Below are positions 1 through 64,000 of a stretch of DNA of 64,000 nt, in pieces. Position numbers and translations under genes: made by a program. Numbering within the stretch: the first letter of the stretch is position 1; each line of letters opens with the position of its first letter. A model generated the notes under the pieces. The model did not search any database. It was given only the letters and a program-made list of their open reading frames with translations, and was not told the DNA's origin. The stretch comes from a virus: IMG/VR virus record IMGVR_UViG_3300042465_003568, positions 1-64,000 of that record; one strand, 5' to 3'.

Positions 1-194
1 TAATCTTTATTTCTTTGCTCTTTCTCCATTGCTTTGGCTTGTTTAAAAACATTTACATTATGGGAAAAATCTTTTTCACTAAAAGGATTTCCGATTAAAT
101 TATCTTCCAACCATTCTACTGCTGTTAAGTTTTTAGGTATCCCTATATTCATATCTGCATTACTCGTGTGTGTTATCTTTATTTCTTGTTTCAT
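1..194 (-). CDS. Small phage protein, 3' end cut by window edge
   Basis: Minus-strand reading frame opening with ATG at 194 and staying open to base 1 (64 codons visible). It contains a VEWLED motif near residue 27 and a charged end (KAMEKEQ). Such short VEWL...AKxMEKE proteins are common in tailed phages and have no assigned function. The start is preceded by an A/T-rich leader like the next genes. Function unknown. Confidence 0.7.
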   Translation of the reverse strand, partial: MKQEIKITHTSNADMNIGIPKNLTAVEWLEDNLIGNPFSEKDFSHNVNVFKQAKAMEKEQRNKD

Positions 195-200
195 AGTTTA

Positions 201-434
201 TTATTTTACCATATCAAAATTGACATTATTTTCAGACATCAATTCCCGTAACTTATCTCTGACCTCCTCATAAGCATAGTACTTGTCTTGAGGCAAATCA
301 TCAGCAGCGTACTTAGTTTTTGCTCTTAGGTCTTGGTCAAGTTCCCAAAGAACACTCCAAAAGTTTAGTGCATTATTCGCCAAATCGTATTCTTGCTGGT
401 CATCGGGTAGGTTGAATTCTAATATTGCTTTCAT
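201..434 (-). CDS. Conserved small phage protein, unknown function
   Basis: 77 residues, acidic and probably helical. It begins MKAILEFNLPDD and carries FWSVLWELDQDLR near residue 25. Proteins of this pattern recur in T4-like and other large phages, but I know no function. The start has the same AATAAACT leader before ATG as its neighbours, and six bases separate it from the gene downstream. Confidence 0.75.
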   Translation of the reverse strand: MKAILEFNLPDDQQEYDLANNALNFWSVLWELDQDLRAKTKYAADDLPQDKYYAYEEVRDKLRELMSENNVNFDMVK

Positions 435-437
435 AGT

Positions 438-630
438 TTATTTATTATTAATTACTATATCTGTTATCTTATCACGACTTCCTTTAATCTGATTATCTAT
501 ATTATCTACTTGGGCATTTAGATAACCAATTATAAATCCAGTCATCCAAAATTGTTTATCATTCTCATCACAACCATGACATCCTTCCCCAAGCAGATTC
601 TGCTAACTGTTCTAGTTCTTTTCTTGTCAT
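438..630 (-). pseudogene. Frameshifted small phage gene
   Basis: Starting at ATG 630 (MTRKELEQLAESAW), the frame hits TGA after 20 codons. If one G is skipped in the GGGG run near 586-590, the frame continues as EGCHGCDENDKQFW... to TAA at 438-440 with good protein-like content and normal spacing to the next start. The two halves together resemble a common phage protein of about 63 residues. It is a broken gene, a sequencing or assembly error, or a ribosomal frameshift; the sequence alone cannot decide. Confidence 0.5.
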
Positions 631-633
631 AGT

Positions 634-810
634 TTATAGTTTTCCTATTTCTTGTTTTACTTCTGTCCAAAACTCGAATCCTCCATCTGAGCCCATAAAT
701 CTTAATACTTCATCAGCAGCTATTAATGCGGATTGTTTAGCCCATCCATCACCCATTCCTACATTGAGGTATGCTGTAAATAATTCCAATGCTTTTTCTT
801 TTGGTGTCAT
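634..810 (-). CDS. Conserved 58-residue phage protein
   Basis: Opens with ATG at 810 (MTPKEKALELF), contains AKQSALIAADEVL in the middle and ends EVKQEIGKL. The MTPKEKA...AKQxALIAxDE pattern is widespread in large tailed phages, always as a short protein of unknown role. It stops three bases before the start of the frameshifted gene at 630, so it lies in the same run of genes. Confidence 0.75.
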   Translation of the reverse strand: MTPKEKALELFTAYLNVGMGDGWAKQSALIAADEVLRFMGSDGGFEFWTEVKQEIGKL

Positions 811-826
811 AACTTATTTAATTTAG

Positions 827-944
827 TAGTCAGGGCCGGAATCGAACCGGGGGAAGTAACCTTACGACTCCATGATTTTGCACCTTGATCGGTGTCCATT
901 GGTCTCTAGGACTCGGGACCATCCCTCATTACACCCACCTGACT
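827..944 (-). tRNA. tRNA-like element with enlarged D-arm (uncertain)
   Basis: On the minus strand a 7-bp acceptor stem can be drawn exactly: AGTCAGG (944-938) with CCTGACT (834-828), then A at 827. The T-arm has GGTTCGATTCC, a near-consensus loop with four of five stem pairs. Between them are 118 rather than about 75-85 nt. A GGTG/CACC D-stem encloses a roughly 37-nt loop that itself contains a TGGTC/GACCA hairpin. A variable-arm-like GTAA/TTAC stem follows, but no convincing 7-nt anticodon loop. It is an odd or degenerate tRNA (Leu/Ser type by the long variable arm) or another tRNA-like RNA. The 187 bases from 945 to 1131 hold nothing else I can name. Confidence 0.4.
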
Positions 945-1131
945 AAAGGAGTGGGCCTTTCCCCACGGTCAGAAGAACTTACAACTTACCTACGCACAGT
1001 GAGGTATTCTTCATGTTTGTTCACAGAGCCTGTTCAGAGTGCACCATTCCAGGTTGTCGTGCGTGTCATTATAAAATTAATCAATCTATTTGAATCTTAG
1101 GCTGTTGATCTCCGAAGTAGGGCCAAAATTC

Positions 1132-1347
1132 TTAGAACACTACAATGATTAGGCCAGGATTATAGTGCCACTCTATACTTTTTAGTTCAAGTCTTTCTAC
1201 TTCTTTTAAAACCAAGGCTTTCAATGTCTTGTCTCGGCCACAATCTAAAAGGACTTGCGCACCATCTTTTGATTCAAGTAACCATTTAGGTAGCTCTAAC
1301 TCTATTTCTTTATATGGCAGATCTTTTAAATTAAATTTCTTTTGCAT
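1132..1347 (-). CDS. Hypothetical protein
   Basis: 71 residues, mixed charge, beginning MQKKFNLKDLPYKEIELELP and ending in a hydrophobic PGLIIVVF. There is no signal peptide and no motif I recognise. It is compact, in the same direction as all neighbours and separated by 14 bases from the next upstream gene. An AT-rich box (ATAAAAATAC) lies just upstream. Confidence 0.6.
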   Translation of the reverse strand: MQKKFNLKDLPYKEIELELPKWLLESKDGAQVLLDCGRDKTLKALVLKEVERLELKSIEWHYNPGLIIVVF

Positions 1348-1361
1348 ACCTATTTGTATTT

Positions 1362-1703
1362 TTATAGATCTATCGCTACTGCTGGCAGTTGAGAGTTTAA
1401 ATACCCACTTTCAAGTAATTTCCAAAGTCCACGTAAATCCTGAGCAACCAACTCTTTTTTATCGTTATAGGCGTCGTATTCTTTTTTTTGCTGCCAGTCA
1501 GTTTCGAATATATACCAATCAATCCAGTCCACTCCATTAGAATTATATTCGATTCCCATGGTTTCATTAAACAAGACATAGAAGTGGCTCATGATATCGT
1601 ATTTGCCCTCGGATAAGTTTAAGCCTATCTCGTGAAGTGCGTGCATGTCTTGCAAGGCTTGTTTATAGGTAAGCATTATTTTTTCGAATGATTCCCATTT
1701 CAT
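1362..1703 (-). CDS. Hypothetical protein
   Basis: 113 residues, Trp-rich in the centre (VDWIDWYIFETDWQQ, about residues 58-72), probably helical and cytoplasmic. I do not recognise the family. A TATAAATA sequence and further AT-rich DNA lie in the 30 bases before the start codon and could be a promoter. A shorter overlapping frame in this area is only a shadow. Confidence 0.65.
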   Translation of the reverse strand: MKWESFEKIMLTYKQALQDMHALHEIGLNLSEGKYDIMSHFYVLFNETMGIEYNSNGVDWIDWYIFETDWQQKKEYDAYNDKKELVAQDLRGLWKLLESGYLNSQLPAVAIDL

Positions 1704-1778
1704 AGTCTGTATATTGTATATTTGTATTTATATAGATTTTTAGGCCCTCTCGGATCGCCCCCTACCCCCCTGGCCTTT

Positions 1779-2408
1779 CTAAGGTCTTTCTCCTACAATT
1801 CTTTCTAATTCTTCTTCGAGCATGCTTGTACTATATCCGTTATGATATTTGGTATTTGGATCTAAGTCTTTGATTTGTTGGACTAAGTCCTCTCTTCTTC
1901 CTTGGTTATAGAATTGTTGTTCTATCGAGTTTGTTAAATTGTGCATTTGATCTGTACCAGCAACGCTGATCCTTAGATCGTAGTCATGCCACTTAGTTTT
2001 ATAATCCCATATCAGGAAGTTTTTAGTTAACCTTCTTTTAAGATCGCTAAGTGTACGATTCCTTACTCGAACAATGGAATTATCATCTCCAAATAGATGT
2101 AAAAACCTGAGAACCCACCTAGGACACCATTTTGGTTTTGCCTTGTAGTCCATGAATATAACTAAAGGCTCCATAGCTTTAAAGATTGGGCCTTCCTCTT
2201 TCCAAGGTACACTTCCTAAATAATGGTATTTCTCATAGAAGTTTTTAGGAAAGAACACAGATCTAAGATCTTCGAACGTGATGTTCCTTGTATGGATCAT
2301 GCCTTTGCTTCTGCCTTTCCAGAATAGTAGACTCTGTAAAAAATCTACAGCCTTTTCTTTCAATGGTCTTCTGTCCTTGAACGGACCGAACTTACTTTTA
2401 TTTTTCAT
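1779..2408 (-). CDS. Hypothetical phage protein, 209 residues
   Basis: Basic, Trp- and Arg-rich protein beginning MKNKSKFGPFKDRRP, with WCPRWVLRFLHLFGDDN around residues 93-110 and an acidic, Glu-rich C terminus. It has no membrane segment or catalytic motif I can name. A promoter-like TATATTTAC box lies about 20 bases upstream of the start. The following 130 bases up to the next gene contain no ATG on the minus strand and appear non-coding. Confidence 0.65.
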   Translation of the reverse strand: MKNKSKFGPFKDRRPLKEKAVDFLQSLLFWKGRSKGMIHTRNITFEDLRSVFFPKNFYEKYHYLGSVPWKEEGPIFKAMEPLVIFMDYKAKPKWCPRWVLRFLHLFGDDNSIVRVRNRTLSDLKRRLTKNFLIWDYKTKWHDYDLRISVAGTDQMHNLTNSIEQQFYNQGRREDLVQQIKDLDPNTKYHNGYSTSMLEEELERIVGERP

Positions 2409-2541
2409 AACTTTTTGTTGTATATGTAAATATAATTAAATTCAGTCAATCGTGTATACTTATCTTTAGAGTGAATTTAATATGGCTAGATTAGCCTTTA
2501 TCCTCTTTTGATGTTTCTTGTGGTTTTTTGTACTTTTAAGA

Positions 2542-2838
2542 TTAGCGGGTTTTTGATGCTTTTTGCTTTTTGCCATGATTTTTACTATAAATATAAGTAC
2601 GAACTTTATAATAAACCATTGTTCCAACCATTATTAAGTTCAAAGTATAATTCAATATCAATGGATAATCCCAAGGTCTGAATAGAATATAGGTGAGCAT
2701 AAACACTTCACCAAAAAACCAAAGTAGTAGAAATGGCCAACCTAGATGACACGCTCCGTCCTTTATGGTTCTAACGAGTTCTGGGAACCCACAGACCGCT
2801 AAAAATATCCCGCCTAAGTATCCTATCATTTCTATCAT
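2542..2838 (-). CDS. PQ-loop (SemiSWEET-like) small membrane protein
   Basis: 98 residues with three hydrophobic segments: about 3-20, 33-53 and 58-78. The first ends in GFPELVRTIKDG, matching the PQ-loop pattern in which a proline and polar residue end helix 1; the basic tail KKQKASKTR faces the cytoplasm. PQ-loop proteins include the half-size SemiSWEET sugar transporters that dimerise to form a pore, so a role in solute transport across the inner membrane is possible. A phage copy may serve host metabolism during infection, but this is inference from fold alone. Confidence 0.6.
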   Translation of the reverse strand: MIEMIGYLGGIFLAVCGFPELVRTIKDGACHLGWPFLLLWFFGEVFMLTYILFRPWDYPLILNYTLNLIMVGTMVYYKVRTYIYSKNHGKKQKASKTR

Positions 2839-2839
2839 G

Positions 2840-3082
2840 TCAGCTTATTTTTAGCTTTGCGTAGTTCTGATAGATGTTAACATAATTCCTATCTTCTGGA
2901 TTTCCTACTGTTTTAAAACTTAAGTATTCTTTATTTACTTCAAATTCTACTTCTTTATTCTTTAGTCTCCAAAGTCCTTTAGTCTTTAGTTGACCAGGGT
3001 GTAATGGCATCAGAAATTTATCGGATCCTTCTAAATATTCTATGAACCACTGATCTTCTTTCTTAATTAGTTTTCCTTTCAT
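2840..3082 (-). CDS. Small beta-rich phage protein, unknown function
   Basis: 80 residues starting MKGKLIKKEDQWFIEY, with LMPLHPGQ near residue 24. Small proteins with this KGKLIK...WFVEY...PLHP layout occur in many large phages without known function. It ends one base before the start of the PQ-loop gene, suggesting translational coupling. Confidence 0.7.
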   Translation of the reverse strand: MKGKLIKKEDQWFIEYLEGSDKFLMPLHPGQLKTKGLWRLKNKEVEFEVNKEYLSFKTVGNPEDRNYVNIYQNYAKLKIS

Positions 3083-3102
3083 AGTGAGTTTATGATTTCT
3101 TC

Positions 3103-3219
3103 TTAGATTTTTTGTCCGTACTCTCTAATTTTTTGAAGATCTTTTGCTAACTGGTGATCATAAACCATTTTAAATATCAAAGAACATAGTACTATTACAA
3201 ACATAATTGCTCCTATCAT
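3103..3219 (-). CDS. 38-residue single-pass membrane peptide
   Basis: ATG at 3219 overlaps the stop of the upstream gene in an ATGA arrangement, which supports its being translated. Residues 2-16 (IGAIMFVIVLCSLIF) form a hydrophobic segment followed by a charged tail (KDLQKIREYGQKI). It is too short for family assignment. It could be a holin-like or regulatory micro-protein; function unknown. Confidence 0.55.
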   Translation of the reverse strand: MIGAIMFVIVLCSLIFKMVYDHQLAKDLQKIREYGQKI

Positions 3220-3482
3220 AACATTCTTTTTTTCTGTAAATTAATAAATTTTTCGTATTCTATCCAATGTCCAACTTCTTCTATTCCTGTATCTTCCCAA
3301 TCAGGAACATATAGAATTATAATTCCTTCCATATCCTTTCCTATTGATATAAAACCAAAGCCTTCGCATATACACGGCATATGATATCCTGGTACAAGAT
3401 CCTTTGCCACTTCTTCTATATCAAAGTCCCAAGGAAATTCAGGATCATTTATATCTGCCCATTGTTTTGAAAAATCAGCCAT
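3216..3482 (-). CDS. Hypothetical acidic protein
   Basis: 88 residues, acidic, with a CICEGFGFISIG motif at about 37-48 and conserved aromatic residues (PWDFDIEE, VPDWED). No family recognised. It abuts the upstream gene without a gap and overlaps the downstream membrane peptide by 4 bases, so the trio is probably one transcript. Confidence 0.65.
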   Translation of the reverse strand: MADFSKQWADINDPEFPWDFDIEEVAKDLVPGYHMPCICEGFGFISIGKDMEGIIILYVPDWEDTGIEEVGHWIEYEKFINLQKKRML

Positions 3483-3752
3483 TTAATTAATTTTTTGAGA
3501 GGTATCCGACAAATATCTTTTTAATACTTGATAATTAGGTGCGTCTTCTGAGCATCCTAGTCCCATGTTACTTAAGATAAATTTAACATCTCCAACTGTA
3601 CTAACTTTATTCCAATCTATCGAATACCATTTAGGTATGGGGTCTTCTGTTATTTGCATAACTTCAGCATTAAGATATTCTACAGGAGGAGTAGGTGCTG
3701 GCATTGCAACTACAGGCGATTTTTTCTTTCTAGGTTTTTCACTTACTGCCAT
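3483..3752 (-). CDS. Hypothetical protein with Lys/Pro-rich N terminus
   Basis: 89 residues. The first 25 are basic and proline-rich (EKPRKKKSPVVAMPAPTPP), suggesting a flexible or nucleic-acid-binding tail. The rest is a small mixed domain with a GLGCSEDAPNY motif. I do not recognise it. It is coupled to both neighbours with 0-1 base spacing. Confidence 0.65.
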   Translation of the reverse strand: MAVSEKPRKKKSPVVAMPAPTPPVEYLNAEVMQITEDPIPKWYSIDWNKVSTVGDVKFILSNMGLGCSEDAPNYQVLKRYLSDTSQKIN

Positions 3753-3753
3753 A

Positions 3754-3918
3754 TTATTTAATTTTGTTGTACATTTTAAATTTACACAATTTATTTAATT
3801 CGTCGATAATTAAGTTTATAGTGGTTTCCCACTCTTTGTATTCTTTCTTCTTTCTCCTATCTGGTTTCTCAGAAAACAGATCTTCTACTCTTTCAACTAA
3901 TGATGTAACATTTGACAT
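3754..3918 (-). CDS. 54-residue charged hypothetical protein
   Basis: ATG at 3918 (MSNVTSLVERVEDLF) to TAA at 3754-3756, one base before the next start at 3752. It is Lys/Glu rich (KPDRRKKKEYKEWE) and predicted helical. Its position between two real genes with 1- and 7-base gaps supports it. Function unknown. Confidence 0.6.
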   Translation of the reverse strand: MSNVTSLVERVEDLFSEKPDRRKKKEYKEWETTINLIIDELNKLCKFKMYNKIK

Positions 3919-3925
3919 TAGATTT

Positions 3926-4693
3926 CTATTTTACTGAATTAGTTTTTAATATTCCATCTTCAATAATAAGATAGTCTCCTGATGTTTCCATAGTATCTAT
4001 AAAGTAGTATCTACCTCCTGTATGTTTATCTGATCCTATTATATCTATTTCTCTCATTCGAGTATGCCCGACAATTTGAATGTAGTCTTTCTTTAATCCC
4101 TTGCCGTGTTTCTTATTTATAGACATTAATGATCCAGGTCTAATCCAAATTGGCGTTTGCTCTTGACTATCTCCATGAGGATCAAAGCCATTAAATTCAA
4201 ATGCTTTAGGTTTATATCTAAATAATTCATTCAAATCAACTACAACACTCTCCTTACTCCAATCATCAGAACCAAATACTTGATCCATAAATCTTGGACT
4301 TACACCTGCATGAGTGAATAGATATTCACCAAATCCATAAGCCATTTGCAAATGATATCTATTCTCATCTACAACCTGAGTAATTGAATGTCCTACACCT
4401 GATTGATATCCACTAGTGCCTGTGTAACCTATCTCAGGAAAATAATGATGATCGTGGTTACCTATAAGTAATACTACTTCAGTTTTATGTTGATTATCTT
4501 TACCATCATTTGTAAATGAGGTTTCTTTATATTCTATGATTTCTTTAAAATTGTGTATCTGCTCCACTCCACTTATTTCAAATGAGTCAAAATAATCGCC
4601 CATAAAAATAACCCTATCTGGATTTTCTTTATATACAGCGAGTTTCCAATCTGATCTCCCATGCAAATCTCCTATAACAATAGTTTTTGACAT
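3926..4693 (-). CDS. Calcineurin-type metallophosphoesterase
   Basis: 255 residues with the full set of metallophosphatase motifs in order: GDLHG (about 8-12), GDYFD (32-36), GNHDH (about 77-81), HAGVS (about 128-132) and GHTR (near 210). Their Asp, His and Asn residues hold two metal ions. The family includes Ser/Thr protein phosphatases and diadenosine tetraphosphatases; phage lambda carries a known protein phosphatase of this fold. The sequence does not fix the substrate: protein, nucleotide or RNA end. The protein should be cytoplasmic, as no signal peptide is seen. Confidence 0.85.
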   Translation of the reverse strand: MSKTIVIGDLHGRSDWKLAVYKENPDRVIFMGDYFDSFEISGVEQIHNFKEIIEYKETSFTNDGKDNQHKTEVVLLIGNHDHHYFPEIGYTGTSGYQSGVGHSITQVVDENRYHLQMAYGFGEYLFTHAGVSPRFMDQVFGSDDWSKESVVVDLNELFRYKPKAFEFNGFDPHGDSQEQTPIWIRPGSLMSINKKHGKGLKKDYIQIVGHTRMREIDIIGSDKHTGGRYYFIDTMETSGDYLIIEDGILKTNSVK

Positions 4694-4730
4694 AATATAA
4701 ATTTAAGACTATTTAATGAAATAAATTAGA

Positions 4731-5072
4731 CTATCTCCAAAGTACTTGAATTGCCACTATAATTACTCCTAATATTAAAGACACTATGGTTTTAGGTGTT
4801 AACTGTTCTCCAAATAATAGCCAGCTCATTAAAGAGAATACTATGATCCCGAGGCCGAAACCTATCAATCTTTGTGGCCAGAGTTCACCATCGAATGCGG
4901 CTATTAAATTCTCTATTGATCTTAGAAAGATCCAACTAATCGGGATAGATAAAAGAAGTAAGGCCCATTGATGTTTTGTATTCCATCCATATCTTATGCC
5001 TACTTGTAATTGGGTGAAAGACAAGATCTGTCCTACGAGCCCATATAATATTCCGAAAACTAAATTCTGCAT
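4731..5072 (-). CDS. Small four-helix membrane protein, DMT/SMR-like
   Basis: About 113 residues with four hydrophobic helices. The last, PKTIVSLILGVIIVAIQVLW, resembles the final helix of half-size drug/metabolite transporters. I place the start at the second ATG (MQNLVFG), as the first gives only two extra residues. Half-size transporters of the SMR/DMT type work as dimers. It lies in a different operon-like stretch from the PQ-loop protein, giving this phage at least two small transporter-like proteins. Assignment is from helix layout only. Confidence 0.5.
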   Translation of the reverse strand: MQNLVFGILYGLVGQILSFTQLQVGIRYGWNTKHQWALLLLSIPISWIFLRSIENLIAAFDGELWPQRLIGFGLGIIVFSLMSWLLFGEQLTPKTIVSLILGVIIVAIQVLWR

Positions 5073-5094
5073 AACCATTTTACTTTATTTTTTA

Positions 5095-5370
5095 TTATTC
5101 TTCTGGTTGTAACACTAGTCCTGATGACATGTTACCTCCGGTCTCTTCTAATGCTTCTTCATTTAGAAGTTCGTGGATCTCTTTCTTGATTTCTTTTATA
5201 GCATCAATATATTGCGTTAACTTCTCTTTTTTATCTGGAGATAAATTGGAGATTCTTTCTTTCATACTCATTTCGCCTTTAACTTGCACTACTTCGTCTG
5301 TAGATTCTGATTCTATTTCCATTAAGGCTTTGAGTTTCTTGCTATATTCTACTGGATTCAAATAATTCAT
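5095..5370 (-). CDS. Acidic coiled-coil hypothetical protein
   Basis: 91 residues, strongly helical, with long Lys/Glu runs (about 50-78) that could form a coiled coil, and an acidic tail LQPEE. It begins MNYLNPVEYSKKLKALME. The layout resembles small scaffold- or prohead-core-like proteins, but there is no specific match. It lies two bases downstream of the zinc-binding gene at 5373. Confidence 0.6.
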   Translation of the reverse strand: MNYLNPVEYSKKLKALMEIESESTDEVVQVKGEMSMKERISNLSPDKKEKLTQYIDAIKEIKKEIHELLNEEALEETGGNMSSGLVLQPEE

Positions 5371-5372
5371 TT

Positions 5373-5585
5373 CTATGCTTTATTATAAATATTTGACATC
5401 TGAACTAATTTCTTACCCAATTCAGGATCCTTGATGATATGAACTTCAAAGTCACTCTTAGATCCAGCGGCAATGATTCCAGTATACCTCTCTGAAGTAG
5501 AGTGCTTTACACATGTCGTACCATACCCTAGTTGTACTCTTTTAGGATGAATTTCCTCATTACATACTTTACAATACTTTGTCAT
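5373..5585 (-). CDS. Small zinc-binding phage protein
   Basis: 70 residues. An N-terminal CKVC (about 5-8) with a further Cys and His (TTCVKH, about 24-29) could form one zinc site. The rest is a small alpha/beta stretch with IIAAGSKSDFEVHII. No known function; short CxxC proteins like this are typical of large phages. Confidence 0.65.
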   Translation of the reverse strand: MTKYCKVCNEEIHPKRVQLGYGTTCVKHSTSERYTGIIAAGSKSDFEVHIIKDPELGKKLVQMSNIYNKA

Positions 5586-5604
5586 AGTTTATTTGTTTTT
5601 ATTA

Positions 5605-6063
5605 TTACCAACTTGAATGATACTCAAAACTTTCTGCATCTTTATCTCCTAGGCATTCTTCTAGAATGTCTATAGTTTCTATAATACTTCCATAATAATA
5701 TGGATCATATTCTGTTGAGCCAAAGAAAAATCCTGACTCGCTTGAAAGTAATTTAGGACCTTTACTATTGTCTTCCATAACCTCTTGACATATTTCGAAT
5801 AGATCTTTCAATTCTGACTTAGTAACTCGATAATAGCCACAATCGTCCACGCCGTTTTGAACATTATCCACGAACCATTTGTGAATGTGGTTGGCCTTTC
5901 TCCAATATCCTACTTCCTCTATCACATACTTAATGCGGTTGCTCTTTATTGTAGGATGGGAATTTCCACCTCTAGTAATTGTAATGCCTTCTCTAAATTC
6001 TTCCTTAACCCAATCTCCCGAGGTAATATACACCTTCTTGTACAAATACATGTCAAGTCCCAT
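5605..6063 (-). CDS. Conserved MGLDMYL-type phage/bacterial protein
   Basis: 152 residues starting MGLDMYLYKK, with VGYWRKANHIHKWFV near residues 50-64. This MGLDMYL...GYWRKANxIH pattern is a recurrent family in tailed phages and some bacteria; its biochemical role is not known to me. The start is preceded by the AAAATAAAAGTT leader shared with four other genes here. Confidence 0.75.
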   Translation of the reverse strand: MGLDMYLYKKVYITSGDWVKEEFREGITITRGGNSHPTIKSNRIKYVIEEVGYWRKANHIHKWFVDNVQNGVDDCGYYRVTKSELKDLFEICQEVMEDNSKGPKLLSSESGFFFGSTEYDPYYYGSIIETIDILEECLGDKDAESFEYHSSW

Positions 6064-6087
6064 AACTTTTATTTTAATTGTTTTTGA

Positions 6088-6975
6088 TTATGCTTCTACT
6101 TTAGAATATGTTTCGTAACGTTTTGCTGCAGAGTTCTTGGCACTTTGACTTCCGCCATTTTGCCAATCGTATACTTCTTGAATAAAGTCATTAAATTTCT
6201 TAGCCGATACTTCATAGACCGTAGTTTTTTCTATAGATTCGCCTTTGTCTTGCGTAACTTCGACGCTAACTTTATACTTATTTATTTTTAGAATTTTAAA
6301 TGAAGTAGCCCATACGTAATTGTGGTTAAATCTACCTGTAGAAAGTTTGATGACGTGATTATATTGTTTGATTTTGTATTCGGGATCCTCAGGGGTCCAA
6401 TTTCTTTCACAAATAGTCTTTTCGTCTAAAGTAAGCGCAAAACCTTCCTTCTTGTAACTATCTAGACCTTGTACTCTAAGATCCGATTCTACTTGATGTA
6501 TACTTCTATTGATATCATGTATCTCATATTCTAACTCTTCTAGTTTAGCACTGATATTTTTAAAAGCTGGATACCAATTATTAATAAACTCATGAGAGAT
6601 TATTCCTAACTTAGAAGCCACGGCTCCGAAGATTTCTACATCTATAAGAGTATTTTCGTCCTCTAGTCTAGCACTAGAACCATACCAATTCATTTTAACT
6701 GATATCGGATTTCTTGTTTTATAGTCTATGTCTAAAGATAGCGTGCATCCACCCCACGATGAATTTGGACTTTCACTCCTTGATATTTCTATAGAGTGTT
6801 GCGATGCATTAATGTTAGGGACTTTTGAACTAACATTTTTTTTGAACCACTCTAGAATATTTAGTCTTAGCTCATTATTCTTAGGAGAATAAGATTGTTC
6901 CTTATGTTCTAATGCTATCTTTTGCTTTTCTAGTAACTGCGCATTCAATGCGCTTAATATAATTTTGTTGCTCAT
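6088..6975 (-). CDS. Hypothetical protein, about 295 residues
   Basis: The start was chosen at ATG 6975 (MSNKIILSALNAQLL), because the AAAATAAAAGTT leader sits directly before it; an in-frame Met 35 codons upstream lacks this and overlaps the neighbour. It has a central coiled-coil-like stretch (about 140-175, KLEELEYEIHDINRS) and otherwise mixed beta-rich sequence. It lies between two small genes in the transcript that begins at the 7198-7251 repeat. Family not recognised. Confidence 0.65.
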   Translation of the reverse strand: MSNKIILSALNAQLLEKQKIALEHKEQSYSPKNNELRLNILEWFKKNVSSKVPNINASQHSIEISRSESPNSSWGGCTLSLDIDYKTRNPISVKMNWYGSSARLEDENTLIDVEIFGAVASKLGIISHEFINNWYPAFKNISAKLEELEYEIHDINRSIHQVESDLRVQGLDSYKKEGFALTLDEKTICERNWTPEDPEYKIKQYNHVIKLSTGRFNHNYVWATSFKILKINKYKVSVEVTQDKGESIEKTTVYEVSAKKFNDFIQEVYDWQNGGSQSAKNSAAKRYETYSKVEA

Positions 6976-6994
6976 AACTTTTATTTTATTTTGA

Positions 6995-7189
6995 TTATTG
7001 AAAAAAACAATTCTTTTGCTTCCACATACCGTTGCGATTTGTTTCGATAACATAGTCGCCATTGTAGGCTCTATTTTCACGAAGTACTAACCACACTTTT
7101 ACTTTTTCTGTTTCGATTTTGAGTTCATCGCCGTCCCAGGCTTGTTCGATTGTCTCTAGGCTTTCTAACTGTCTTTTTGTGTATTCCAT
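6995..7189 (-). CDS. First gene after the repeated promoter module, 64 residues
   Basis: ATG at 7189 (MEYTKRQLESLETIEQAW), preceded by AATAAAGGTT. A longer upstream extension would run through the regulatory repeat and is rejected. Acidic N-terminal half, then a small beta-like domain (KVKVWLVLRENRA). It is the first gene downstream of the first copy of the 54-bp repeated block. Function unknown. Confidence 0.65.
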   Translation of the reverse strand: MEYTKRQLESLETIEQAWDGDELKIETEKVKVWLVLRENRAYNGDYVIETNRNGMWKQKNCFFQ

Positions 7190-7197
7190 AACCTTTA

Positions 7198-7251
7198 TTT
7201 GATTGATATATGTAAATCTACAACAATCCAGTGACATAAAAAAATATTTTT
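7198..7251 (-). promoter_or_regulatory. Repeated 54-bp upstream element, copy 1
   Basis: This block is identical base for base to 10869-10922. Both copies lie directly before the first gene of a run and downstream of three 25-bp repeats. On the minus strand it contains TTGTTG, TAGATTTACATATATC and a T-rich tract, resembling a Bacteroidota-type promoter (TAnnTTTG-like -7 box). The identity across 54 non-coding bases argues for strong selection or recent duplication. Promoter function is inferred. Confidence 0.6.
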
Positions 7252-7270
7252 AGTACTTTTTCAAAAGTTG

Positions 7271-7345
7271 TCGATTGGAAATCAATCAGTTATAAGTGAT
7301 TGATTATCAATAAGTTATAAGTAGTTGGAAATCAATAGGTTATGT
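7271..7345. repeat. Three tandem 25-bp repeats, locus 1
   Basis: Units 7271-7295, 7296-7320 and 7321-7345 follow one another with no spacer. The shared core is GATTGGAAATCAAT...GTTAT; the first unit contains the palindrome GATTGGAAATCAATC. The array lies between the stop of the gene at 7347 and the 54-bp element. The same repeat family recurs at 10942-11012. Likely protein-binding sites (operator or iteron-like), but no protein can be named. Confidence 0.7.
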
Positions 7346-7346
7346 A

Positions 7347-7661
7347 TTAATAACCATATTTGTTTATAAGCCTATCAATTATCTCTTGATCTGACTTATC
7401 TATTGAGCCTCTACTATGTAGTTTTTTTATGTATTCAATATGCTTTTCTACTACAGGCTTATTTGAACTATTTCTAACTATTGCTAGTTTATATTCTTGA
7501 GTGAGGACTTCTTTTAATATCTGAACTTTCTTAATGTAGTCTGGAGTTATTAACTTGATTTCTTTGTCTTTAGCTTTCTTATCAAAATGTTCTTTATGTT
7601 CCATTGCTTTTACTAACATATCAGCCATTTTGTTTAAAGAAAGTTTGTTGATACTCATCAC
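7347..7661 (-). CDS. Hypothetical basic helical protein
   Basis: 104 residues, beginning MMSINKLSLNKMADMLVKAM, Lys-rich and helical, with no motif I recognise. The start overlaps the stop of the upstream gene (ATGA). It is the last gene before the 25-bp repeat array, so the repeats could also help end its transcript. Confidence 0.6.
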   Translation of the reverse strand: MMSINKLSLNKMADMLVKAMEHKEHFDKKAKDKEIKLITPDYIKKVQILKEVLTQEYKLAIVRNSSNKPVVEKHIEYIKKLHSRGSIDKSDQEIIDRLINKYGY

Positions 7662-7948
7662 TCCTTGTTTTTAATCATGTAAGTAAAGATAGTCTTTTGT
7701 AATGAATTTAAAACCTCTGTATTTTCTTTTATAAGATCTGCAAGTCTATCTCTTTCTTCTATCAACAGTTGCATCATTTCTTCTTGCATTCTATCTACCT
7801 TTTGCTCTAATGCATCATTCTTTGCTACTAATCTTTGATATTGTATCCAAGCAAAATATCCTAGTAAAAAAGCTAGCAATCCTAATATTCCATATTCCAT
7901 GGCATGAGACTCTAATATATCCATTTTTATGTCTTGTAGTAATACCAT
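7658..7948 (-). CDS. Membrane-anchored coiled-coil protein
   Basis: 96 residues. One transmembrane segment at about 19-36 (GILGLLAFLLGYFAWIQY) is followed by a coiled coil (about 40-80, ALEQKVDRMQEEMMQLL). This one-helix-plus-coil layout is seen in spanin-like or holin-accessory proteins, but there is no specific family match. It is coupled to both neighbours (1-base gap upstream, 4-base overlap downstream). Confidence 0.6.
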   Translation of the reverse strand: MVLLQDIKMDILESHAMEYGILGLLAFLLGYFAWIQYQRLVAKNDALEQKVDRMQEEMMQLLIEERDRLADLIKENTEVLNSLQKTIFTYMIKNKE

Positions 7949-7949
7949 C

Positions 7950-8162
7950 TTAGTTTACCGCTGAAAATCTTTTATATAATAATTCTTCCCATGATTCTGC
8001 ATAAATTAATAGATTCTCATATTTAGAGTCTATTACTTTATACTCTAATAACTCAGTCATAATCTGAACCCAGGTTTCTCTTGAATTTACATATAAAAGA
8101 GGGTGAATGCCACTAGGTATTTTTATGTCGGCTACTTCGTCTAATACGTCATAGTATAACAT
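7950..8162 (-). CDS. Hypothetical acidic protein
   Basis: 70 residues, acidic, aromatic-rich (YAESWEELLYKRF), no motif recognised. The start is preceded by an ATATTTATTAAC box that also occurs, with one or two changes, directly before the genes starting at 51221 and 60340. It may be a promoter or a start-site signal. Confidence 0.6.
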   Translation of the reverse strand: MLYYDVLDEVADIKIPSGIHPLLYVNSRETWVQIMTELLEYKVIDSKYENLLIYAESWEELLYKRFSAVN

Positions 8163-8180
8163 GTTAATAAATATTTTAGT

Positions 8181-8570
8181 TTACTTAAAAGATTCTATAT
8201 TGAAGACTTCTTTAAGACATTTTTTAGTGTCTTTTTTTGCCACTCTATGAGCTTCTATTTCCATTGGATTTTTATCATCTGATAAATATAAAGCTAAGAT
8301 CTGGTAATGCCGCATGTTCTGTTTATAGTGAGTATACTCATGTATGATGCTATTGGCTAATTCGTACAACGTTTGATGCTGGTTTTTATCTATAAATATA
8401 ATAGAGTCAATCTCATCATAGTATGCCATGCAACCTTCTGTATAATAGTCAGACTTTCTGAACTCTAGATACGGGAATTCTCTATTGAACTTTGATTTAC
8501 CATAAGTTTTTAAGCACCATTCTAACATCTTAGTGGCGTGACCTCTTGTAATCTTTAATGGTTCATTCAT
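8181..8570 (-). CDS. HExxH zinc metallopeptidase-like protein
   Basis: 129 residues with IIHEYTHYKQN at about residues 77-87. This is the HExxH zinc motif in its HEYTHYxQ form, seen in SprT-like and related phage metallopeptidases. An upstream MAYYDEIDSIIFID segment is consistent with the preceding strand of a zincin fold. It could cleave protein or act as a DNA-protein crosslink protease; the substrate is unknown. It sits two bases after a second HExxH gene. Confidence 0.65.
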   Translation of the reverse strand: MNEPLKITRGHATKMLEWCLKTYGKSKFNREFPYLEFRKSDYYTEGCMAYYDEIDSIIFIDKNQHQTLYELANSIIHEYTHYKQNMRHYQILALYLSDDKNPMEIEAHRVAKKDTKKCLKEVFNIESFK

Positions 8571-8572
8571 AA

Positions 8573-9166
8573 CTATAATCCTTCTTGTTCAAATACTTTT
8601 TCTATTCTTTTTGGCATTGTAGAGTAATCTTTCATGAAATACCTAGGCATCTTTTCTATGATCTTTATATTACTATATGGACTATTTTTTGGAGTGCACC
8701 ATTTTCTAGTGGCTAATAATCTACTATAAAAAAAGACATAGGCATTGGCTTTCTTTATATAGTTGTCTATATCTATGTTCAGATCAAACTTCTTTATAAT
8801 CTTAACCGCTCTCTTCTCATTGTCTAATTCTAGGCTTCTGCATACATCTAAATGTTTTTTAATATTAGGAACTTCTTCTCCACCCAACCAAGCATCTACC
8901 AAAGGCATAGATACACCTACAGATTGCCATAGATCTGTATTCTCTTTCCACTGGGTAAAGTGTCCAAATTCATGTGCTAATATCTCTAGTGAGTCAGGTC
9001 TGTTCATAGAACATACTAAAGTCGGTATTTCCTCATCAAAATATCCGGAACACTTTATATTTCCTGAAAGCTTAACATACTTTGTATTTCGTAGATCACA
9101 TTTAACTCCGTATTCTTTACATTCAGACTTAACATATTTTATGAAGTCTTTAGATTTTTTATTCAT
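8573..9166 (-). CDS. HExxH zinc metallopeptidase-like protein
   Basis: 197 residues with ILAHEFGHFTQW at about 62-73, the classic HExxHxxQ-type zinc helix; a Glu/Asp-rich segment (SLELDNEKRAVK, about 111-122) could give the third ligand. Such domains occur in ImmA/IrrE-type regulators and in phage proteases. The pairing with another HExxH gene downstream suggests related but distinct jobs. Cytoplasmic; target unknown. Confidence 0.7.
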   Translation of the reverse strand: MNKKSKDFIKYVKSECKEYGVKCDLRNTKYVKLSGNIKCSGYFDEEIPTLVCSMNRPDSLEILAHEFGHFTQWKENTDLWQSVGVSMPLVDAWLGGEEVPNIKKHLDVCRSLELDNEKRAVKIIKKFDLNIDIDNYIKKANAYVFFYSRLLATRKWCTPKNSPYSNIKIIEKMPRYFMKDYSTMPKRIEKVFEQEGL

Positions 9167-9194
9167 AGTATACGGTTTATTGGTTAATGTATCT

Positions 9195-9518
9195 CTATGA
9201 TAAATATGAAGACTTGATATCCTCTACATGTTTACAAGATCTTTTGTTGCCAGAGAATTTAAAAGAGTGGCAATTGCAAGACCAATTACCGTTATACAAT
9301 TCTACTTCATACTTTCTTCCGCCTGACCCATCTATATCCCAAGTCACGTCAATTTTAAACACTTCGTTCTTTCCACCAGGATACGGCCTTCTGAACCACT
9401 TGAGATCGTTTCTAGTAGTTCCACTTGGAAGATCTGTCCGGCCTCTATCGTCGATCACATACGGGCCCGACTTATCTATCCAGAAAAAAGGTGCCTTGAA
9501 GCTGTGTATAATTACCAT
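9195..9518 (-). CDS. SWIM zinc-finger protein
   Basis: 107 residues. The C-terminal part has WSCNC...SCKHVEDI (about 80-99), the CxC(n)CxH pattern of the SWIM zinc finger, a small DNA- or protein-binding module. The N-terminal 70 residues form a beta-rich domain (SGPYVIDDRGRTDLP). SWIM proteins in phages are uncharacterised. The 3' end of the upstream gene overlaps its start by a few bases. Confidence 0.65.
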   Translation of the reverse strand: MVIIHSFKAPFFWIDKSGPYVIDDRGRTDLPSGTTRNDLKWFRRPYPGGKNEVFKIDVTWDIDGSGGRKYEVELYNGNWSCNCHSFKFSGNKRSCKHVEDIKSSYLS

Positions 9519-9739
9519 AGGTCTGCTAATATAAGGTTTTTTATTCTGTCTACAAAATTTACCTTCTTAGTAGGTCGAAAGACTTTTTGAAAGTCATATT
9601 GTAAATTCATAAAGTATGCCCTATTGTCATTACTATATTTTTCTATTCTACTACCTACTTTGTAGATCTCGAACCACTCGTTAGTTTCGATTAGTTTTTC
9701 TGGTATATATGTACTTTTGATTTTAAGCTTTTTACTCAT
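9512..9739 (-). CDS. Hypothetical protein
   Basis: 75 residues, basic, aromatic-rich (YFMNLQYDFQKVFRPTKK), no recognised motif. It overlaps the SWIM gene by 7 bases and lies two bases after the upstream gene. Confidence 0.6.
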   Translation of the reverse strand: MSKKLKIKSTYIPEKLIETNEWFEIYKVGSRIEKYSNDNRAYFMNLQYDFQKVFRPTKKVNFVDRIKNLILADLW

Positions 9740-9741
9740 AA

Positions 9742-9999
9742 TTAATTTATTTTCATGAATTCATTTAGATAGTGAACTGTTGAAGAATTGTTTAAATGCC
9801 ATTCTCTGAAGTACGAATCTCCTTCTTGATCATATAATATTTCTGAAGTATGTACTTCTGTATTAGATCCACCCTCGCTGTAAATAGTATAAGTCTTATA
9901 AGATACCTCGTCTCCAGAATTATTGATCATGATTTCCATACCGTGAGAATTACTAAGAGTCTTGTAAGCTTGTGGCTCGAACCATTGAATTGTTGTCAT
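9742..9999 (-). CDS. Hypothetical protein
   Basis: 85 residues, rich in Thr, Ser and Tyr, probably a small beta protein. It begins MTTIQWFEPQAYKTL. The ATG is preceded by the perfect AAAATAAAAGTT leader. Family unknown. Confidence 0.6.
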   Translation of the reverse strand: MTTIQWFEPQAYKTLSNSHGMEIMINNSGDEVSYKTYTIYSEGGSNTEVHTSEILYDQEGDSYFREWHLNNSSTVHYLNEFMKIN

Positions 10000-10011
10000 A
10001 ACTTTTATTTT

Positions 10012-10125
10012 TTATGTTGCAATAGCGGCTACTGCAAAAATTATTACTAATAAGATTAATAATACTACAGAATCTGAATCTTCTGACTCTGTTTGATCTT
10101 TTTTCCATTCTTTAAACGTCTTCAT
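10012..10125 (-). CDS. 37-residue membrane micro-protein
   Basis: ATG at 10125 (MKTFKEWKKDQTE) and TAA at 10012-10014. A charged N-terminal half with an acidic Ser/Asp run is followed by a hydrophobic helix (VVLLILLVIIFAVAAIA) at the very C terminus. The perfect AAAATAAAAGTT leader before the ATG supports translation. A tail-anchored micro-protein; role unknown. Confidence 0.6.
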   Translation of the reverse strand: MKTFKEWKKDQTESEDSDSVVLLILLVIIFAVAAIAT

Positions 10126-10130
10126 AACTT

Positions 10131-10496
10131 TTATTTTTTGTAACCAAATAATTTAGCATCGCTGTGTTCTGTTAGTATGTAGTCCACTTTAATGATCTTC
10201 TCTAAAGACTTTTCTGTTATTGTTCCTGTTAAACGATCTTCGATCATAACAGAGCCGACTCCATCATATATGTCTAAGTCTACGTCATTGTAATAAGCTT
10301 CCGCTTCTTCATAGGTATCAAAAACTAGAGTCTCTGAGCTACTATCGTTATCGAACCCATCTAACAATTGTGACTCTCGATCTCCGAACTCATCCACTTC
10401 ATTGTAATAAGGACTAGAGGTTACAAAAAACATGTTTGGCGTTTTACCGTCGCCTACGATCTCTGTTGCTAATGCTTTTGCTTCTTGATTTGTCAT
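10131..10496 (-). CDS. Hypothetical acidic protein
   Basis: 121 residues, acidic, beginning MTNQEAKALATEIVGDG. The second half has TYEEAEAYYNDV and a YxGVGSVMIEDR stretch; there is no known motif. The start carries the shared AAAATAAAAGTT leader. It lies in the operon-like run that begins at the second copy of the repeated promoter module. Confidence 0.65.
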   Translation of the reverse strand: MTNQEAKALATEIVGDGKTPNMFFVTSSPYYNEVDEFGDRESQLLDGFDNDSSSETLVFDTYEEAEAYYNDVDLDIYDGVGSVMIEDRLTGTITEKSLEKIIKVDYILTEHSDAKLFGYKK

Positions 10497-10522
10497 AACT
10501 TTTATTTTATATGAGGGGGTTT

Positions 10523-10861
10523 TTACAGATTTTGTGAAAGTAGATTATATGAGTGGGCCATATCTTCGTAGTTTGACATATCGCTATCGCTTTCCATAGC
10601 GCCTTTATACCACTTACTCATGTACTCGTCCCATGTCATGCGACCCTCGTCGTAAGCGATCTCGTCCTGTGTCATGTTGTACGGACGAGCAAAGATGAAA
10701 TTCTCTTTATCGATAGCGAAGTTGACTTGACAGTCGGGGTACATTTCGCTGAAGGCTTTGTGGTTGGCCTCTGCGATGGCATAATCGCCATTGACTTCGA
10801 TTGTGCTGTCAATGATTGTCTCGTGGGTAAGGTAGTCGAAAACGAAGATCTTGATATTCAT
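10523..10861 (-). CDS. First gene after second repeated promoter module
   Basis: 112 residues beginning MNIKIFVFDYLTHETI, acidic, aromatic-rich. Its DNA is visibly richer in G and C than its neighbours (CGCTATCGC, CGTCGTAAGC), hinting at a different origin or strong expression. It starts only a few bases downstream of the 54-bp element at 10869. No function recognised. Confidence 0.65.
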   Translation of the reverse strand: MNIKIFVFDYLTHETIIDSTIEVNGDYAIAEANHKAFSEMYPDCQVNFAIDKENFIFARPYNMTQDEIAYDEGRMTWDEYMSKWYKGAMESDSDMSNYEDMAHSYNLLSQNL

Positions 10862-10868
10862 ACTGTTG

Positions 10869-10922
10869 TTTGATTGATATATGTAAATCTACAACAATCC
10901 AGTGACATAAAAAAATATTTTT
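10869..10922 (-). promoter_or_regulatory. Repeated 54-bp upstream element, copy 2
   Basis: Identical to 7198-7251, then differing by one T in the T/A tract. It lies between the gene start at 10861 and the second repeat array. Conservation of order (gene, element, repeats, preceding gene stop) at both sites indicates a duplicated control module. The promoter role is inferred from position and the TAGATTTACAT box. Confidence 0.6.
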
Positions 10923-10941
10923 TAGTGTTTTATGAAAATTG

Positions 10942-11012
10942 TTGATTGAAAATCAATCAGTTATGCAATCTATTGAAAATCAATTAGTTATAAATGGTTG
11001 AAAATCAATCAC
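10942..11012. repeat. Three 25-27-bp repeats, locus 2
   Basis: Units begin near 10942, 10969 and 10994, with spacing 27 then 25. The core is ATTGAAAATCAAT(C/T)A(G/C)TTAT; unit 1 contains the palindrome GATTGAAAATCAATC. It is the same family as 7271-7345. The array directly adjoins the stop codon of the gene at 11013. Confidence 0.65.
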
Positions 11013-11771
11013 TTATTTACGGATGTCAATAAATTCATCTCCGTCATCAGGTTCTTTATCATCTAAAGGATTGTGATTTTTAAATAAAACATCTCCAGAT
11101 CCTTCGAGACCTAAGTTTTTTAGATGATTATAATAAAAATCATCAAGTTGATAGAATTCTTGTACATCCTCTTTTATTTCTGGAGTTTCTATAGGATTAG
11201 ATTCTACTCTCTGTATCATCCTGTTAGCAAAAGGATCTTCTACAAATAAAAAATAGCAATTATAGCAAAGCCATTGTAAGTTCTCTATTCTCCAATCGCT
11301 TTTCTTTGAGTTCTTAAAATTAAGAAGTAGTGGAACTTTTAAATCGGTTAATCTTTTCTCAGCAAATTTACAAGCAGAGCACTGATATCCAAGTCTTCCA
11401 TCTTTCATTAAAGCTTCTTTAAGCCTTACTATTTTTTTAGAATTGATAGGTTGATTCTCGACTAGCATTTCATCTAAATCTTTTTTCCAAATACCGCCTG
11501 CCCAGTTTTTAGGCATTCCTTTTCCAGACTGATTTTTGTGAAGTTCGAATAGACTTTTTCCTGACGCTTCGTCAAAAGTATTTTTAGAATACTTTTTGTA
11601 TGTGATATCTGTAATACCTAACCATCTCGCAGCTTCTTTATTACTACGAGTATTAGCCATTGCCTCTCTTAATTGAGCTTCTGTTAATTGTAGTCCTCTA
11701 TGCCACCAACTTTCAGGCCTTTTATCTTTGGCCATGTTATCTTTTGTAAAAAACGGAATCTTCTTAGTCAT
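11013..11771 (-). CDS. HTH plus degenerate HNH-type zinc protein
   Basis: 252 residues. Residues about 27-60 look like a helix-turn-helix (LREAMANTRSNKEAARWLGI). Residues about 128-180 carry two CxxC pairs (CSACKFAEKR and CYNCYFLF) joined by a PLLLNFKNSKKSDWRIENL segment, the layout of an HNH endonuclease. The usual catalytic His residues are not at their normal places (LNF for LDH, CYNCY for CxxCH). It is therefore probably an inactive or altered HNH protein, perhaps DNA-binding. The acidic C terminus ends beside the repeat array. Confidence 0.6.
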   Translation of the reverse strand: MTKKIPFFTKDNMAKDKRPESWWHRGLQLTEAQLREAMANTRSNKEAARWLGITDITYKKYSKNTFDEASGKSLFELHKNQSGKGMPKNWAGGIWKKDLDEMLVENQPINSKKIVRLKEALMKDGRLGYQCSACKFAEKRLTDLKVPLLLNFKNSKKSDWRIENLQWLCYNCYFLFVEDPFANRMIQRVESNPIETPEIKEDVQEFYQLDDFYYNHLKNLGLEGSGDVLFKNHNPLDDKEPDDGDEFIDIRK

Positions 11772-12171
11772 TTAACTTAGGATTTATTTGGCACAATAAA
11801 TTCCACAAATCGTATGGACTATTTAAGAAGATCTCTTTATCATCATCAGTCATGATAGCATTTAATGTACCATCAGAATTCATTCTTTCATATAGATAAA
11901 ATGAAATAACTTCCATACACTGTTTACCAAAATGCATATATAGTAGAGCGTCTATTACTGTAAAGAACTTTTCATCATAATTAGCAAAGTCTAAATTCAA
12001 ATCTGCGTACAATATATTTTGTCTAACAGTAAGTTCGTCTACATTGTTAATCAAACTAAAAAATAGCTCTCTCTTCTTATCTGAATTGGATTTCTTTTTT
12101 CTTCTTATTAGAGTTTTAGTTCCTAACATAGAGTCTACTCCCAACTGTATCTGCTTGAAATCTTTATCCAT
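11764..12171 (-). CDS. Hypothetical protein
   Basis: 135 residues, helical, with a basic N-terminal patch (IRRKKKSNSDKKRELF) and a hydrophobic middle (VIDALLYMHFGKQCM). Overlaps of 8 bases with both neighbours tie it to a three-gene unit (11013-12511). Family not recognised. Confidence 0.6.
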   Translation of the reverse strand: MDKDFKQIQLGVDSMLGTKTLIRRKKKSNSDKKRELFFSLINNVDELTVRQNILYADLNLDFANYDEKFFTVIDALLYMHFGKQCMEVISFYLYERMNSDGTLNAIMTDDDKEIFLNSPYDLWNLLCQINPKLND

Positions 12172-12511
12172 TTGTTTTCTTTTTGTTTAATGATAATTTA
12201 GATTTTAATTTATCATGAATGGAATGGATTAGATTCTTTATGTGATTACACATTTCATAGTCTTCGTCATCTACATACCAAACAAGGCAAGTCTCTAGTG
12301 CTTGTATCCAATTATTTTTATGGATCTCAATGTAATTGTTTGAATCATTGATCTCAAACAAAGCTGCATAAATCTTGCTTTGAACTAAAGCATCTTCAAT
12401 AGCAGTCGGAAGATGTTTTTTTAAAAGATCTTTTAGTATCTCTGATTTTGATACCTCACTAGCTGTAAGTAATTCTGGACTATTGAATATTGCCCTTGCC
12501 GTCTTTCTCAT
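12164..12511 (-). CDS. Hypothetical helical protein
   Basis: 115 residues, helical, beginning MRKTARAIFNSPELLTA and ending with a Lys-rich tail (SLNKKKTNG). An AGAGGGTT sequence before the ATG could act as a Shine-Dalgarno site, which is rarer here than A-rich leaders. No domain recognised. Confidence 0.6.
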   Translation of the reverse strand: MRKTARAIFNSPELLTASEVSKSEILKDLLKKHLPTAIEDALVQSKIYAALFEINDSNNYIEIHKNNWIQALETCLVWYVDDEDYEMCNHIKNLIHSIHDKLKSKLSLNKKKTNG

Positions 12512-12532
12512 AACCCTCTATTTTAAATTTTA

Positions 12533-12847
12533 TTATGCGCTTCCCTTAAGGATCTTCACGAGCATATTTGATATTGATGCAAGTGGAACAATAAATCCTA
12601 TAACATTTTTGTATGGATTTCTATCGTCGTAGTCAACCATGATACCAGCATCTCCGAATCTTTTTTGTAGTGCTACACTTATTTTAGTAGCTAATGCTTG
12701 TTTGTCTCTAGGATCTTCGAACTCTTGATCAAGAATGAACTGCATTTTAACTCCCTTCTTTGTAGGGTTTTCGTTTACATCGAATTGAAGTTGATACTTC
12801 TTTCCTTCTATTGTAATAGTATATAGTGGATTAATAGCTTGAGCCAT
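12533..12847 (-). CDS. Hypothetical phage protein
   Basis: 104 residues, compact alpha/beta, beginning MAQAINPLYTITIEGKKYQL and ending IPLASISNMLVKILKGSA... in a hydrophobic helix. It resembles small virion or scaffold components in general layout only. An ATATTTATATT box precedes it, and the glycan cluster ends just upstream, so it may have its own promoter. Confidence 0.55.
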   Translation of the reverse strand: MAQAINPLYTITIEGKKYQLQFDVNENPTKKGVKMQFILDQEFEDPRDKQALATKISVALQKRFGDAGIMVDYDDRNPYKNVIGFIVPLASISNMLVKILKGSA

Positions 12848-12878
12848 GGTTTTTAATATAAATATTAGTAAAAGTATG

Positions 12879-14165
12879 TTACTCTATAGTGAGTAGATTC
12901 ATATCGAATGGTGGGTTTTGAACTACAACTTGATCCTGAGCTAGGCTGACTACATTCAGGACATTAATTCTTGCTGCACCTAGTTCATATATTCCTGGTT
13001 CAGAAGGCTCTATAATGTCGCCCAAGCGCGTCAGGTTAGATAGGAATAAATCTTTACCTGGATCTACTATAGAACTAAAGTTCAGATCTATTTTTATATT
13101 ATAATTCTGCGGTTCTCCTATTTGATAGACTTGATTATAGTCTGTTATACTAAAGAATTTTTTAGACACTTCCCAGTCTTCCTTAGAGAATTTTAGAAGC
13201 TCATTGGCAACATCATGCTCTGTAGAATATAGATCTACAACAAGCTTTTTATCTTCTTTTGTTTGAAGCCAGACTCTGGAAAAGAACGGTTCTATTTGCA
13301 CTAGAAACATTGGACTAATCTTCATGTCGCTCTTTATAACAAGATCAATATCTAACTTGTTGAGCTTAACTTGTCCATGATTAAAGTTGCCCCACTTCTT
13401 AATGAACCTTCTGAGTTCAATACCATCTGCTATCTTCTGAAGTTCCACTCTCTTTTTAGCTTCCTGACTATTAGGATCAAACCAATTCTTTCCTCTAGAA
13501 CTTACACAAGTAAAATGGTAAACATTTGCTTCCCATGTTTGTAATAACTTAATGCCAGCATGTATGCATCTTTGAACTAAATCAGAGTCTTCTCTAGATC
13601 TTCTGAACCTAGTGTCATAGCCTCCAATACTTTGCCATACTTTTTTATAAAATGTTATTGGAGCAAAGAAGTATTCTGCAGATCTATTTGATTTTATAGA
13701 CTCTGAATACTTGTTCCATCTTTCCATATCAAATACAGTTGGATCTGTTCCAAAGTCTTGTGTTATAGTGTAATCTGAATATCCATGTAGTGGTGGTTCT
13801 ACTCTAGTTGCTGATAAGATGCAATTCTCTTCTAAATAAGATAATACGTTAGTATCATAATGAGGTCCAATTACCATGTCTGATTGTAGATAGCTTACGA
13901 TATCGTGTTTAGCTAATTCAACTAGTAGATTATTATTTCTAGCATAACCTACACAAGGATTAAGTTTATGAGTTATTATTTTAAGATCAAAGAAGTCTTT
14001 CTTAAGATTCTTTAAATACCCATAAACATCTTCATTGTCTGAATCTATAAAGACAAGTATCTCATGCTCCTTTTCATCTAGGTTATCACGAAGAGACTTC
14101 ATTAAGAGTTCTATATGATCTCTAGTATTTACAGATGTATTAATTATAAAGCTTATATTTTTCAT
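12879..14165 (-). CDS. GT2-family glycosyltransferase
   Basis: 428 residues. The N-terminal about 240 residues form a GT-A glycosyltransferase: VFIDSDNED (about 38-46) binds the nucleotide sugar and YLQSDMVIG (near 93) is the metal-site equivalent. FRRSREDSDLVQRC (about 187-200) holds the ED base motif, preceded by IGGYDTR as in galactosyltransferase-like GT2 enzymes. The C-terminal 180 residues are beta-rich and unassigned. It is the last gene of the glycan cluster and overlaps the epimerase gene by 26 bases. Confidence 0.8.
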   Translation of the reverse strand: MKNISFIINTSVNTRDHIELLMKSLRDNLDEKEHEILVFIDSDNEDVYGYLKNLKKDFFDLKIITHKLNPCVGYARNNNLLVELAKHDIVSYLQSDMVIGPHYDTNVLSYLEENCILSATRVEPPLHGYSDYTITQDFGTDPTVFDMERWNKYSESIKSNRSAEYFFAPITFYKKVWQSIGGYDTRFRRSREDSDLVQRCIHAGIKLLQTWEANVYHFTCVSSRGKNWFDPNSQEAKKRVELQKIADGIELRRFIKKWGNFNHGQVKLNKLDIDLVIKSDMKISPMFLVQIEPFFSRVWLQTKEDKKLVVDLYSTEHDVANELLKFSKEDWEVSKKFFSITDYNQVYQIGEPQNYNIKIDLNFSSIVDPGKDLFLSNLTRLGDIIEPSEPGIYELGAARINVLNVVSLAQDQVVVQNPPFDMNLLTIE

Positions 14166-14934
14166 ATTCTAATTTTAATGCTTGTTCAAATCCTATTAAT
14201 TTTAATTCCAAGTTTTCTAAGATTGTTGAATCACCGAAATATTCTTTTGTTGGCATAAATATATGAGGAGGAGCCACTACTTCAACTTCATAATCTCCTA
14301 AACTGTTAATTGTATTAGCTATTCCTCTAAGAGTTTTTTTATATTCACCGTAACAACAATCTATTTCTTTGGGTGGATTAGGATTATTAATGTAGTACTT
14401 AACCAAAGTCCATAGGTCTTCCATATAGAAGAAGTCCATGATTTTGTTTTCATTAATTTGTATTGGTTGCTTATTAATATAATTTTGAAGACTTGCTCTT
14501 ATGAATCTAGTTTCTAGTTCTCCGTCTCCAAACAAACCATATATCCTAATGTTATAAAAGTTGTCTTTATCAGACATGGATTTTGTTATGGCTTTTTTAC
14601 TAAGTCCATAAGGTTCATTTGACATATAAATTTCAGCACCAGATCCGAAGGTTATAAATCTACCATACTTATCTCTATGATCAAGTAGATTAAGATACAT
14701 TTTAATATTAGTATCCATAGCACCCCAGCCATCTTTTGCAAGTCTGCTGCCTCCCTTTACTGCACAATGAATTATTAAATCAAAATTATTATTGTGTTTA
14801 AAAAAGTAATCTACTTGCTCCTTGTTACTAAAATCAACGGCAGAACTTTTAGGAGTAAACACATCATGATCTTTAAGTTTCTTTGTTAAGAACTTTCCGA
14901 TCACTCCATTAGATCCTGTAATTAATATCTTCAT
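14140..14934 (-). CDS. NAD(P)-dependent sugar epimerase/reductase (SDR)
   Basis: 264 residues. The Rossmann motif GSNGVIGKFL is at 7-16 and the catalytic YGLSKKA at about 113-119; FGSGAE supplies the Ser region. Layout and length fit extended SDR enzymes such as GDP-L-fucose synthase or RmlD-type reductases that finish nucleotide-sugar synthesis. The substrate cannot be read from the sequence. The start overlaps the stop of the transketolase gene by 4 bases. Confidence 0.75.
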   Translation of the reverse strand: MKILITGSNGVIGKFLTKKLKDHDVFTPKSSAVDFSNKEQVDYFFKHNNNFDLIIHCAVKGGSRLAKDGWGAMDTNIKMYLNLLDHRDKYGRFITFGSGAEIYMSNEPYGLSKKAITKSMSDKDNFYNIRIYGLFGDGELETRFIRASLQNYINKQPIQINENKIMDFFYMEDLWTLVKYYINNPNPPKEIDCCYGEYKKTLRGIANTINSLGDYEVEVVAPPHIFMPTKEYFGDSTILENLELKLIGFEQALKLEYEKYKLYN

Positions 14935-15407
14935 CTCTTTAAATTAATGTAAGCTGCAGATTGTTTTGTTAAACTATAGTTGATTGCATTCACTAATTCA
15001 TCTTGATCAACAGGCTTAAACGTCTTGATATTATCAAAGTTTGACATGATTTTAACATCATCTTCTGACCAGTGGGAAAATCCTAAATATCCGTAGTCGC
15101 GATCTCTTCCTCCACCAATAACATTAACACAGATATTCTCATGATCTAAATAGTTACGAATCATTTCAAATGGTCTATATATAGCAAACGGAGTTATAGA
15201 ATATACAAAAGGTATCTTATCTTCCATAGCAAGACCTATTCCCATTCCTAACATCGCCATCTCAGAAGATCCCACGTTATAGAATCTATCTGGATATGTA
15301 TCTCTAACTTGATCCCATAGACCATAACCAAGGTCTCCTGTTATAAGGTAGATGTCTTTATTATTTGCCATTTCATTGAATAGCAATTGTGCAAAGTCTC
15401 TTCTCAT
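14931..15407 (-). CDS. Transketolase-like subunit, pyrimidine domain
   Basis: 158 residues, equal to the middle (Pyr) domain of transketolase. It carries VGSSEMAMLGMGIGLA at about 46-61, whose Glu activates thiamine diphosphate, and ITGDLGYGLW near 19. The transketolase C-terminal domain is absent. With the next gene it forms a split two-subunit transketolase, as found in sugar gene clusters where a two-carbon unit is moved onto a sugar. The reaction here is not known. Confidence 0.8.
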   Translation of the reverse strand: MRRDFAQLLFNEMANNKDIYLITGDLGYGLWDQVRDTYPDRFYNVGSSEMAMLGMGIGLAMEDKIPFVYSITPFAIYRPFEMIRNYLDHENICVNVIGGGRDRDYGYLGFSHWSEDDVKIMSNFDNIKTFKPVDQDELVNAINYSLTKQSAAYINLKR

Positions 15408-16027
15408 TTAAGTATATTTAAAGCTTCATTATAGTTTTCTTCTGTCATTACATGGTAGTGAGCATTTAATCCTTTCAAGAATGGAAAATGTTCAACGGTT
15501 GTATGTACAATGTTTATAGTAGGAAGGAATGCTTTTAATCTTTGTTCTAGGTATATCGAATCAACTTCCATATAAGCAGCGTATCCATTTACATTAACAT
15601 GCACTTCTATATTTGTTATATTCTGCTCTACTATAGTTTTCAAAGATTCCCATATACTTCCTTCAGCAGATTCACCATCACTTATTAATACCCATACTTT
15701 TCTATTTGGTTTCGCTACTGCTCTTCCTAATGCAATACATATGCCCAAACCTAAACTACCAGTAGAACAATAGATATGATTCTCTTCATCACGGTGAGGA
15801 TGGCCACCATGTTTAGCAAATAACATTTCAGCATCGACTCCTTTGTATTTTTCCAATACAACATATAGTGCTAATGCAGCATGTCCTGATGATAGGATAA
15901 AAATATCGTCTTTATCCATCTTAGAATATATGTTATCAATAATCTGTAAACTGGAGAAGTAACTCCCTAAATGCCCTAACTTATTCTTGTAAGCTATTTC
16001 AACTAATCTTTTTTTAAGCTCTTTCAT
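15404..16027 (-). CDS. Transketolase-like subunit, ThDP-binding domain
   Basis: 207 residues matching the transketolase N-terminal domain: GHLGSYFSSLQI (about 18-29), FILSSGHAALALY and ISDGESAEGSIWES (about 113-126). The last is the GDGE...EGxxWE thiamine diphosphate/metal motif. It is shorter than the usual about 270-residue subunit. It overlaps its partner gene by 4 bases and abuts the methyltransferase gene, so production is coupled. Confidence 0.8.
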   Translation of the reverse strand: MKELKKRLVEIAYKNKLGHLGSYFSSLQIIDNIYSKMDKDDIFILSSGHAALALYVVLEKYKGVDAEMLFAKHGGHPHRDEENHIYCSTGSLGLGICIALGRAVAKPNRKVWVLISDGESAEGSIWESLKTIVEQNITNIEVHVNVNGYAAYMEVDSIYLEQRLKAFLPTINIVHTTVEHFPFLKGLNAHYHVMTEENYNEALNILK

Positions 16028-16722
16028 TATCTATGTTTAAATATCATATAGTGATTCCAATCTGTTAAGTTCTCATCTGGTAGTAAACTCTCACTACTAA
16101 TTCTTGGATAAGCAGGGGTCTTTAATTGTGATCCATAAAATCCTTCTAATTGAAATGCGTGTGTGTATAGGAAATATACGAAATTATCAAAGTCAAACAA
16201 ACCTCTGTAGACATATTGATGAGCCATTCTCCAATTAGGATTACTAATAAAGAATACTGAATCTGGATTTGTTAATCTGTGTATGGTGCTAACAATGATG
16301 TGAGGATTGAATACGTGCTCAATAAAGTCATTTGCTATTACTAAATCGTACTTAGGTAATAGTTCGTGCGTGTCAAAGCTACTAGAAAGATCCTTAACGA
16401 AAAAAGTTCCTTTAAACTTATTCTCATCAAAGTACTTCTTGGCAAATGGCTTATCTACTAAATGATAGTTTATGTTTGGATGTGTCTCTAATATCTTCTG
16501 AGACAATATTCCTGGACCACTACCGATCTCTAATATGTTTTTAATGTGCGGATTTTCTTGAATCACTGCACTAACTAATTTAGCTTCATACTCATACCTT
16601 TCTTGCCAAGCAGATTCTTGAAGTCTACCTGCATCTTCCCATTCATTAGTATGCGCTGTATCAAAATGTTCTGTTGAGAATGTTTCCTCAAAGTTTGTAT
16701 GTGTGACTCTAAATAATCCCAT
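16027..16722 (-). CDS. SAM-dependent methyltransferase
   Basis: 231 residues from ATG 16722; an upstream TTG two codons earlier lies inside the previous gene. Motif I is ILEIGSGPGILSQKI at about 62-76, then HLVDKPFAK (motif II) and DLVIANDFIEHVF (motif IV). It is a class I methyltransferase like those adding methyl groups to sugars in surface glycan clusters. The TAATG junction with the dehydratase gene indicates coupled translation. Confidence 0.8.
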   Translation of the reverse strand: MGLFRVTHTNFEETFSTEHFDTAHTNEWEDAGRLQESAWQERYEYEAKLVSAVIQENPHIKNILEIGSGPGILSQKILETHPNINYHLVDKPFAKKYFDENKFKGTFFVKDLSSSFDTHELLPKYDLVIANDFIEHVFNPHIIVSTIHRLTNPDSVFFISNPNWRMAHQYVYRGLFDFDNFVYFLYTHAFQLEGFYGSQLKTPAYPRISSESLLPDENLTDWNHYMIFKHR

Positions 16723-17690
16723 TACCAAATAAATTTATGCTTGTAATAATTTACTATGCCTTTTAATTCTTTATCAAATTCTGCTTGTGGTTCCCAACCT
16801 AAAGTTTTTAATTTAGAATCATCTAAAGCATATCTAACATCCTGACCTGCTCTATGATATGATAAATCTAAATAATTTTCTAGACTTAAATGACTTTGTT
16901 CTTTAGAGTTGTAAGCTTCTATTAACTTTTTTATTGTATCATAATTAGATTGCTCAAAGCCTCCTGCTATATTGTATATTTCATTCTCTACTTCAGATTC
17001 AATTATTTTTATAATCGCACTTGCAGTATCTGATGCATGTAACCAGTTTCTGATTGGAGTACCATTATTATGTAGAGGTATATTTTTTCCTAAATTTAAA
17101 AACTTACATGCTTTGGGAATTAATTTTTCTACATATTGTCCTATTCCATAATTGTTAGTAGGTCTTACTATAATATATGGGAGGTTATATGTTCTAGCCC
17201 AAGCTAATATAAGCATGTCTGCAGCAGCTTTAGTTGCAGAATACGGATTAGAAGGTTTTAATAAATCTTTTTCTGTATGGGCGCCATCTTCTATATCTCC
17301 ATAGACTTCATCTGTACTAAAGTGTAGAAAGATTGGTTTCTTTGAAGACTCTTGTCTGTAGTTCTTAATTAATTCTAATAAGTTGTGTACTCCGTTTATG
17401 TTTGAATGTACGAACTCGTTACTATTAGCAATAGAATTTCCTACATGAGTTTCTGCGGCTGTGTTAATTACATAGTCACATTCATACAAAAATTTTAAAT
17501 CATTAATATCCTCTCTTTCAAAATAGAACTGATCCGGATAATTTTCTGTGAATTCAAAAAGGAGTTCTTGATTCGAAGCATATGTACACTTATCTATACC
17601 TCTCACATACCAGCCTTTTTCTAAACATGCTCTAGTTACATGAGAGCCAATAAAGCCTAAGCATCCTGTTACGTAAACTACTTTAGTCAT
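16722..17690 (-). CDS. rmlB: dTDP-glucose 4,6-dehydratase-like
   Basis: 322 residues. TGCLGFIGSHVTR (8-20) is the NAD site. STDEVYGDIEDG (about 121-132) is the RmlB-type Thr-Asp-Glu active-site signature, followed by YSATKAAADM (about 147-156) and RPTNNYGIGQY. RmlB converts dTDP-glucose to dTDP-4-keto-6-deoxyglucose, the branch point for many deoxysugars. In this cluster its product could feed the RfbH-like 3-dehydratase or the SDR enzymes. The nucleotide (dTDP or CDP) cannot be read from the sequence. Confidence 0.85.
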   Translation of the reverse strand: MTKVVYVTGCLGFIGSHVTRACLEKGWYVRGIDKCTYASNQELLFEFTENYPDQFYFEREDINDLKFLYECDYVINTAAETHVGNSIANSNEFVHSNINGVHNLLELIKNYRQESSKKPIFLHFSTDEVYGDIEDGAHTEKDLLKPSNPYSATKAAADMLILAWARTYNLPYIIVRPTNNYGIGQYVEKLIPKACKFLNLGKNIPLHNNGTPIRNWLHASDTASAIIKIIESEVENEIYNIAGGFEQSNYDTIKKLIEAYNSKEQSHLSLENYLDLSYHRAGQDVRYALDDSKLKTLGWEPQAEFDKELKGIVNYYKHKFIW

Positions 17691-17691
17691 A

Positions 17692-18840
17692 TTAATCTAT
17701 TTTATAATTTTTATATGTTTTTAAATAACTGTTTAGAATCTCTCTCTCTACTTTAGATTCTATATAAGGATTATATCGAAAATCTGAATAGATTTGTTCT
17801 AATACTGCTTTCAATCTATACTGAATCATCTCCTCTTCTATAATATAAGGACTATTATCTATTTCATCAACTCTATTTTGCCACATTAAAGGTAAATCTT
17901 CTAAAGTTATTTTATCTTCTACTCCGCTTAAATCTGCGGCTCTATAATTCTCTGCTTTAGGATTTAAATTGACCCATCCTTCTTTTCGATCTTCATATCC
18001 ATATCTAAGTTTAATCTTAGAATCAAAAAAGCCTTCTGGTATAATTAGAGACGGACAAATGTTATTATCTATTCTCTGATGCATATACCCATCAAAGTGT
18101 CTCATTTGTTCTTTAAATGGAATAATTACTATTTGTTCTGGAAGTGGTATGTTTAAACGCTGTCTTATATTAATAATGCTAGGATAGACTCCTGAGATTC
18201 CATCTACTCTTGGTAGAGGTACTTCCGTCCACTCTCCTGTGAAGAACCAATTGTAATATAAATCCTTTGTTATAATATTTAAACTATCAATAGAAGTGCC
18301 TTTATAACTTAATCCGTAATCTAAAATAGAATAATCTTTATTTAATTGTCTTGGAGTAGTTTCGTTTAGCTCTATGTATCCAGATTTAGCCCATCTAATA
18401 TTTTCAGGCCAATGACTCATAACAATAGTGGTGTACTTATCATGCTTTTGATTAACTATTTGTTCTAAACACTCTCTACTTGAATCTAAAAAGATATGAT
18501 CGTGGTTACATAATAGTAAGATTAAGTCAGCATTTATTTCTTTATATAAGCTCTTCCACTCTTGCTGATAAACTGCTCTCTTATTATTATAAAGTAATTC
18601 TATACCGCTAAACTCTTTCTTTACAAAAGCTTTTAATTCTTCTCTATCTTGTTCGCTGTATAACTTAGTATCTAGTTCTACATTTATAATAGCTTTAGTC
18701 CAAGCATAAGCTACAGCAAGACTTGATAGACTATACTTAGTTATATCTAACTTACTATAAGGGGGTAATATACCTCTAGTAATTCCAGAGTATGGATTAC
18801 CTGAAGTGTCAGTTAAGTATACGTTAAAGATTAGTACCAT
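17692..18840 (-). CDS. Putative glycosyltransferase-like protein
   Basis: 382 residues. LLLCNHDHIFLDSS near 107-120 is reminiscent of a GT-A nucleotide-sugar/metal motif. DGISGVYPSI and PRVDGISG occur in the middle, and the C-terminal third is acidic. I cannot place it in a named family. The position between two clear glycan genes, with a 17-base overlap upstream, suggests a transferase or modifying enzyme of the same pathway. Confidence 0.5.
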   Translation of the reverse strand: MVLIFNVYLTDTSGNPYSGITRGILPPYSKLDITKYSLSSLAVAYAWTKAIINVELDTKLYSEQDREELKAFVKKEFSGIELLYNNKRAVYQQEWKSLYKEINADLILLLCNHDHIFLDSSRECLEQIVNQKHDKYTTIVMSHWPENIRWAKSGYIELNETTPRQLNKDYSILDYGLSYKGTSIDSLNIITKDLYYNWFFTGEWTEVPLPRVDGISGVYPSIINIRQRLNIPLPEQIVIIPFKEQMRHFDGYMHQRIDNNICPSLIIPEGFFDSKIKLRYGYEDRKEGWVNLNPKAENYRAADLSGVEDKITLEDLPLMWQNRVDEIDNSPYIIEEEMIQYRLKAVLEQIYSDFRYNPYIESKVEREILNSYLKTYKNYKID

Positions 18841-20506
18841 CTATAATATTTTTGTAGTAGTTATCGTAAAGCATATCGTTATTTAAAGGCCATTCAAAGC
18901 ACTTCTTATAATTAGCTTCTATGTAAGGAAGCATCTCTTGATACTTCTCTAAGCTTAAACTATTCATTATAGTGTCTAACTCCTCTTGAGTCTGAAAAGA
19001 TAGAATACCTCTCTCGTCAAAGAACTCTCCTATATGAATACATCCATGATAGACAGGAATAGTTCCAGTTAAGAAGCAATCTATAATTTTTTCTGAGAAG
19101 TAATTATCATCACAAGAAACATTCTCGATAGCAATATTAAACATATAGTCTCTCAATGCATCAAGCTTACTAGGAATCTCTCTAATACCTCTACCGTATA
19201 AATCTATTCTATCTTTAATTGTATTTACAAACTCTAATCTCTTTTTATGTCCAGGTAGAAAAGCTTTTGTAGATATTACAGCAGATACTAACTTAGACTT
19301 TGGAAAAATATGATAAGCTCTATCTTCTGGGATCTCATACTGATCGAAATGATCTGACTTATAAGGAGTATGTCCGGCTGGATTAGGAAGTCTGTTGAAC
19401 TGAGTTACTTCTGTTGGAGGTAAGAATTTAGCATTAGGTAAGATCTTTAATAACTCTCTATCAAATGTTAAGATAGTATGAAACTTATCTTGATGTTGAA
19501 TAACTAAATTGTAAAGCTCTTTATGAAAGTACTCTCTTTGTTCAAATAATCTAGCTACAATAGGAACTTTTCTATCTATTTTAATTCTACCTTCTAAGTA
19601 GTCTTTAATAGCTGGATCACAAAGCAATACTATATCAAACTCTCCGTCTACCTGCTCGTAGCAATAAGTAAACTTCTTTGGTACTGAATTATATTCCATG
19701 TAGTAGTCTTTATTAAAGACATTTATTTGAGGAAGCTTTCCGTTTCCTAATCCCTCTCTGTAGGTTTTCTTATTTCTAATCTCTACCTCATACTTAGAAT
19801 TATCTGTAGCTTCTCTCTCTTTTGTTCTTTCTTGATTTTTTGGAGTAGCATTATATACGTGAGTTGTAAAATTTACAACACCGATCTTATCTTTAGAACA
19901 CATTTCTAAAGCAGGATACGCCCAAGCAAGATCACTCGCATGCCAATAATACTCTCCATCTATTCTAGACTTCAAATCTTCTCTATCTATGTTCTTCCAA
20001 AGAGAATACCTATAAGTTCTTAAATGACTAGCTCTCCATTGATCTCTTCTATAGAATTTATGTCTATGGATAAAATCATCATAAGGAGTGCCTTGAGGAA
20101 AAGATTGAGTACCATTACCGGTTCCATCCCAGCATACAAATTGCCCGTAAGTCATCCAGCATTTTGTCTTGTTATAAAAGTCATTTAACTTCTCTAATAC
20201 ACTCTCATCAAAGAGCCAATCATCTCCGTCTAGGTGAACTATAATCTCATCGTCTTCTGGAAATAAATGTCTAACCGGTTCGATGTAGTTATACGCAGCT
20301 CCTTTATTAATTTCGTTTCTGATGACTTTACATTGAGTATTATTTTTTAGTATTTCAGAAACTTTTTCAAAGGTACCGTCTGTAGAACAGTCGTCTATGT
20401 AGAGCAGCCTCCAATTAGTATAAGTTTGATTAAGTACACTTGCTAAGTTATACTCAACATAGTCTAGATTATTATACGAAGGAGTTATTATTGTAAACTT
20501 ATTCAT
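18824..20506 (-). CDS. Two-domain glycosyltransferase, GT2 fused to GT10-like
   Basis: 560 residues. Residues 1-250 are GT2: TPSYNNLDYVEYNLASVLNQ at about 8-27, then IDDCSTDGT and VHLDGDDWLFD (about 90-100) with the DxD. Residues about 390-540 resemble the fucosyltransferase GT10 fold: YGRGIREI, FNIAIENVSCDDNYFSEKI and FLTGTIPVYHGC, which match the acceptor/GDP-fucose region of alpha-1,3-fucosyltransferases. A bifunctional enzyme adding two sugars in sequence is likely. It overlaps neighbours at both ends. Confidence 0.75.
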   Translation of the reverse strand: MNKFTIITPSYNNLDYVEYNLASVLNQTYTNWRLLYIDDCSTDGTFEKVSEILKNNTQCKVIRNEINKGAAYNYIEPVRHLFPEDDEIIVHLDGDDWLFDESVLEKLNDFYNKTKCWMTYGQFVCWDGTGNGTQSFPQGTPYDDFIHRHKFYRRDQWRASHLRTYRYSLWKNIDREDLKSRIDGEYYWHASDLAWAYPALEMCSKDKIGVVNFTTHVYNATPKNQERTKEREATDNSKYEVEIRNKKTYREGLGNGKLPQINVFNKDYYMEYNSVPKKFTYCYEQVDGEFDIVLLCDPAIKDYLEGRIKIDRKVPIVARLFEQREYFHKELYNLVIQHQDKFHTILTFDRELLKILPNAKFLPPTEVTQFNRLPNPAGHTPYKSDHFDQYEIPEDRAYHIFPKSKLVSAVISTKAFLPGHKKRLEFVNTIKDRIDLYGRGIREIPSKLDALRDYMFNIAIENVSCDDNYFSEKIIDCFLTGTIPVYHGCIHIGEFFDERGILSFQTQEELDTIMNSLSLEKYQEMLPYIEANYKKCFEWPLNNDMLYDNYYKNIIDGTNL

Positions 20507-20868
20507 TAGATTTCTATATTTTTTATTCCTTTATCGCGATCAACAACAATAGCAACTGCTGTCTCTTCTGTGCTGTTTGGTTTATAATCATTGATTAATA
20601 CTCTTACTCCTCCTCCTATACCCATGATAAGCATATCATAAAAAATACCTGCTTGCTCTAATTGCTTCTCTGTAAATTTTCTCATAGACTCTTTTCTACC
20701 AGTCGTAAGAATTATTTTATAGCCCTTCTTATCCCACTCAAGTATTTTTTCTGTAACACCAGGTAATGCTTTTGGACTAAACTCATGAAAATTACTTCCT
20801 GGAGGAAAGTGTTCAATTAAAGTTCCGTCTATGTCACAGAATATTGTCTTAGGTCTAGGATCTATCAT
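20506..20868 (-). CDS. HAD-family phosphatase
   Basis: 120 residues with FCDIDGTLIEHF (about 10-21, the DxDGT nucleophile motif), ILTTGRKESMR (about 53-63, motif II Thr) and VLINDYKPN (about 90-98). It lacks a large cap domain. Small HAD enzymes in sugar clusters dephosphorylate sugar phosphates, and phage kinase-phosphatases have the same core. A sugar-phosphate role is favoured by context. Confidence 0.75.
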   Translation of the reverse strand: MIDPRPKTIFCDIDGTLIEHFPPGSNFHEFSPKALPGVTEKILEWDKKGYKIILTTGRKESMRKFTEKQLEQAGIFYDMLIMGIGGGVRVLINDYKPNSTEETAVAIVVDRDKGIKNIEI

Positions 20869-22001
20869 ATAACTTTTATATTTGGGTTTATACTTTCTAT
20901 TTGCTTTTTAATCTCTTCGTTGTAAACTCCCGTCTTTACTATTACAGTTCCGGATTCTACATCTCTTAATGCTTCTGGAGACTTAACTATTAGATCTGTT
21001 CCATATAAACGTTTATTTTGTTTATTAGGGTCATTATCTAAAATGTTTATAATTTTTTTAGCATCTAATCCAAACTGTAATAAGGTTTGAGAAAAGATAT
21101 GTGCTCCAAAAAGATAGACATCTCCTTCTATTTTATTTAGCTCTGAAACTAACTCTTCATGGTACTGTGTGTAATTTAAAAATAAGGCTAAATTATGCAT
21201 ATAGAGTTGATCTTGCTGTCCTGAAGTTATATAGATTTCTTCTTTAGATTCTCTTACCTTTTTTGCACAAAAGAAGATACTATGGTCTTCTTTAAAGTAG
21301 CTTTCTTCTAATAACTCATATCCAAAATGACTTAATAAAAGCTCAACATAAGGCTGGCTTGCAAAGTAAGTATGTTCGAAGTTAAGGCAGTTAGTATAGT
21401 TATTACGAAGCATTGCTTCTAAATTAGGAACAGACATTATAAGTAAAGAATCCTTCTTCATAAAGTCTGATATGTGTTGCATAAACGTTAATGGATCATA
21501 CACATGCTCTAATACATGAGAATGAATAACTGCATCGTATTTTTCTTCTGAAATAAATTTATCATCAAAAAAGCCTTTTATTACTTTGACAGGTAAGTTA
21601 GCAGGAACTCTAGGGTTAGGTTCTATTATAGTCCAATCTAAGTTTCTTTTTGCTAAAGACTTCTTTGCTAAATGTCCGTGTAGTCCTCCTATTTCTAGAA
21701 CAGATTTAATAGAAGAAAACTTAGTAACAAATTCAGCGAAAGCTTCATGATGTTGATTCCAAATATCTCCTACAGTTCCTGATCCATGTTCTTCTGCATA
21801 AACGACCTCTAAAGGCAATAGCGGATTTAACTGTATCATTCCTGAAGAGATACTCATCTGCCAGCTCATATCTGCTACAATGTCTTTCTCTTTAGGTTGA
21901 TCAGTACATCCCATAAACACAGGAAAGTTTTTGAAAGTATATAACTCTCTTAAATCTTTTTCTCCTGTTATTACGTCTCTGTCTCTACGAATATAGTTCA
22001 T
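20865..22001 (-). CDS. SAM-dependent sugar C-methyltransferase-like
   Basis: 378 residues. It lacks the N-terminal Cys4 zinc motif of many C-methyltransferases but keeps the GTVGDIWNQHHEAFAEF segment (about 77-93). VLEIGGLHGHLAKKS (about 103-117) is motif I and HSHVLEHVYDP (about 160-170) is the motif IV region. A C-terminal Rossmann-like domain begins DVYLFGAHIFSQ. The three-part layout fits the family that methylates carbon 3 of 4-keto-deoxysugars (NodU/TylC3 type). It overlaps both flanking genes. Confidence 0.7.
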   Translation of the reverse strand: MNYIRRDRDVITGEKDLRELYTFKNFPVFMGCTDQPKEKDIVADMSWQMSISSGMIQLNPLLPLEVVYAEEHGSGTVGDIWNQHHEAFAEFVTKFSSIKSVLEIGGLHGHLAKKSLAKRNLDWTIIEPNPRVPANLPVKVIKGFFDDKFISEEKYDAVIHSHVLEHVYDPLTFMQHISDFMKKDSLLIMSVPNLEAMLRNNYTNCLNFEHTYFASQPYVELLLSHFGYELLEESYFKEDHSIFFCAKKVRESKEEIYITSGQQDQLYMHNLALFLNYTQYHEELVSELNKIEGDVYLFGAHIFSQTLLQFGLDAKKIINILDNDPNKQNKRLYGTDLIVKSPEALRDVESGTVIVKTGVYNEEIKKQIESINPNIKVI

Positions 22002-22947
22002 TTAATTTATTTGTAATGTTCTGTTTTACTTTCTCATCTATACCTGGAAATTGAGATTTAATCTCATTAATAAATTCAGGATTAGATAATACATAATGGC
22101 CGCAAATCTTAATCAACTCTTTTCTGTTTACTTCAGGATTAAAATCAGAATTTACCCATTTAACCCATCTTTTAGAATCGTAGCATATTTGCCAGAATCT
22201 ATTAAATAAAGTAACGTCCTCTATCTCCTTAAGATATGTTAAAGTTTCTATTAATCCAAATTCAGGAGCAATATTTATAGCATCTAATCCTAAACTAAAT
22301 TTCTCTTTAATAACTTCTGCAGGAATATAATCTCCGTTATGCTCCTTAGATAACATATCGTAGCTTCTAGCTACTTCAATCATCTCTTTTAAACGAGTAG
22401 AATCGTAATTGCCTGTCTGATCAATTCCTTTAAGGGAAGTTCCTGATTGAATAACCAAATACTTTATTTGCCAATACACTTCTTCAGGTAGAGCTGATCG
22501 TAGGCTTGCTACTAATAAGTCTAACTCGTCTGGGTCGAATGGTCTAATTGCTTCTTCTGTACCGACTTCAAATATTAACGTAGGATTAATTTTATAAGCA
22601 AACTTAATCATCTCGATAGTCTTTTCTAAGCCGTCTGAGAAGTTAGGATATTTCTTCCAAGGATCGATATGAATTAACTGGAAGTGTTTAGCATCGTGAG
22701 CTAAAGATTCCAATCCATCGTCATCGTTGTTACCTTGACCTGGACCTCCGTGATCACGTTGAATAGGTAAAGTAGTAACATACTTACTAAACTCTTCTGT
22801 AGTCCAGTTGTTAACATAACCTCCGTCCCATTCTACTTGTCTACGAGAAGGAATAAAAGCTATTTGATTTCCTGTAGCATTACAGAAATCTACTATAGCA
22901 TCTACTACATTCTTAGTCATAGGTCCGATAAAGTACTTTACATCCAT
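21985..22947 (-). CDS. KbaZ/GatZ-like TIM-barrel aldolase subunit
   Basis: 320 residues beginning MDVKYFIGPMTKNVVDAIVD. The segment SRRQVEWDGGYVNNWTTEEF (about 34-53) followed by RDHGGPGQG (about 64-72) resembles the phosphate-binding start of class II tagatose-bisphosphate aldolase Z subunits. HIDPWKKYP and IFEVGTEEAIRPF are later barrel strands. The usual catalytic Y-subunit is not seen nearby. In glycan clusters such proteins may act as sugar aldolases on their own. Substrate unknown. Confidence 0.55.
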   Translation of the reverse strand: MDVKYFIGPMTKNVVDAIVDFCNATGNQIAFIPSRRQVEWDGGYVNNWTTEEFSKYVTTLPIQRDHGGPGQGNNDDDGLESLAHDAKHFQLIHIDPWKKYPNFSDGLEKTIEMIKFAYKINPTLIFEVGTEEAIRPFDPDELDLLVASLRSALPEEVYWQIKYLVIQSGTSLKGIDQTGNYDSTRLKEMIEVARSYDMLSKEHNGDYIPAEVIKEKFSLGLDAINIAPEFGLIETLTYLKEIEDVTLFNRFWQICYDSKRWVKWVNSDFNPEVNRKELIKICGHYVLSNPEFINEIKSQFPGIDEKVKQNITNKLNELYS

Positions 22948-23561
22948 TCTTTATAAATTTTATATTGTTCTTCAGCTTGTAAATCAGCAATCATTCTACC
23001 CTGCCCTTCAACAAAGGGTCTACCGTCGATCAATGTTCCTCTTACTTCTACATCTACAGGTGTCGCATTGAATACCATTCCGTCTAAATTAGGCACTTTG
23101 TCCCATTCGGCTCTAAGAATAAATCTGCAAGGTATGCTTAATTGAATACAAGCATACTCTACCGCTTTACCAAAACCGCCGTTACCTAAAATGTATAACT
23201 GCTCAGGTTTAGTTAATAAAGAAAGGTAGTTATAAACCCCCATCCAGTCGGTATTGTATGCTTTTAAAAAGCCGTCTTTGTTTACTACAGTATTTGCTGC
23301 ACCGATTATCTTAGCAGCAAAATCAACTTCGTCAACGTGCTTTAATACTTCTGCTTTAAATGGCATACTAATAGCAAAGCCTTTAAATTTTAATATTTTA
23401 GCGGCTATTACCGAACTTAGAATATTATCTGAATAAAATGACTTGTATATAGCATTTATACCTTCTTGTTGAAAGCGAGTATTAAAAAAGATACAGCCAT
23501 TGTTTCCTGGATTAGAGGAGAATGAACCGTATAATTTAGTATCTTTATTTACAATATTCAT
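22938..23561 (-). CDS. Shikimate dehydrogenase-like (AroE family)
   Basis: 207 residues, shorter than the usual about 270, but with key residues kept: KLYGSFSSNPGN (substrate loop, about 8-19), SMPFK with the catalytic Lys (about 60-64), GAANTVVN (about 82-89), YNTDW (about 97-101) and LGNGGFGKAVEY (NADP loop, about 124-135). The end carries EGQGRMIADLQ as in AroE. No other aromatic-pathway gene is present, so it may reduce a cyclitol or keto-sugar instead of dehydroshikimate. It overlaps both neighbours in the glycan cluster. Confidence 0.75.
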   Translation of the reverse strand: MNIVNKDTKLYGSFSSNPGNNGCIFFNTRFQQEGINAIYKSFYSDNILSSVIAAKILKFKGFAISMPFKAEVLKHVDEVDFAAKIIGAANTVVNKDGFLKAYNTDWMGVYNYLSLLTKPEQLYILGNGGFGKAVEYACIQLSIPCRFILRAEWDKVPNLDGMVFNATPVDVEVRGTLIDGRPFVEGQGRMIADLQAEEQYKIYKEWM

Positions 23562-25452
23562 TTAAAATTTCAATTGCTTTAAACCATAGCATTTTTGCAA
23601 ACTTCTCATCGTGTAAAGGAGACATATTCAAAAATATTATACCTGTTATTAATTTTACTTTCTCTAAATCAAAGCCATTCTCTATAAGCCAGCTTTCATA
23701 ATACTCTCTAAATTCATATAGGTCTTCACTAACAAAATAATTGTAAGTAACTGCTGTAGAGCCTTCATGAAGAGTAACAGCGTTTTCCTGTTTCATCATA
23801 TCATACGGTATAATAGTACCGCCATACAACTTAGCTAAGTCGTAATAAATGTCTCCGCCTTTTGTTGATCCGCCAAAGGACTCTCTCCAATCAATATAAG
23901 TAAATTTACTCATACGATTATCCCAAAGTATATTATCGAACTGTAAGTCTCCGTGGAATAGAGTATAAAGAGGATTCTCGTAAAATTGTTTTGTATCAAT
24001 CTTACTTGTAATACTATCTATTGAAGGATATTGTTTACCGTTAATAATAAACTTCTGATTAAAATAACTTGCTCCAAACCTATCTAAAAAAGCTGCTATT
24101 CTTTCTGTAGTTTTCTTACCGTAAAACTTATCAAATAGTTCTGTATCACCGTCATACTTTTCACTCTTAATAATAATAGTCTTTAGCTTATCTAAAAACT
24201 TCTTATAGGTATAAAATGAATTGTAACGGTAGAGTGTATCTCCTGATTCCCAATCGTAGCCTATAAAGTTATCTGTCCATTTAAAGTTAGATGGAATTAA
24301 GCTCTGCAATGCTTCTGCTCGTTTTACTTTGTTAAGATTTATTTCTACACTAGGTGTAAATTTCATAAAGCTACTTCCTTTATAAGTAATCTCTCCTGTA
24401 GTCTTAGCTAAAGATAAAGGAGTGTCTCCGAAATACTCTTTAGCTCTTTCTAAGTCATCTAAGTTACCTGTATCTAACCATTTTAATTCTTTAGCTTTAA
24501 AGGTAGGATACACAGATGGAGTACTAAACGCAGAAACAATCTCGTTGTTCTCTCCTAACTCTTTCCAGAAGATGCCGTAATCCCAAATACTAGCCAAGCC
24601 AATGAAAGCATTATCATATCCATTTACGTCCTTATTGGCAAAATTTGTAATAGTACCTTCCTTATTTGCTTCTAAAGTAGCGTACTTTTCAGGATAGCTT
24701 GTAGGATGAACTCCTAACCAGTTTCCGTCTAAGTGAGGTACTTTACCTTCTATTAAACAATCTACCACCGTAAAGTAGAAAGGACGTTGGAGATGCTGTT
24801 TACATTGTAGAGCCGAGTAGCCAGGGCCTGAATTTTCTCCTTCGTATTTATCTATTTCGACAAATGTAAATTTATGATCTGGATATGCTAGTTGACAGTA
24901 TTGTTGTAACTCTACTCCTTTGTATCCTAGCGCTACTACGAAATCATACTCTTTAGGAAATTTTTCTATAATATGAGAGATAATAGCTTTATTGTTAATA
25001 GGAAGCATACCCTTATTAACGTTCTCTGTAAGACCTTTCAATCTAGTTCCTAAACCAGCAGCTAGTATTAATACAGCCGGAGTTTTATGCTCTGCTTCTA
25101 CTTTACCATCCGCTCTATTAAACTCATCGTCAATTCTAAATACATCATCTACATGCGGTGTAGATACTTCCTGTAAAATAATATCTGTAATAGCTATCAC
25201 TCTATGCTTCTTAGGAGGTGTCACGTTAAAGAACTCTCCACCTCTCATTATTTTTTTCTCTACAACTCCTTCATCGTTTTCTAACCATACTTCAGCTTCG
25301 CCTGAAATAATGTAATTTGTTTCTTTTTTAAACTCATGATACTGGAAGGAAGTTTTATAACCAGCATTGATATAAATTCTCTTATAACAATAGGCATCGT
25401 TTAATTCAAGCCATTCTTCTTTACCCCAAGGTTTGTGAACTACTTTATACAT
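23545..25452 (-). CDS. Cupin - sugar nucleotidyltransferase - kinase fusion
   Basis: 635 residues in three parts. Residues 1-115 form a cupin like the C-terminal domain of type II mannose-6-phosphate isomerase (VVHKPWGKEEWL, FQYHEFKKETNYIISGEAEV). Residues about 125-350 form a nucleotidyltransferase: LILAAGLGTRLKGLTENVNK (about 128-147) is the GxGTRxxxxT...K signature. Residues about 365-635 form a choline-kinase/APH-type kinase: LFHGDLQFDNILWD (about 505-518) and TYIDWRES. Together it could phosphorylate a sugar, alcohol or choline and then activate it with a nucleotide. This order is unusual; the neighbours are AroE-like and a GT8-like enzyme. Confidence 0.75.
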   Translation of the reverse strand: MYKVVHKPWGKEEWLELNDAYCYKRIYINAGYKTSFQYHEFKKETNYIISGEAEVWLENDEGVVEKKIMRGGEFFNVTPPKKHRVIAITDIILQEVSTPHVDDVFRIDDEFNRADGKVEAEHKTPAVLILAAGLGTRLKGLTENVNKGMLPINNKAIISHIIEKFPKEYDFVVALGYKGVELQQYCQLAYPDHKFTFVEIDKYEGENSGPGYSALQCKQHLQRPFYFTVVDCLIEGKVPHLDGNWLGVHPTSYPEKYATLEANKEGTITNFANKDVNGYDNAFIGLASIWDYGIFWKELGENNEIVSAFSTPSVYPTFKAKELKWLDTGNLDDLERAKEYFGDTPLSLAKTTGEITYKGSSFMKFTPSVEINLNKVKRAEALQSLIPSNFKWTDNFIGYDWESGDTLYRYNSFYTYKKFLDKLKTIIIKSEKYDGDTELFDKFYGKKTTERIAAFLDRFGASYFNQKFIINGKQYPSIDSITSKIDTKQFYENPLYTLFHGDLQFDNILWDNRMSKFTYIDWRESFGGSTKGGDIYYDLAKLYGGTIIPYDMMKQENAVTLHEGSTAVTYNYFVSEDLYEFREYYESWLIENGFDLEKVKLITGIIFLNMSPLHDEKFAKMLWFKAIEILNEYCK

Positions 25453-25464
25453 CTTAAAAATTTA

Positions 25465-26424
25465 TTAATTAAAGAATCCTTTGCATGCACATTCTTCTTC
25501 GAAGAATTTAATAGTGTCTGCATTGAATAAATGCTTTTTATACACCTCTGTTATATTATCAAAGTCTTCTTTCGGTCTACCGTGTAGTCCTTCTGCAATA
25601 TGCCATACTTTAATATGCTTATGATCGGGAGTAAATAACTTACCTTCTTTAACATACCAATTTCTAATATAAGACTGTCCAGGATTATTCATTGCTATCT
25701 GAAAAATAATACCTGATTGGTCCACTCCTTTAGCTTTTACATTATAAACAACATCAGATAAAATATAAGGACCGTCTAATACTTTAGATGTAAATCCGCT
25801 ATCTTGCATTGTAAATAATTGGTTTATAGCTCCTTGCTCTCCAAAGTCTGTAGGATGCGTAAAACATAACTCAACAGACTTCTCTAAAGCTTTTAAATTA
25901 TTAAAGCACATAACTCCTGTATTGATATTTACAACCTCTTTAACTTGAGTACCGTCTTCATACTCTAATACATAAGAAGGAGGAGTCCAGTATTTAGTTG
26001 TTTCAAACCTATTATAGTTCATCGAGAGTAACATATCAGTCTCGTCGTCTTCCAACATTTCTGTAAGTCTTGAAGTAGTAATGGTGTCAATATCTATAAT
26101 AATTAACTTATCTGCTTTATAATACTGTGCTGCTGCTAGAGCTAAGATTAGTTTCTGTACAACAGCGCTATTAACGAACTTGATATCACCAAAAAGCTTA
26201 AAGTACTCCTCTAAGTTATTATCATCAATAAAAATAGTCTCTACGTCTGGATGCCATTTTTTAAAGCTAGCTACTGCACATTTTGCATACTCATCGTATC
26301 TACTTTGATCGTTCCCGTAAAGTAACCCCAACTCTGTATACTCTTTTACCTCTTGTACTCGGTCCATAAACTTTTCCGTAGTAACATTGCTAAATACTGC
26401 TAAAGTCTTTTTTCTTTCTAACAT
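25465..26424 (-). CDS. GT8-like glycosyltransferase
   Basis: 319 residues. KLIIIDIDTITTSRL (about 105-119) has the DxD metal motif at the end of a hydrophobic strand, and NINTGVMCFNN (about 163-173) is the GT8-type NxGVM segment. KVWHIAEGLHGRP near 277-289 resembles the family's final metal/UDP-binding His region. It would transfer a hexose from UDP-sugar. It lies two bases after the mutase gene. Confidence 0.65.
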   Translation of the reverse strand: MLERKKTLAVFSNVTTEKFMDRVQEVKEYTELGLLYGNDQSRYDEYAKCAVASFKKWHPDVETIFIDDNNLEEYFKLFGDIKFVNSAVVQKLILALAAAQYYKADKLIIIDIDTITTSRLTEMLEDDETDMLLSMNYNRFETTKYWTPPSYVLEYEDGTQVKEVVNINTGVMCFNNLKALEKSVELCFTHPTDFGEQGAINQLFTMQDSGFTSKVLDGPYILSDVVYNVKAKGVDQSGIIFQIAMNNPGQSYIRNWYVKEGKLFTPDHKHIKVWHIAEGLHGRPKEDFDNITEVYKKHLFNADTIKFFEEECACKGFFN

Positions 26425-26425
26425 A

Positions 26426-27535
26426 TTATTTATTGTTTATTTTATCTACAAAGTTTAAAGCGGAGTCTATAACTTGATGCATATCGTAGTACTTATACTC
26501 TGCTAGTCTACCTCCAAAAATAACATTTTTTTCTTTATCTGCCAACTGCTTATACTTTAAGTATTTAGTATTATTTTCTAAATCGTTTACAGGGTACATT
26601 GGCTCTGTTTCTTCTGGTTTATACTCTGTGGGATATTCCCAAGTTAGGTAAGTCTTATCTGATTCTGTATTTTCGAAATGTTTATGTTCTATTACTCTTG
26701 TATGAGATGATTCACTATCGGTATAGTTCATTACAGCTGTTCCTTGATAATTTCTATCATCAAGTATATGATGCTCAAATCTAGTAGTCTTATATTCTAA
26801 ATCTCCGAACTTGTACTTATAAAAAGTATCTATAGGTCCTGTATAGATTACTGTATCGTATTCAAAATCAAACTCACTAGTAAAGTAATCATAATCTAAT
26901 CGCACGTCTACTCCTTCTAACAGCTTTTCAAATATTTGAGTATACCCTCCTATCGGAATGCCTTGATACTTATCGTTAAAGTAGTTATTATCATAGTTAA
27001 AGCGAACTGGAAGGCGTTTAATTATTTCTTTAGGAAGTTGGGTGCAAGGCTTTCTCCATTGTTTTTCTGTATAGCCTTTAATTAATTTTTCGTAAACATC
27101 TACTCCAACTAACTTGATAGCTTGTTCTTCTAAGTTAGTAGGCTCTCCTATATGTTTACTTTGTTGTCTTATACGCATTTCAGCTTGATTAGGATGTGTA
27201 ACATTCCATAGCTTAGAGAAGGTCCACATATTAAAAGGAAGAGAGTAAATCTCTCCGTTATAGTTAGCAACTGGTCTATAAGTAAAATTATTAAACTTTA
27301 CAAACTGGTTAATCCACTTCCATACCTTTTCGTTAGAGGTATGAAATATATGTGGACCATAAACATGAACGTTAATTCCTTCTACATTTTTTGTATAGCA
27401 ATTTCCGCCTATGTGATCTCTTTTCTCAATTACTAAGACTTTGTAGTCTTTTTTAGTTAATTCATGAGCACAAATAGCTCCAAAGAAACCAGCTCCAACT
27501 ATTAGATAATCATATTTGTTTTCTGATCCACTCAT
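26426..27535 (-). CDS. glf: UDP-galactopyranose mutase
   Basis: 369 residues, the usual size. The FAD motif VGAGFFGAICAHEL is at about 13-26, then VIEKRDHIGGNCYT (35-48). HVYGPHIFHTSN (about 56-67) is the mutase signature; GYTEKQWRKP and LPVRFNYDNNYF contain flavin- and substrate-contacting residues. The enzyme interconverts UDP-galactopyranose and UDP-galactofuranose, supplying Galf for the glycan. It overlaps the epimerase gene by 26 bases. Confidence 0.9.
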   Translation of the reverse strand: MSGSENKYDYLIVGAGFFGAICAHELTKKDYKVLVIEKRDHIGGNCYTKNVEGINVHVYGPHIFHTSNEKVWKWINQFVKFNNFTYRPVANYNGEIYSLPFNMWTFSKLWNVTHPNQAEMRIRQQSKHIGEPTNLEEQAIKLVGVDVYEKLIKGYTEKQWRKPCTQLPKEIIKRLPVRFNYDNNYFNDKYQGIPIGGYTQIFEKLLEGVDVRLDYDYFTSEFDFEYDTVIYTGPIDTFYKYKFGDLEYKTTRFEHHILDDRNYQGTAVMNYTDSESSHTRVIEHKHFENTESDKTYLTWEYPTEYKPEETEPMYPVNDLENNTKYLKYKQLADKEKNVIFGGRLAEYKYYDMHQVIDSALNFVDKINNK

Positions 27536-28532
27536 AAGTATGTATTAAACCTTCGTACAATGAGTAATTTGGTACCCAATCTAATTTCTCTTCAATTAAT
27601 TTATTATCAGAATTCCTACCTCTAACTCCTGTAGGCCCTGGAATATTCTTAATAGTTATTTTCTTACCGCTAATATCTATTGCATATTGAGCTAATTCAT
27701 TAATAGTAACCATCTCTTCACTTCCAATGTTAACTGGTCCTTCGAAGTCTGATCTTATTAACTTTAGTACACCTTTAACACACTCATCTACGTATAAAAA
27801 GCTTCTAGTCTGCAAACCATCACCCCATACTTCAATCTCACCTCCCTCTAAAGTTTCTGCAACTTTACGGCATATAGCAGCAGGTGCTTTTTCTTTGCCT
27901 CCTTTATATGTACCTTCTGGTCCAAATATATTATGGAATCTAGCTATACGAACTTCTAAGCCGTAGTTTCTAGCAAATGCTAAGTACAACCTCTCACTAA
28001 ATAATTTTTCCCATCCATACTCTGAATCTGGATTAGCTGGATAAGCTGAACTCTCTTCGCAGTTTGGATTCTCAGGATTTAACTGATTATGTTCAGGATA
28101 CATACAAGCAGATGAGCTATAGAATACACGCTTTACTTTGTGTCTTACAGCTGCTTCAACAACATTTAAATTAATTGTAGCAGAGTTATGCATTACATTA
28201 GCATCATTCTCACCTGTAAAAATATATCCTGCACCACCCATATCGGCTGCTAATTGATATACTTCATCCCATTGCATATGCTGTATAAACGGACGAGGTG
28301 ATTGAATAGAGTACTCTAAAGGATATTCTCCGTTATTCGATTCCAATAGCATAATATTATTTACTACTCTAGGATCTCTTAAGTCGCCAATAACAAAGTC
28401 ATCAGCTGCTGTTTTAGAAAACTCAGGATACTTTAAGTCTACACCGCGAACCCAAAATCCTTCCTCTTTTAATTTTCTTACTAAATGTGAGCCAATGAAT
28501 CCACCAGCTCCTAATACTAATGCTGTTTTCAT
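27510..28532 (-). CDS. GDP-mannose 3,5-epimerase-like SDR
   Basis: 340 residues. LGAGGFIGSHLVRKL is the NAD motif, followed by FWVRGVDLKYPEFS. AADMGGAGYIFTG (about 92-104) corresponds to the ADMGGMGFI signature of GDP-mannose 3,5-epimerases. SSSACMYPEHNQ, EYGWEKLFSERL and RFHNIFGPEGTYKGGKEKAP also match the family closely. The reaction would give GDP-L-galactose (and gulose). It pairs with the GT10-like domain, since fucose-type transferases use GDP-L-sugars. Confidence 0.8.
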   Translation of the reverse strand: MKTALVLGAGGFIGSHLVRKLKEEGFWVRGVDLKYPEFSKTAADDFVIGDLRDPRVVNNIMLLESNNGEYPLEYSIQSPRPFIQHMQWDEVYQLAADMGGAGYIFTGENDANVMHNSATINLNVVEAAVRHKVKRVFYSSSACMYPEHNQLNPENPNCEESSAYPANPDSEYGWEKLFSERLYLAFARNYGLEVRIARFHNIFGPEGTYKGGKEKAPAAICRKVAETLEGGEIEVWGDGLQTRSFLYVDECVKGVLKLIRSDFEGPVNIGSEEMVTINELAQYAIDISGKKITIKNIPGPTGVRGRNSDNKLIEEKLDWVPNYSLYEGLIHTYEWIRKQI

Positions 28533-29516
28533 TTATATAAAATTTAATATTTTAAACATTTTTCTTTTCCAAGAATCTAATGAATACTCCTTATTATAAT
28601 AGTGTTTTGCATCTTCACTACATCTATGATAAAAGCTTTTATCTTCAACAAGTCTTTTAGCTAATTGTCTTGCTGACTCTACATCGGCTATGTCCACAGC
28701 TAAGTCTTTTTGACACCGCATTTGAGTATCAACTTCTATATTTCCTATGCATGGTATACCTAAGTAAGAACAGTTTAAAACGAAAGTACCTGCTGCTACT
28801 GTTGGCATTAAGTGTACTGCATATTTAAAGGTACTTAATTGCTGAATCCATTCTGTCCACATTACTCTAGGTAAGGGTAGTATTAATTGATCTTCCAGGA
28901 TTTTCTTAGCATGAGAAGTTTGTCCCCAAATAGGTACTTGAAATTCTTGAGCTACTACGTAGCTTTCAAACCCTCCATACCATCTTGCAAAGTTACCTCC
29001 TATGATAGCTTTATCTTCAGGCTTCCATTCTACATTTAGAATAGTATCTTCTATCATTAAGCTAGGAATAGTTTTAATAGGAGTATTAGGAACTAAACCC
29101 GCGTAATACTTTACATCACTATTATTGTGAGCAAATATCATATCAACTGATGTAAGCATATTATAGAAATGGATCTGGTCTGATATCTCTAGCTCAGTAA
29201 ACATCCAATGAGGACCTTCCTGTACGTAATATACTTTTTTATTATTAGCTTTTAACTTAAGTAGCCAATCACTAGCAAGTAATTGAGAATGAGGATTAGG
29301 TATGTCACCTAACTTAACTCCTATAGTACTGTAATTAATTTGTCCTTTTGGAAAGATGATGAAAACATGATCATATTCCTGAATCTCTGCATAATGGTAA
29401 AGATGTCTGTGATCTGCATCTAGTGCATACATCCAAGCAAACTCTGTCCTCATATTATAATGATCTACAGGAATCTTTCCTTCAAAACCCATCTCAGTTA
29501 AAAAAGCTATTTTCAT
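28533..29516 (-). CDS. Glycosyltransferase, GT-B type
   Basis: 327 residues beginning MKIAFLTEMGFEGK. The C-terminal half has AIIGGNFARWYGGFES and HLMPTVAAGTFVLNCSYLGI (about 236-255), resembling the donor-binding region of GT-B enzymes; a clear E-x7-E is not visible. The family is uncertain (GT1/GT4-like). The position between GDP-mannose epimerase and RfbH-like genes supports a glycan role. Confidence 0.6.
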   Translation of the reverse strand: MKIAFLTEMGFEGKIPVDHYNMRTEFAWMYALDADHRHLYHYAEIQEYDHVFIIFPKGQINYSTIGVKLGDIPNPHSQLLASDWLLKLKANNKKVYYVQEGPHWMFTELEISDQIHFYNMLTSVDMIFAHNNSDVKYYAGLVPNTPIKTIPSLMIEDTILNVEWKPEDKAIIGGNFARWYGGFESYVVAQEFQVPIWGQTSHAKKILEDQLILPLPRVMWTEWIQQLSTFKYAVHLMPTVAAGTFVLNCSYLGIPCIGNIEVDTQMRCQKDLAVDIADVESARQLAKRLVEDKSFYHRCSEDAKHYYNKEYSLDSWKRKMFKILNFI

Positions 29517-30826
29517 AATCTGTTAATAAATCTATCTAGAATAATTTCTATATAATCAATTTTATCTTTATCAATAACCGGAGATGTTCCTAAGAAGAAT
29601 GTATCTGTTGTAACTTTTCTTGCAACCGGATACTTCGTAAGTACTTCTTGTGGATCCATAAGTCCTTCATAAGCGGGTTGAAGCATAATATTACCTGCGA
29701 AGTAAGGTCTAGTTTGTACTTTATTTGCTTCAAAGAATTGACAGATATCTGATCTTTTGAATGGTGCTCCATCTCTAACTGTTATTGGAAAAGCAAACCA
29801 ATCAACATCAGCTCCTGGTTGTGCTTCATGTAAATGAAAATATTGTTTATACTTACTAAAGGCAGCAAATAGATTTTTGTAATTCTCTCTACGCTTTTGT
29901 CCTATTTCTTCAAGCTTCTCCATTTGAACTAATGCGATTGATGCTTGGAGCTCAATAGGTTTCAAATTATAACCTATTTCTTCATAAACATATTTGTGAT
30001 CAAACAAATCATTTGGCAGCGATGGTAGCCATGTATTGAAGCGACAACCGCAAGATCCTTTCTCTAATAGGTTTTGTTTGCCTATACAATAACAGCCTCT
30101 ACCCCACTCTCTAAAGCTACGAATAATTCTTTCGGTATTCTCATCTTTACATGCAACAAAACCACCTTCACCCATAGTCATATGATGTGCTGGATAGAAT
30201 GAGCAACTTGCTAATTCGCCGAATGATCCTAAAGGTTTTCCTTCATAGTATGATCCTAAAGCATCACAACAATCTTCTAATAGGATTAGTTTATACTTCT
30301 CAACTATTTCCATCAATCTATTTATATTAGGAGGATTTCCTAATACGTGAGCAAATGTAATTATTTTAACATCTGGATTGTCTATACAAGCTTTTTCTAC
30401 TTGGTCTAGATCTAAGTTTAATGTTTCTAATTCGATGTCTACAAACACAGGAGTAAATCCTACTTGTAAAATAGGATTGATTGTTGTTGGAAAACCTGCG
30501 ATAGGTGTAATTACTTTTGTGCCTTTAGGAAGATTTAAACCTCTCTTAGAAGTCAATGCTAACATCATAAGTAAGTTAGCGCTAGATCCTGAATTGGTCA
30601 ACAGTCCATAATCTTTACCAAACTTCTTTGGGAATTTAGTTTCAAACTTATTTGCATCAGCACCTAATACAAGCCACTCACTAAGTAAGCTTTTAACTGC
30701 TGCTACATATTCTTTAGAATCAAAGTAAGGTCCTGCATACTGTACCCAATCTTCACCAGCTTTCCAAGTTTTTTCTTTATGTTTTTCATTAATGAACTTC
30801 TCTACTAATTCTAATAGTTCTTTCAT
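29513..30826 (-). CDS. rfbH: RfbH-like nucleotide-sugar 3-dehydratase
   Basis: 437 residues, DegT/DnrJ fold. LLTNSGSSANLLMMLAL (about 75-91) binds PLP phosphate and LLEDCCDALGSYYEGK (about 179-194) has the PLP Asp. FYPAHHMTMGEGG (about 208-220) has His where aminotransferases have the Lys, which marks 3-dehydratases. CYCIGKQNLLEKGSCGCRF (about 245-263) matches the four-Cys [2Fe-2S] site of RfbH/DdhC. The enzyme removes the 3-hydroxyl of a 4-keto-6-deoxyhexose nucleotide. A TATATTTAA box lies upstream, so it may open the main cluster transcript. Confidence 0.85.
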   Translation of the reverse strand: MKELLELVEKFINEKHKEKTWKAGEDWVQYAGPYFDSKEYVAAVKSLLSEWLVLGADANKFETKFPKKFGKDYGLLTNSGSSANLLMMLALTSKRGLNLPKGTKVITPIAGFPTTINPILQVGFTPVFVDIELETLNLDLDQVEKACIDNPDVKIITFAHVLGNPPNINRLMEIVEKYKLILLEDCCDALGSYYEGKPLGSFGELASCSFYPAHHMTMGEGGFVACKDENTERIIRSFREWGRGCYCIGKQNLLEKGSCGCRFNTWLPSLPNDLFDHKYVYEEIGYNLKPIELQASIALVQMEKLEEIGQKRRENYKNLFAAFSKYKQYFHLHEAQPGADVDWFAFPITVRDGAPFKRSDICQFFEANKVQTRPYFAGNIMLQPAYEGLMDPQEVLTKYPVARKVTTDTFFLGTSPVIDKDKIDYIEIILDRFINRL

Positions 30827-30889
30827 AACTATATTATTTGTGATCTTTATTAAATATAAAAAATTTTTTGTTTCATTTAAAATTAATCT

Positions 30890-31507
30890 TTATAGTATAG
30901 AGTATAATTCATTTTGGTACTCTTGCCTTTTTATAGTTTTATGATGAATGATGCAATATTCTTCATCGAAAGGAAAAAATGAATACTTTGTATGCCCGAC
31001 TAAAACCTCATGAACCTTGTTAGCCCAATTGATCTTGGGTGAGTTCTGGAGAATTCTTGGTTGTAGGTCTGGAAAATTTACCCAACCTTTCTCATTTACA
31101 TTCCACTTCCACTGATTTATATGCTCTTTAGTTATTCCTTCTACGGTATTTATTCTTGCTAGTAAAAAAACTTCTACAGTAGGATTCTCATTTAGTATCA
31201 AGTGTAGATTTTGTATGAACTCTTCTTTGAAGTATTCATCAGCATCAATTTGAAATATCCAATCTCCTAAGCAATTCTTTTTAAGATTGTTTTTGAATTG
31301 ACCAAAGTTTCCTTTCAAAGGATATTCAATAAGCTTGATTTGATTTTTAAATTTATCAATTACTTCATAGACTTCCTTGGTAGTATTTCCTAGATCAGCT
31401 TGAACTACGATCTCATCCTCAGGTCTTTTATTATTTGCTAATAGAGTCAATAATCTATTTAATTCCTCATGCTCATAGCATACAGGAATAGCGTATGAAA
31501 TTTTCAT
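30890..31507 (-). CDS. GT2-family glycosyltransferase, short
   Basis: 205 residues beginning MKISYAIPVCYEHEELNRLL; NFGQFKNNLKKNCLGDWIFQ lies before QIDADEYFKEEF (about 88-99), the DxD metal motif. HHKTIKRQ near the end may be the final His motif. The length fits compact GT2 enzymes of the LPS-core beta-glucosyltransferase type. It is separated by 63 AT-rich bases from the downstream RfbH-like gene. Confidence 0.75.
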   Translation of the reverse strand: MKISYAIPVCYEHEELNRLLTLLANNKRPEDEIVVQADLGNTTKEVYEVIDKFKNQIKLIEYPLKGNFGQFKNNLKKNCLGDWIFQIDADEYFKEEFIQNLHLILNENPTVEVFLLARINTVEGITKEHINQWKWNVNEKGWVNFPDLQPRILQNSPKINWANKVHEVLVGHTKYSFFPFDEEYCIIHHKTIKRQEYQNELYSIL

Positions 31508-31512
31508 AACAT

Positions 31513-31965
31513 TTAGTTTAGTTGCACATCAAAGAATCCAATATAGTCACATGCTTCAAAATAATCTTTACCAAAGTTTTGAAGTGTTTTAGAATCTGAC
31601 TTGGATGTCTTTCCTTTAAACCTAGTGCTTTCTTTTTCCTCTTCTGTAAGTGAAACAGATTTGATAGCACTCCACTGCCAATCATCTTTAGAAGATCCAT
31701 TAGCAAACACCGTGCCTTTGCCTTCTAGATTAATGATATGAGGATACCAAACTCTTCCTTCTTCGTCTACGTGTTTAATGTCTTTATATAACTCTGGAAG
31801 TTCTTTCTCATACTCATTGAAGTCAAATTCACCTTGACGCATTAAGTCACTTGTTTGAAAACCACAATTAAAACAAACATATGAATTGTGAAATTCATTT
31901 ATAGGTATTACGTAGCAAGATTCTTGAACCCCACATTTAGGGCATGTTATTAAATTATCAGTCAT
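31513..31965 (-). CDS. Zinc-ribbon phage protein
   Basis: 150 residues from ATG 31965 (MTDNLITCPKCGVQES); a longer frame upstream would run through the previous gene. CPKC (8-11) and CFNC (about 31-34) form a zinc ribbon; the rest is acidic with WQWSAIKSVSLTEEEKE. Similar zinc-ribbon proteins occur in large phages without known role. The start overlaps the stop of the upstream gene by 8 bases. Confidence 0.65.
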   Translation of the reverse strand: MTDNLITCPKCGVQESCYVIPINEFHNSYVCFNCGFQTSDLMRQGEFDFNEYEKELPELYKDIKHVDEEGRVWYPHIINLEGKGTVFANGSSKDDWQWSAIKSVSLTEEEKESTRFKGKTSKSDSKTLQNFGKDYFEACDYIGFFDVQLN

Positions 31966-32335
31966 TGAGTTGTTGTTTTTTATTTTTACTTTCTGCACTA
32001 CTATTTGTATAATATCCAAAACCGTCTGGGTAATTAGTATAATGCCAAGCTGCCATTTTATCATTCCAGACCATAGATGTATGAGTATTCGAGACTCCTA
32101 AAGATCCTGATGTATTTAAAGATCCTGATGTGTTCATAGATCCATTTAGTGGTATGTTGCTTATTGGATTAGGTGTATGATACCAATCATCCCAAGCCTC
32201 TTTATCTTCGTCATATGAATCTTCTACGCCACTTAGTGCATCTTTAATTCTATTCCATTGTTTAGGAGTTGCAGTTAAGCCTTCACAAGCTTCTGTAAAA
32301 CCTTTTAGCCATAATACAAATTCTATACTATTCAT
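31958..32335 (-). CDS. Hypothetical phage protein with Ser/Gly/Asn repeats
   Basis: 125 residues. The N-terminal IEFVLWLKGFTEACE...TPKQWNRIKDAL pattern (about 4-35) is common in small tailed-phage proteins. The middle has a short repeat (NTSGSLNTSGSLG, about 68-81). No function known. It is coupled to both neighbours (1-base and 8-base overlaps). Confidence 0.65.
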   Translation of the reverse strand: MNSIEFVLWLKGFTEACEGLTATPKQWNRIKDALSGVEDSYDEDKEAWDDWYHTPNPISNIPLNGSMNTSGSLNTSGSLGVSNTHTSMVWNDKMAAWHYTNYPDGFGYYTNSSAESKNKKQQLND

Positions 32336-33657
32336 TACTTATTAAGTTTTGGAAGTTCTATCTTATTAAGTTTTGGAAGTTCTATCTTCTTAAGTTGCGG
32401 AAGTTTTAAAGGCTCTTGTTTAGGAATAACATCTAAATAAGTTCCTAATAACTTTTTCATTTCTGTAAAACTAAAGTTTGTTTTTGATAAATGAGATTGT
32501 CTTTTAGCTAACTCTTGATACTTTTCATATTTTTCGTAGACATCTTTTAAATAATGTACAGCTTGATTAATATCAGCGCTAAACCATTTAGACTCTGCTA
32601 AGATCATATTTGGTACTTGAGCTGATGGATGTACATTTGTTAGTTGTCCTTGTACTAAACATGTATATTCTTGATTTAAAAAATCAGTATGTCCTGACCA
32701 ACCTGATACTATGATCGGTTTTTTAGCCATAGTAAATTCAAGTAGCGGTCTACCAAAGCCTTCACCTTTAGTTAGATTAAACATAGCTTTAACTTTTCCA
32801 TGATTGTAAAGATCATTAATATCTTTATCATCTAATTCACCGTGTAATAAGTATATATTAGGAAGATTTCCTGATACTGTTGATTTTATAATGTCTAATT
32901 TTCTTAAGATTTCATCTCGATCCATAATACTTGAGCCTGCACCAGAAGTCTTTATAATAAGAGCTGGTTTATTCTTTTTATCTTTAAATGTTTCTAAGAA
33001 TGTTTTGATCATAAGAGGGACATTTTTTCTATCCTCTCCCATATCTCCTTGTAACCAATGTCCTACAAACAAATAACAGAACTCTTCTTTTATTTCATCA
33101 AGAGCAGATACCAATTCAGTGGCTTCTATGTCTTCATCTTCTATATGAAAATACCGATCTAAATCTAATCCTTCAAATAATACTTCAACAGGTTTTTCTA
33201 GTTTAACTAACTGAGTTTGTCCTGTTGCGGTATCTTTCTTTTCAAATTTAGATGATTCGAATACTGACTTTGCATGTTTTGATGATACTAAAGTAAGATT
33301 CATTCTATTTACTCCTTCTATCCAAGTAGCATCGCATATAGTAGTTTCAATACCTGCAGTTATTCCAATATTATGTTTTCCTAGTGGTTGAAATTCATTA
33401 GGTACTGTTATTTGAATCCAAATATCCGGTTGTTTAGGAAGTTGTGCGCCCGCAAATATCATTGGGATCACCCATCCCCAATCAGCTTTATTATCTTTAA
33501 TATATCCCCAAGGAGTTGATCCCCAACGTTGGCTTATGACAATAAATTCATATTCTTCTTTTTTCAATTCATGTAGAGCTTTAAAAAAATCTCTAGCTCT
33601 AGCACCATAACCTGAGTATGTGTCAATAGGACACGATATTACGCACAACTGTTTCAT
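32335..33657 (-). CDS. GT4-family glycosyltransferase with C-terminal repeats
   Basis: 440 residues, GT-B fold. LTKGEGFGRPLLEFTMAKKP (about 296-315) carries the E-x7-E donor motif; YLFVGHWLQGD starts the C-terminal Rossmann half. The last 25 residues repeat LPKLNKIE three times, encoded by 24-bp tandem DNA repeats at 32342-32400. The tail could be a variable or protein-contact segment. It lies two bases after another GT4 gene. Confidence 0.8.
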   Translation of the reverse strand: MKQLCVISCPIDTYSGYGARARDFFKALHELKKEEYEFIVISQRWGSTPWGYIKDNKADWGWVIPMIFAGAQLPKQPDIWIQITVPNEFQPLGKHNIGITAGIETTICDATWIEGVNRMNLTLVSSKHAKSVFESSKFEKKDTATGQTQLVKLEKPVEVLFEGLDLDRYFHIEDEDIEATELVSALDEIKEEFCYLFVGHWLQGDMGEDRKNVPLMIKTFLETFKDKKNKPALIIKTSGAGSSIMDRDEILRKLDIIKSTVSGNLPNIYLLHGELDDKDINDLYNHGKVKAMFNLTKGEGFGRPLLEFTMAKKPIIVSGWSGHTDFLNQEYTCLVQGQLTNVHPSAQVPNMILAESKWFSADINQAVHYLKDVYEKYEKYQELAKRQSHLSKTNFSFTEMKKLLGTYLDVIPKQEPLKLPQLKKIELPKLNKIELPKLNK

Positions 33658-33658
33658 A

Positions 33659-35101
33659 TTAGTAGATTAATTTATGTAGAATCTTTTTTCTAGGTAGTTT
33701 TTCTGTTTTAATTAATTCAAAGTTATTTCTAGGTTTCCATGTAGCAAAAGTCTCTTCAAATGTGTCAATTACATTTTTACACATTATTCTAGCACTCATC
33801 ATGGATTCATCTGAAGTTACCCATTCTCTAGCTTTCATCCCTCTTACATGTCTTTCTTCTGATCCTAGATTGTAAACTTCTTCTATAGCTTTAGCTACGT
33901 CTCTAAAATCGCAACGATCATCAAAGATATAAGGAGTCGGAATGGATCCTACAATACTTAAGTTAGTAGGAAATACTGGTACCGCCCATTCGCCATGTTG
34001 TTTATAAGTTCCGTAATGATTAGAACAGAAGTTATCGTTAAAATCAATCCACTTGCCATCCTCATCTACAAATCTCATTTGATCTTGCATTCCTCCAGTA
34101 ACATTAGCTATGATCATCTTACCTGCCATCATTGCTTCAGTTAAAGAAAGTCCCCATCCTTCATTAGAAGATATTAATGCCGTTACATCTGATATATTAT
34201 ATAACCTATTAACCTCTTCTGTATTAAGTCTTGCTTCGGAGAAGTATACTTTTTGATATTCAGGATCACATAATAATTCTGAAACTGCTTTTAAGTCTGT
34301 ACCGTTCTCATCCATAACTTGAGTATGTAAAAGAAGCGCACACTTGCTTGCTTTTTCTTTTCCTATTTTATCACAGAATACAGCATACGCTGCCACCAAG
34401 TCAGAGGTACATTTACGTCTAATGTTTCTTGCATTATAAAATACAATAAACTCAGGATCAAAGTTTCCAAATAATTGTTTTTTCTTTTCTTGAGTAAGCC
34501 TATTCTCTTCTACCATAAATTCATTGATAGGAAAGAAAGCTTTTTCATTAATACCATGCGGTACATACTTTAATATCTTATTTTTTGCAGTATCTCCAAG
34601 TACCATTCTATTGATATTGAATGTCTGCTTAGATATGGACATTAATGCATCGCAAGATTCATAGTAGGATTTATTATATAAGGGAGCCGGTAGATCATCC
34701 CAAATATTCAAATAGACAATAGGAACTTTTTTTCTAATTTCATTTTCCATTTGAAATAACCAAACCCAATAACGAGGATCTGTGAATATCATTATAGCAT
34801 CAGGCTTCTCCATTTCTAATAGTTGCCTAACTAACTCTGGAGATCCATATCCATTTGTAGGGTATAAAAATATAGACGCGTCAGAAATACCTGCTATAGC
34901 ATTTGTATCTTGAGAAATATCTAATCTCTTTCCTTGTTCTGGGTGATTTATTGCGCCACCTACATTGACCCAATTAAATCTATGCGCAGTACCTAAAACT
35001 ATTTCTCTAGCCATTGTAGAAATTCCAGATGTCATTCTAATGTCATCACATAGGAGTAGAATTTTTTTTCTTTCCTCTTTTTTGATATAACCATTTACCA
35101 T
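33659..35101 (-). CDS. GT4-family glycosyltransferase
   Basis: 480 residues. ILLLCDDIRMTSGISTMARE (about 14-33) is the N-terminal Rossmann start with the acceptor-side glycine. FIVFYNARNIRRKC opens the donor domain and SSNEGWGLSLTEAMMAGKM (about 311-329) has E-x7-E. A retaining transferase, with a second GT4 just downstream, probably acting on the same or a related glycan. It is separated from the main sugar cluster by two phage-type genes. Confidence 0.8.
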   Translation of the reverse strand: MVNGYIKKEERKKILLLCDDIRMTSGISTMAREIVLGTAHRFNWVNVGGAINHPEQGKRLDISQDTNAIAGISDASIFLYPTNGYGSPELVRQLLEMEKPDAIMIFTDPRYWVWLFQMENEIRKKVPIVYLNIWDDLPAPLYNKSYYESCDALMSISKQTFNINRMVLGDTAKNKILKYVPHGINEKAFFPINEFMVEENRLTQEKKKQLFGNFDPEFIVFYNARNIRRKCTSDLVAAYAVFCDKIGKEKASKCALLLHTQVMDENGTDLKAVSELLCDPEYQKVYFSEARLNTEEVNRLYNISDVTALISSNEGWGLSLTEAMMAGKMIIANVTGGMQDQMRFVDEDGKWIDFNDNFCSNHYGTYKQHGEWAVPVFPTNLSIVGSIPTPYIFDDRCDFRDVAKAIEEVYNLGSEERHVRGMKAREWVTSDESMMSARIMCKNVIDTFEETFATWKPRNNFELIKTEKLPRKKILHKLIY

Positions 35102-35110
35102 ATTTGTAAC

Positions 35111-35329
35111 TTATTTTATTGCTTCAATAATACTAGATCCAGTATAATGCGTGTTGTATTGTTCGTGAATAGTCTGTCTAAATTTTGAATCTGTCAAATA
35201 CATAAACATAGCTCTTTCAACTATATCCTGTAAATTCATTTTACTTCTTATAGAAGTCATTTTAAAATCTTCGTATAGTGTCTGCGGTATTTTTACCGAG
35301 GTTATTACTCTTTTTGTTTTATTAATCAT
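35111..35329 (-). CDS. Ribbon-helix-helix (CopG/Arc-like) protein
   Basis: 72 residues from ATG 35329 (MINKTKRVITSVKIP); an in-frame extension upstream is a low-complexity Ile/Tyr run from AT-rich DNA and is rejected. RVITSVKIPQTLYEDF is the DNA-contacting ribbon and KMNLQDIVERAMFMYL the second helix. Such proteins bind DNA as dimers and often repress operons. It precedes the two GT4 genes. An AT-rich promoter-like TATATTTATTA lies before it. Confidence 0.65.
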   Translation of the reverse strand: MINKTKRVITSVKIPQTLYEDFKMTSIRSKMNLQDIVERAMFMYLTDSKFRQTIHEQYNTHYTGSSIIEAIK

Positions 35330-35384
35330 ATATTTTATAATAAATATATAGAAATACAAAATAAATATGTAAATAAAAAATATT

Positions 35385-36290
35385 TTATTTATTTTTATCA
35401 CATAGTTCTGGCTTATTGGTATAAGGACAGAATTTGCAACTATTTAAATTTTTAGGGTATACTCTGTCTATTCTATATTTTGCTTTATCTGTAAAACACT
35501 CTCTTATAAAACTAGACATATCTTTGACTGCATCTTCTACTTTCTTTTTACCATTAGCCGGTATAAACTCTTGAACTCTATATGTAGGAAAGTCTGGGCT
35601 ATTAAATACTTTTCTTTTTACTATAAAGAATTTGACATCTATTTTGTCTTCAGGAATATTCATTCCTTTAGAATAGAATCTTTTATATAGTAATATCTGA
35701 TTCAGTTTAGTTTGATCCTTCTTTTCATAATCGGACCAGCCTTTAGTACTCGTTTTAATATCATAGATGGTATACCTGTCTACAGCTTTCTCATAAATGA
35801 TAAAGTCAATAGATCCATTCATTAGAATGTTTGGCATGTCATCTAAAATAGGAAGCAGAATTGGTATTTCTATCCCTACTAACTCAGATGTTTTTCTTGA
35901 GAAGTATTTAGCTCTATTCTTTTTAAACCAATCTAGAGTAGCTTGTCCGTCTGCTAAGAATTCTTTAAGTTCTTCTTTAGTGCTGAAGTGTTCATTTTTA
36001 TTCTCAGCTATAGACTCTTTATAATTAGCCACTAGTCTTTCTTCTAGCATCTTATTAAGATCTAAATCATCAGCAGCTTTTCCTGATTTATCATACATTA
36101 TTTGCAAATACGATTGTATAACTTCGTGCATACTAGTACCGTAAATTAAATATATAGACGGTTTAAAACTACTCTCTTTCTTTATATAAGTTAAGTACCA
36201 TTGATGTTGGCATTGTTTATATATAGAATACTGAGAATAGCTTACTGCTTTTTGATAAGCATAATTGATGTCTATTTTTGGTCTTGGCAT
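35385..36290 (-). CDS. PD-(D/E)XK nuclease, RecB/Cas4-like
   Basis: 301 residues. SYSQYSIYKQCQHQWYL (about 17-33) is the N-terminal RecB-type helix with a Cys. GTSMHEVIQSY has the conserved His, GSIDFIIYEKA (about 158-168) the Asp, and YTIYDIKTSTKGW (about 173-185) the (D/E)xK. A C-terminal NSCKFCPYTNKPELC supplies the other cysteines of a Cas4-type iron-sulfur cluster. Such enzymes resect DNA ends; phages use them in recombination or replication. It abuts the next upstream gene (1-base overlap). Confidence 0.8.
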   Translation of the reverse strand: MPRPKIDINYAYQKAVSYSQYSIYKQCQHQWYLTYIKKESSFKPSIYLIYGTSMHEVIQSYLQIMYDKSGKAADDLDLNKMLEERLVANYKESIAENKNEHFSTKEELKEFLADGQATLDWFKKNRAKYFSRKTSELVGIEIPILLPILDDMPNILMNGSIDFIIYEKAVDRYTIYDIKTSTKGWSDYEKKDQTKLNQILLYKRFYSKGMNIPEDKIDVKFFIVKRKVFNSPDFPTYRVQEFIPANGKKKVEDAVKDMSSFIRECFTDKAKYRIDRVYPKNLNSCKFCPYTNKPELCDKNK

Positions 36291-36556
36291 TAGTTCTTTT
36301 TACCGTCTATGATTCTTTTCAATTTCTCTATATAATTAACTGCATCCATCAACTCTTCTTGGAGGTGCGTAAGCCAATCTGATAAAGATAGATCTTCTCT
36401 ATCTAGATCTGTATTATACTTTTTCTTTCCTACCCTTGAGCGACTAATAAACTTGTCTAGAACTGAATCTACTATTGAATCAGTTTTAAGAATTGTTCTA
36501 CTGTTCTCAGGTTTATATTCGGTAATTGTTCCCCAGATTTCTTTATTCTTGCTCAT
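36290..36556 (-). CDS. Conserved small phage protein (LSDWLxHLQEE type)
   Basis: 88 residues. KKKYNTDLDREDLSLSDWLT (about 45-64) followed by HLQEELMDAVNYIEK is a family widespread in phages, with a MazG-like helical EE...D pattern that suggests, but does not prove, nucleotide binding. It overlaps the upstream zinc-ribbon gene by 14 bases. Confidence 0.7.
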   Translation of the reverse strand: MSKNKEIWGTITEYKPENSRTILKTDSIVDSVLDKFISRSRVGKKKYNTDLDREDLSLSDWLTHLQEELMDAVNYIEKLKRIIDGKKN

Positions 36557-36782
36557 TCTTAGTTAATTCTTTAGGATAAAACTCTTTGTTAACATGCCCA
36601 CATTTTACACAAGCAAATGTAGCAATAGGCATTACGCCGTCTTGTGCATCACCAGTTAAAAATCTACTTACTTTACGTAACATTAAAGCTTCTTGAAATG
36701 CGCTACTACCGCATTCTTCACATGTAACACCAGTAGTTTTATCTAGAGGTATTTTAACTTGTACAGGTTTTTGTTGTTGCAT
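36543..36782 (-). CDS. Zinc-ribbon phage protein
   Basis: 79 residues with CEECG (about 20-24) and CVKCG (about 58-62), a single zinc ribbon with a long loop containing FLTGDAQDGVMPIATFAC. This protein type is common in T4-like phages of marine and freshwater bacteria, function unknown. Confidence 0.7.
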   Translation of the reverse strand: MQQQKPVQVKIPLDKTTGVTCEECGSSAFQEALMLRKVSRFLTGDAQDGVMPIATFACVKCGHVNKEFYPKELTKNEQE

Positions 36783-36783
36783 T

Positions 36784-37041
36784 TTATTTATTTTTAGTGT
36801 TCCAATATAATTCTCTGACTTTAGATCCTAGCTCTTGATCATTAGGTGTATTATATACCAATTCCTCGCTGATTGTGATTAGTCTTCTACTTTTTTCTTG
36901 ACTACACATATGAGATTGATAACATCCTTGGCCTGAGCCTTCTACGTATCCTATTCTCAAATCAATGTGATCATTAAATCTATATGGGGTATCTTTACCA
37001 CATATTACGCATTTTTCTATGGGATTGTTGTCTGTATTCAT
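36784..37041 (-). CDS. Small zinc-binding phage protein
   Basis: 85 residues. CVICGKDTPYRFNDHIDLRI (about 11-30), then GYVEGSGQGC and a further Cys (SHMCS), fits a recurrent large-phage family with CxxC, His and GQ.C residues that likely bind zinc. Role unknown. It ends the protein-coding run before the RNA gene block. Confidence 0.7.
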   Translation of the reverse strand: MNTDNNPIEKCVICGKDTPYRFNDHIDLRIGYVEGSGQGCYQSHMCSQEKSRRLITISEELVYNTPNDQELGSKVRELYWNTKNK

Positions 37042-37056
37042 AACTGTTTATTTTAG

Positions 37057-37140
37057 TACCTAAGATGGGATTCGAACCCATACGGGCTTTCAGCCCATTT
37101 GATTTTAAGTCAAACGCGTATACCGTTCCGCCACTAAGGT
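37057..37140 (-). tRNA. tRNA-Leu (UAA anticodon)
   Basis: 84 nt on the minus strand. Acceptor ACCTTAG/CTTAGGT has one T-T mismatch at pair 5, followed by discriminator A. The D-stem is GCG/CGC. The anticodon stem TTTGA/TCAAA has loop CTTAAAA with anticodon TAA. The long variable arm TGGGCTGAAAGCCCG is typical of Leu, and the T-arm is ATGGG/CCCAT with TTCGAAT. CCA is not encoded. Reads UUA codons, frequent in this AT-rich genome. Confidence 0.9.
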
Positions 37141-37146
37141 ATAAAG

Positions 37147-37302
37147 CTATCAGAGAAGGATTCGAACCTTCACGCAGTGATTCGGTAAGAGACAAAATAG
37201 CCGGCTTGTGGTCAACCCATATCCATTTACCTATTTCAAACTCTGCGCCCGCGAGACGGGCGGGTGTGTCTGCCATACTCTAGAGTGTTTCACCATCTGA
37301 TA
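37147..37302 (-). tRNA. Oversized tRNA-like element (uncertain)
   Basis: A perfect 7-bp acceptor TATCAGA (37302-37296) with TCTGATA (37154-37148), discriminator G, and a perfect T-arm GAAGG/CCTTC with TTCGAAT. The body is 156 nt. Position 8-9 is TG, and a GTG/CAC D-stem encloses a 22-nt loop with the palindrome ACTCTAGAGT. A strong CGCCCG/CGGGCG hairpin stands where the anticodon arm should be. A roughly 65-nt stretch closed by CGCAG/CTGCG follows. It resembles a Leu-type tRNA with insertions, an intron-bearing tRNA, or a tRNA mimic. A protein-like frame across it is not coding. Confidence 0.45.
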
Positions 37303-37380
37303 ATCTATTATCTAAATATAATACTAAATCTTCTAATTTATTAAATAGATCTTTTGAGTATATTAATTAATTTGTAAGAG

Positions 37381-37451
37381 ATGTTCCTTTAGGATTCGAA
37401 CCTAAACTAAGTGGACCAAAACCACTTGTGCTACCGTTACACCAAGAAACA
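37381..37451 (-). tRNA. tRNA-Gln (UUG anticodon)
   Basis: 71 nt. Acceptor TGTTTCT/AGGAACA (two wobble or A-T rich pairs), anticodon stem AGTGG/CCACT with loop TTTTGGT and anticodon TTG, T-arm TTAGG/CCTAA with TTCGAAT. All standard tRNA features are present; CCA is not encoded and the discriminator is T. Reads CAA glutamine codons. Confidence 0.9.
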
Positions 37452-37455
37452 GTGT

Positions 37456-37487
37456 AAAAAAATGGGCAGTTCAATTAAGAACCGCCC
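37456..37487 (-). terminator. Rho-independent terminator after tmRNA
   Basis: On the minus strand GGGCGGTTC pairs with GAACTGCCC (nine pairs, one G-U) around a six-base loop TTAATT, followed by ATTTTTTT. It lies between the tmRNA 3' end (37578) and tRNA-Gln, so it probably ends the tmRNA transcript. Confidence 0.8.
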
Positions 37488-37577
37488 TGTTAAAAGACTT
37501 AGCCTGGGGCAGAAAACGTAGGGATCTGTGCTAAATACTATTATCTATAATTATCTGTAAATTCAGATAATTTTTTG

Positions 37578-38020
37578 TGGACCTGGAGAGATTCGAACTC
37601 TCGTCTCCGATAGAGACAATAATACTAACGTATCACATGCTTAGTACTGCTTGCGCTGCACCGTACATCAGTTGTTTAATAGGTACAACTAATAAAACCT
37701 TGATAGCACGGCTTCGCCCCCTGTATACCGTGTCGTAGAATGCTTGAGGTACGCCTCAACGTAGCTAGGGAGCCACTCATTCCCACAGTCCTTATTTAAC
37801 GAGTTGATCGTGAATACTCGGAGTAGTTCTGTTCCTAGGTTACTCACCCGATGCGGACTAAGCTGCTACAGCTAGGTCGGCGCCTACGAAGTCCATAAGG
37901 TCTTCGAAGGTGAATGAAGATAATTCTTCAGCGTTTATTGTTTAGTATCTTCTAAGGCAGTATACTCAAATGCCTGCATGTAGTATTACCTCAACAACCG
38001 GATCAATTCCAGTCAGGCCC
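37578..38020 (-). ncRNA. ssrA: tmRNA (transfer-messenger RNA)
   Basis: 443 nt. The 5' end GGGCCTGACTGGAATTGATC resembles tmRNA starts. It pairs over 7 bp with CAGGTCC at the 3' end, and the third pair is the G-U that marks alanine charging; discriminator A follows. The T-arm is GAGAG/CTCTC with TTCGAAT. The tag reading frame starts after CAATAAAC at GCT 37932 and ends at TAG 37858. It encodes 24 residues beginning AEELSS and ending DLAVAA, the ClpXP-type hydrophobic end. It would rescue stalled ribosomes and mark the product for proteolysis. It is longer than the roughly 360-nt E. coli RNA, and the tag is longer than the usual 8-11 residues. Confidence 0.9.
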
Positions 38021-38033
38021 ATAAGTTAAAGAA

Positions 38034-38270
38034 CTACACACTATATTCAGGAGTTGGTTGTTGCGCCCAATAAGCTTCTTCAAGCTCTAGAGTCCATCCG
38101 TCTTCTGCTTCTGAAAGTACTGCAAATCTATCATGCGAGAAAGATGTATATCCTTCTGGTACTTCTATTTCTTCTAGTAGATAATTACCGTTAGGAGTTA
38201 AAGCTGTAACTGTATACGTAGCTCCTTCTGTCAATAGACCTTCATGTCCTTTGATACACATAACTTGCAT
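38034..38270 (-). CDS. Hypothetical small protein
   Basis: 78 residues from ATG 38270 (MQVMCIKGHEGLLTEGATYT); an upstream extension is unlikely because it runs through AT-rich leader DNA. Small beta protein with acidic C terminus (LELEEAYWAQQPTPEYSV). The MCIKG...L..G.TYTV start is seen in short phage proteins of unknown role. It lies just before the tmRNA. Confidence 0.6.
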   Translation of the reverse strand: MQVMCIKGHEGLLTEGATYTVTALTPNGNYLLEEIEVPEGYTSFSHDRFAVLSEAEDGWTLELEEAYWAQQPTPEYSV

Positions 38271-38350
38271 ATAATAAGTATTTGATTTATTTGTAAAAAG
38301 GAGTTTCAACGGTATCCTTTCCGAGCGGTGCCCTCGACATCCCATGTAAA

Positions 38351-38503
38351 TTACTTAGCAGAAGCCGTATCTACAGCTTGAGCCGTAGTATCCACAGCTA
38401 CAGTAGAATCTACAGTTGTAGAGTCAGTAGCAATTTGTTCAGCAGGGGCTCCACAAGCAGCAAACATAAGTGCGGCTGCGATAACGATCATTACTTTTTT
38501 CAT
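38351..38503 (-). CDS. 50-residue Thr/Asp-rich lipoprotein
   Basis: ATG at 38503 to TAA at 38351. The signal peptide MKKVMIVIAAALMFAAC has a lipobox (FAAC) with lipidated Cys at 17. The mature 34 residues are a simple TDSTTVDSTVAVDTTAQAVD-like tail. A promoter-like TTATATTTACC box lies about 25 bases upstream. It is a small surface lipoprotein; role unknown, perhaps exclusion of other phages or an envelope spacer. Confidence 0.65.
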   Translation of the reverse strand: MKKVMIVIAAALMFAACGAPAEQIATDSTTVDSTVAVDTTAQAVDTASAK

Positions 38504-38576
38504 GTTCTATTTTGTTTTGTTATAAGGTAAATATAAGACAGATTTTTAAAACCATTATTATTTATCTTTATAGTAC

Positions 38577-39815
38577 TTATAAATTTAACTTGCTTCCTAT
38601 CATAAATGAATTAAGAATTGGCAATTCTTTATTTGTGCTGATTAATACTTTAAAGTTTACGTTTACTTTAAATTTTCTAGTTAATTTAAAATCAGTAGCA
38701 AATCCAGTTAAAAACATGAGGCTCCTATCTCTAAGTTCTGTTTTGTTAGTAAAAGAATAGCTATATGGAGAACTGATCATAAATATATCCGGGATTATGA
38801 TTTTTCTTTTAAACTGTATTGGACGCATAGCAAAACATATAATTGACGGGGCTAAGCTATATTGACCTGTATTTAATAGTGTGCTGTTAAAACTAATATT
38901 ATATCCAGTGATTAATTTATCGATAGGTTGCACATAGGTATATGCAGCAAACATCATATGATTTTTAAAATCTGTAAAGTATGTATTACTAAATGTGTGT
39001 ACTGCTTCTAATTGACCTACGCTATTTGTTTCATTTTTACTATATCTAGCTCCAATTGCAATTTTACTAAGGTCCATAAATATAGTTGATGATATACCCC
39101 AACTAGACATTCCAGTAAATGATGATTGAGAAATTCCTACATTCATAGTAGGTACTATATTTTTTTGTGGAGGTTGTTCTGCAAAAGATAAATCAGCAGA
39201 TACTATAACAGGATTTATTGATTGAAGTTTTTCTTTTTTGCTATCTTTCTTTTCTTCTTTCTTTTCTTCTTGTTTTTGCTCTTCTTTTTTTTCTTCACTT
39301 TTAGATTCACTCTTACTTTCACTCTTACTTTCAGTTTTAGATTCAGAAGATGTACTTTTAGATTCAGAAGATGTTGAACTAGAAGATCCGCTAGAAGATG
39401 AACTTGTAGATGGAGAAGCAGAAGGACTAGAAACAGAGGCTGATGCGCTAGATGATGCTGAACTAGAAGCGGCGCTTGAGGCGGCTGAACTTGCAGCCGA
39501 TGATGCAGCCGATGATGCAGCTTGAACTGCAGATTGTGTAACTACTTGAGCAGTTTGTTGATTAACAGGACATGGCTTAGAAAATATAGACTTTATCCAT
39601 AAGTCTACTGAACCAGATCTAAAATCGTTTACTGTAAATATTTTGCTCTCACTTCTAATTACAATTAGAACTCCAATATTTGTTAGTGGAAAAGATACTG
39701 TATAAATCTTATTATCACAAGGATCAACATAGACGTTTGTAATAGTTTGGCTTTTAGCATTACCGGCTAATAATATTAAAACTAATATTGTTAAACTTGT
39801 AATCCATGTTTTCAC
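38577..39815 (-). CDS. Outer-membrane beta-barrel protein with low-complexity linker
   Basis: 412 residues. A signal peptide (1-22, LVLILLAGNAKSQ) is followed by a small beta domain (about 25-85). A linker of Ala/Ser repeats passes into Ser/Glu/Lys repeats (about 95-195). The C-terminal about 210 residues have alternating beta strands (MNVGISQSSF, WGISSTIFMDLSKIAIGARY) and end FMIGSKLNL, typical of an outer-membrane barrel. The linker could cross periplasm or peptidoglycan. It follows the CsgG-family gene by 4 bases, suggesting a paired envelope function. Confidence 0.65.
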   Translation of the reverse strand: MKTWITSLTILVLILLAGNAKSQTITNVYVDPCDNKIYTVSFPLTNIGVLIVIRSESKIFTVNDFRSGSVDLWIKSIFSKPCPVNQQTAQVVTQSAVQAASSAASSAASSAASSAASSSASSSASASVSSPSASPSTSSSSSGSSSSTSSESKSTSSESKTESKSESKSESKSEEKKEEQKQEEKKEEKKDSKKEKLQSINPVIVSADLSFAEQPPQKNIVPTMNVGISQSSFTGMSSWGISSTIFMDLSKIAIGARYSKNETNSVGQLEAVHTFSNTYFTDFKNHMMFAAYTYVQPIDKLITGYNISFNSTLLNTGQYSLAPSIICFAMRPIQFKRKIIIPDIFMISSPYSYSFTNKTELRDRSLMFLTGFATDFKLTRKFKVNVNFKVLISTNKELPILNSFMIGSKLNL

Positions 39816-39819
39816 TTAA

Positions 39820-40548
39820 CTAGTTTTTGAATATTGCTTTTTTAATCATTCTATCTAATATATTTGCGCATGCTATGTCTAAAGCTTTTTTAGTAGCAAT
39901 AGAAATGGTAGATTGATTAAACTTAATAGGATCTATAGAATCATCTGAAAGTAATGTTAACTCTCTAGTAGTTTTTGCTTCGCCTAATCCTGATGCACCA
40001 AAGACTATCCCTGTTTCTGCATTAGTAAAACGTACTTGTAAACCAAGTCTAGTTACCATATTATCTTTAATCCCATCTTTTAAATTAATAGTTTCGTCTT
40101 CTGATATAGAATAGTCATAAACTTCAATAGTTACGAAGTATTCAGCTAAGTTAATTTTACCTCTGCCATCTAATTTATTCTCACTAATACCAGCTTGAGA
40201 AGCCTGGAATTGTTTTACCATTCTATTTTTAATCTCAGTTTTATCTTCTGTAAATTTAAACCTATTTAAGTTTTCTAAATATTCCATAGAAATATTAGCA
40301 ACTCCTAAACCAACTCTCTTTTCTTTAAGTTCAGGATACATTTCGTATATTTCGTCAGAAATACCGCATTTTAATATTTGAATTGGAATCTGAGGTCCTT
40401 CGTAATCAAGGTAGGCAGATATATCTTTCTTTTTTTCAAAATCTGCTTTAAACTCTTCTGTTTTTGTAGATCCTATTACTTGACAGCGTGCTGTTTTATT
40501 TAGTAGAAATATGTTTAATAGACATAAAATCACTATAAAGTATTTCAT
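39820..40548 (-). CDS. CsgG-family secreted/envelope protein
   Basis: 242 residues with an N-terminal signal segment (MKYFIVILCLLNIFLLN). VGLGVANISMEYLENLNRF (about 78-96) and AEYFVTIEVYDYSISEDE (about 136-153) fit CsgG, as does VTRLGLQVRFTNAETGIV followed by FGASGLGEAK (about 168-195). CsgG forms the curli export pore of the outer membrane. A classical lipobox is not clear (a Cys at about 22 has no LxxC). It probably acts with the barrel protein downstream. A 7-bp inverted repeat and a TATATTTATAC box precede the start. Confidence 0.65.
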   Translation of the reverse strand: MKYFIVILCLLNIFLLNKTARCQVIGSTKTEEFKADFEKKKDISAYLDYEGPQIPIQILKCGISDEIYEMYPELKEKRVGLGVANISMEYLENLNRFKFTEDKTEIKNRMVKQFQASQAGISENKLDGRGKINLAEYFVTIEVYDYSISEDETINLKDGIKDNMVTRLGLQVRFTNAETGIVFGASGLGEAKTTRELTLLSDDSIDPIKFNQSTISIATKKALDIACANILDRMIKKAIFKN

Positions 40549-40550
40549 AT

Positions 40551-40570
40551 TACGTAGTTTTATCTACGTA
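40551..40570. promoter_or_regulatory. Perfect inverted repeat in the CsgG-gene leader
   Basis: TACGTAG (40551-40557) and CTACGTA (40564-40570) form a 7-bp hairpin with six-base loop TTTTAT. It lies directly upstream of the ATG at 40548 and just downstream of a TATATTTATAC promoter-like box. It could be an operator or an mRNA hairpin. Confidence 0.5.
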
Positions 40571-40576
40571 TAAATA

Positions 40577-40601
40577 TAAAAAAAGGGAGTATTTAGCTCC
40601 C
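40577..40601 (-). terminator. Rho-independent terminator
   Basis: On the minus strand GGGAG-CTAAATA-CTCCC followed by seven T. It sits ten bases after the stop of the beta-helix lipoprotein gene at 40611, separating it from the CsgG gene. Confidence 0.75.
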
Positions 40602-40610
40602 TAATATTTA

Positions 40611-41813
40611 TTAATGTCCCTTATTTGGGAATCTAGTCCATCCAACTGTCCAACCAGGTTTTGACAGTGTTTCCATTTCGTTTTTAGTATAAGACACTTC
40701 TTTATTTCCTTGACTCAATGCTTTTGTTTTCATTTCTGATGCAATTATTACAGCAGATGTAGATCTAAAATTTTGTAATGGATCAAATGCTTGTACTTCG
40801 TTATTTTCAAACTTGCTGACTCCATCTTTATAAGCTTGAGCAGTTTCATTTGACTCTATACTAAAGCCGCCTTTCATGTAACCTAGTATCTTGGAGTTAG
40901 TTATTGTGAATTGGGTGGCTCTCCTCCACCTCAATCCTAAGTTATGATTGGTTATTGAGTTAGCATCAAAAGGGCCTACCAGAATCATCCCAATTAGCTT
41001 TGGGTGAGTAAATGGCTGCGCGCTTGATCCTGTTCCATCATTATCGCATTCTACACCATTACCAGCATCTCCATTATCTACAAATTGAGGATCGCGTTTT
41101 GATACTCCGTTTGTTACAGTTCCAGTATATCCAAAGTCAAAGTCGAAGTCATCGTCTGCTGTAGCATACGCATATAAGTTCTTAGGTGATACTGTGCCTC
41201 CAAAAAATTCAAAGGCATCGTCGTTAGCGTAGATAGTTTGGACATTTTCGATTGTAGTACCTGATCCTACTGCACCTAAAGTTAATCCATTGATTTCTGA
41301 GTTTGGTAGTGCAGCTATGCCTGCATATTCTATACGAATATACTTTAATATACCACTATTATCATTATCATTCATACCACCATAAGGTCTACCAATACCA
41401 CCTTCAATAGTTGGTTCAGCCGATCTATTTGTTTTAGCGCGGCCTAGTATTACAATACCTCCCCAATCTCCAGGAGTTTTTTCTCCTTCAGGTTTTCCTG
41501 ATGTAAACACGATAGGTTTTGATACGGTTCCTTCTGCAATTATTTGTGCGCCTCTTTCAATACATAGTGCACCTTTCTCAGCAATATCACTTATTATAGT
41601 AGTGCCAGGCTGAATGATTAATCTAGCACCATCAGTTACATACACGTATCCTTTGAGTGTCCATACTTTGTCTGATGTTAAAGTAGTTGTAGTATTAATG
41701 TTACCACTCAATGTAGTTACAGAAGGTACGTTGATAGGTTGCGCGTCGCCGCCTAGTTCTTTAGTGCAACTGAAGATACTGGTAGCAATTAGTAATAAGA
41801 AAAGCTTTTTCAT
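40611..41813 (-). CDS. Lipoprotein with beta-helix fold
   Basis: 400 residues. Signal peptide and lipobox ATSIFSC put the lipidated Cys at about 16. The mature part (LTSDKVWTLKGYVYVTDGAR, IIQPGTTIISDIAEKG, IVFTSG...DWGGIVILGRA) is a right-handed beta-helix type common in Bacteroidota surface lipoproteins. Those are often encoded beside TonB receptors; in such pairs the lipoprotein captures a ligand. A TonB receptor gene lies 4 bases upstream by overlap, so the pair is probably co-transcribed. Confidence 0.7.
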   Translation of the reverse strand: MKKLFLLLIATSIFSCTKELGGDAQPINVPSVTTLSGNINTTTTLTSDKVWTLKGYVYVTDGARLIIQPGTTIISDIAEKGALCIERGAQIIAEGTVSKPIVFTSGKPEGEKTPGDWGGIVILGRAKTNRSAEPTIEGGIGRPYGGMNDNDNSGILKYIRIEYAGIAALPNSEINGLTLGAVGSGTTIENVQTIYANDDAFEFFGGTVSPKNLYAYATADDDFDFDFGYTGTVTNGVSKRDPQFVDNGDAGNGVECDNDGTGSSAQPFTHPKLIGMILVGPFDANSITNHNLGLRWRRATQFTITNSKILGYMKGGFSIESNETAQAYKDGVSKFENNEVQAFDPLQNFRSTSAVIIASEMKTKALSQGNKEVSYTKNEMETLSKPGWTVGWTRFPNKGH

Positions 41814-44062
41814 AAGTTTACGTTTAGTGTTAATGAGACTGTTTGTTCATTGTTTATTTTTATTAAGTCGCCTCTATTCTTTTGATAATATCTAGAAGGC
41901 TGAGCTAATACATCTGATATGGCTAATTTTATTTCAGCTTTCTTTATCTTTCTAAGATACACAATATCTACTACGTCTCTAGAATTTTCAAATATATCTG
42001 AATAACCTTGAAAACCTACTGCAGATATTCTATCTCCGACTCTATTGTATGTTACATTTAATGTGTTAGAGTTTTTGTGTAAATTTAATCCTCCATTGAT
42101 AATATAATTAGACTGACCTTGTAGTTGTCTTTTAGATCCATTTACATTTACTTGTGATGTCATGATCGATGTATTAGCGTAGAAGTCCATCCAGCAAGTC
42201 ATTTTCTTTCTTACTTCTATTTCTACACCATACAAATGTGCTTGATCTGGGTTCATATAAGTTAACAGTAAGTTTGAAGGAACAGATCCATCTGCTACGA
42301 TTTGTTCGATAGGTTTTATGAATTGCTTACCAAATACTCCAATAGATATTGTTTCACCGGCTTTAGGATAGTATTCCCATTTTAGATCTATATTGTAAAC
42401 ATCAGACTTTTCTAATTTCGAGTTACCTAGTAGTTGTGCATTTCTAATAAAGTCATAGTAAGCAAAGTTAGCTACTTCTCTAAATTCTGGTCTTGCTAAG
42501 GTTTTGCTTATAGAAAACCTCTTCTTAATTCTGTCTACTGTTTTTGATATATTTAATGAAGGTAAAAAGTCTAAATACTTTCTGTCTACATTTACTTTTT
42601 GCCCACTAAAATCTGCTGTGTTAACTGTGAATACATTATACTCTGTTCTTAGGCCCGTGTTTAACTTCCAGTCTCCAAACTCTCTATCGTACATGATATA
42701 ACCAGTCATCAAATCGAAATCAGCTTTATATCTGTCTGTGTTGTTTGTTATTTCGTTCATCAAGTCAGAAGCTTCGTATCTAAATACTCTTGCTTGAAAC
42801 TGTCTAATCTTTTTTAAATAATTAGAACCTATCTTAATATTGTTAAATTGTTTGTTAACGCTTGCATTGAAACTATTTTCATTCATTACACTCCAAAATC
42901 TGTAAGTATCTCTCCAAGCTATGGAATAGTTTTGATTTGTTCCTAATGATTTAGTAATAGGATTTACTCTATAATCAGGTTGATCTCTCAACATTAAGTT
43001 ATAACCTATATTAAAATCAACAGTCTTGATCTTAGTATCGAATTGAGAATTAAGAACAGTCTTTACTATTTTATTACTCGATGTACTTCTAACGTCTTGA
43101 ACGTTGTCGTAGTTCTCACCGAACCTGGTAAGATAGGATTGTTCTGTTTGATGATTGAATAAAGTTTTTAGACTATATCTATACTTTCCTATGTAAGTAA
43201 TATTCAAAAGAGAATTAACAGATTCTATTTGTGTGTAAGAAGTGTCTCTGTATTTGTACGCAAGCTCTGTAGAAGATTGATAGTCTAATCTATCGATGTA
43301 ATTTAAAGTGTGAGATCTCCTTCCTGTAGAACTCAATAAAGCATTCCATTTATTTTTATTAATTCCAAATGAAAGTGATCCATTATAATTAGGGCTAGAT
43401 GTAAAACTTTTTGGTTCATAAGATTGAAGCATCTTTGTGTATGCTCTTCTATCTCCTAAACTACCGACTCTAAAGTTATACGTAGAAGGAAACGCGGAAG
43501 GGAATTTAGCTCCTTGTACTAACTTGAAGCCTTTCGAAGTTGAAACTAAACCCCAACCGGTTCCTAGAGAAATATTTAAAAAACTATTAGATACATCTTT
43601 AGTTGTTATTTGAATTAATCCGCCAGAAAAATCTCCGGGTAGATTTGCTGCAGCAGACTTTGCTACAACTATATTGTCTATTAAGTTAGAAGGAACTATA
43701 TCAAAAGAGAAAGCTCTTCTATCTGGTTCTGTTGATGGAAGCAGGGTTTTATTTAGTAAGGCTGAATTGTATCTATCCGCTAGCCCTCTAACTAAAACGA
43801 ATTTATCGTTTTGAATAGTAACTCCGTTAATTCTTTTTAAAGCATCACCTACAGTTCTATCAGGAGTCTTTTTTATATACTCTATAGATATTCCGTCTGA
43901 TACTACAGAACTATTTTTGATGGAGTTAATTACCGCTAAATTACTTTCTTTCTTGGCTACTGACTTTACTGTTATCTCTCTTAAATTTTTATTGAAAACT
44001 GTATCTTGAGAGTATGCTAAAATAGGAAACAGCGAAACAAAAATAAAAAACGACTTAATCAT
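41810..44062 (-). CDS. TonB-dependent outer-membrane receptor
   Basis: 750 residues. Signal peptide 1-19 (FVSLFPILAYSQ) and a plug domain of about 35-150: TVGDALKRINGVTIQ (about 70-84) then RGLADRYNSALLNKTLLPST and PGDFSGGLIQITTKD (about 142-156). A C-terminal barrel ends TVSLTLNVNL. It lacks the carboxypeptidase-like N-terminal domain of SusC proteins and is short for that group. Such receptors import iron chelates, vitamins or glycans with host TonB. A phage copy is unusual and could also be a substitute phage receptor or exclusion factor. 110 AT-rich bases precede it. Confidence 0.8.
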   Translation of the reverse strand: MIKSFFIFVSLFPILAYSQDTVFNKNLREITVKSVAKKESNLAVINSIKNSSVVSDGISIEYIKKTPDRTVGDALKRINGVTIQNDKFVLVRGLADRYNSALLNKTLLPSTEPDRRAFSFDIVPSNLIDNIVVAKSAAANLPGDFSGGLIQITTKDVSNSFLNISLGTGWGLVSTSKGFKLVQGAKFPSAFPSTYNFRVGSLGDRRAYTKMLQSYEPKSFTSSPNYNGSLSFGINKNKWNALLSSTGRRSHTLNYIDRLDYQSSTELAYKYRDTSYTQIESVNSLLNITYIGKYRYSLKTLFNHQTEQSYLTRFGENYDNVQDVRSTSSNKIVKTVLNSQFDTKIKTVDFNIGYNLMLRDQPDYRVNPITKSLGTNQNYSIAWRDTYRFWSVMNENSFNASVNKQFNNIKIGSNYLKKIRQFQARVFRYEASDLMNEITNNTDRYKADFDLMTGYIMYDREFGDWKLNTGLRTEYNVFTVNTADFSGQKVNVDRKYLDFLPSLNISKTVDRIKKRFSISKTLARPEFREVANFAYYDFIRNAQLLGNSKLEKSDVYNIDLKWEYYPKAGETISIGVFGKQFIKPIEQIVADGSVPSNLLLTYMNPDQAHLYGVEIEVRKKMTCWMDFYANTSIMTSQVNVNGSKRQLQGQSNYIINGGLNLHKNSNTLNVTYNRVGDRISAVGFQGYSDIFENSRDVVDIVYLRKIKKAEIKLAISDVLAQPSRYYQKNRGDLIKINNEQTVSLTLNVNL

Positions 44063-44170
44063 TATTAAGGATTGTTAGTACCTTTATAATTATTAAGCCG
44101 CTTTTTAGGTGGGCTATTTATTGTGTTATTAAATTATTAACTAATTTTAAAATTTTTATTAATTAACTTT

Positions 44171-44410
44171 TTACTCTCCACTTTTTTTATTTATAAATTT
44201 ATCAACAGAAGCTATACCAAAGCAAGCGATTGTTAATATTTTAAATGAATCAAAAATAAACTCATTTATAAGTAGCGGTTTATTCATAGCTCCTGTTATG
44301 ATGTCTGTAATAGCAAACATACACATCATTAAGAAAGCTGCGAATCCTATAACTGCTTTTTCATTGATAGAATTACTATCATTGAAAAGATCGTGAAAAA
44401 ATTTTTTCAT
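44171..44410 (-). CDS. Holin-like small membrane protein
   Basis: 79 residues with two hydrophobic helices, about 20-42 (VIGFAAFLMMCMFAITDIIT) and about 52-70 (DSFKILTIACFGIASVD), and a basic C-terminal KFINKKSGE. Size and layout fit class II holins that puncture the inner membrane for lysis. Its place one gene from an EF-hand protein and three from an endolysin supports the role. Confidence 0.6.
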   Translation of the reverse strand: MKKFFHDLFNDSNSINEKAVIGFAAFLMMCMFAITDIITGAMNKPLLINEFIFDSFKILTIACFGIASVDKFINKKSGE

Positions 44411-44450
44411 TTCAATAATTTTAATTTATTTAATATCGATAACTTTATTC

Positions 44451-44873
44451 TTACTCTTTTATTTTTCCGCATTTTAAACATTCCAAATCACCATCATTAT
44501 CAAAATCTCCCCAAACGTGTTCACATTGTCTATGCGCGAAGTACTCATCAATTTTACCATCGCCATCGAAATCTAATCCATCCATTACACCATCTCCATC
44601 TTCATCAATTTCAACGCACCCTCTTGCTTCGGCACTTACACCCACTTCTGCGGTTGCTGCAACAGATGTATCCGTTATCTCAACACCCACACTTGCGTGA
44701 GCCTCACCAGTAACCTCAACGGTTAATTCTACACCATCAACAGTAGTACTTACTGAAGATGAATCTTCAACACTCGCACCATCTTGTGGGTCTGCAGTGA
44801 TTTGGCCACCACCAGTTTCAAATCCAATTTTTAGACCGTTATCTTCCTGTGCTTTTTTTACTTCTTCTGACAT
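44451..44873 (-). CDS. Calcium-loop and zinc-ribbon protein
   Basis: 140 residues. The N-terminal about 80 residues are a Thr/Ser/Val/Ala-rich beta stretch. Residues about 92-112 hold two DxDxDG-type loops (DEDGDGVMDG and DFDGDGKIDE) and residues about 114-140 hold CEHVW...DNDGDLECLKC, which mixes a third acidic loop with a zinc ribbon. It is likely metal-stabilised and may be a virion or cell-wall contact protein. It lies in the lysis gene block. Confidence 0.55.
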   Translation of the reverse strand: MSEEVKKAQEDNGLKIGFETGGGQITADPQDGASVEDSSSVSTTVDGVELTVEVTGEAHASVGVEITDTSVAATAEVGVSAEARGCVEIDEDGDGVMDGLDFDGDGKIDEYFAHRQCEHVWGDFDNDGDLECLKCGKIKE

Positions 44874-44888
44874 ATTTTTAATATTATA

Positions 44889-45197
44889 TTACCACAGCGG
44901 TTCTTTTTCTTTAAATTCGTCTCCTTCTTTTTTCTTAGGTTTAGCTGTAGCTTCTTTTACTGTTTCTTTTTCTTTAATAATAATAGTTTTCCCTCCAGCT
45001 GCTTGCTGCTGTTGTTGAGTATTGTTAATAATAATACTAGGTTGAGCTTGTACTGGTTGAGCGGTATCGTTTCCGCCACCAAACAATGTTGATCCTAACC
45101 AAGCCCCACCGGCTGTTACAACTGTAGCTAACGTACCTACAATAGTTTTTTTTAGCCCAGTCCAAGTTCCTTCTTGCTGATTTGTTTCTTCTGACAT
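44889..45197 (-). CDS. Single-pass membrane protein in lysis cassette
   Basis: 102 residues. One hydrophobic stretch, about 14-36 (TIVGTLATVVTAGGAWLG), is followed by Gln/Ala-rich and Lys/Glu-rich tails (KPKKKEGDEFKEKEPLW). The layout fits a spanin- or holin-accessory protein with a periplasmic coiled or flexible end. It starts three bases after the endolysin gene. Confidence 0.55.
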   Translation of the reverse strand: MSEETNQQEGTWTGLKKTIVGTLATVVTAGGAWLGSTLFGGGNDTAQPVQAQPSIIINNTQQQQQAAGGKTIIIKEKETVKEATAKPKKKEGDEFKEKEPLW

Positions 45198-45199
45198 AG

Positions 45200-45802
45200 T
45201 TAACTGTTTAAAAGGTTATAGTATTCTTTAAAATGTTTAATTCTATCTGGAAGTCCAATTGTACCTCCATTTACTCTTTTTGTTACTTTAGTAACTACTA
45301 AATCACTGGCTCCTTCATCTGCTATTTTATGTAAGCTATTTTTATAAAAGAACCACGCTGCAGAAGCTAAAGGATATTTTGTAGCTACTAAATCAGGATT
45401 TGCTACACAATCTTCTCCAATAGATTTTGAGAACGCAGTATAGTTATCTTTTCCTGTAAGTTGTATAAATCCTCTTCCTTTAAATTTAGATCCATCACCA
45501 GAAGTTTCAGAACCGTTACCCATTCTACTAGCGTATACTTTATTTGCTATTTTATCAGGCTGTCTTTGATATTGATTAGCCACTGCTTCTGTAGGAAAAT
45601 ACTTCTTAAATATTCCCATCAAACCTTTACTAGAATAATTTAAATTTTCTTTCAAGAATTTAAATCCTCCTGATTCATGTCCGCACTGTGCTAAAAAGTG
45701 AGCGAGTCTAATTGGAGTATTTAATTCAAATTTAGCTATTGTGTCTGGTATTTGGGCTAGTACTTGATCTGGGATATGCCCTTTTAATTTTTGTATATTC
45801 AT
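45200..45802 (-). CDS. GH19-type endolysin (chitinase-like lysozyme)
   Basis: 200 residues. LAHFLAQCGHESGGFKFL (about 33-50) contains the catalytic Glu of family 19 (HESGGF). FKGRGFIQLTGKDNY (about 107-121) is the GRGxxQLTG signature, and AWFFYKNSLHKIADEG follows. These phage enzymes cleave peptidoglycan to release virions. No signal peptide is present, so it depends on a holin. It is the main enzyme of the lysis block at 44171-45802. Confidence 0.9.
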   Translation of the reverse strand: MNIQKLKGHIPDQVLAQIPDTIAKFELNTPIRLAHFLAQCGHESGGFKFLKENLNYSSKGLMGIFKKYFPTEAVANQYQRQPDKIANKVYASRMGNGSETSGDGSKFKGRGFIQLTGKDNYTAFSKSIGEDCVANPDLVATKYPLASAAWFFYKNSLHKIADEGASDLVVTKVTKRVNGGTIGLPDRIKHFKEYYNLLNS

Positions 45803-45808
45803 AAATTA

Positions 45809-46168
45809 TTACTTTTTGATTATTATATTTGTTTTATATTCAGTGCCTTGAATGTCTATAAGTATTAAATTATAGTCGCCATTTTTAAGATCAGAAAAAT
45901 CTAACTTTTTTGTTACATTAGAACTTTCTGCAGTAAAACCTAATATTTTTAATTCTTTTCCAAGTAAATTTGTTACCTGGAGTGAATACTTGGCGTTTGT
46001 AGTTAACGTCATGTCAACTACTATATTTGAGCCATTTGAAACAATTGGAGAAACTTTGTTAATAACAGATGCTTTGGGAATAGCACCTAATTCTATTTTT
46101 AGAGGCTCAATTTGTATTTTTGTGCATCCAACAAATATAAATATCAAGATGTATAGTAGCTTTTTCAT
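45809..46168 (-). CDS. Lipoprotein carrying a T9SS-like C-terminal domain
   Basis: 119 residues. Signal peptide and lipobox IFVGC put the lipidated Cys at 15. The last about 80 residues follow the type A T9SS sorting-domain pattern: SPIVSNGSNIVVDM, then YSLQVTNLLGKELKI and DFSDLKNGDYNLIL, ending IIIKK. Such a domain normally follows a long secreted protein; here it is attached almost directly to a lipid anchor. It could be a mimic or a decoy, or the host family may be broader than this. It lies two bases after the cohesin-like gene. Confidence 0.6.
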   Translation of the reverse strand: MKKLLYILIFIFVGCTKIQIEPLKIELGAIPKASVINKVSPIVSNGSNIVVDMTLTTNAKYSLQVTNLLGKELKILGFTAESSNVTKKLDFSDLKNGDYNLILIDIQGTEYKTNIIIKK

Positions 46169-46169
46169 A

Positions 46170-47939
46170 TTAATTAAAGTTATTGTATCCGGTTAATTTT
46201 ATGGACTGAGTATTTAAATTGATTCCTAACTGATTGCCATTATTGTCTGAAGCATCCAGGTTCGAGGTTATTTGTATTTTAGTATTCAGATCTAACCCGT
46301 TTTCGAGTGCCGAGAATTTTAGTTTAAATGGTAGTGATGCGCCTATTATAGAATTTTTAAGATCTTTGTCTATAGCTCCAAATTTTATTTTACCTTCTTT
46401 AGAATTAGCAAATACATACCATGAATTAGGTACTTCAGATTTAATATCCTCAAATTTTACTTTAGTATTATCATAGACAAATTCAAATTGTATTGCAGAT
46501 ACATTATTTCCTTTAGTGTCTAAATTTATAGGAATTTCTATATTGTTTGATGTGATAACTATATTTTTTAAATTAACATCTATATAAGAAACATTTTTAA
46601 TATCATTAAAACCATATGCAGCATTTGAAAGCCCAGATAATAACAAACTATTTTTTGCGGTTGTTATAGTTTGTCCATTTAATACAACTTGAGAAGAGTG
46701 AGACCTATTTATATCTCCTGGTACTATATATTTTAAATCAACTGTATCAGCCACACTTTTAGTTTTGAACTTAACTTTAAAAGAGTTCATATCTGTAAGT
46801 GTTAGTTGCAAAGCTTCATCTACACCAACATTGTCAAAATAGTTTTTTGTGAATATAGGCAAATTAGTAATATTAGAATTAGCTTGGCTATTAAATATAG
46901 TGTCCGCTCCTACTGCTTGAGCAAAAAGTAAGGCTAAATCTCCTCCGTCAAACTTTTGATTTCTATTAACATCTGCTGCAAAAAAACTCATTCCTGATGT
47001 CATTGAAATTTTATTAAATGTTCCATCAAGGTTTTGTTTAATAAATTCATTTTGTGCTGCTGTGTAATCTGATACTGTTACAGCTCTAGATAGTATGCTC
47101 CCTAAACTATCTGAAGGGATCCATGCGGATGCATAATAAGTTGTATTAGGCAAAATCTCACTAGATAAATTATAAGATCCATTAGTACCAACTGATCTAC
47201 TTGCTCTTAGTATATTATTAGTAGAATCTGTAAAAGCTAGTGTAGGCTTTAAATTACCAAATAAATTTCCGTTGACTTGAAAAGTTCCGCGAATTAGTGC
47301 ATTTAAATTGGGATCTAGATTAATCCAAGCAGAATTAGGTTTGGGCATTGTAATTGTCATTTCTTGACCTGAGTTACTCCATCCGTATGCAAAGTTATAA
47401 TAAATAGAATCATAAGCAAAACCTGCTTGGATATTAACTACTTTAAAACGAAGATAACAAAGAACACCATTGTTCAGTTGTGTCATATTACCATTAGGAG
47501 TGGCAGTATTAATGTTAATACGATTAATAGCTTTAGTTTGTCCTTGTGCATATTGATACTGCGCATTTTGTGAATTTTGCAAACCATTCTCGGTATTATT
47601 GTTTGCATTATTAAACCAATTATATCCTGGATAGTAATTATTAGAAAACGAAGTTTGAGTTCCAATAGGAATAGCTTCTGTTCCTGATTGTGGAAACACA
47701 ATTCCTATCATACTGATAGCCGATATTTGATGTTGGAAGTCAAGATAAAAGTTTCTTATATTAGAGTTATTATTCTTTAATACAAGAGCGACTTCAACTG
47801 TATCATCTTTTTCAATGGCTCCGCCATTAATATCTGTAGTTATTAAGTTAGGCCAGATTTTAAGTTCTGGTGGTGTATTCTGGCTATAGGATGAAAAAGC
47901 AACTATAAAAGTAGCTAAAAGCAAAATTATTTTTTTCAT
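46170..47939 (-). CDS. Large secreted protein with dockerin- and cohesin-like parts
   Basis: 589 residues. A signal peptide (1-19, VAFSSYSQ) is followed by a beta-rich N-terminal half. About residue 318 there is a dockerin-like calcium loop (ADVNRNQKFDGGDLALL), and PGDINRSHSS near 410 may be a second, poorer one. Residues about 465-585 resemble a cohesin-type beta sandwich (NIEIPINLDTKG, IQFEFVYDNTKVKFE, IKITSN-like strands). It is likely surface-exposed. It pairs with the T9SS-domain lipoprotein gene downstream. The family assignment of each part is tentative. Confidence 0.5.
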   Translation of the reverse strand: MKKIILLLATFIVAFSSYSQNTPPELKIWPNLITTDINGGAIEKDDTVEVALVLKNNNSNIRNFYLDFQHQISAISMIGIVFPQSGTEAIPIGTQTSFSNNYYPGYNWFNNANNNTENGLQNSQNAQYQYAQGQTKAINRININTATPNGNMTQLNNGVLCYLRFKVVNIQAGFAYDSIYYNFAYGWSNSGQEMTITMPKPNSAWINLDPNLNALIRGTFQVNGNLFGNLKPTLAFTDSTNNILRASRSVGTNGSYNLSSEILPNTTYYASAWIPSDSLGSILSRAVTVSDYTAAQNEFIKQNLDGTFNKISMTSGMSFFAADVNRNQKFDGGDLALLFAQAVGADTIFNSQANSNITNLPIFTKNYFDNVGVDEALQLTLTDMNSFKVKFKTKSVADTVDLKYIVPGDINRSHSSQVVLNGQTITTAKNSLLLSGLSNAAYGFNDIKNVSYIDVNLKNIVITSNNIEIPINLDTKGNNVSAIQFEFVYDNTKVKFEDIKSEVPNSWYVFANSKEGKIKFGAIDKDLKNSIIGASLPFKLKFSALENGLDLNTKIQITSNLDASDNNGNQLGINLNTQSIKLTGYNNFN

Positions 47940-47943
47940 ATTT

Positions 47944-48573
47944 TTAATCTAGTAATTTAGTAATCAACGCAACACAGGTTTTCTTAACTGCATTTCTCAT
48001 GACCGTTGAATTAAATTGACCAGATTCAGAAATCAATAATGTTGAGGTGGAGATTTCTGAAGACTCATCTGTGACAGTTTGTCTTTTGATGATCTTACCT
48101 TTATTGTCTAATAGTACTCCTTCCATTCTAATGATGACAGCGTTTTCATCTTTGTGGAATATAGACACATTGGTATTAGTTTGTTTTTGATCCATATAAA
48201 CTATATTTGCACTGATCAAAAACTCGGCGTCTTCTTTGTTTGTTAAATTATAACCTTTATCTTGAGCAACTTCTTCTATAATATTTTTAACTCCAAAAGC
48301 TAGATTTTTGTTACCTGTCATCGGACCTATTTTCACACTATTTACAACAGTATTAATGTAGATCGTTTTATATTGCGCAGAGAATGCGCTAGATTTACTA
48401 AAAGTTCCGTCAAATTTATGTATATACCAAGTATTAATTGACGTAGCTATATTTTTAAACCCAGAAAAATCTAAAACTATTAAGCTAATTTGTAAAAATA
48501 GTCCTAGAAGGACAAAAGATATAATTAACTTTAGAAATAATTGTTCTAAAAGAATATATATATACTTATTCAC
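47944..48573 (-). CDS. Membrane-anchored protein, possibly CsgG-like
   Basis: About 209 residues from a GTG start at 48573 (VNKYIYILLEQ); a TTG 12 codons upstream is also possible. One long hydrophobic stretch near the N terminus (LKLIISFVLLGLFLQISLI) is followed by a soluble domain. There, FGVKNIIEEVAQDKGYNLT and AEFLISANIVYMD have the shape of CsgG/LptE-like envelope proteins. The exact family is unclear. A TATTTATATAA box lies close upstream. Confidence 0.5.
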   Translation of the reverse strand: MNKYIYILLEQLFLKLIISFVLLGLFLQISLIVLDFSGFKNIATSINTWYIHKFDGTFSKSSAFSAQYKTIYINTVVNSVKIGPMTGNKNLAFGVKNIIEEVAQDKGYNLTNKEDAEFLISANIVYMDQKQTNTNVSIFHKDENAVIIRMEGVLLDNKGKIIKRQTVTDESSEISTSTLLISESGQFNSTVMRNAVKKTCVALITKLLD

Positions 48574-48628
48574 TCTATAATTGGTTATATAAATAAATAT
48601 CAAAACCAATTATTAATTTATAAAGTAT

Positions 48629-48886
48629 CTATTTAAATTTAGCCAAAGTTGATTTAAGTTGATCTTTAGACATAACTCCAGAACTTCTGAACAGGGTATT
48701 TCCTGCATGATCTACAACTACAATAGTTGGAACTGCGCTAATTTCATACTTTTGAGAAAAAGTAGTATCATAATCAACGTTAATATCGTTTATAGAAATA
48801 CCTAAATCTCTTGAAACTTCTTGAACAATAGGCTTAAAAACTTTACACGGTCCACACCATGGAGCTGAGAAATACAAAACTTGCAT
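48629..48886 (-). CDS. Thioredoxin
   Basis: 85 residues, slightly shorter than bacterial thioredoxin. FSAPWCGPCKVFKPI (7-21) is the active-site WCGPC, and ISAVPTIVVVDHAG (about 50-63) includes the cis-Pro. It reduces disulfides in the cytoplasm; phage thioredoxins can serve nucleotide reduction or assembly. It sits next to a secreted nuclease gene, one base apart. Confidence 0.9.
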   Translation of the reverse strand: MQVLYFSAPWCGPCKVFKPIVQEVSRDLGISINDINVDYDTTFSQKYEISAVPTIVVVDHAGNTLFRSSGVMSKDQLKSTLAKFK

Positions 48887-48887
48887 A

Positions 48888-49532
48888 TTACTTTATTTTA
48901 AATTTTAAATTCGTTAACTTTTCTACTTCTTCTATTGTTACTTTGTTATCTTCTATACCGTTAGGTTTAGATTGATCATTTTGAAAGATATAAGCTAGCC
49001 AACTATTAGAACTCTTTATGTATAAAACTTTCCAACACTTTTCAGGAATAGATAGTCTTCCTACCTTCTTGGCCTCTCCTACTGATCCTGTCCATATTTT
49101 TATAGAGTCTTGAGCTTTTGCCCACTCTCTAGTTTTCATCTCTAGTATCTTCCAGTCTCCTCTATTCAATGATCCGTATTGTGGAGTCATATTTGAAAAG
49201 TAGAAAGACTCTTTCATAGCATCAGGCCCAGAACATTGATTATCGGCTGCTGGGGCCATGTGGCCGCGATCAAAGCCAGATCCAATATAATCTTTAGCTA
49301 TGTTTGTTTCAGCCTCTAGAAGTGGATCAGGTACAAACTGGTCTTTTCTTGGTATTGGATTTGTACACGATACTTTTTGCTTGGTTAACCACCACTCCAC
49401 AAGTACTGGATACTTTAAAGATTTAGAAAATACTGTAGTATACTCTTTATGATTTAACCTTACTGTATCTTGTGCCTTTAATGACACACTAAAAAAAAGA
49501 ACTATTGCAATTGAGTATAATAATTTAAACAT
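48888..49532 (-). CDS. Secreted DNA/RNA non-specific endonuclease (NUC1)
   Basis: 214 residues with a signal peptide (1-20, YSIAIVLFFSVSLKAQ). FDRGHMAPAADNQ (about 89-101) is the DRGH catalytic motif of the beta-beta-alpha metal nuclease family, with a metal-binding Asn nearby (SNMTPQYGSLNRGDW). It would act in the periplasm or outside the cell, degrading foreign or host nucleic acid. An exported nuclease in a phage is uncommon. The final bases of the small gene upstream overlap its start. Confidence 0.85.
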   Translation of the reverse strand: MFKLLYSIAIVLFFSVSLKAQDTVRLNHKEYTTVFSKSLKYPVLVEWWLTKQKVSCTNPIPRKDQFVPDPLLEAETNIAKDYIGSGFDRGHMAPAADNQCSGPDAMKESFYFSNMTPQYGSLNRGDWKILEMKTREWAKAQDSIKIWTGSVGEAKKVGRLSIPEKCWKVLYIKSSNSWLAYIFQNDQSKPNGIEDNKVTIEEVEKLTNLKFKIK

Positions 49533-49702
49533 TCTTTATTATAAATATCGATTGTTCTAATTGTTCTTTTAGGATTAAAGGTATAGGAGTTTTTAGGTTT
49601 ATTTTTCTTTTGCCACTCTTCGTATTTATCTTCTTGAAGCCAATGGTCTGTTTGCTTCTTCATTATTTTTAGAAGCTGGTCTCGTCTTTGTTCGTAACTC
49701 AT
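49502..49702 (-). CDS. Hypothetical small basic protein
   Basis: 66 residues, basic and aromatic (QWLQEDKYEEWQKKNKPK), probably cytoplasmic. A TATATTTGATA box, close to the canonical Bacteroidota -7 promoter element, lies directly upstream of its start and follows a terminator. Its 3' end overlaps the nuclease gene by 31 bases. Confidence 0.55.
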   Translation of the reverse strand: MSYEQRRDQLLKIMKKQTDHWLQEDKYEEWQKKNKPKNSYTFNPKRTIRTIDIYNKECLNYYTQLQ

Positions 49703-49712
49703 ATATCAAATA

Positions 49713-49738
49713 TAAAAAAAACCTCTTATTTAGAGGTT
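49713..49738 (-). terminator. Rho-independent terminator
   Basis: Minus strand: AACCTCT-AAATA-AGAGGTT with 7 pairs, followed by eight T. It lies 29 bases after the stop of the DUF1501 gene and directly before the TATATTTGATA promoter-like box. Confidence 0.8.
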
Positions 49739-49766
49739 ATCTTTATTTATAGTGATTCACTATTTT

Positions 49767-51221
49767 TTAAACTATGATTCCGTTAACTACTTTACCAGCT
49801 ACATCGGTAAGTCTATATCTTCTTCCTAAGTGTTTATATGTAAGCGTTTCGTGATCTATTCCCATCAAGTGTAATATTGTTGCGTGGAAGTCATGAACAT
49901 CTACAGGATCTTTTATAATATTGTATCCAAATTCATCTGTTTCTCCATAAACAATACCGGGCTTAATTCCTCCACCTGCCATCCAGATGCTGAAACACTT
50001 TGGATGATGATCTCTGCCATAATTTATAGGATCAATTCTTCCTTGACAAAAGTTTGTTCTTCCAAATTCACCACCCCAGATTACGAGTGTTTCGTCAAGG
50101 AGTCCACGTTGCTTCAAGTCTTTTATAAGTGCTGCTGAAGCGCGGTCTACGTCTTCTGCCTGCATTTTCATATCGTTAACAAGATTGCCATGGGTATCCC
50201 ATCCTTGGTGATAGAGTTGAACAAAACGAACGCCTGATTCAGTTAACTTTCTTGCTAGCAAACAATTCGCAGCATATGTTCCAGGAATTAAACAATCTGC
50301 TCCATACATTTTAATGACATGGTCAGGTTCTTTATTTAAGTCTGTTAATTCAGGAACTGCTGTTTGCATACGATAAGACATTTCGTATTGTTGAATTCTG
50401 GTATTTATCTCAGGATCTCCAAAATTTTGAAATGCTTCGGTGTTAAACTTTGCTAGTTGATCTAGCATATCTCTTCTATTTTGCTTATTGTGTCCTTCTG
50501 GATTTTTAAGATATAATACTGGATCTTCGCCGCTGCTAAACACAACTCCTTGGTGCATACTATCTAAAAAACCATTGCTCCAAAGTTTTGAATATACACC
50601 CTGACCATTGCCGCGTCCACGGGAAAGCAAAACCGTATAAGCAGGAAGATTAGAATTTTCACTTCCAAGTCCATAACTCATCCATGCACCCATACTAGGT
50701 CTATTGCCTTGTTGTGCACCTGTTTGGAAAAATGTTAGTGCAGGATCGTGGTTAATTGCTTCTGTATTCATACTTCTGATGATACAGATATCGTCTGCTA
50801 TTGATCCTATATGTGGAAATAAACTTGATATAGAAGCACCTGATTGTCCGTACTGATTGAAACCAAATGCAGAGCCTACCAATGGGAACTTATCTTGGTT
50901 TGCAGTCATGCCAGTTAACCTTTGCCCATTTCGTATTGAGGCAGGTAGATCTTGACCATGCATTGTATTCAATAGAGGTTTGTGATCAAAGGTTTCAAGT
51001 TGAGACGGTGCTCCATTTTGAAACAAGTATATAACTCGTTTTGCTTTTGGTGCAAATTGTGCAATACCAAGTGGTAAAGATTTAACTTCTCCACTAGATC
51101 CAAACAATTGATCTTTGAATAGCATGGTTCCTAAAGCAGCGCTTCCGATACCTAGACCTGCCTTTGTTAGAAAATGCCTTCTAGTAATGTTTAGTCTAAA
51201 CTGTTTTTCTTGGTTTTCCAT
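49767..51221 (-). CDS. Tat-exported DUF1501 (alkaline-phosphatase-fold) protein
   Basis: 484 residues. NITRRHFLTKAGLGIGSAAL (about 9-28) is a twin-arginine signal with a hydrophobic segment. The body matches DUF1501: FQNGAPSQLETFDHKP, MNTEAINHDPALTFFQTG (about 156-173), and near the C terminus WGGEFGRTNF and DHHPKCFSIWMAGGG. The family, related to sulfatases and phosphatases, is common in Bacteroidota and Planctomycetota; its substrate is unknown. The phage context is very unusual. The gene has its own terminator, an ATATTTATTAGT start box and slightly higher GC than its neighbours. Confidence 0.8.
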   Translation of the reverse strand: MENQEKQFRLNITRRHFLTKAGLGIGSAALGTMLFKDQLFGSSGEVKSLPLGIAQFAPKAKRVIYLFQNGAPSQLETFDHKPLLNTMHGQDLPASIRNGQRLTGMTANQDKFPLVGSAFGFNQYGQSGASISSLFPHIGSIADDICIIRSMNTEAINHDPALTFFQTGAQQGNRPSMGAWMSYGLGSENSNLPAYTVLLSRGRGNGQGVYSKLWSNGFLDSMHQGVVFSSGEDPVLYLKNPEGHNKQNRRDMLDQLAKFNTEAFQNFGDPEINTRIQQYEMSYRMQTAVPELTDLNKEPDHVIKMYGADCLIPGTYAANCLLARKLTESGVRFVQLYHQGWDTHGNLVNDMKMQAEDVDRASAALIKDLKQRGLLDETLVIWGGEFGRTNFCQGRIDPINYGRDHHPKCFSIWMAGGGIKPGIVYGETDEFGYNIIKDPVDVHDFHATILHLMGIDHETLTYKHLGRRYRLTDVAGKVVNGIIV

Positions 51222-51336
51222 ACTAATAAATATTTAATTAGATAGTGGAGCTTTGATTGCCGTGTGTGATTGATAGTTCTAACTTTATTATTCTTGTAAT
51301 TCTAGGATCAGAATAATTTTGCATGCTTATATTTTA

Positions 51337-51687
51337 TTACAATTCATTTGCATATTTTTTACCGTCTTCTGTAAGAGAATAAAGTATATCTCCATTTTCT
51401 CCTACTGAAACTTTTGCTAATCCTTTATCTACTAATCCATCTAGTAGCTCTTGAGTGTGTTTTAATGATGCTTTTTCGTAACACTTTTTTACATCCTCAT
51501 CTGTTATTAGATAAGTCTCTTTATTTCCTTTTAGATACTCTACATAGCTATCTAGTGCTAGATTATAAACACCGTTGCACCAGTCGTCTAAAAGCTCTGA
51601 ATCCATGTTTCCTTCTCCTAATTTAGAAATTTCATAAGAGATATCCATCGCGTATTCTTCAGGTAAAGTATACTTTTTATTCTGCAT
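51337..51687 (-). CDS. Winged-helix-like hypothetical protein
   Basis: 116 residues from ATG 51687 (MQNKKYTLPEEYAMDIS); an upstream Met 14 codons earlier would lie inside the previous gene. Residues about 80-116 (ELLDGLVDKGLAKVSVGENG, DGKKYANEL) have the shape of a winged-helix C-terminal part. It could be a transcriptional regulator. The 115 bases between its stop and the DUF1501 start are AT-rich without recognisable content. Confidence 0.6.
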   Translation of the reverse strand: MQNKKYTLPEEYAMDISYEISKLGEGNMDSELLDDWCNGVYNLALDSYVEYLKGNKETYLITDEDVKKCYEKASLKHTQELLDGLVDKGLAKVSVGENGDILYSLTEDGKKYANEL

Positions 51688-51985
51688 ATTCTGGGTGATT
51701 TTGTAACCAATCTGATATTGTAAGTCCATAACAAAGATCGAACCATGCCATTTCCGTCTGAGCTGATTTTAGATTAGTTCTAAGTTTAGTTTTTATGAAC
51801 TTAGTACCCCACTCTTTCCATTCTTTATTCTGAGCTTCTGTCATGGTCCATTGTTGATACCAGTTGTCAGTTCTACCTTCAACATCTTTGTATCTAATAT
51901 CGTGGCCTGCAAACTCAAACATTTTATCAATAAGAGTTATTGCCATCTGTTCTTTTGTTTGACGTTTTTTTTCTGGTCTTGTCAT
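51677..51985 (-). CDS. Hypothetical phage protein
   Basis: 102 residues, basic N terminus (MTRPEKKRQTKEQ), Trp-rich middle (WYQQWTMTEAQNKEWKEWGT), ending HPEYAE. It resembles short phage proteins without function. The start is preceded by a variant of the AAAATAAAAGTT leader. It overlaps the next gene by 11 bases. Confidence 0.65.
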   Translation of the reverse strand: MTRPEKKRQTKEQMAITLIDKMFEFAGHDIRYKDVEGRTDNWYQQWTMTEAQNKEWKEWGTKFIKTKLRTNLKSAQTEMAWFDLCYGLTISDWLQNHPEYAE

Positions 51986-51992
51986 GTAACTT

Positions 51993-52262
51993 TTATTTTA
52001 GCATGTATAAAATATCTTCAAACTTTTTAGCTGCTATGGAATCTTCTTGTTTTAGATTTTCTAGAGTTACTTCGTATCTTTCTAGGTCTATTCTTAAAAT
52101 ATTAATAGAGTCAAGTAACTCTGCTTTATAGATATCCCCGCCTCCTTCAAGTCCTATTTCAGAACAACTGTAATTTTTTATAATCATATTTTGATAACCT
52201 ACTAGAATTACTAAAATTGCAACTATAGCAAAGTAAACTAGATATCGTAACTTATTTTTCAT
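51993..52262 (-). CDS. Membrane-anchored helical protein
   Basis: 89 residues from ATG 52262 (MKNKLRYLVYFAIVAILVIL); a much longer upstream extension overlaps the membrane gene before it. One transmembrane helix (about 7-23) is followed by an acidic, coiled tail (LDSINILRIDLERYEVTLENL). The layout resembles o-spanin/i-spanin-like or structural anchor proteins. It begins two bases after the upstream gene. Confidence 0.55.
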   Translation of the reverse strand: MKNKLRYLVYFAIVAILVILVGYQNMIIKNYSCSEIGLEGGGDIYKAELLDSINILRIDLERYEVTLENLKQEDSIAAKKFEDILYMLK

Positions 52263-52263
52263 A

Positions 52264-52455
52264 TTAAAATATTTCATCATGTAAATTTTCATCCCATCCG
52301 TCGCGACCAGCTTTATTGTGGATATCTTTATCCCAATTAAAGAAATCTTTTCCTTTCTGTTTTGAAGTTTGCCTTTTGATGTAATCAATACCACCTGATA
52401 AAAGCCAAGTAAGAGATGCTGAGATTGCGACGATAAATAAAACTAAGCCTAACAT
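52264..52455 (-). CDS. Small membrane protein
   Basis: 63 residues. The N-terminal 20 residues are hydrophobic (MLGLVLFIVAISASLTWLLS), the rest charged (KRQTSKQKGKDFFNWDKDI). One transmembrane helix. No family known. Coupled to the following membrane gene. Confidence 0.55.
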   Translation of the reverse strand: MLGLVLFIVAISASLTWLLSGGIDYIKRQTSKQKGKDFFNWDKDIHNKAGRDGWDENLHDEIF

Positions 52456-52495
52456 ATTATATTTTTTAAATTGGTTACATCGCTAATGCCGCTAA

Positions 52496-53068
52496 TCAAT
52501 CCCACCAGCCTCTTAAATCTGATCCGTCATAATCTTTATACTCCTTATATTTTTTCCCTTCTATTATCTGCCATAATTCTTTCCACTCTTTTGCTTCTAG
52601 TTGATGTGCTTTACTGAAGATCATTTTGTTATGTAACTTCTGTTCTTCTGTCTCTTCATCGACTAACATATAATTTCCATTATCAGTCTTTTCAAAACCA
52701 AAATCTGATAGGTACAATTCTCCAAACTCTTTTTCAATCCTCTCTAGATAGCTGTCTTGTATCTTATTTTCCAATAACTCTATAGCCCTTCTCATTTTAG
52801 CTAGCTTCTTGTTTAGACTCGTAGATTCTTCATTTCCACCTACTATCATTCCAGCTTCTTGAATCTCAAGAGATTTTTTTAACACTTCTAAAGTAAACCG
52901 ATAATCCCACCAGCGGTGAGACCACAATTCACGGCGAAAACTCCAAACGTTCCTAATGAACCCAGGGAGTCCGTATCGTACGGCATCATAAGCCTTATAA
53001 ATAGGGCTTTCATGCCATCTTAATTTCCTCAAACTCTTGAAAAAAGAATCTTCTGCGATAATATTCAT
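52496..53068 (-). CDS. Conserved phage protein, unknown function
   Basis: 190 residues from the second ATG at 53068, placed directly after a GGAGGTT Shine-Dalgarno-like sequence; the first ATG lies three codons upstream. Features include WHESPIYKAYDAVRYGLPGF (about 19-38), then LWSHRWWDYRFTLEVLKK. The middle is coiled and the C-terminal is basic and acidic. A TATATTTGTTA box precedes it. Family unassigned. Confidence 0.65.
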   Translation of the reverse strand: MNIIAEDSFFKSLRKLRWHESPIYKAYDAVRYGLPGFIRNVWSFRRELWSHRWWDYRFTLEVLKKSLEIQEAGMIVGGNEESTSLNKKLAKMRRAIELLENKIQDSYLERIEKEFGELYLSDFGFEKTDNGNYMLVDEETEEQKLHNKMIFSKAHQLEAKEWKELWQIIEGKKYKEYKDYDGSDLRGWWD

Positions 53069-53129
53069 AACCTCCATTTATAACAAATATATGAAAAAAA
53101 TAAAAAAGAATAAAAACTATGTCTATAGT

Positions 53130-53639
53130 TTAATAAAAATTTTCAGATGCTAATACTTTAGACATTTTCATGCTATTTGCAAATCTGCCATTTTTTAGCT
53201 GTACACAATGAGCATATAGATCCATCACGGTTCCATCAAAATCTTCCATCATATTTTCAAGATCTTCCTTAGGCATGCCGAATTCCTTACAAAAGTCTTT
53301 TTTCATATTCTTTGTAGTCTCTGCTTCATCTTTTAGGAAGTCTTCATGAAGCTTTTTGTATCTGGCTCTAAATAAGCTAATCTTATCTAGCTTATCATCA
53401 TAGTGCTTCATGTCTTTTATAGCATCTTCAAGAAGATAGTTCTCGTGTTCTGCTTGATAGTAGTAGTCTGAGGGTTCATAATCGCCATTAGCTATTTTAT
53501 CATGTAAACTACTTTTATCTGGTAAGATCTGCCTTTGTTGATAGCGTCTCCACCAAATAAATTGATTGTAGTTTTTTTTCTGTAGCTTAGAGAGTTTTAC
53601 CTCTAAGACTTCTCTTGACATTTTTGTTGGAAAAATCAT
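53130..53639 (-). CDS. Hypothetical phage protein
   Basis: 169 residues from ATG 53639 (MIFPTKMSREVLEVKLS), preceded by an AAGGTT Shine-Dalgarno-like site; a first ATG three codons upstream also exists. Helical, charged (KKNYNQFIWWRRYQQRQ). It overlaps the previous gene by 53 bases. Function unknown. Confidence 0.6.
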   Translation of the reverse strand: MIFPTKMSREVLEVKLSKLQKKNYNQFIWWRRYQQRQILPDKSSLHDKIANGDYEPSDYYYQAEHENYLLEDAIKDMKHYDDKLDKISLFRARYKKLHEDFLKDEAETTKNMKKDFCKEFGMPKEDLENMMEDFDGTVMDLYAHCVQLKNGRFANSMKMSKVLASENFY

Positions 53640-53838
53640 AACCTTCATTTATTTTTTTACAATAATCTTTAGCAAATTTAATCTTCCATTCTCCTGTATG
53701 CCCGTCTTCATCTAGAGTGTACATAATAGCTTTTATTAGCTGCTGCTCTTCTTCCATTTTAAACCACTCTTTCATCTCTGCTAGATCTGATATTTTGCCA
53801 TCAGAAAGCAGGTTGTATATTTTGTCTACTACTGTCAT
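53587..53838 (-). CDS. Hypothetical phage protein
   Basis: 83 residues, beginning MTVVDKIYNLLSDGKISDLA; the motif KIYNLL...LAEMKEWFKM suggests a small helical bundle. It overlaps the downstream gene. The intergenic gap to the thymidylate-synthase-like gene upstream is five bases. Confidence 0.6.
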   Translation of the reverse strand: MTVVDKIYNLLSDGKISDLAEMKEWFKMEEEQQLIKAIMYTLDEDGHTGEWKIKFAKDYCKKINEGYDFSNKNVKRSLRGKTL

Positions 53839-53843
53839 AGATA

Positions 53844-54491
53844 TTAATTAAACATGTCGTAATGTCTTGGATAGATATGTAAGTTTGTTATAAAGAAATG
53901 CATTTGACCTACAGGATATCCGGTTCTGTAAGATACGTGTTCCATAAGTTTAGCAAATGTGTATTGATCATTACAGAAGCCAAAGACAAGATCGATAGAT
54001 CTAGCAAATATAGTTAATTCTAGCTTACCGTCTTTAATATAAAAATTAAGTACATCATTACACGGTGTATCATATTTGTATCTGTCTAACTCATGCAAAA
54101 TGTAGTGAACTATAATAGCTCGTCTAGTTTCTTTATTTAGCTTTAGATCATTGACAACGCGATTAAGTTGATCGTTGTAATTCCAAAAGTATCCATAATT
54201 AGAATTAACTTCTGTAGTACCTGGTACCATCATTTGATTCCAGATCTTGGCACGTTCACCTATTTCTTTTGCATCACGATCTCCTTTACGATACCATTCC
54301 CATTCGTATTCTGCATAGTCTTGATTAAACTTACGCTTTGGTGAAGTAATTACTTTTTGTGTAGGATCTTGTATAGTGAATGATGAATTAAATATTGCTT
54401 TGGTACCTGCAAAGTCTTCACCTTTGTCAATGATGTAGTGAAACAGATTCTCGAATGCACTGGTTGGTGTAATGTATTTTTTAGTCTCCAT
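53844..54491 (-). CDS. Thymidylate-synthase-fold enzyme, predicted dCMP hydroxymethylase
   Basis: 215 residues with the TS fold: GDRDAKEIGERAKIWNQ, NYGYFWNY and KETRRAII (phosphate Arg pair), then catalytic Cys in DTPCNDVLNFYI (about 142-153). RSIDLVFGFCND follows exactly 20 residues after Cys, and NLHIYPRH closes the fold. In an ungapped alignment from RS to GY, the TS Asn that binds uracil is replaced by Asp (position 12 of that segment). Asp there marks dCMP hydroxymethylases such as T4 gp42. It overlaps the dCMP deaminase gene by 11 bases. Product: 5-hydroxymethyl-dCMP, predicted. Confidence 0.7.
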   Translation of the reverse strand: METKKYITPTSAFENLFHYIIDKGEDFAGTKAIFNSSFTIQDPTQKVITSPKRKFNQDYAEYEWEWYRKGDRDAKEIGERAKIWNQMMVPGTTEVNSNYGYFWNYNDQLNRVVNDLKLNKETRRAIIVHYILHELDRYKYDTPCNDVLNFYIKDGKLELTIFARSIDLVFGFCNDQYTFAKLMEHVSYRTGYPVGQMHFFITNLHIYPRHYDMFN

Positions 54492-54882
54492 ATTGTTCTA
54501 CTTCTATAAACTGTTTAAGAAAGTTAACGCCTTCTAAATTACGATACTGATTCAAATATACAACTCTTTTTATTCCTGATTGCAAAATAACTTTGGAGCA
54601 GTCTAAACAAGGACTAAGTGTTAAGTACAAAGTGGAACCATCTACAGAGTTGCCTGTCTTGGCTGCTTTAATAATTACATTTATTTCAGCATGGATAACA
54701 TGAGGTAGAGTGACATTATCTCTCTCGCAACAATTGTCCATACCAGAAGGAGTCCCATTATATCCAAAACTTATCAAGTTGCCGTCTTTAACTAAAACTG
54801 CGCCTACCTTAGATCGAACGCAGTGTGACAGAGTAGATGTTTCTTTTGCTATGTTTATAAATACTTTGTCTAGTTTATTCAT
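54481..54882 (-). CDS. dCMP deaminase
   Basis: 133 residues from ATG 54882 (MNKLDKVFINIAK), two bases after the dUTPase stop. VGAVLVKDGNLISFGYNGTP (about 27-46), VIHAEINVIIKAA (about 65-77, His-Ala-Glu zinc site) and LSPCLDCSKVI (about 89-99, PCxxC) define the ComEB-type zinc deaminase. It converts dCMP to dUMP and is usually regulated by dCTP/dTTP. It joins the dUTPase and TS-fold enzyme in one nucleotide operon. Confidence 0.9.
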   Translation of the reverse strand: MNKLDKVFINIAKETSTLSHCVRSKVGAVLVKDGNLISFGYNGTPSGMDNCCERDNVTLPHVIHAEINVIIKAAKTGNSVDGSTLYLTLSPCLDCSKVILQSGIKRVVYLNQYRNLEGVNFLKQFIEVEQYGD

Positions 54883-54883
54883 A

Positions 54884-55312
54884 TTATAATCCAGTTGAAC
54901 CGAACCCTCCTGAACCTCTTTCTGTATTTCTAGATTGTAATTCTTCAACTTCCTCTACATCAAAATAAGCAACAGGAATTAATACAAACTGAACTAATTT
55001 TTGTCCTGTGGCAATTATTTGAGGCATATCTGAAGTATTAATCATGTGTAAATGAACTTCTCCTTCATAATCTTCATCAACAACACAAGCGCCAACAGAG
55101 AGACCTTGTTTTACTGCTACTCCTGATTTATTAAATGCAATCAATGCATAACCTCTAGGAACTTGAACTTTAATTCCTGATGGAATTAATACTGACTCTC
55201 CTGGTTTTAGTGACACTGTTTCAAAATCTTCTGGCACATAGAAGTCTATTCCTGCTGATGAAGATGTTCCTCTATTTGGTGTTTTTACGTTTCGTAACTT
55301 TTGTAGTTTCAT
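54884..55312 (-). CDS. dut: dUTPase
   Basis: 142 residues from ATG 55312 (MKLQKLRNVKTP). SAGIDFY, NKSGVAVKQGLSVGA (about 61-75), VVDEDYEGEV (about 78-87) and the C-terminal ERGSGGFGSTG (about 131-141) are the five conserved dUTPase motifs in order. It hydrolyses dUTP to dUMP, keeping uracil out of DNA and supplying dUMP. It overlaps the previous gene by about 40 bases. Confidence 0.9.
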   Translation of the reverse strand: MKLQKLRNVKTPNRGTSSSAGIDFYVPEDFETVSLKPGESVLIPSGIKVQVPRGYALIAFNKSGVAVKQGLSVGACVVDEDYEGEVHLHMINTSDMPQIIATGQKLVQFVLIPVAYFDVEEVEELQSRNTERGSGGFGSTGL

Positions 55313-55577
55313 TTTGTAAATCATTTTGGTAATCATTTAGTGAAGCCATATATGCAACACAATCTAGGAGATTGTCCTGTTTATGGTTATAAGCCTGTCT
55401 CGACAACTTAAGTGCAATCATACAGTTGTACATATCAACTGCAGTTAACTCTTTACGGCTTAATAACGATGCAATCTTGGCAGCTTCTTGCATACCGTCT
55501 TGCATTGGCCCATATTGACGGGCCTTTTCTTCAGATCTCTTGTAGATGATCTCGTTTGCTTGTTCAAGTATATTCAT
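55272..55577 (-). CDS. DUF6378-like phage protein
   Basis: 101 residues. YGPMQDGMQEAAKIASLLSR (about 22-41) and ALKLSRQAYNHKQDNLLDCV (about 55-74) match a common phage family often found next to nucleotide genes, with a Lys-Leu-x-R motif and a Trp/Tyr-rich core. Function unproven. A promoter-like TATATTTATCC box precedes the start. Confidence 0.65.
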   Translation of the reverse strand: MNILEQANEIIYKRSEEKARQYGPMQDGMQEAAKIASLLSRKELTAVDMYNCMIALKLSRQAYNHKQDNLLDCVAYMASLNDYQNDLQNETTKVTKRKNTK

Positions 55578-55613
55578 AGGATAAATATAAAAAATAATAT
55601 CGAAATGGTAAAA

Positions 55614-56501
55614 CTAAAGTCCTAAGTACCTAGTAATATCAGATTTATCGCCCCACTCTCTTTGAGAATCAACATCACTTGCTTTAATTGTAGGCTTGGG
55701 CATATTTCTAGCCACATTCCAGAACCAATCTCCTAAGTGGCCGTATTTTTTCATGAGTTCCCAACCTTTAGCGTCATAAGTTTGTATGCAATCAAATGGC
55801 GGAATTATTCTAGACTCTTTTAAAAATGCTCTATCATGAGTATAAAACTTAGCTCTGCCTAATTCACCAGGTTGTACATTTCTTGCAACTGCTACTGCAT
55901 TAAACTTTGTGTTAGGTAAAGCAATCTGAAGTGTTCTAGATAGCACTCCTGTGGAAAATACTGACCACATATTTGGAATTCTTTTATCTTTAAATGCTTC
56001 ATGAAATATTCTAACTCCTCCGGCTACAACTTGCTCATGCTTAAGGCCGAATGGTAGATATTTTGCGCCAATCTTTTCTGCAAAGTTTTTTGCCCAGGCA
56101 TTAATAGTCGGCATAGCAGGAGTCTTTAAAAATATTGGCGTTGCCCCATCTTCAATAACTCTTAACTGATGTTCAGATGCTTCTTTAGACGCGGGCATAA
56201 ATAGTATAAGCTTCTTGTTATATTTTTTTGCAAGATACGTAAGTGAATAAGGAGCATATCCTGTTCTTGGTGCTACGTAAACTAAAGTGTCTTCTTTTAC
56301 TTGGCTGATCATGAAGTCTCCCATCTTGGCTTTACTACCATATTGAAATTCTCCATCATCGACTATTGTAAAACCTTCTGCTTGTTTTAGCATGAATTCA
56401 AAATCAGGCTTATAGTCTTTTGTCATTTCTAGATAGTAGTTTAGATCTCTACCACCTGACATGTCTAAGTTCGATTGATCTGTCGCTTTGTTTAAAAACA
56501 T
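55614..56501 (-). CDS. PLP-dependent enzyme-like (fold type II)
   Basis: 295 residues. FQYGSKAKMGDFMISQV (about 53-69) is the probable Schiff-base Lys region. LVYVAPRTGYAPYSLTYLAK (about 74-93) is the nucleotide-site strand and STGVLSRTLQIALP (about 193-206) the PLP-phosphate loop of ACC-deaminase/cysteine-synthase-like proteins. A similar enzyme occurs in phages that hypermodify thymine. No substrate can be read. It lies 36 bases from the DUF6378-like gene and next to a lipoprotein. Confidence 0.6.
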   Translation of the reverse strand: MFLNKATDQSNLDMSGGRDLNYYLEMTKDYKPDFEFMLKQAEGFTIVDDGEFQYGSKAKMGDFMISQVKEDTLVYVAPRTGYAPYSLTYLAKKYNKKLILFMPASKEASEHQLRVIEDGATPIFLKTPAMPTINAWAKNFAEKIGAKYLPFGLKHEQVVAGGVRIFHEAFKDKRIPNMWSVFSTGVLSRTLQIALPNTKFNAVAVARNVQPGELGRAKFYTHDRAFLKESRIIPPFDCIQTYDAKGWELMKKYGHLGDWFWNVARNMPKPTIKASDVDSQREWGDKSDITRYLGL

Positions 56502-56509
56502 CAGTTTTT

Positions 56510-57193
56510 TTATTTATTTTTTTCTTCTTTTTGAAGTTCTTTGCTTAATTCAATAATAGGCACAGGAGTTCCTACAGGATATGGAAAACTATCTTTAGCC
56601 GCAGTAATAGATTTCATTCCAGATGTAACAGGAACAGCTTTACGAAGTGGAACTGCTGCTTCATTAAGTGGTCCGTATACTCTTGCTAATATAATACCTG
56701 TAGATGTTGTATCAAAGATAATACCTGGCATAGCAAACATATTACTTTCGCTTGTGCTTGGATGATCAAGATTTACAATAAATGCACGATTTACTGGTGG
56801 TAATAATTCCCACTCCTTAGATGCTGGATTAAATTGAGGTACTGTAGTTGCTGAATCATAGTACCAAAATAAAGACCAGACAGTAGTGTCAGTTCCGTCA
56901 GGAGTTTGGAAGTTTTCGTTTACATTAAACTTTCCGTAAGTTCCGCTAATACCTTCCATTGCTAAATTAGAAATAGATGGTCCTGTTAATACAGGGCATA
57001 TTGCGCATCCTTCATCATATTCTACTCCTTGAACAACAATCTTTTTTCCGGTAGGAATTGCGGCTGATGCACCACAGAAAGCAAAAGATCCTTGGTGAAT
57101 CTTTACAGCTTTATCAGATTTAATATCTTCATTTGTCTTACAACTAACTAATACTGTTAGTAGACTAACTACTATGAGTGCGATTTTTTTCAT
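56510..57193 (-). CDS. Hypothetical lipoprotein
   Basis: 227 residues. Signal peptide and lipobox LTVLVSCKTN put the lipidated Cys near 18. CGASAAIPTGKKIVVQG and DEGCAICPVLTG (about 57-68) carry further Cys residues, maybe a disulfide or metal site. The rest is beta-rich, ending in Lys/Glu. It is a surface protein of unknown job, inserted between base-modification-like genes. Confidence 0.55.
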   Translation of the reverse strand: MKKIALIVVSLLTVLVSCKTNEDIKSDKAVKIHQGSFAFCGASAAIPTGKKIVVQGVEYDEGCAICPVLTGPSISNLAMEGISGTYGKFNVNENFQTPDGTDTTVWSLFWYYDSATTVPQFNPASKEWELLPPVNRAFIVNLDHPSTSESNMFAMPGIIFDTTSTGIILARVYGPLNEAAVPLRKAVPVTSGMKSITAAKDSFPYPVGTPVPIIELSKELQKEEKNK

Positions 57194-57203
57194 TTTTTTT
57201 GTT

Positions 57204-58247
57204 TTATTTTAATTTGCGAGCGAAGTCATAATATTTGTCATGACCCCACGTTTGTTTAAGAATTGTGTTATTGCTCATCCTACGACCGTTGTTTTTTATA
57301 ATGTGATCGTCTGATTGATATTCTTGAAAATAGCGTACTACGTCACATGCTCTGCTATCTTCACAATCAATAGGATTTAAGTTATATCTATTAGATAAGA
57401 ATTGAAGTACTTCGTTAATGTATTCAAACTCTTTTACTTTAGGACTAACTTTAGGAAATATAGCTTTAATACAACGAACCGCGTTAGTGCCTGCATAAAC
57501 CCAGCCTTTAGGATTAACATACTGTGGAAAATACTCTGCTAGATCTGCTGCAAATGCTGTTACAACAAAGTTTTGTCTTTTGAATCCTATATTATTTAAG
57601 TACTCATTACCTAAGTCTGTTACTTGGTAGATGTCAAGCTTCTTTTTAGTAACTGCATCATAAAGATGTCTAACTAAACCTTCTGCATGTTCAAGAATAA
57701 AACGTCTCAAGTGACCTCTTGTTTCTCCTTCAAAAGTAAATTGAGGAAGTAAGTACCCTTTGTTGTCTGTAAATGGCGTGATCCTATTATAAAGGTCCTG
57801 CTTCCATTCTGGCCATGTGTAATGTTCTTTCAATATAGAATCCACAATCCAGAAATTACCGAAGCCATGCGTACCCAGGATGTCCTTGATATGATCTGTC
57901 TTATATCTAGGCACATAATTGATACCAGAACCACAGAGTCTGAATAAGTAAAATAACATGAACCAATCGAAGTCATCTTTAATGTTATGATGTGTAAAGT
58001 GATTACCCATTCCTCTTAAGTCTTTCTCTTTATACCATACAGCTTCAGTGAATGCACAGAATGCAGCAAATCTACGGTGCGCCGTATCATAAATAGGCAC
58101 ATGATAAATCAAGTCGTCATTTACATCTTTGTATAGGTCTCCATCATAAGGAAGCTTTAGGCTTCCATGCTGTTGCATTAAGAGGCTACGTTTATCGTAT
58201 TCATCTAAGGCCTCAAGTAACTTTTCATTAATTATAAATTTCTGCAT
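57204..58247 (-). CDS. Pyrophosphorylase-like protein of DNA base hypermodification (tentative)
   Basis: 347 residues, all-helical pattern. FDWFMLFYLFRLCGSGINYV (about 93-112), FWIVDSILKEHYTWPEWKQD (about 131-150) and a C-terminal NNTILKQTWGH (about 328-338) are the shape I recall for alpha-glutamyl/putrescinyl-thymine pyrophosphorylase-like proteins. Those build modified bases on DNA in some phages. No hydroxymethyluracil kinase was found in the window. Its partner PLP-type enzyme is two genes away. The call is by overall likeness only. Confidence 0.4.
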   Translation of the reverse strand: MQKFIINEKLLEALDEYDKRSLLMQQHGSLKLPYDGDLYKDVNDDLIYHVPIYDTAHRRFAAFCAFTEAVWYKEKDLRGMGNHFTHHNIKDDFDWFMLFYLFRLCGSGINYVPRYKTDHIKDILGTHGFGNFWIVDSILKEHYTWPEWKQDLYNRITPFTDNKGYLLPQFTFEGETRGHLRRFILEHAEGLVRHLYDAVTKKKLDIYQVTDLGNEYLNNIGFKRQNFVVTAFAADLAEYFPQYVNPKGWVYAGTNAVRCIKAIFPKVSPKVKEFEYINEVLQFLSNRYNLNPIDCEDSRACDVVRYFQEYQSDDHIIKNNGRRMSNNTILKQTWGHDKYYDFARKLK

Positions 58248-58248
58248 A

Positions 58249-59178
58249 TTATTTTATAAATTCGTTTGCGAACATATAGTATTTAGGTTTCAAATGCACT
58301 GACTGTTTAGGCTCCATATACTCAAACATCTTCATGCCATCTTCATCAATCCATTCGTCTGGCCATTGAATTGTTTTAAGGCCTGAGTTATTCATTATCC
58401 TATTTGCCGCGTCTCTTAAATCCATTCTTTCTTGTCTAGTACCAAAGTATGGTTGTTTGAGATATAAACCTGTACCTGGTAATTTACGACTTTCGTGCTC
58501 AATAGGTAATAAATTAACTAGAGTTGCATTATTTAATTTCTTAGCAAACTCTATATATCTTCTAAATAGATCTCCTACTGCTGCTCTTGGATTTTCTTGT
58601 CTCATTAAGTGAAAGCGAAGATCAATATTACCAAAGTATAAAATGACTTCGTCATACTTTTCATTCCAAACATCAACTAAAGAGTCTGCGTCTTTTAAGA
58701 AGCCGAATAGAGTTTTACCGTCGGTTCTATCAAGACCAAAACCAGGCTTCCAAACACTAAGTGAGTGAGAGTCACCTCTTACTAGCTTTCTAGTATCTTC
58801 TCCATATAGTCTAGCATATGGTATAGTATTGATAGCCGAGAATTGATGATCAACCCCAAACCTCTTATTGAAAACATTCATATCAATAGGAGTGTTGACT
58901 GCTATAGGAAGCCCAGTATATTTTGCCATGGCTTCTAGCTTTTCTTTGTGTTCAGGTTGAGGCCCTCCAATAAAGTTAAAGATGTTCTCTTGATAGTTGA
59001 CTCCTTCTAAAATATAGAGTCTTTCATATTCATTCCAAGTAGAAGGTTCAGGATTAACAGTCAATCCTTCAGGATGATAACTTCTTAGTATACTTAACAT
59101 AACGTGGTAGTAGCCTCCACCATGGTGAGAAGTAGAGTTACCAACATTGTTGAGCATTCCTATAACAGCTGCTTTCAT
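58249..59178 (-). CDS. SGNH-type hydrolase-like protein
   Basis: 309 residues from ATG 59178 (MKAAVIGMLNNVG); the earlier ATG gives two more residues. RGDSHSLSVWKPG (about 138-150) has the GDS(H) nucleophile block, YFGNIDLRFHL (about 184-194) the GND block, and KQSVHLKPKYY near the C terminus the His of the SGNH catalytic set. This fold includes esterases and acyl transferases of sugars. It lies one base after the tentative pyrophosphorylase and may remove or add acyl groups. Substrate unknown. Confidence 0.6.
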   Translation of the reverse strand: MKAAVIGMLNNVGNSTSHHGGGYYHVMLSILRSYHPEGLTVNPEPSTWNEYERLYILEGVNYQENIFNFIGGPQPEHKEKLEAMAKYTGLPIAVNTPIDMNVFNKRFGVDHQFSAINTIPYARLYGEDTRKLVRGDSHSLSVWKPGFGLDRTDGKTLFGFLKDADSLVDVWNEKYDEVILYFGNIDLRFHLMRQENPRAAVGDLFRRYIEFAKKLNNATLVNLLPIEHESRKLPGTGLYLKQPYFGTRQERMDLRDAANRIMNNSGLKTIQWPDEWIDEDGMKMFEYMEPKQSVHLKPKYYMFANEFIK

Positions 59179-59242
59179 AACCATATTTTCTATAAATTTA
59201 AGCTATTCTATAGGATCTAGGAAATCTATCTAGCAAGTAGAA

Positions 59243-59270
59243 TAAAAAAGCCCTCCGAAGAGGGCTATTT
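59243..59270 (-). terminator. Rho-independent terminator
   Basis: Minus strand AGCCCTC-TTCG-GAGGGCT (7 pairs, TTCG tetraloop) followed by six T. It sits seven bases after the stop of the 75-residue gene at 59277. The same hairpin recurs at 60356-60380. Confidence 0.85.
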
Positions 59271-59276
59271 TACTTT

Positions 59277-59504
59277 TTATTTTGAGTGTTTAGCTGCCAA
59301 AACTAAATCTTCTATTGCATTTATTAATTTAGCGTTAGATTCTAATTTTACGCCAGATTTTCTCAATTCTTTTTCTAATTTTTCACCAGCATCTACTACA
59401 GCATCTGGTAAAAAATTTAGAATCCTAGAAAGAACATTTATTTGTTTATCATCTATGCCAGCTCTTTTACGTAGTACTTCTATTTCTAATAATTCTTTTT
59501 TCAT
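59277..59504 (-). CDS. Small helical phage protein with LRKRAGI N terminus
   Basis: 75 residues starting MKKELLEIEVLRKRAGIDD, helical throughout, with charged repeats (VVDAGEKLEKELRKSG). The N-terminal LRKRAGI resembles LQQLAGI in the next gene upstream. The two may share a sorting or assembly signal. The gene is flanked by terminators, so it is probably transcribed alone from the promoter-like box TAATATTTATTC. Confidence 0.6.
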   Translation of the reverse strand: MKKELLEIEVLRKRAGIDDKQINVLSRILNFLPDAVVDAGEKLEKELRKSGVKLESNAKLINAIEDLVLAAKHSK

Positions 59505-59517
59505 ATGAATAAATATT

Positions 59518-59541
59518 ATAAAAACCCCACTTTAGTGGGGC
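59518..59541 (-). terminator. Rho-independent terminator
   Basis: Minus strand CCCCAC-TAAA-GTGGGG followed by five T. It lies about 25 bases after the stop of the 257-residue gene at 59567. Confidence 0.85.
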
Positions 59542-59566
59542 TTTATTTTGAAATTTTTATTTAGGA

Positions 59567-60340
59567 TTAATAGTATTTTATACCTAATTTACGTAATTCT
59601 TCACCAGCATTCTCATCATCACCAGCAAATGCAACACGTAAATAATTTTTTCCGTTACTTGCACTTACTCTAAATTTGGCATCTATACCCCTTTTTTGTA
59701 ATCTTTTAATTACTTTGTCTTTTAATTTATCGTCAATTTTACTTTTTATTTCTATATCAACACCTTGATCCCAATCATTAGCATCAGAAGATCCTGGACT
59801 ATACGAAGGTGTGCCTTGATATCCTTCATTTTGTGTATCTATTTTTTCAAAAGATATACCTTCTTCAAATTGCGGATATGCTAAAGTACCAATTTTTTGT
59901 GTCATATTTGGATCTTTATAGCATTGAATCCACCAGCCAGGAATTTTATTTGGCTTAATGTCTCCTTCGAATCCATGACTTCCTTTCATTACTATATCCT
60001 TAACAATTTTTCCAAAAACTTGTTTATTTACAGATTTAGCATAAACTTTAACTGAGTCTCCTACTTTTACAGTTGGACCAGTAGACTCTACTTTATTAAA
60101 CCAATCTTCAGCATCTTTAAGATACTCTTGATGATCTTCGTAATCTCCTGACACATCTATATCACCCCAATCATCTTGTTTTTCATATTCGTCTTCAAAA
60201 TCAGCTAAAACAGATTCTTTACTATATCCTGGATTTAGTTTTTCCATTTTTGATAGGAATGTCTCTTCATTTAATTGACTTTCTTTCAATATGCCAGCTA
60301 ATTGCTGCAATCTTTTACTTTCGTTTAGTTGCTGTTTCAT
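59567..60340 (-). CDS. Acidic phage protein, possibly virion-associated
   Basis: 257 residues. The N terminus MKQQLNESKRLQQLAGILKE is helical. The rest is very acidic (FEDEYEKQDDWGDIDVSG, about 48-65), with a beta-rich middle and a C-terminal alpha/beta part (IDAKFRVSASNGKNYLRVAF). In T4-like phages many virion proteins have short N-terminal peptides removed by a prohead protease cutting after LxE or IxE; LKE followed by S near 20 fits this. The promoter-like CTATATTTATTAGC box lies right before the start. Confidence 0.6.
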   Translation of the reverse strand: MKQQLNESKRLQQLAGILKESQLNEETFLSKMEKLNPGYSKESVLADFEDEYEKQDDWGDIDVSGDYEDHQEYLKDAEDWFNKVESTGPTVKVGDSVKVYAKSVNKQVFGKIVKDIVMKGSHGFEGDIKPNKIPGWWIQCYKDPNMTQKIGTLAYPQFEEGISFEKIDTQNEGYQGTPSYSPGSSDANDWDQGVDIEIKSKIDDKLKDKVIKRLQKRGIDAKFRVSASNGKNYLRVAFAGDDENAGEELRKLGIKYY

Positions 60341-60355
60341 GCTAATAAATATAGT

Positions 60356-60380
60356 AAAAAAGCCCTCCGAAGAGGGCTCT
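60356..60380 (-). terminator. Rho-independent terminator after groEL
   Basis: Minus strand AGCCCTC-TTCG-GAGGGCT with following T6, identical in stem and loop to the one at 59243-59270. It lies eight bases after the GroEL stop codon. Confidence 0.85.
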
Positions 60381-60387
60381 TTATTTT

Positions 60388-62004
60388 TTACATTCCCATA
60401 CCCATCATAGGGTCGGCTTTTTCATCTTTGTCTTTTTTTTCAAATACAACTGATTCTGTAGTTAGAATTGTTCCGGCAACGGATGCAGCATTCTTGAGGG
60501 CGGTAATAACCACCTTTGCTGGATCAATGATACCTGCTTCAAGAGCATTCACTATTTTGTGACTCTTTGCATCGTATACTTGGCCTTCGCCTGGGATATT
60601 CTCGAACCAGTTTTCTACTCCGGCATTACTCAAGATCTTCTTGAATGGTGATTGAAGTGCGGTTCTTACAATGTCTCTAGCAATAGCAACATTTGAATTG
60701 CTCTCTGCTCTATGGTTTAATGATACTCTGTAAAGAGTTGCACCACCACCTGGAACAATGCCGTCTGCAAGTGCAGCTTTAGTTGCGAACAAGGCGTCTT
60801 CTACACGATCTTTCTTTTCTTTGATCTCAATATCACTATTTCCACCAACAGAAATGATCGCAACACCACCGACTAGTTTACCTAATCTCTCTTGTAGCTT
60901 TTCTCTCTCATAGAAAGAGGTTGCCTTTTCTATTTGCTCTTTAATTTCTATCGCTCTATTAGCCAAAGCTGTTTCATCACCTTTACCATCAATGATAGTA
61001 GTCTCTTCTTTAGAAACCGTGATAAGTCTAGTTGATCCAAGATACTGAGCTAGTTGTTGCGTAGATAGTTTATCAAGCTTTAAACCTTTGTCTTTAGAGA
61101 TAACTTGGCCGCCGGTCAAGATAGCAATGTCTTCAAGGATCAAAGTCTTACGCTCACCAAAGTCTGGTGCTTTAACTGCGCAAACTTGTACGATGCCACG
61201 CATCTTATTAACAATGAGTGTAGCAAGTGCTTCATCTCCAATGTCTTCAGCGATGATCAACAAAGGTCTATTCTCAGAGTTAGCTTTAGTTAGTACTTGT
61301 AGTAGCTCTTGAGCTGTAGAAATACGACCATCATAAAGTAGTACATAAGGATTGTCAAGCACGGCTTGCATCGTTGTGTTATTAGTCACAAAATAAGGTG
61401 ACTTATAACCACGATCAAACTGCATACCTTCTACGATCTCGAGTGTTGTTTCACCAGACTTAGACTCTTCAATAGTAACCACACCTTCACGACCTACTTT
61501 ATCAATAGCTTCGCTGATAAGGTTACCTACTTCTGAATCGTTATTACCTGATATAGTTGCAACTTGTTTGATTTGCTCTTCTGAAGATATTTCGATTGCC
61601 ATATCTTTTATTTCTTGCACGATTTCATTTACAATCTTATCGATCTCATTCTTGATCTCTACTGCATTAGATCCTTGACGAATCTCTTTCAAGCCTGCTT
61701 TAACAAGCTCTGTAGCGATCAATGTAGATGTTGTTGTACCATCACCTGCTTCATTTGCACTTTTAATACTAACTTGTTTAACTAGCTGCGCTCCAAGGTC
61801 TTCGATATCATCTTCTAACTTGTGGAATGCTTTTGCAACTGTTACTCCGTCCTTAGTAACTTTAACTTCACCAGATTGTTCTCTGATTAAAACAGTTCTA
61901 CCACCTGGACCTAATGTAGATGTAACTGACGCATTTAGCTTTTCTATGCCTGACAGAAGCTTTTCTTTAAGCTCTGTTCCGAAAACATTTTTTGTTGTAC
62001 TCAT
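60388..62004 (-). CDS. groEL: GroEL-type chaperonin (60 kDa)
   Basis: 538 residues, near full length. LGPGGRTVLI (about 32-41), KDGVTVAKAF, and AGDGTTTSTLIATEL (about 86-100, ATP/metal Asp) belong to the equatorial domain. KAPDFGERK (about 278-286) and GGVAIISVGG are apical and intermediate parts. VEDALFATKAALADGIVPGG (about 392-411) includes the catalytic Asp. The C terminus ends MMGMGM as in bacterial GroEL. It forms the folding chamber with the GroES partner encoded 11 bases upstream. Phage chaperonins exist in some large phages; here the protein looks closer to bacterial ones. Confidence 0.95.
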   Translation of the reverse strand: MSTTKNVFGTELKEKLLSGIEKLNASVTSTLGPGGRTVLIREQSGEVKVTKDGVTVAKAFHKLEDDIEDLGAQLVKQVSIKSANEAGDGTTTSTLIATELVKAGLKEIRQGSNAVEIKNEIDKIVNEIVQEIKDMAIEISSEEQIKQVATISGNNDSEVGNLISEAIDKVGREGVVTIEESKSGETTLEIVEGMQFDRGYKSPYFVTNNTTMQAVLDNPYVLLYDGRISTAQELLQVLTKANSENRPLLIIAEDIGDEALATLIVNKMRGIVQVCAVKAPDFGERKTLILEDIAILTGGQVISKDKGLKLDKLSTQQLAQYLGSTRLITVSKEETTIIDGKGDETALANRAIEIKEQIEKATSFYEREKLQERLGKLVGGVAIISVGGNSDIEIKEKKDRVEDALFATKAALADGIVPGGGATLYRVSLNHRAESNSNVAIARDIVRTALQSPFKKILSNAGVENWFENIPGEGQVYDAKSHKIVNALEAGIIDPAKVVITALKNAASVAGTILTTESVVFEKKDKDEKADPMMGMGM

Positions 62005-62015
62005 AATGATTTTGT

Positions 62016-62309
62016 TTATTCGATAACTGCAAATATATCTGATTCTTTACAAATGAAATAGTCTTGTCCATCAAGTACTACTCTTTGTGATCCTAGTTTA
62101 GGAATCAACACGACATCTCCAACTTGTAGAGTTGAAATAACTAGCTTGTCTGTGTTATAGTTGTAGACATCAGATGTTCCAACTACTTCTCCCATTTCAG
62201 GTCTTTCTTTACCAAGGTCTGGAATAATTATATTACCAAACGTTTCTTCTTCTGTTTCTATAGGCTTCAATAATATAAAGCCATTTAGAGGGGTTATTTT
62301 TTTATCCAT
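62016..62309 (-). CDS. groES: GroES-type co-chaperonin
   Basis: 97 residues. ITPLNGFILLKPIETEEETF (about 5-24), GEVVGTSDV and VGDVVLIPKLGSQRVVLDGQ (about 63-82) are the core beta-barrel; the mobile loop that docks to GroEL (about 20-32) is GNIIIPDLGKE. It caps the folding chamber of the neighbouring GroEL. The two genes probably form one transcript. Confidence 0.9.
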   Translation of the reverse strand: MDKKITPLNGFILLKPIETEEETFGNIIIPDLGKERPEMGEVVGTSDVYNYNTDKLVISTLQVGDVVLIPKLGSQRVVLDGQDYFICKESDIFAVIE

Positions 62310-62313
62310 AATG

Positions 62314-62508
62314 TTAATTTACAATTTCTAATTCATTTATTTTAACACAAAAATAGAGTAGGCCATCTTTTTTGAAGACACCTTCTACTCCATACCAAAT
62401 TTTAAAGTCGTCTAGGTTTTTGCCGTTTACGAACTCTTCTCTTAGGATTTTTTTGACTTCAAATAAGTCACCATTGATGTCAATAAAATTTCTGTGCAGT
62501 TGAAACAT
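62314..62508 (-). CDS. Hypothetical small protein in chaperone operon
   Basis: 64 residues, beginning MFQLHRNFIDINGDLFEVKK, beta-rich (IWYGVEGVFKKDGLLYF). No recognised domain. It lies between GroES and Hsp20 genes, so it may have a related role, but this is only positional. Confidence 0.6.
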   Translation of the reverse strand: MFQLHRNFIDINGDLFEVKKILREEFVNGKNLDDFKIWYGVEGVFKKDGLLYFCVKINELEIVN

Positions 62509-62536
62509 AACTAAGGTTGTGAGTAGGCCTTTTTTT

Positions 62537-62944
62537 TTACTTAATTTTTATTTGCTTTACAGCCGTACCTTCTGCTGTAGGAACTGTTATAATTAGCAGT
62601 CCTCTATCTAAGGAAGCTTCTAGTTTGTTTAGATCAAACTTAGTTGAAATTTTCCAAGTAAGATTAAAAGATGATCTCTTAATACCTCTGTATATTGGAG
62701 ACTCTTCAGGCTTATTTGGTTTCTCGTATGTAATTCGTAATTGATCACCGTCGACAATGATATCTATATCGTTCTTGTCTAGGCCTACTGCGGCTACTTC
62801 AAATCGAATGCCGTCTTCTGTTTCAAAAATGTCTACTGGATGTGATATCTTCTGCGTAATTGCAGAAAAGTGTGGTGCTGATTCAAAGAGATCTTTCCAG
62901 AGCAAGTCAAATGGATCGAGCTCGAATGGTCTTAATATTCCCAT
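62537..62944 (-). CDS. Small heat-shock protein (Hsp20 family)
   Basis: 135 residues. HPVDIFETEDGIRFEVAAVG (about 36-55) and LDKNDIDIIVDGDQLRITYE (about 56-75) are the start of the alpha-crystallin domain. RSSFNLTWKI (about 90-99) and LEASLDRGLLIITVP (about 109-123, with the conserved GxLxIxxP motif) complete it. It binds unfolding proteins and passes them to chaperonins. A promoter-like TATATTTATAT box and 130 bases of AT-rich DNA precede it. First gene of the chaperone run. Confidence 0.9.
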   Translation of the reverse strand: MGILRPFELDPFDLLWKDLFESAPHFSAITQKISHPVDIFETEDGIRFEVAAVGLDKNDIDIIVDGDQLRITYEKPNKPEESPIYRGIKRSSFNLTWKISTKFDLNKLEASLDRGLLIITVPTAEGTAVKQIKIK

Positions 62945-63069
62945 ATTGTTTTGTTTTGTGTTCCCTTACGGTGAACGGTTTATAAATGTTTATTTCATAA
63001 CTAAAGGCCTACTCACAGTACCTTTTATATAAATATATACAATTATTGAAGAGAGATAAAATTAATCTT

Positions 63070-63672
63070 TTAAGTAGCATAAGACCACTTATAACCTCCG
63101 GTTTGGTTTCTAATACCTTTACATACTTTGCTAATATGCTGATGAATTACTCCTAGAGATCTTTCGGCCTCTATTATAGAATCCCACCTTTTTATAAACT
63201 CACCGTCTAATGTATATTGATTAACTTTAACTGCGGATGAACTAAGTGATCCTAAATGCTTGCCTTTTTGTACTTCTTTCATTTTATTAATAGTCTGTTC
63301 ACTAAAAGGTTTATTATATCTAGGATTACCTGATCCCGTCATTCTTTTACTATGATCAGGCTTTTTTATGCCTTTTAAATGGCCCTTATCTGTTCCACCA
63401 TCTCCTATCTCTTTTTTCATATTTGCCCATTTATTACTTTTAGCGACATTAAAAAGATCTGAGTATATTCTACATATTAACTCTAAGTTTTGCCTGTCTA
63501 TTGTTTTATGCAATATGTATGTTTTAATTTGATCTGAGCTTATGTTATTCTCTATCAGATGCTGTTTCCATTCTTTACCTGATCCTTTGTACTTAAAAGG
63601 ATCTTGCTCAGTTTTACCTAAATATAATAGTCCTAATGGACTTTGTTTAACATATATGTATATTAATTTCAT
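63070..63672 (-). CDS. GIY-YIG homing endonuclease with NUMOD-like C-terminus
   Basis: 200 residues from ATG 63672 (MKLIYIYVKQSPLGLLYLGK). A longer upstream frame of 18 residues looks unrelated. YIYVK and YLGKTEQDPF form the GIY-YIG core, YKGSGKEWK and NLELICRIYSDL hold catalytic Arg/Glu candidates, and KKPDHSKRMTGSGNPRYNK (about 103-121) resembles NUMOD repeats. The C terminus (VNQYTLDGEFIKRW, SLGVIHQHISKVCKG) is a DNA-recognition module. Free-standing homing endonuclease genes often sit next to polymerase genes in T4-like phages. Confidence 0.8.
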   Translation of the reverse strand: MKLIYIYVKQSPLGLLYLGKTEQDPFKYKGSGKEWKQHLIENNISSDQIKTYILHKTIDRQNLELICRIYSDLFNVAKSNKWANMKKEIGDGGTDKGHLKGIKKPDHSKRMTGSGNPRYNKPFSEQTINKMKEVQKGKHLGSLSSSAVKVNQYTLDGEFIKRWDSIIEAERSLGVIHQHISKVCKGIRNQTGGYKWSYAT

Positions 63673-63738
63673 AAAATAAAAATGGACCCAGAGGAAGTAA
63701 AGGTCCCGGAATGACCGATACTCCATGAGTCCAATAAG

Positions 63739-63781
63739 TTATTATAGATAGCTGATTCCGGCAACTTTCTATCTATAATAA
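63739..63781. repeat. 13-bp perfect inverted repeat between polA and homing endonuclease
   Basis: TTATTATAGATAG (63739-63751) and CTATCTATAATAA (63769-63781) are exact complements around a 17-base loop. There is no U-tract, so it is not a standard terminator; it may be an mRNA processing or regulatory hairpin, or mark an insertion junction of the endonuclease gene. Confidence 0.55.
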
Positions 63782-63799
63782 ATATTACGCATTTATTAA

Positions 63800-64000
63800 T
63801 TAGGCATGACCGTCTCTAAGATTCTTTGCTATCTGAGGAATAGCGTACAAAGGTACATTTAGTTTAGTCGTATTTTCCATGCAATCCTGGACGATACTGG
63901 CCGCTTCTTTTGCTTTTGCGTGTTCTACCTCAATTACTAGCTGATCATGGATCTGGGCGCATACCCAGCCATTTATGCCTGATTGCTTAAATCTCCTATT
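63800..64000 (-). CDS. DNA polymerase family A, C-terminal end
   Basis: The last 66 residues of a family A (Pol I-type) DNA polymerase, cut by the window edge. CAQIHDQLVIEVEHAKAKEA is motif C, with the metal-binding Asp in the HD pair, and the normal C-terminal NLRDGHA follows. Phage members of this family are replicative polymerases. TAA is at 63800-63802. Confidence 0.9.
   Translation of the reverse strand, partial: NRRFKQSGINGWVCAQIHDQLVIEVEHAKAKEAASIVQDCMENTTKLNVPLYAIPQIAKNLRDGHA

Follow-up and report, generated by a model that had tools for sequence, protein, structure and literature searches.

Most of what is known about how phages control the phosphorus supply of their hosts comes from cyanophages. 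Cyanophages carry phosphorus genes (pstS and others) and use the host PhoBR, as described in the accessible part of PMC10976474. The closest known bacterial system to the genes described here lies in the phoBR cluster of Flavobacterium johnsoniae, in which the TonB-dependent receptor (TBDT) Fjoh_0545 (pf07715, pf13715, pf14905) is accompanied by the lipoprotein Fjoh_0546 (IPR011050). In the accessible part of PMC8115612, the low-phosphate table gives values of 8.02 for Fjoh_0545 and 9.91 for Fjoh_0546, taken here as log2; Fjoh_0542 (OprP), of the same cluster, is not induced in that table. That text also gives FI/FII/FIII as 31–36% identical to a Caulobacter low-phosphate lipoprotein (PMC8115612), which we take to be ElpS, a phosphate-starvation surface lipoprotein of Caulobacter crescentus (PMC2996285, accessible part). 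Phage TonB receptors appear in a single report that we found in the open-licence literature, the accessible part of which describes a putative TonB receptor, "SusC", in megaphages Mar_Mega_1 and LR745206 and reads it as serving carbohydrate uptake (PMC9723777). Cyanophage pstS and this one reported megaphage "SusC" are known examples of the same kind.

Here we describe a stretch of viral DNA of 64,000 nucleotides (the window), in which a TonB-dependent receptor gene is followed by a gene for a beta-helix lipoprotein. The pair is probably a phage-carried phosphorus-scavenging system of the Fjoh_0545/0546 ("PUSIV") type, controlled by host PhoB. As in F. johnsoniae, a receptor with Plug and OMP_b-brl_3 domains is followed by a lipoprotein of predicted pectin-lyase fold, and Pho control is likely. 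Unlike Fjoh_0545/0546, the pair is phage-borne, its genes overlap by 4 nt, its proteins are shorter, and no PhoBR lies beside it among the phage-locus genes compared. Moreover, Pfam detects no N-terminal CarboxypepD_reg-like domain (pf13715) in the window receptor, whereas Fjoh_0545 and longer phage and bacterial relatives have one (CarbopepD_reg_2 in L156 and L088, and below the cut-off in L170). We infer the kinship with Fjoh_0545/0546 from domains and gene order, not from sequence comparison. The likeness to ElpS, another phosphate-starvation-type lipoprotein, is likewise one of description, not of compared sequences; ElpS, unlike the phage lipoprotein, is Proteobacterial, and a type II system releases it. 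Cyanophage phosphorus genes are similar in that they serve phosphorus supply or respond to host PhoBR, but their products are inner-membrane or periplasmic parts, in cyanobacteria, whereas the window pair is an outer-membrane TonB system. Carriage on virus genomes, a feature of phage phosphorus auxiliary metabolic genes, is found for the pair as well.

Gene layout and phage origin

The window is part of IMG/VR virus record IMGVR_UViG_3300042465_003568, which comprises 91,160 bases; by our reading of the ORFs, T4-like tail and replication genes lie elsewhere in the record. An earlier note on this DNA had described a cell-envelope island of four genes. All four are present on the minus strand at the coordinates given below, and Pfam, the conserved Cys16 and a predicted model bear out the TonB receptor and the beta-helix lipoprotein. 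The genes grouped with the CsgG-fold protein are marked as the second module, and counts of viral loci refer to the best 80 of 128 viral lipoprotein relatives.

44124..44141, minus strand: Pho-box-like direct repeat with an 11-bp period, its start 79 nt upstream of the receptor ATG; motif score 8.7 or 9.4
41810..44062, minus strand: TonB-dependent receptor, 750 aa; Pfam Plug 1.8e-07, OMP_b-brl_3 3.1e-20
40611..41813, minus strand: right-handed beta-helix lipoprotein ("FII" type), 400 aa, assigned by relatives and predicted fold; 4-nt overlap with the receptor gene
39820..40548, minus strand: CsgG-fold protein (by prediction), 242 aa, second module; relatives in 18/80 viral loci
38577..39815, minus strand: linker protein rich in Ala/Ser and Glu/Lys, probably with a barrel at its C-terminus, from sequence reading and alignment; second module; relatives in 26/80 viral loci
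44451..44873, minus strand: 140-aa protein, second module, without Pfam or PHROGs match; relative in viral locus L025
44889..45197, minus strand: 102-aa protein without family, second module; relatives in 15/80 viral loci
45200..45802, minus strand: GH19-type endolysin, a phage gene inside the island; Glyco_hydro_19 1.1e-09, phrog_181 endolysin 9.5e-68
45809..46168, minus strand: short protein with T9SS-tail-like C-terminus and lipobox-like start; Por_Secre_tail 0.00043, under the family cut-off
46170..47939, minus strand: secreted-type protein with cohesin domain, second module; Cohesin 3.9e-08; relatives in 17/80 viral loci
47944..48609, minus strand: TraT-like protein, second module; TraT 0.00045, under the family cut-off; relatives in 9/80 viral loci

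The receptor and lipoprotein genes are real and phage-borne. A survey of related phage genomes, as the earlier note had proposed, finds the pair among many different sets of phage genes, so that a chimera is very unlikely. The window genes between about 32 and 54 kb recur at 100% in a separate 162-kb IMG/VR record (L004/G003), which carries a terminase but is not necessarily an independent sample. Among 50 pair-bearing viral contigs tested, all from the 80 loci, a sheath match is present on 11, a terminase match on 19 and at least one of these on 26; most pair-bearing contigs are fragments, so that a missing match says little. PhoH is found on 16 of the same 50 contigs. The carriers are many large phages, probably of Bacteroidota.

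The pair in viral genomes

The pair had been thought rare in phages. It is not rare in viral contigs: a scan with the lipoprotein alignment finds relatives in 128 viral contigs, the best 80 of which are 74–100% identical, and a scan with the window receptor finds 24 viral relatives. The receptor gene, whole or in part, directly precedes the lipoprotein gene in all 77 of the 80 loci that have upstream DNA. The junction is a 4-nt overlap in 74 of these and a 2-nt gap in three (L125, L126, L128); the flanking genes vary widely between loci. Both genes are under purifying selection, with dN/dS of 0.035–0.17 in eight contig pairs, several of which have a saturated dS (>1). By sequence reading, a TonB-box-like stretch lies ahead of the plug in the phage receptors inspected.

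Just downstream of the pair, eight of the 80 viral loci encode both a metallophosphatase and a GT2 glycosyltransferase. Four of these eight metallophosphatases are 39–43% identical to those of bacterial pair loci, and the nearest NCBIfam family of one viral representative is LpxH, below the cut-off. A PlcP-like role in phospholipid remodelling would be a guess.

The annotated phage collection yields five receptor matches, with identities of 26–30%. Four of them come from faecal "Bacteriophage sp." entries. Megaphage LR745206 (634 kb) likewise combines a TonB receptor, 26% identical to that of the window, with a beta-helix partner of the same family, which matches the family profile at 1.5e-97. 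Its pair is more distant and in reverse order, with the partner gene upstream, and has a weak upstream motif score of 5.4. With the bacterial rows the partner shares slightly more identity (40%) than with the viral clade (38%), a hint of a second gain. Because the megaphage receptor also has a beta-helix partner, the carbohydrate reading of "SusC" needs revisiting.

Predicted fold of the lipoprotein

No Pfam family was found for the lipoprotein encoded at 40611–41813. Its Cys16 is invariant across 17 aligned relatives. Together with 88 further positions, it is conserved in at least 95% of 40 viral rows and at least 90% of 32 bacterial ones, a comparison from which 10 distant bacterial sequences were excluded. 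The structural matches of the predicted model (pLDDT 79.8), at Z of about 20–22, are alginate epimerases, tailspikes and pectic enzymes, structures that we take to be right-handed beta-helices. Foldseek returned no match with E below 0.001 for the model, and a PDB sequence search with the beta-helix alignment gave one chance match at 0.73. The predicted beta-helix indicates a fold class, not a function. A SusCD system was considered and rejected: neither Pfam nor NCBIfam gives the partner a SusD match, and its model is a beta-helix.

Bacterial relatives and probable origin of the pair

The bacterial loci examined are those of the best 80 of at least 114 lipoprotein relatives. A receptor of the same family is encoded near the lipoprotein gene in all 80, directly upstream in 76. 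The bacterial proteins are mostly longer than the viral ones, and the 4-nt overlap is not seen in these best 80 loci. In 37/80 bacterial loci the pair has near it one or more genes for PhoR, PhoB, DUF47, PiT, a porin-like protein or a metallophosphatase, compared with 0/20 control stretches; the controls are 20-kb stretches picked by contig coordinate from genomes of the class of G001, none of them a source of the 80 loci, and add up to 400 kb, whereas the bacterial loci cover 1403 kb. At the cut-offs used, 43 of the 80 loci show no Pho gene. The count for PiT is 22 by single-linkage clusters within 8 genes and 15 by stricter cut-offs over whole loci. One example of the bacterial gene order is PiT-DUF47-porin-TBDT-FII-PhoR-PhoB. 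For DUF47, PHO4, the kinase and the regulator, Pfam confirmed the identity of a single representative in each case. For the porin-like cluster, which covers 14 loci, the representative has no Pfam match and another member matches Porin_O_P at 0.0032, under its cut-off; its porin identity is likely.

In a tree of 82 dereplicated rows, built with a quick method, the 40 viral lipoproteins occupy one side of a branch with SH-aLRT 97, and together with the Aquirufa row L088 they group with support 100. The viral lipoproteins are one clade, sister to a freshwater Aquirufa, with L088 as the nearest bacterial relative. A close copy is present in three of 38 genomes of the genus Aquirufa, and the next gene looks alike in all three. 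In L088, this gene belongs to the alkaline-phosphatase superfamily (Pfam) and a PF00245 phosphatase is encoded close by; PiT then follows in L088 and L223. A single gain from an Aquirufa-like donor, followed by spread among phages, is the simplest reading, including its direction.

A Pho-box-like motif before the receptor genes

In the upstream regions of 70 bacterial receptor genes there are 215 5-mer repeats at a spacing of 11, where a Markov background predicts 31; the corresponding figures are 26 against 31 for a spacing of 10 and 59 against 35 for a spacing of 12. The motif learned from these regions, gtTAACATTg.ggTAAcA, is an 11-bp repeat (TAACATT-n4-TAACA). It was trained on bacterial upstream regions only and then applied to phage, namely to 49 distinct upstream regions from 65 long-enough receptor genes of the 80 loci. 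The median score is 6.8 in these regions and -1.5 in 895 other phage genes (AUC 0.864), a difference whose significance is overstated because related contigs remain among the 49 upstreams. Of the 49 regions, 33 exceed the 90th percentile of the other genes, 27 the 95th and 15 the 99th, and the other 16 score below the 90th. Against 195 intergenic starts the AUC is 0.851, with 23 regions exceeding the 95th percentile and 15 the 99th. The highest median among 100 shuffled sets is 0.44, compared with an actual median of 6.79. The AUC depends on the repeat spacing, being 0.872 at 11 and only 0.727 at 10 and 0.728 at 12. Distances of the 23 sites to the start codon are 66–81 nt in 21 cases and 55 nt in two.

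In the window phage, the receptor site ranks first of 105 ORFs at 9.4, the next two scoring 9.4 and 9.3. Within the bacterial loci, 28 other genes have strong sites; 16 of them read as porin-like, metallophosphatase, PiT or PhoB, and the remaining 12 are of other kinds, sigma factors among them. Judged by its sequence, the element that often precedes the phage receptor looks like the host's own phosphate-starvation switch and is a candidate PhoB site. Given this resemblance, the phage can probably make a starving cell supply phosphorus. Two other genes of the window phage were considered as parts of a Pho-box regulon and rejected, with motif scores of -0.9 for Endonuclease_NS (48888) and -4.8 for DUF1501 (49767).

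Probable function of the pair

The earlier note had offered altered import by the infected cell, an export pore and exclusion of competitors. Altered import is the best supported of these, and can be narrowed to the import of phosphorus controlled by the host Pho system. In a phosphorus-starved host, PhoB would bind the 11-bp repeat and turn the pair on. The lipoprotein, placed in the outer membrane and probably facing outward, would capture or trim a phosphorus-containing polymer or ester, and the receptor, powered by host TonB-ExbBD, would import the captured compound. Host phosphatases and permeases would then hand phosphate on to phage DNA synthesis. Receptors of this type may carry other compounds, one of which could instead be the substrate.

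Import of another nutrient (a glycan, siderophore or vitamin) by a generic TonB receptor, as proposed for the megaphage, is in our opinion unlikely. It would be in line with the carbohydrate uptake suggested in the accessible part of PMC9723777, with the beta-helix fold common to polysaccharide lyases and epimerases, and with a weak resemblance of the plug to the colicin I receptor (3.6e-06). However, a SusD partner is lacking from the pair, its relatives lie in Pho loci and have Pho-box-like promoters, and the megaphage receptor itself stands beside a beta-helix partner. We regard as quite unlikely a receptor swap, by which the phage's own receptor and surface lipoprotein would exclude competitors that bind the host pair. 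Such exclusion would fit the carriage of the pair by many different phages and the fact that TonB receptors frequently serve as phage receptors, but would need neither a Pho-box-like site nor a matching beta-helix partner kept alongside the receptor.

That the pair is accidental bacterial cargo, or an artefact of chimeric assembly, with no role for the phage, is most improbable, even though its closest non-viral relatives are bacterial chromosomal genes. The single viral clade (SH-aLRT 97), the dN/dS far below 1 and the sheath or terminase on 26 of the 50 contigs tested all speak against it, and the joining of phage to bacterial DNA, named in the earlier note as the finding that would undo its reading, can be set aside given the identical separate record and the many phage contexts.

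As a host-PhoB-controlled phosphorus-scavenging system, a TonB-powered outer-membrane pair in 128 viral contigs would add Bacteroidota phages to those that control host phosphorus, and would add to the supply under phage control the phosphorus that has to pass the outer membrane. This opens the direct question of whether host PhoB switches on a phage gene pair in Bacteroidota. For Bacteroidota, the motif itself serves as a model of the Pho box, and the megaphage "SusC" gene gains a new interpretation.

The second module

The neighbouring genes had been described as a CsgG-like protein with a linker-barrel partner; proteins of cohesin and T9SS-tail-like type accompany these two. The 39820–40548 protein has a CsgG fold by prediction: its model is modest (pLDDT 66), but CsgG is its best Foldseek match (2.3e-05) and accounts for the eight best structural entries, at Z of 9.8–11.0 (next row 8.8). 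The protein has no CsgG Pfam match, and a PDB sequence search with the CsgG-like alignment found nothing. CsgG, the curli secretion channel, is lipid-anchored by an N-terminal Cys, whereas no invariant Cys and no conserved lipobox occur among 15 aligned relatives of the phage protein. Pfam scans of a subset of the neighbouring genes revealed none of the curli partners CsgA, CsgE and CsgF. For the 38577–39815 protein, neither Pfam nor NCBIfam gives a family; a linker followed by a barrel is its probable architecture, the barrel being a reading of the sequence. The export pore proposed earlier is supported only as far as the predicted CsgG fold goes. A small membrane-type protein was considered as a holin and rejected, having no PHROGs or Pfam support.

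The combination had been presented as one island, and is better seen as two modules: within the available stretch, the pair occurs without a CsgG-like gene in 28 of 40 dereplicated viral loci. The modules may still be linked, because both recur close together in the other 12. It is conceivable, if doubtful, that these phages rebuild outer-membrane traffic in both directions, with a PhoB-triggered TonB/beta-helix importer and a phage CsgG-like pore; the pore, with the long-linker protein, might export cohesin/lectin-type surface proteins or open the outer membrane at lysis, and some importers would come with a metallophosphatase and a glycosyltransferase that could free phosphorus from lipids. 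The arrangement of the two modules differs between loci. The CsgG module of the window is split, with the pair lying between its parts; in L023 and L025, the CsgG-module genes are contiguous and the pair lies to one side.

Relatives of the receptor pair in other viruses

At L256 2503-6343, the 634-kb megaphage LR745206 carries a protein of the beta-helix family, with a profile match of 1.5e-97, ahead of its TonB receptor; this receptor is termed SusC in PMC9723777. In eight further viral contigs (L115, L132, L133, L154, L157, L158, L159 and L179), a pair encoding a GT2 glycosyltransferase and a metallophosphatase lies shortly 3′ of the beta-helix gene, and possibly serves in lipid remodelling.

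Other genes of the window

Features of the window (all minus strand)
12879-35101, genes of glycosyltransferase, nucleotide-sugar and methyltransferase type, together some 20 kb (gene reading)
37056-37451, tRNA-Leu (taa) and tRNA-Gln (ttg)
48629-49532, adjoining thioredoxin and secreted-type Endonuclease_NS genes
49767-51221, DUF1501 protein (Pfam, 6.9e-156)
60388-62944, GroEL-, GroES- and Hsp20-like genes in a single row (gene reading)

The DUF1501 protein, which bears a TAT-type signal, had no match in the phage collection, and the scan of viral contigs returned it on the 162-kb sister record only. The thioredoxin and Endonuclease_NS genes are kept as neighbours in related phages, for example on viral contigs L006, L020, L023, L024, L025 and L027. 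Within the glycosyltransferase-rich stretch, positions 14931-16027 hold what looks like a split transketolase.
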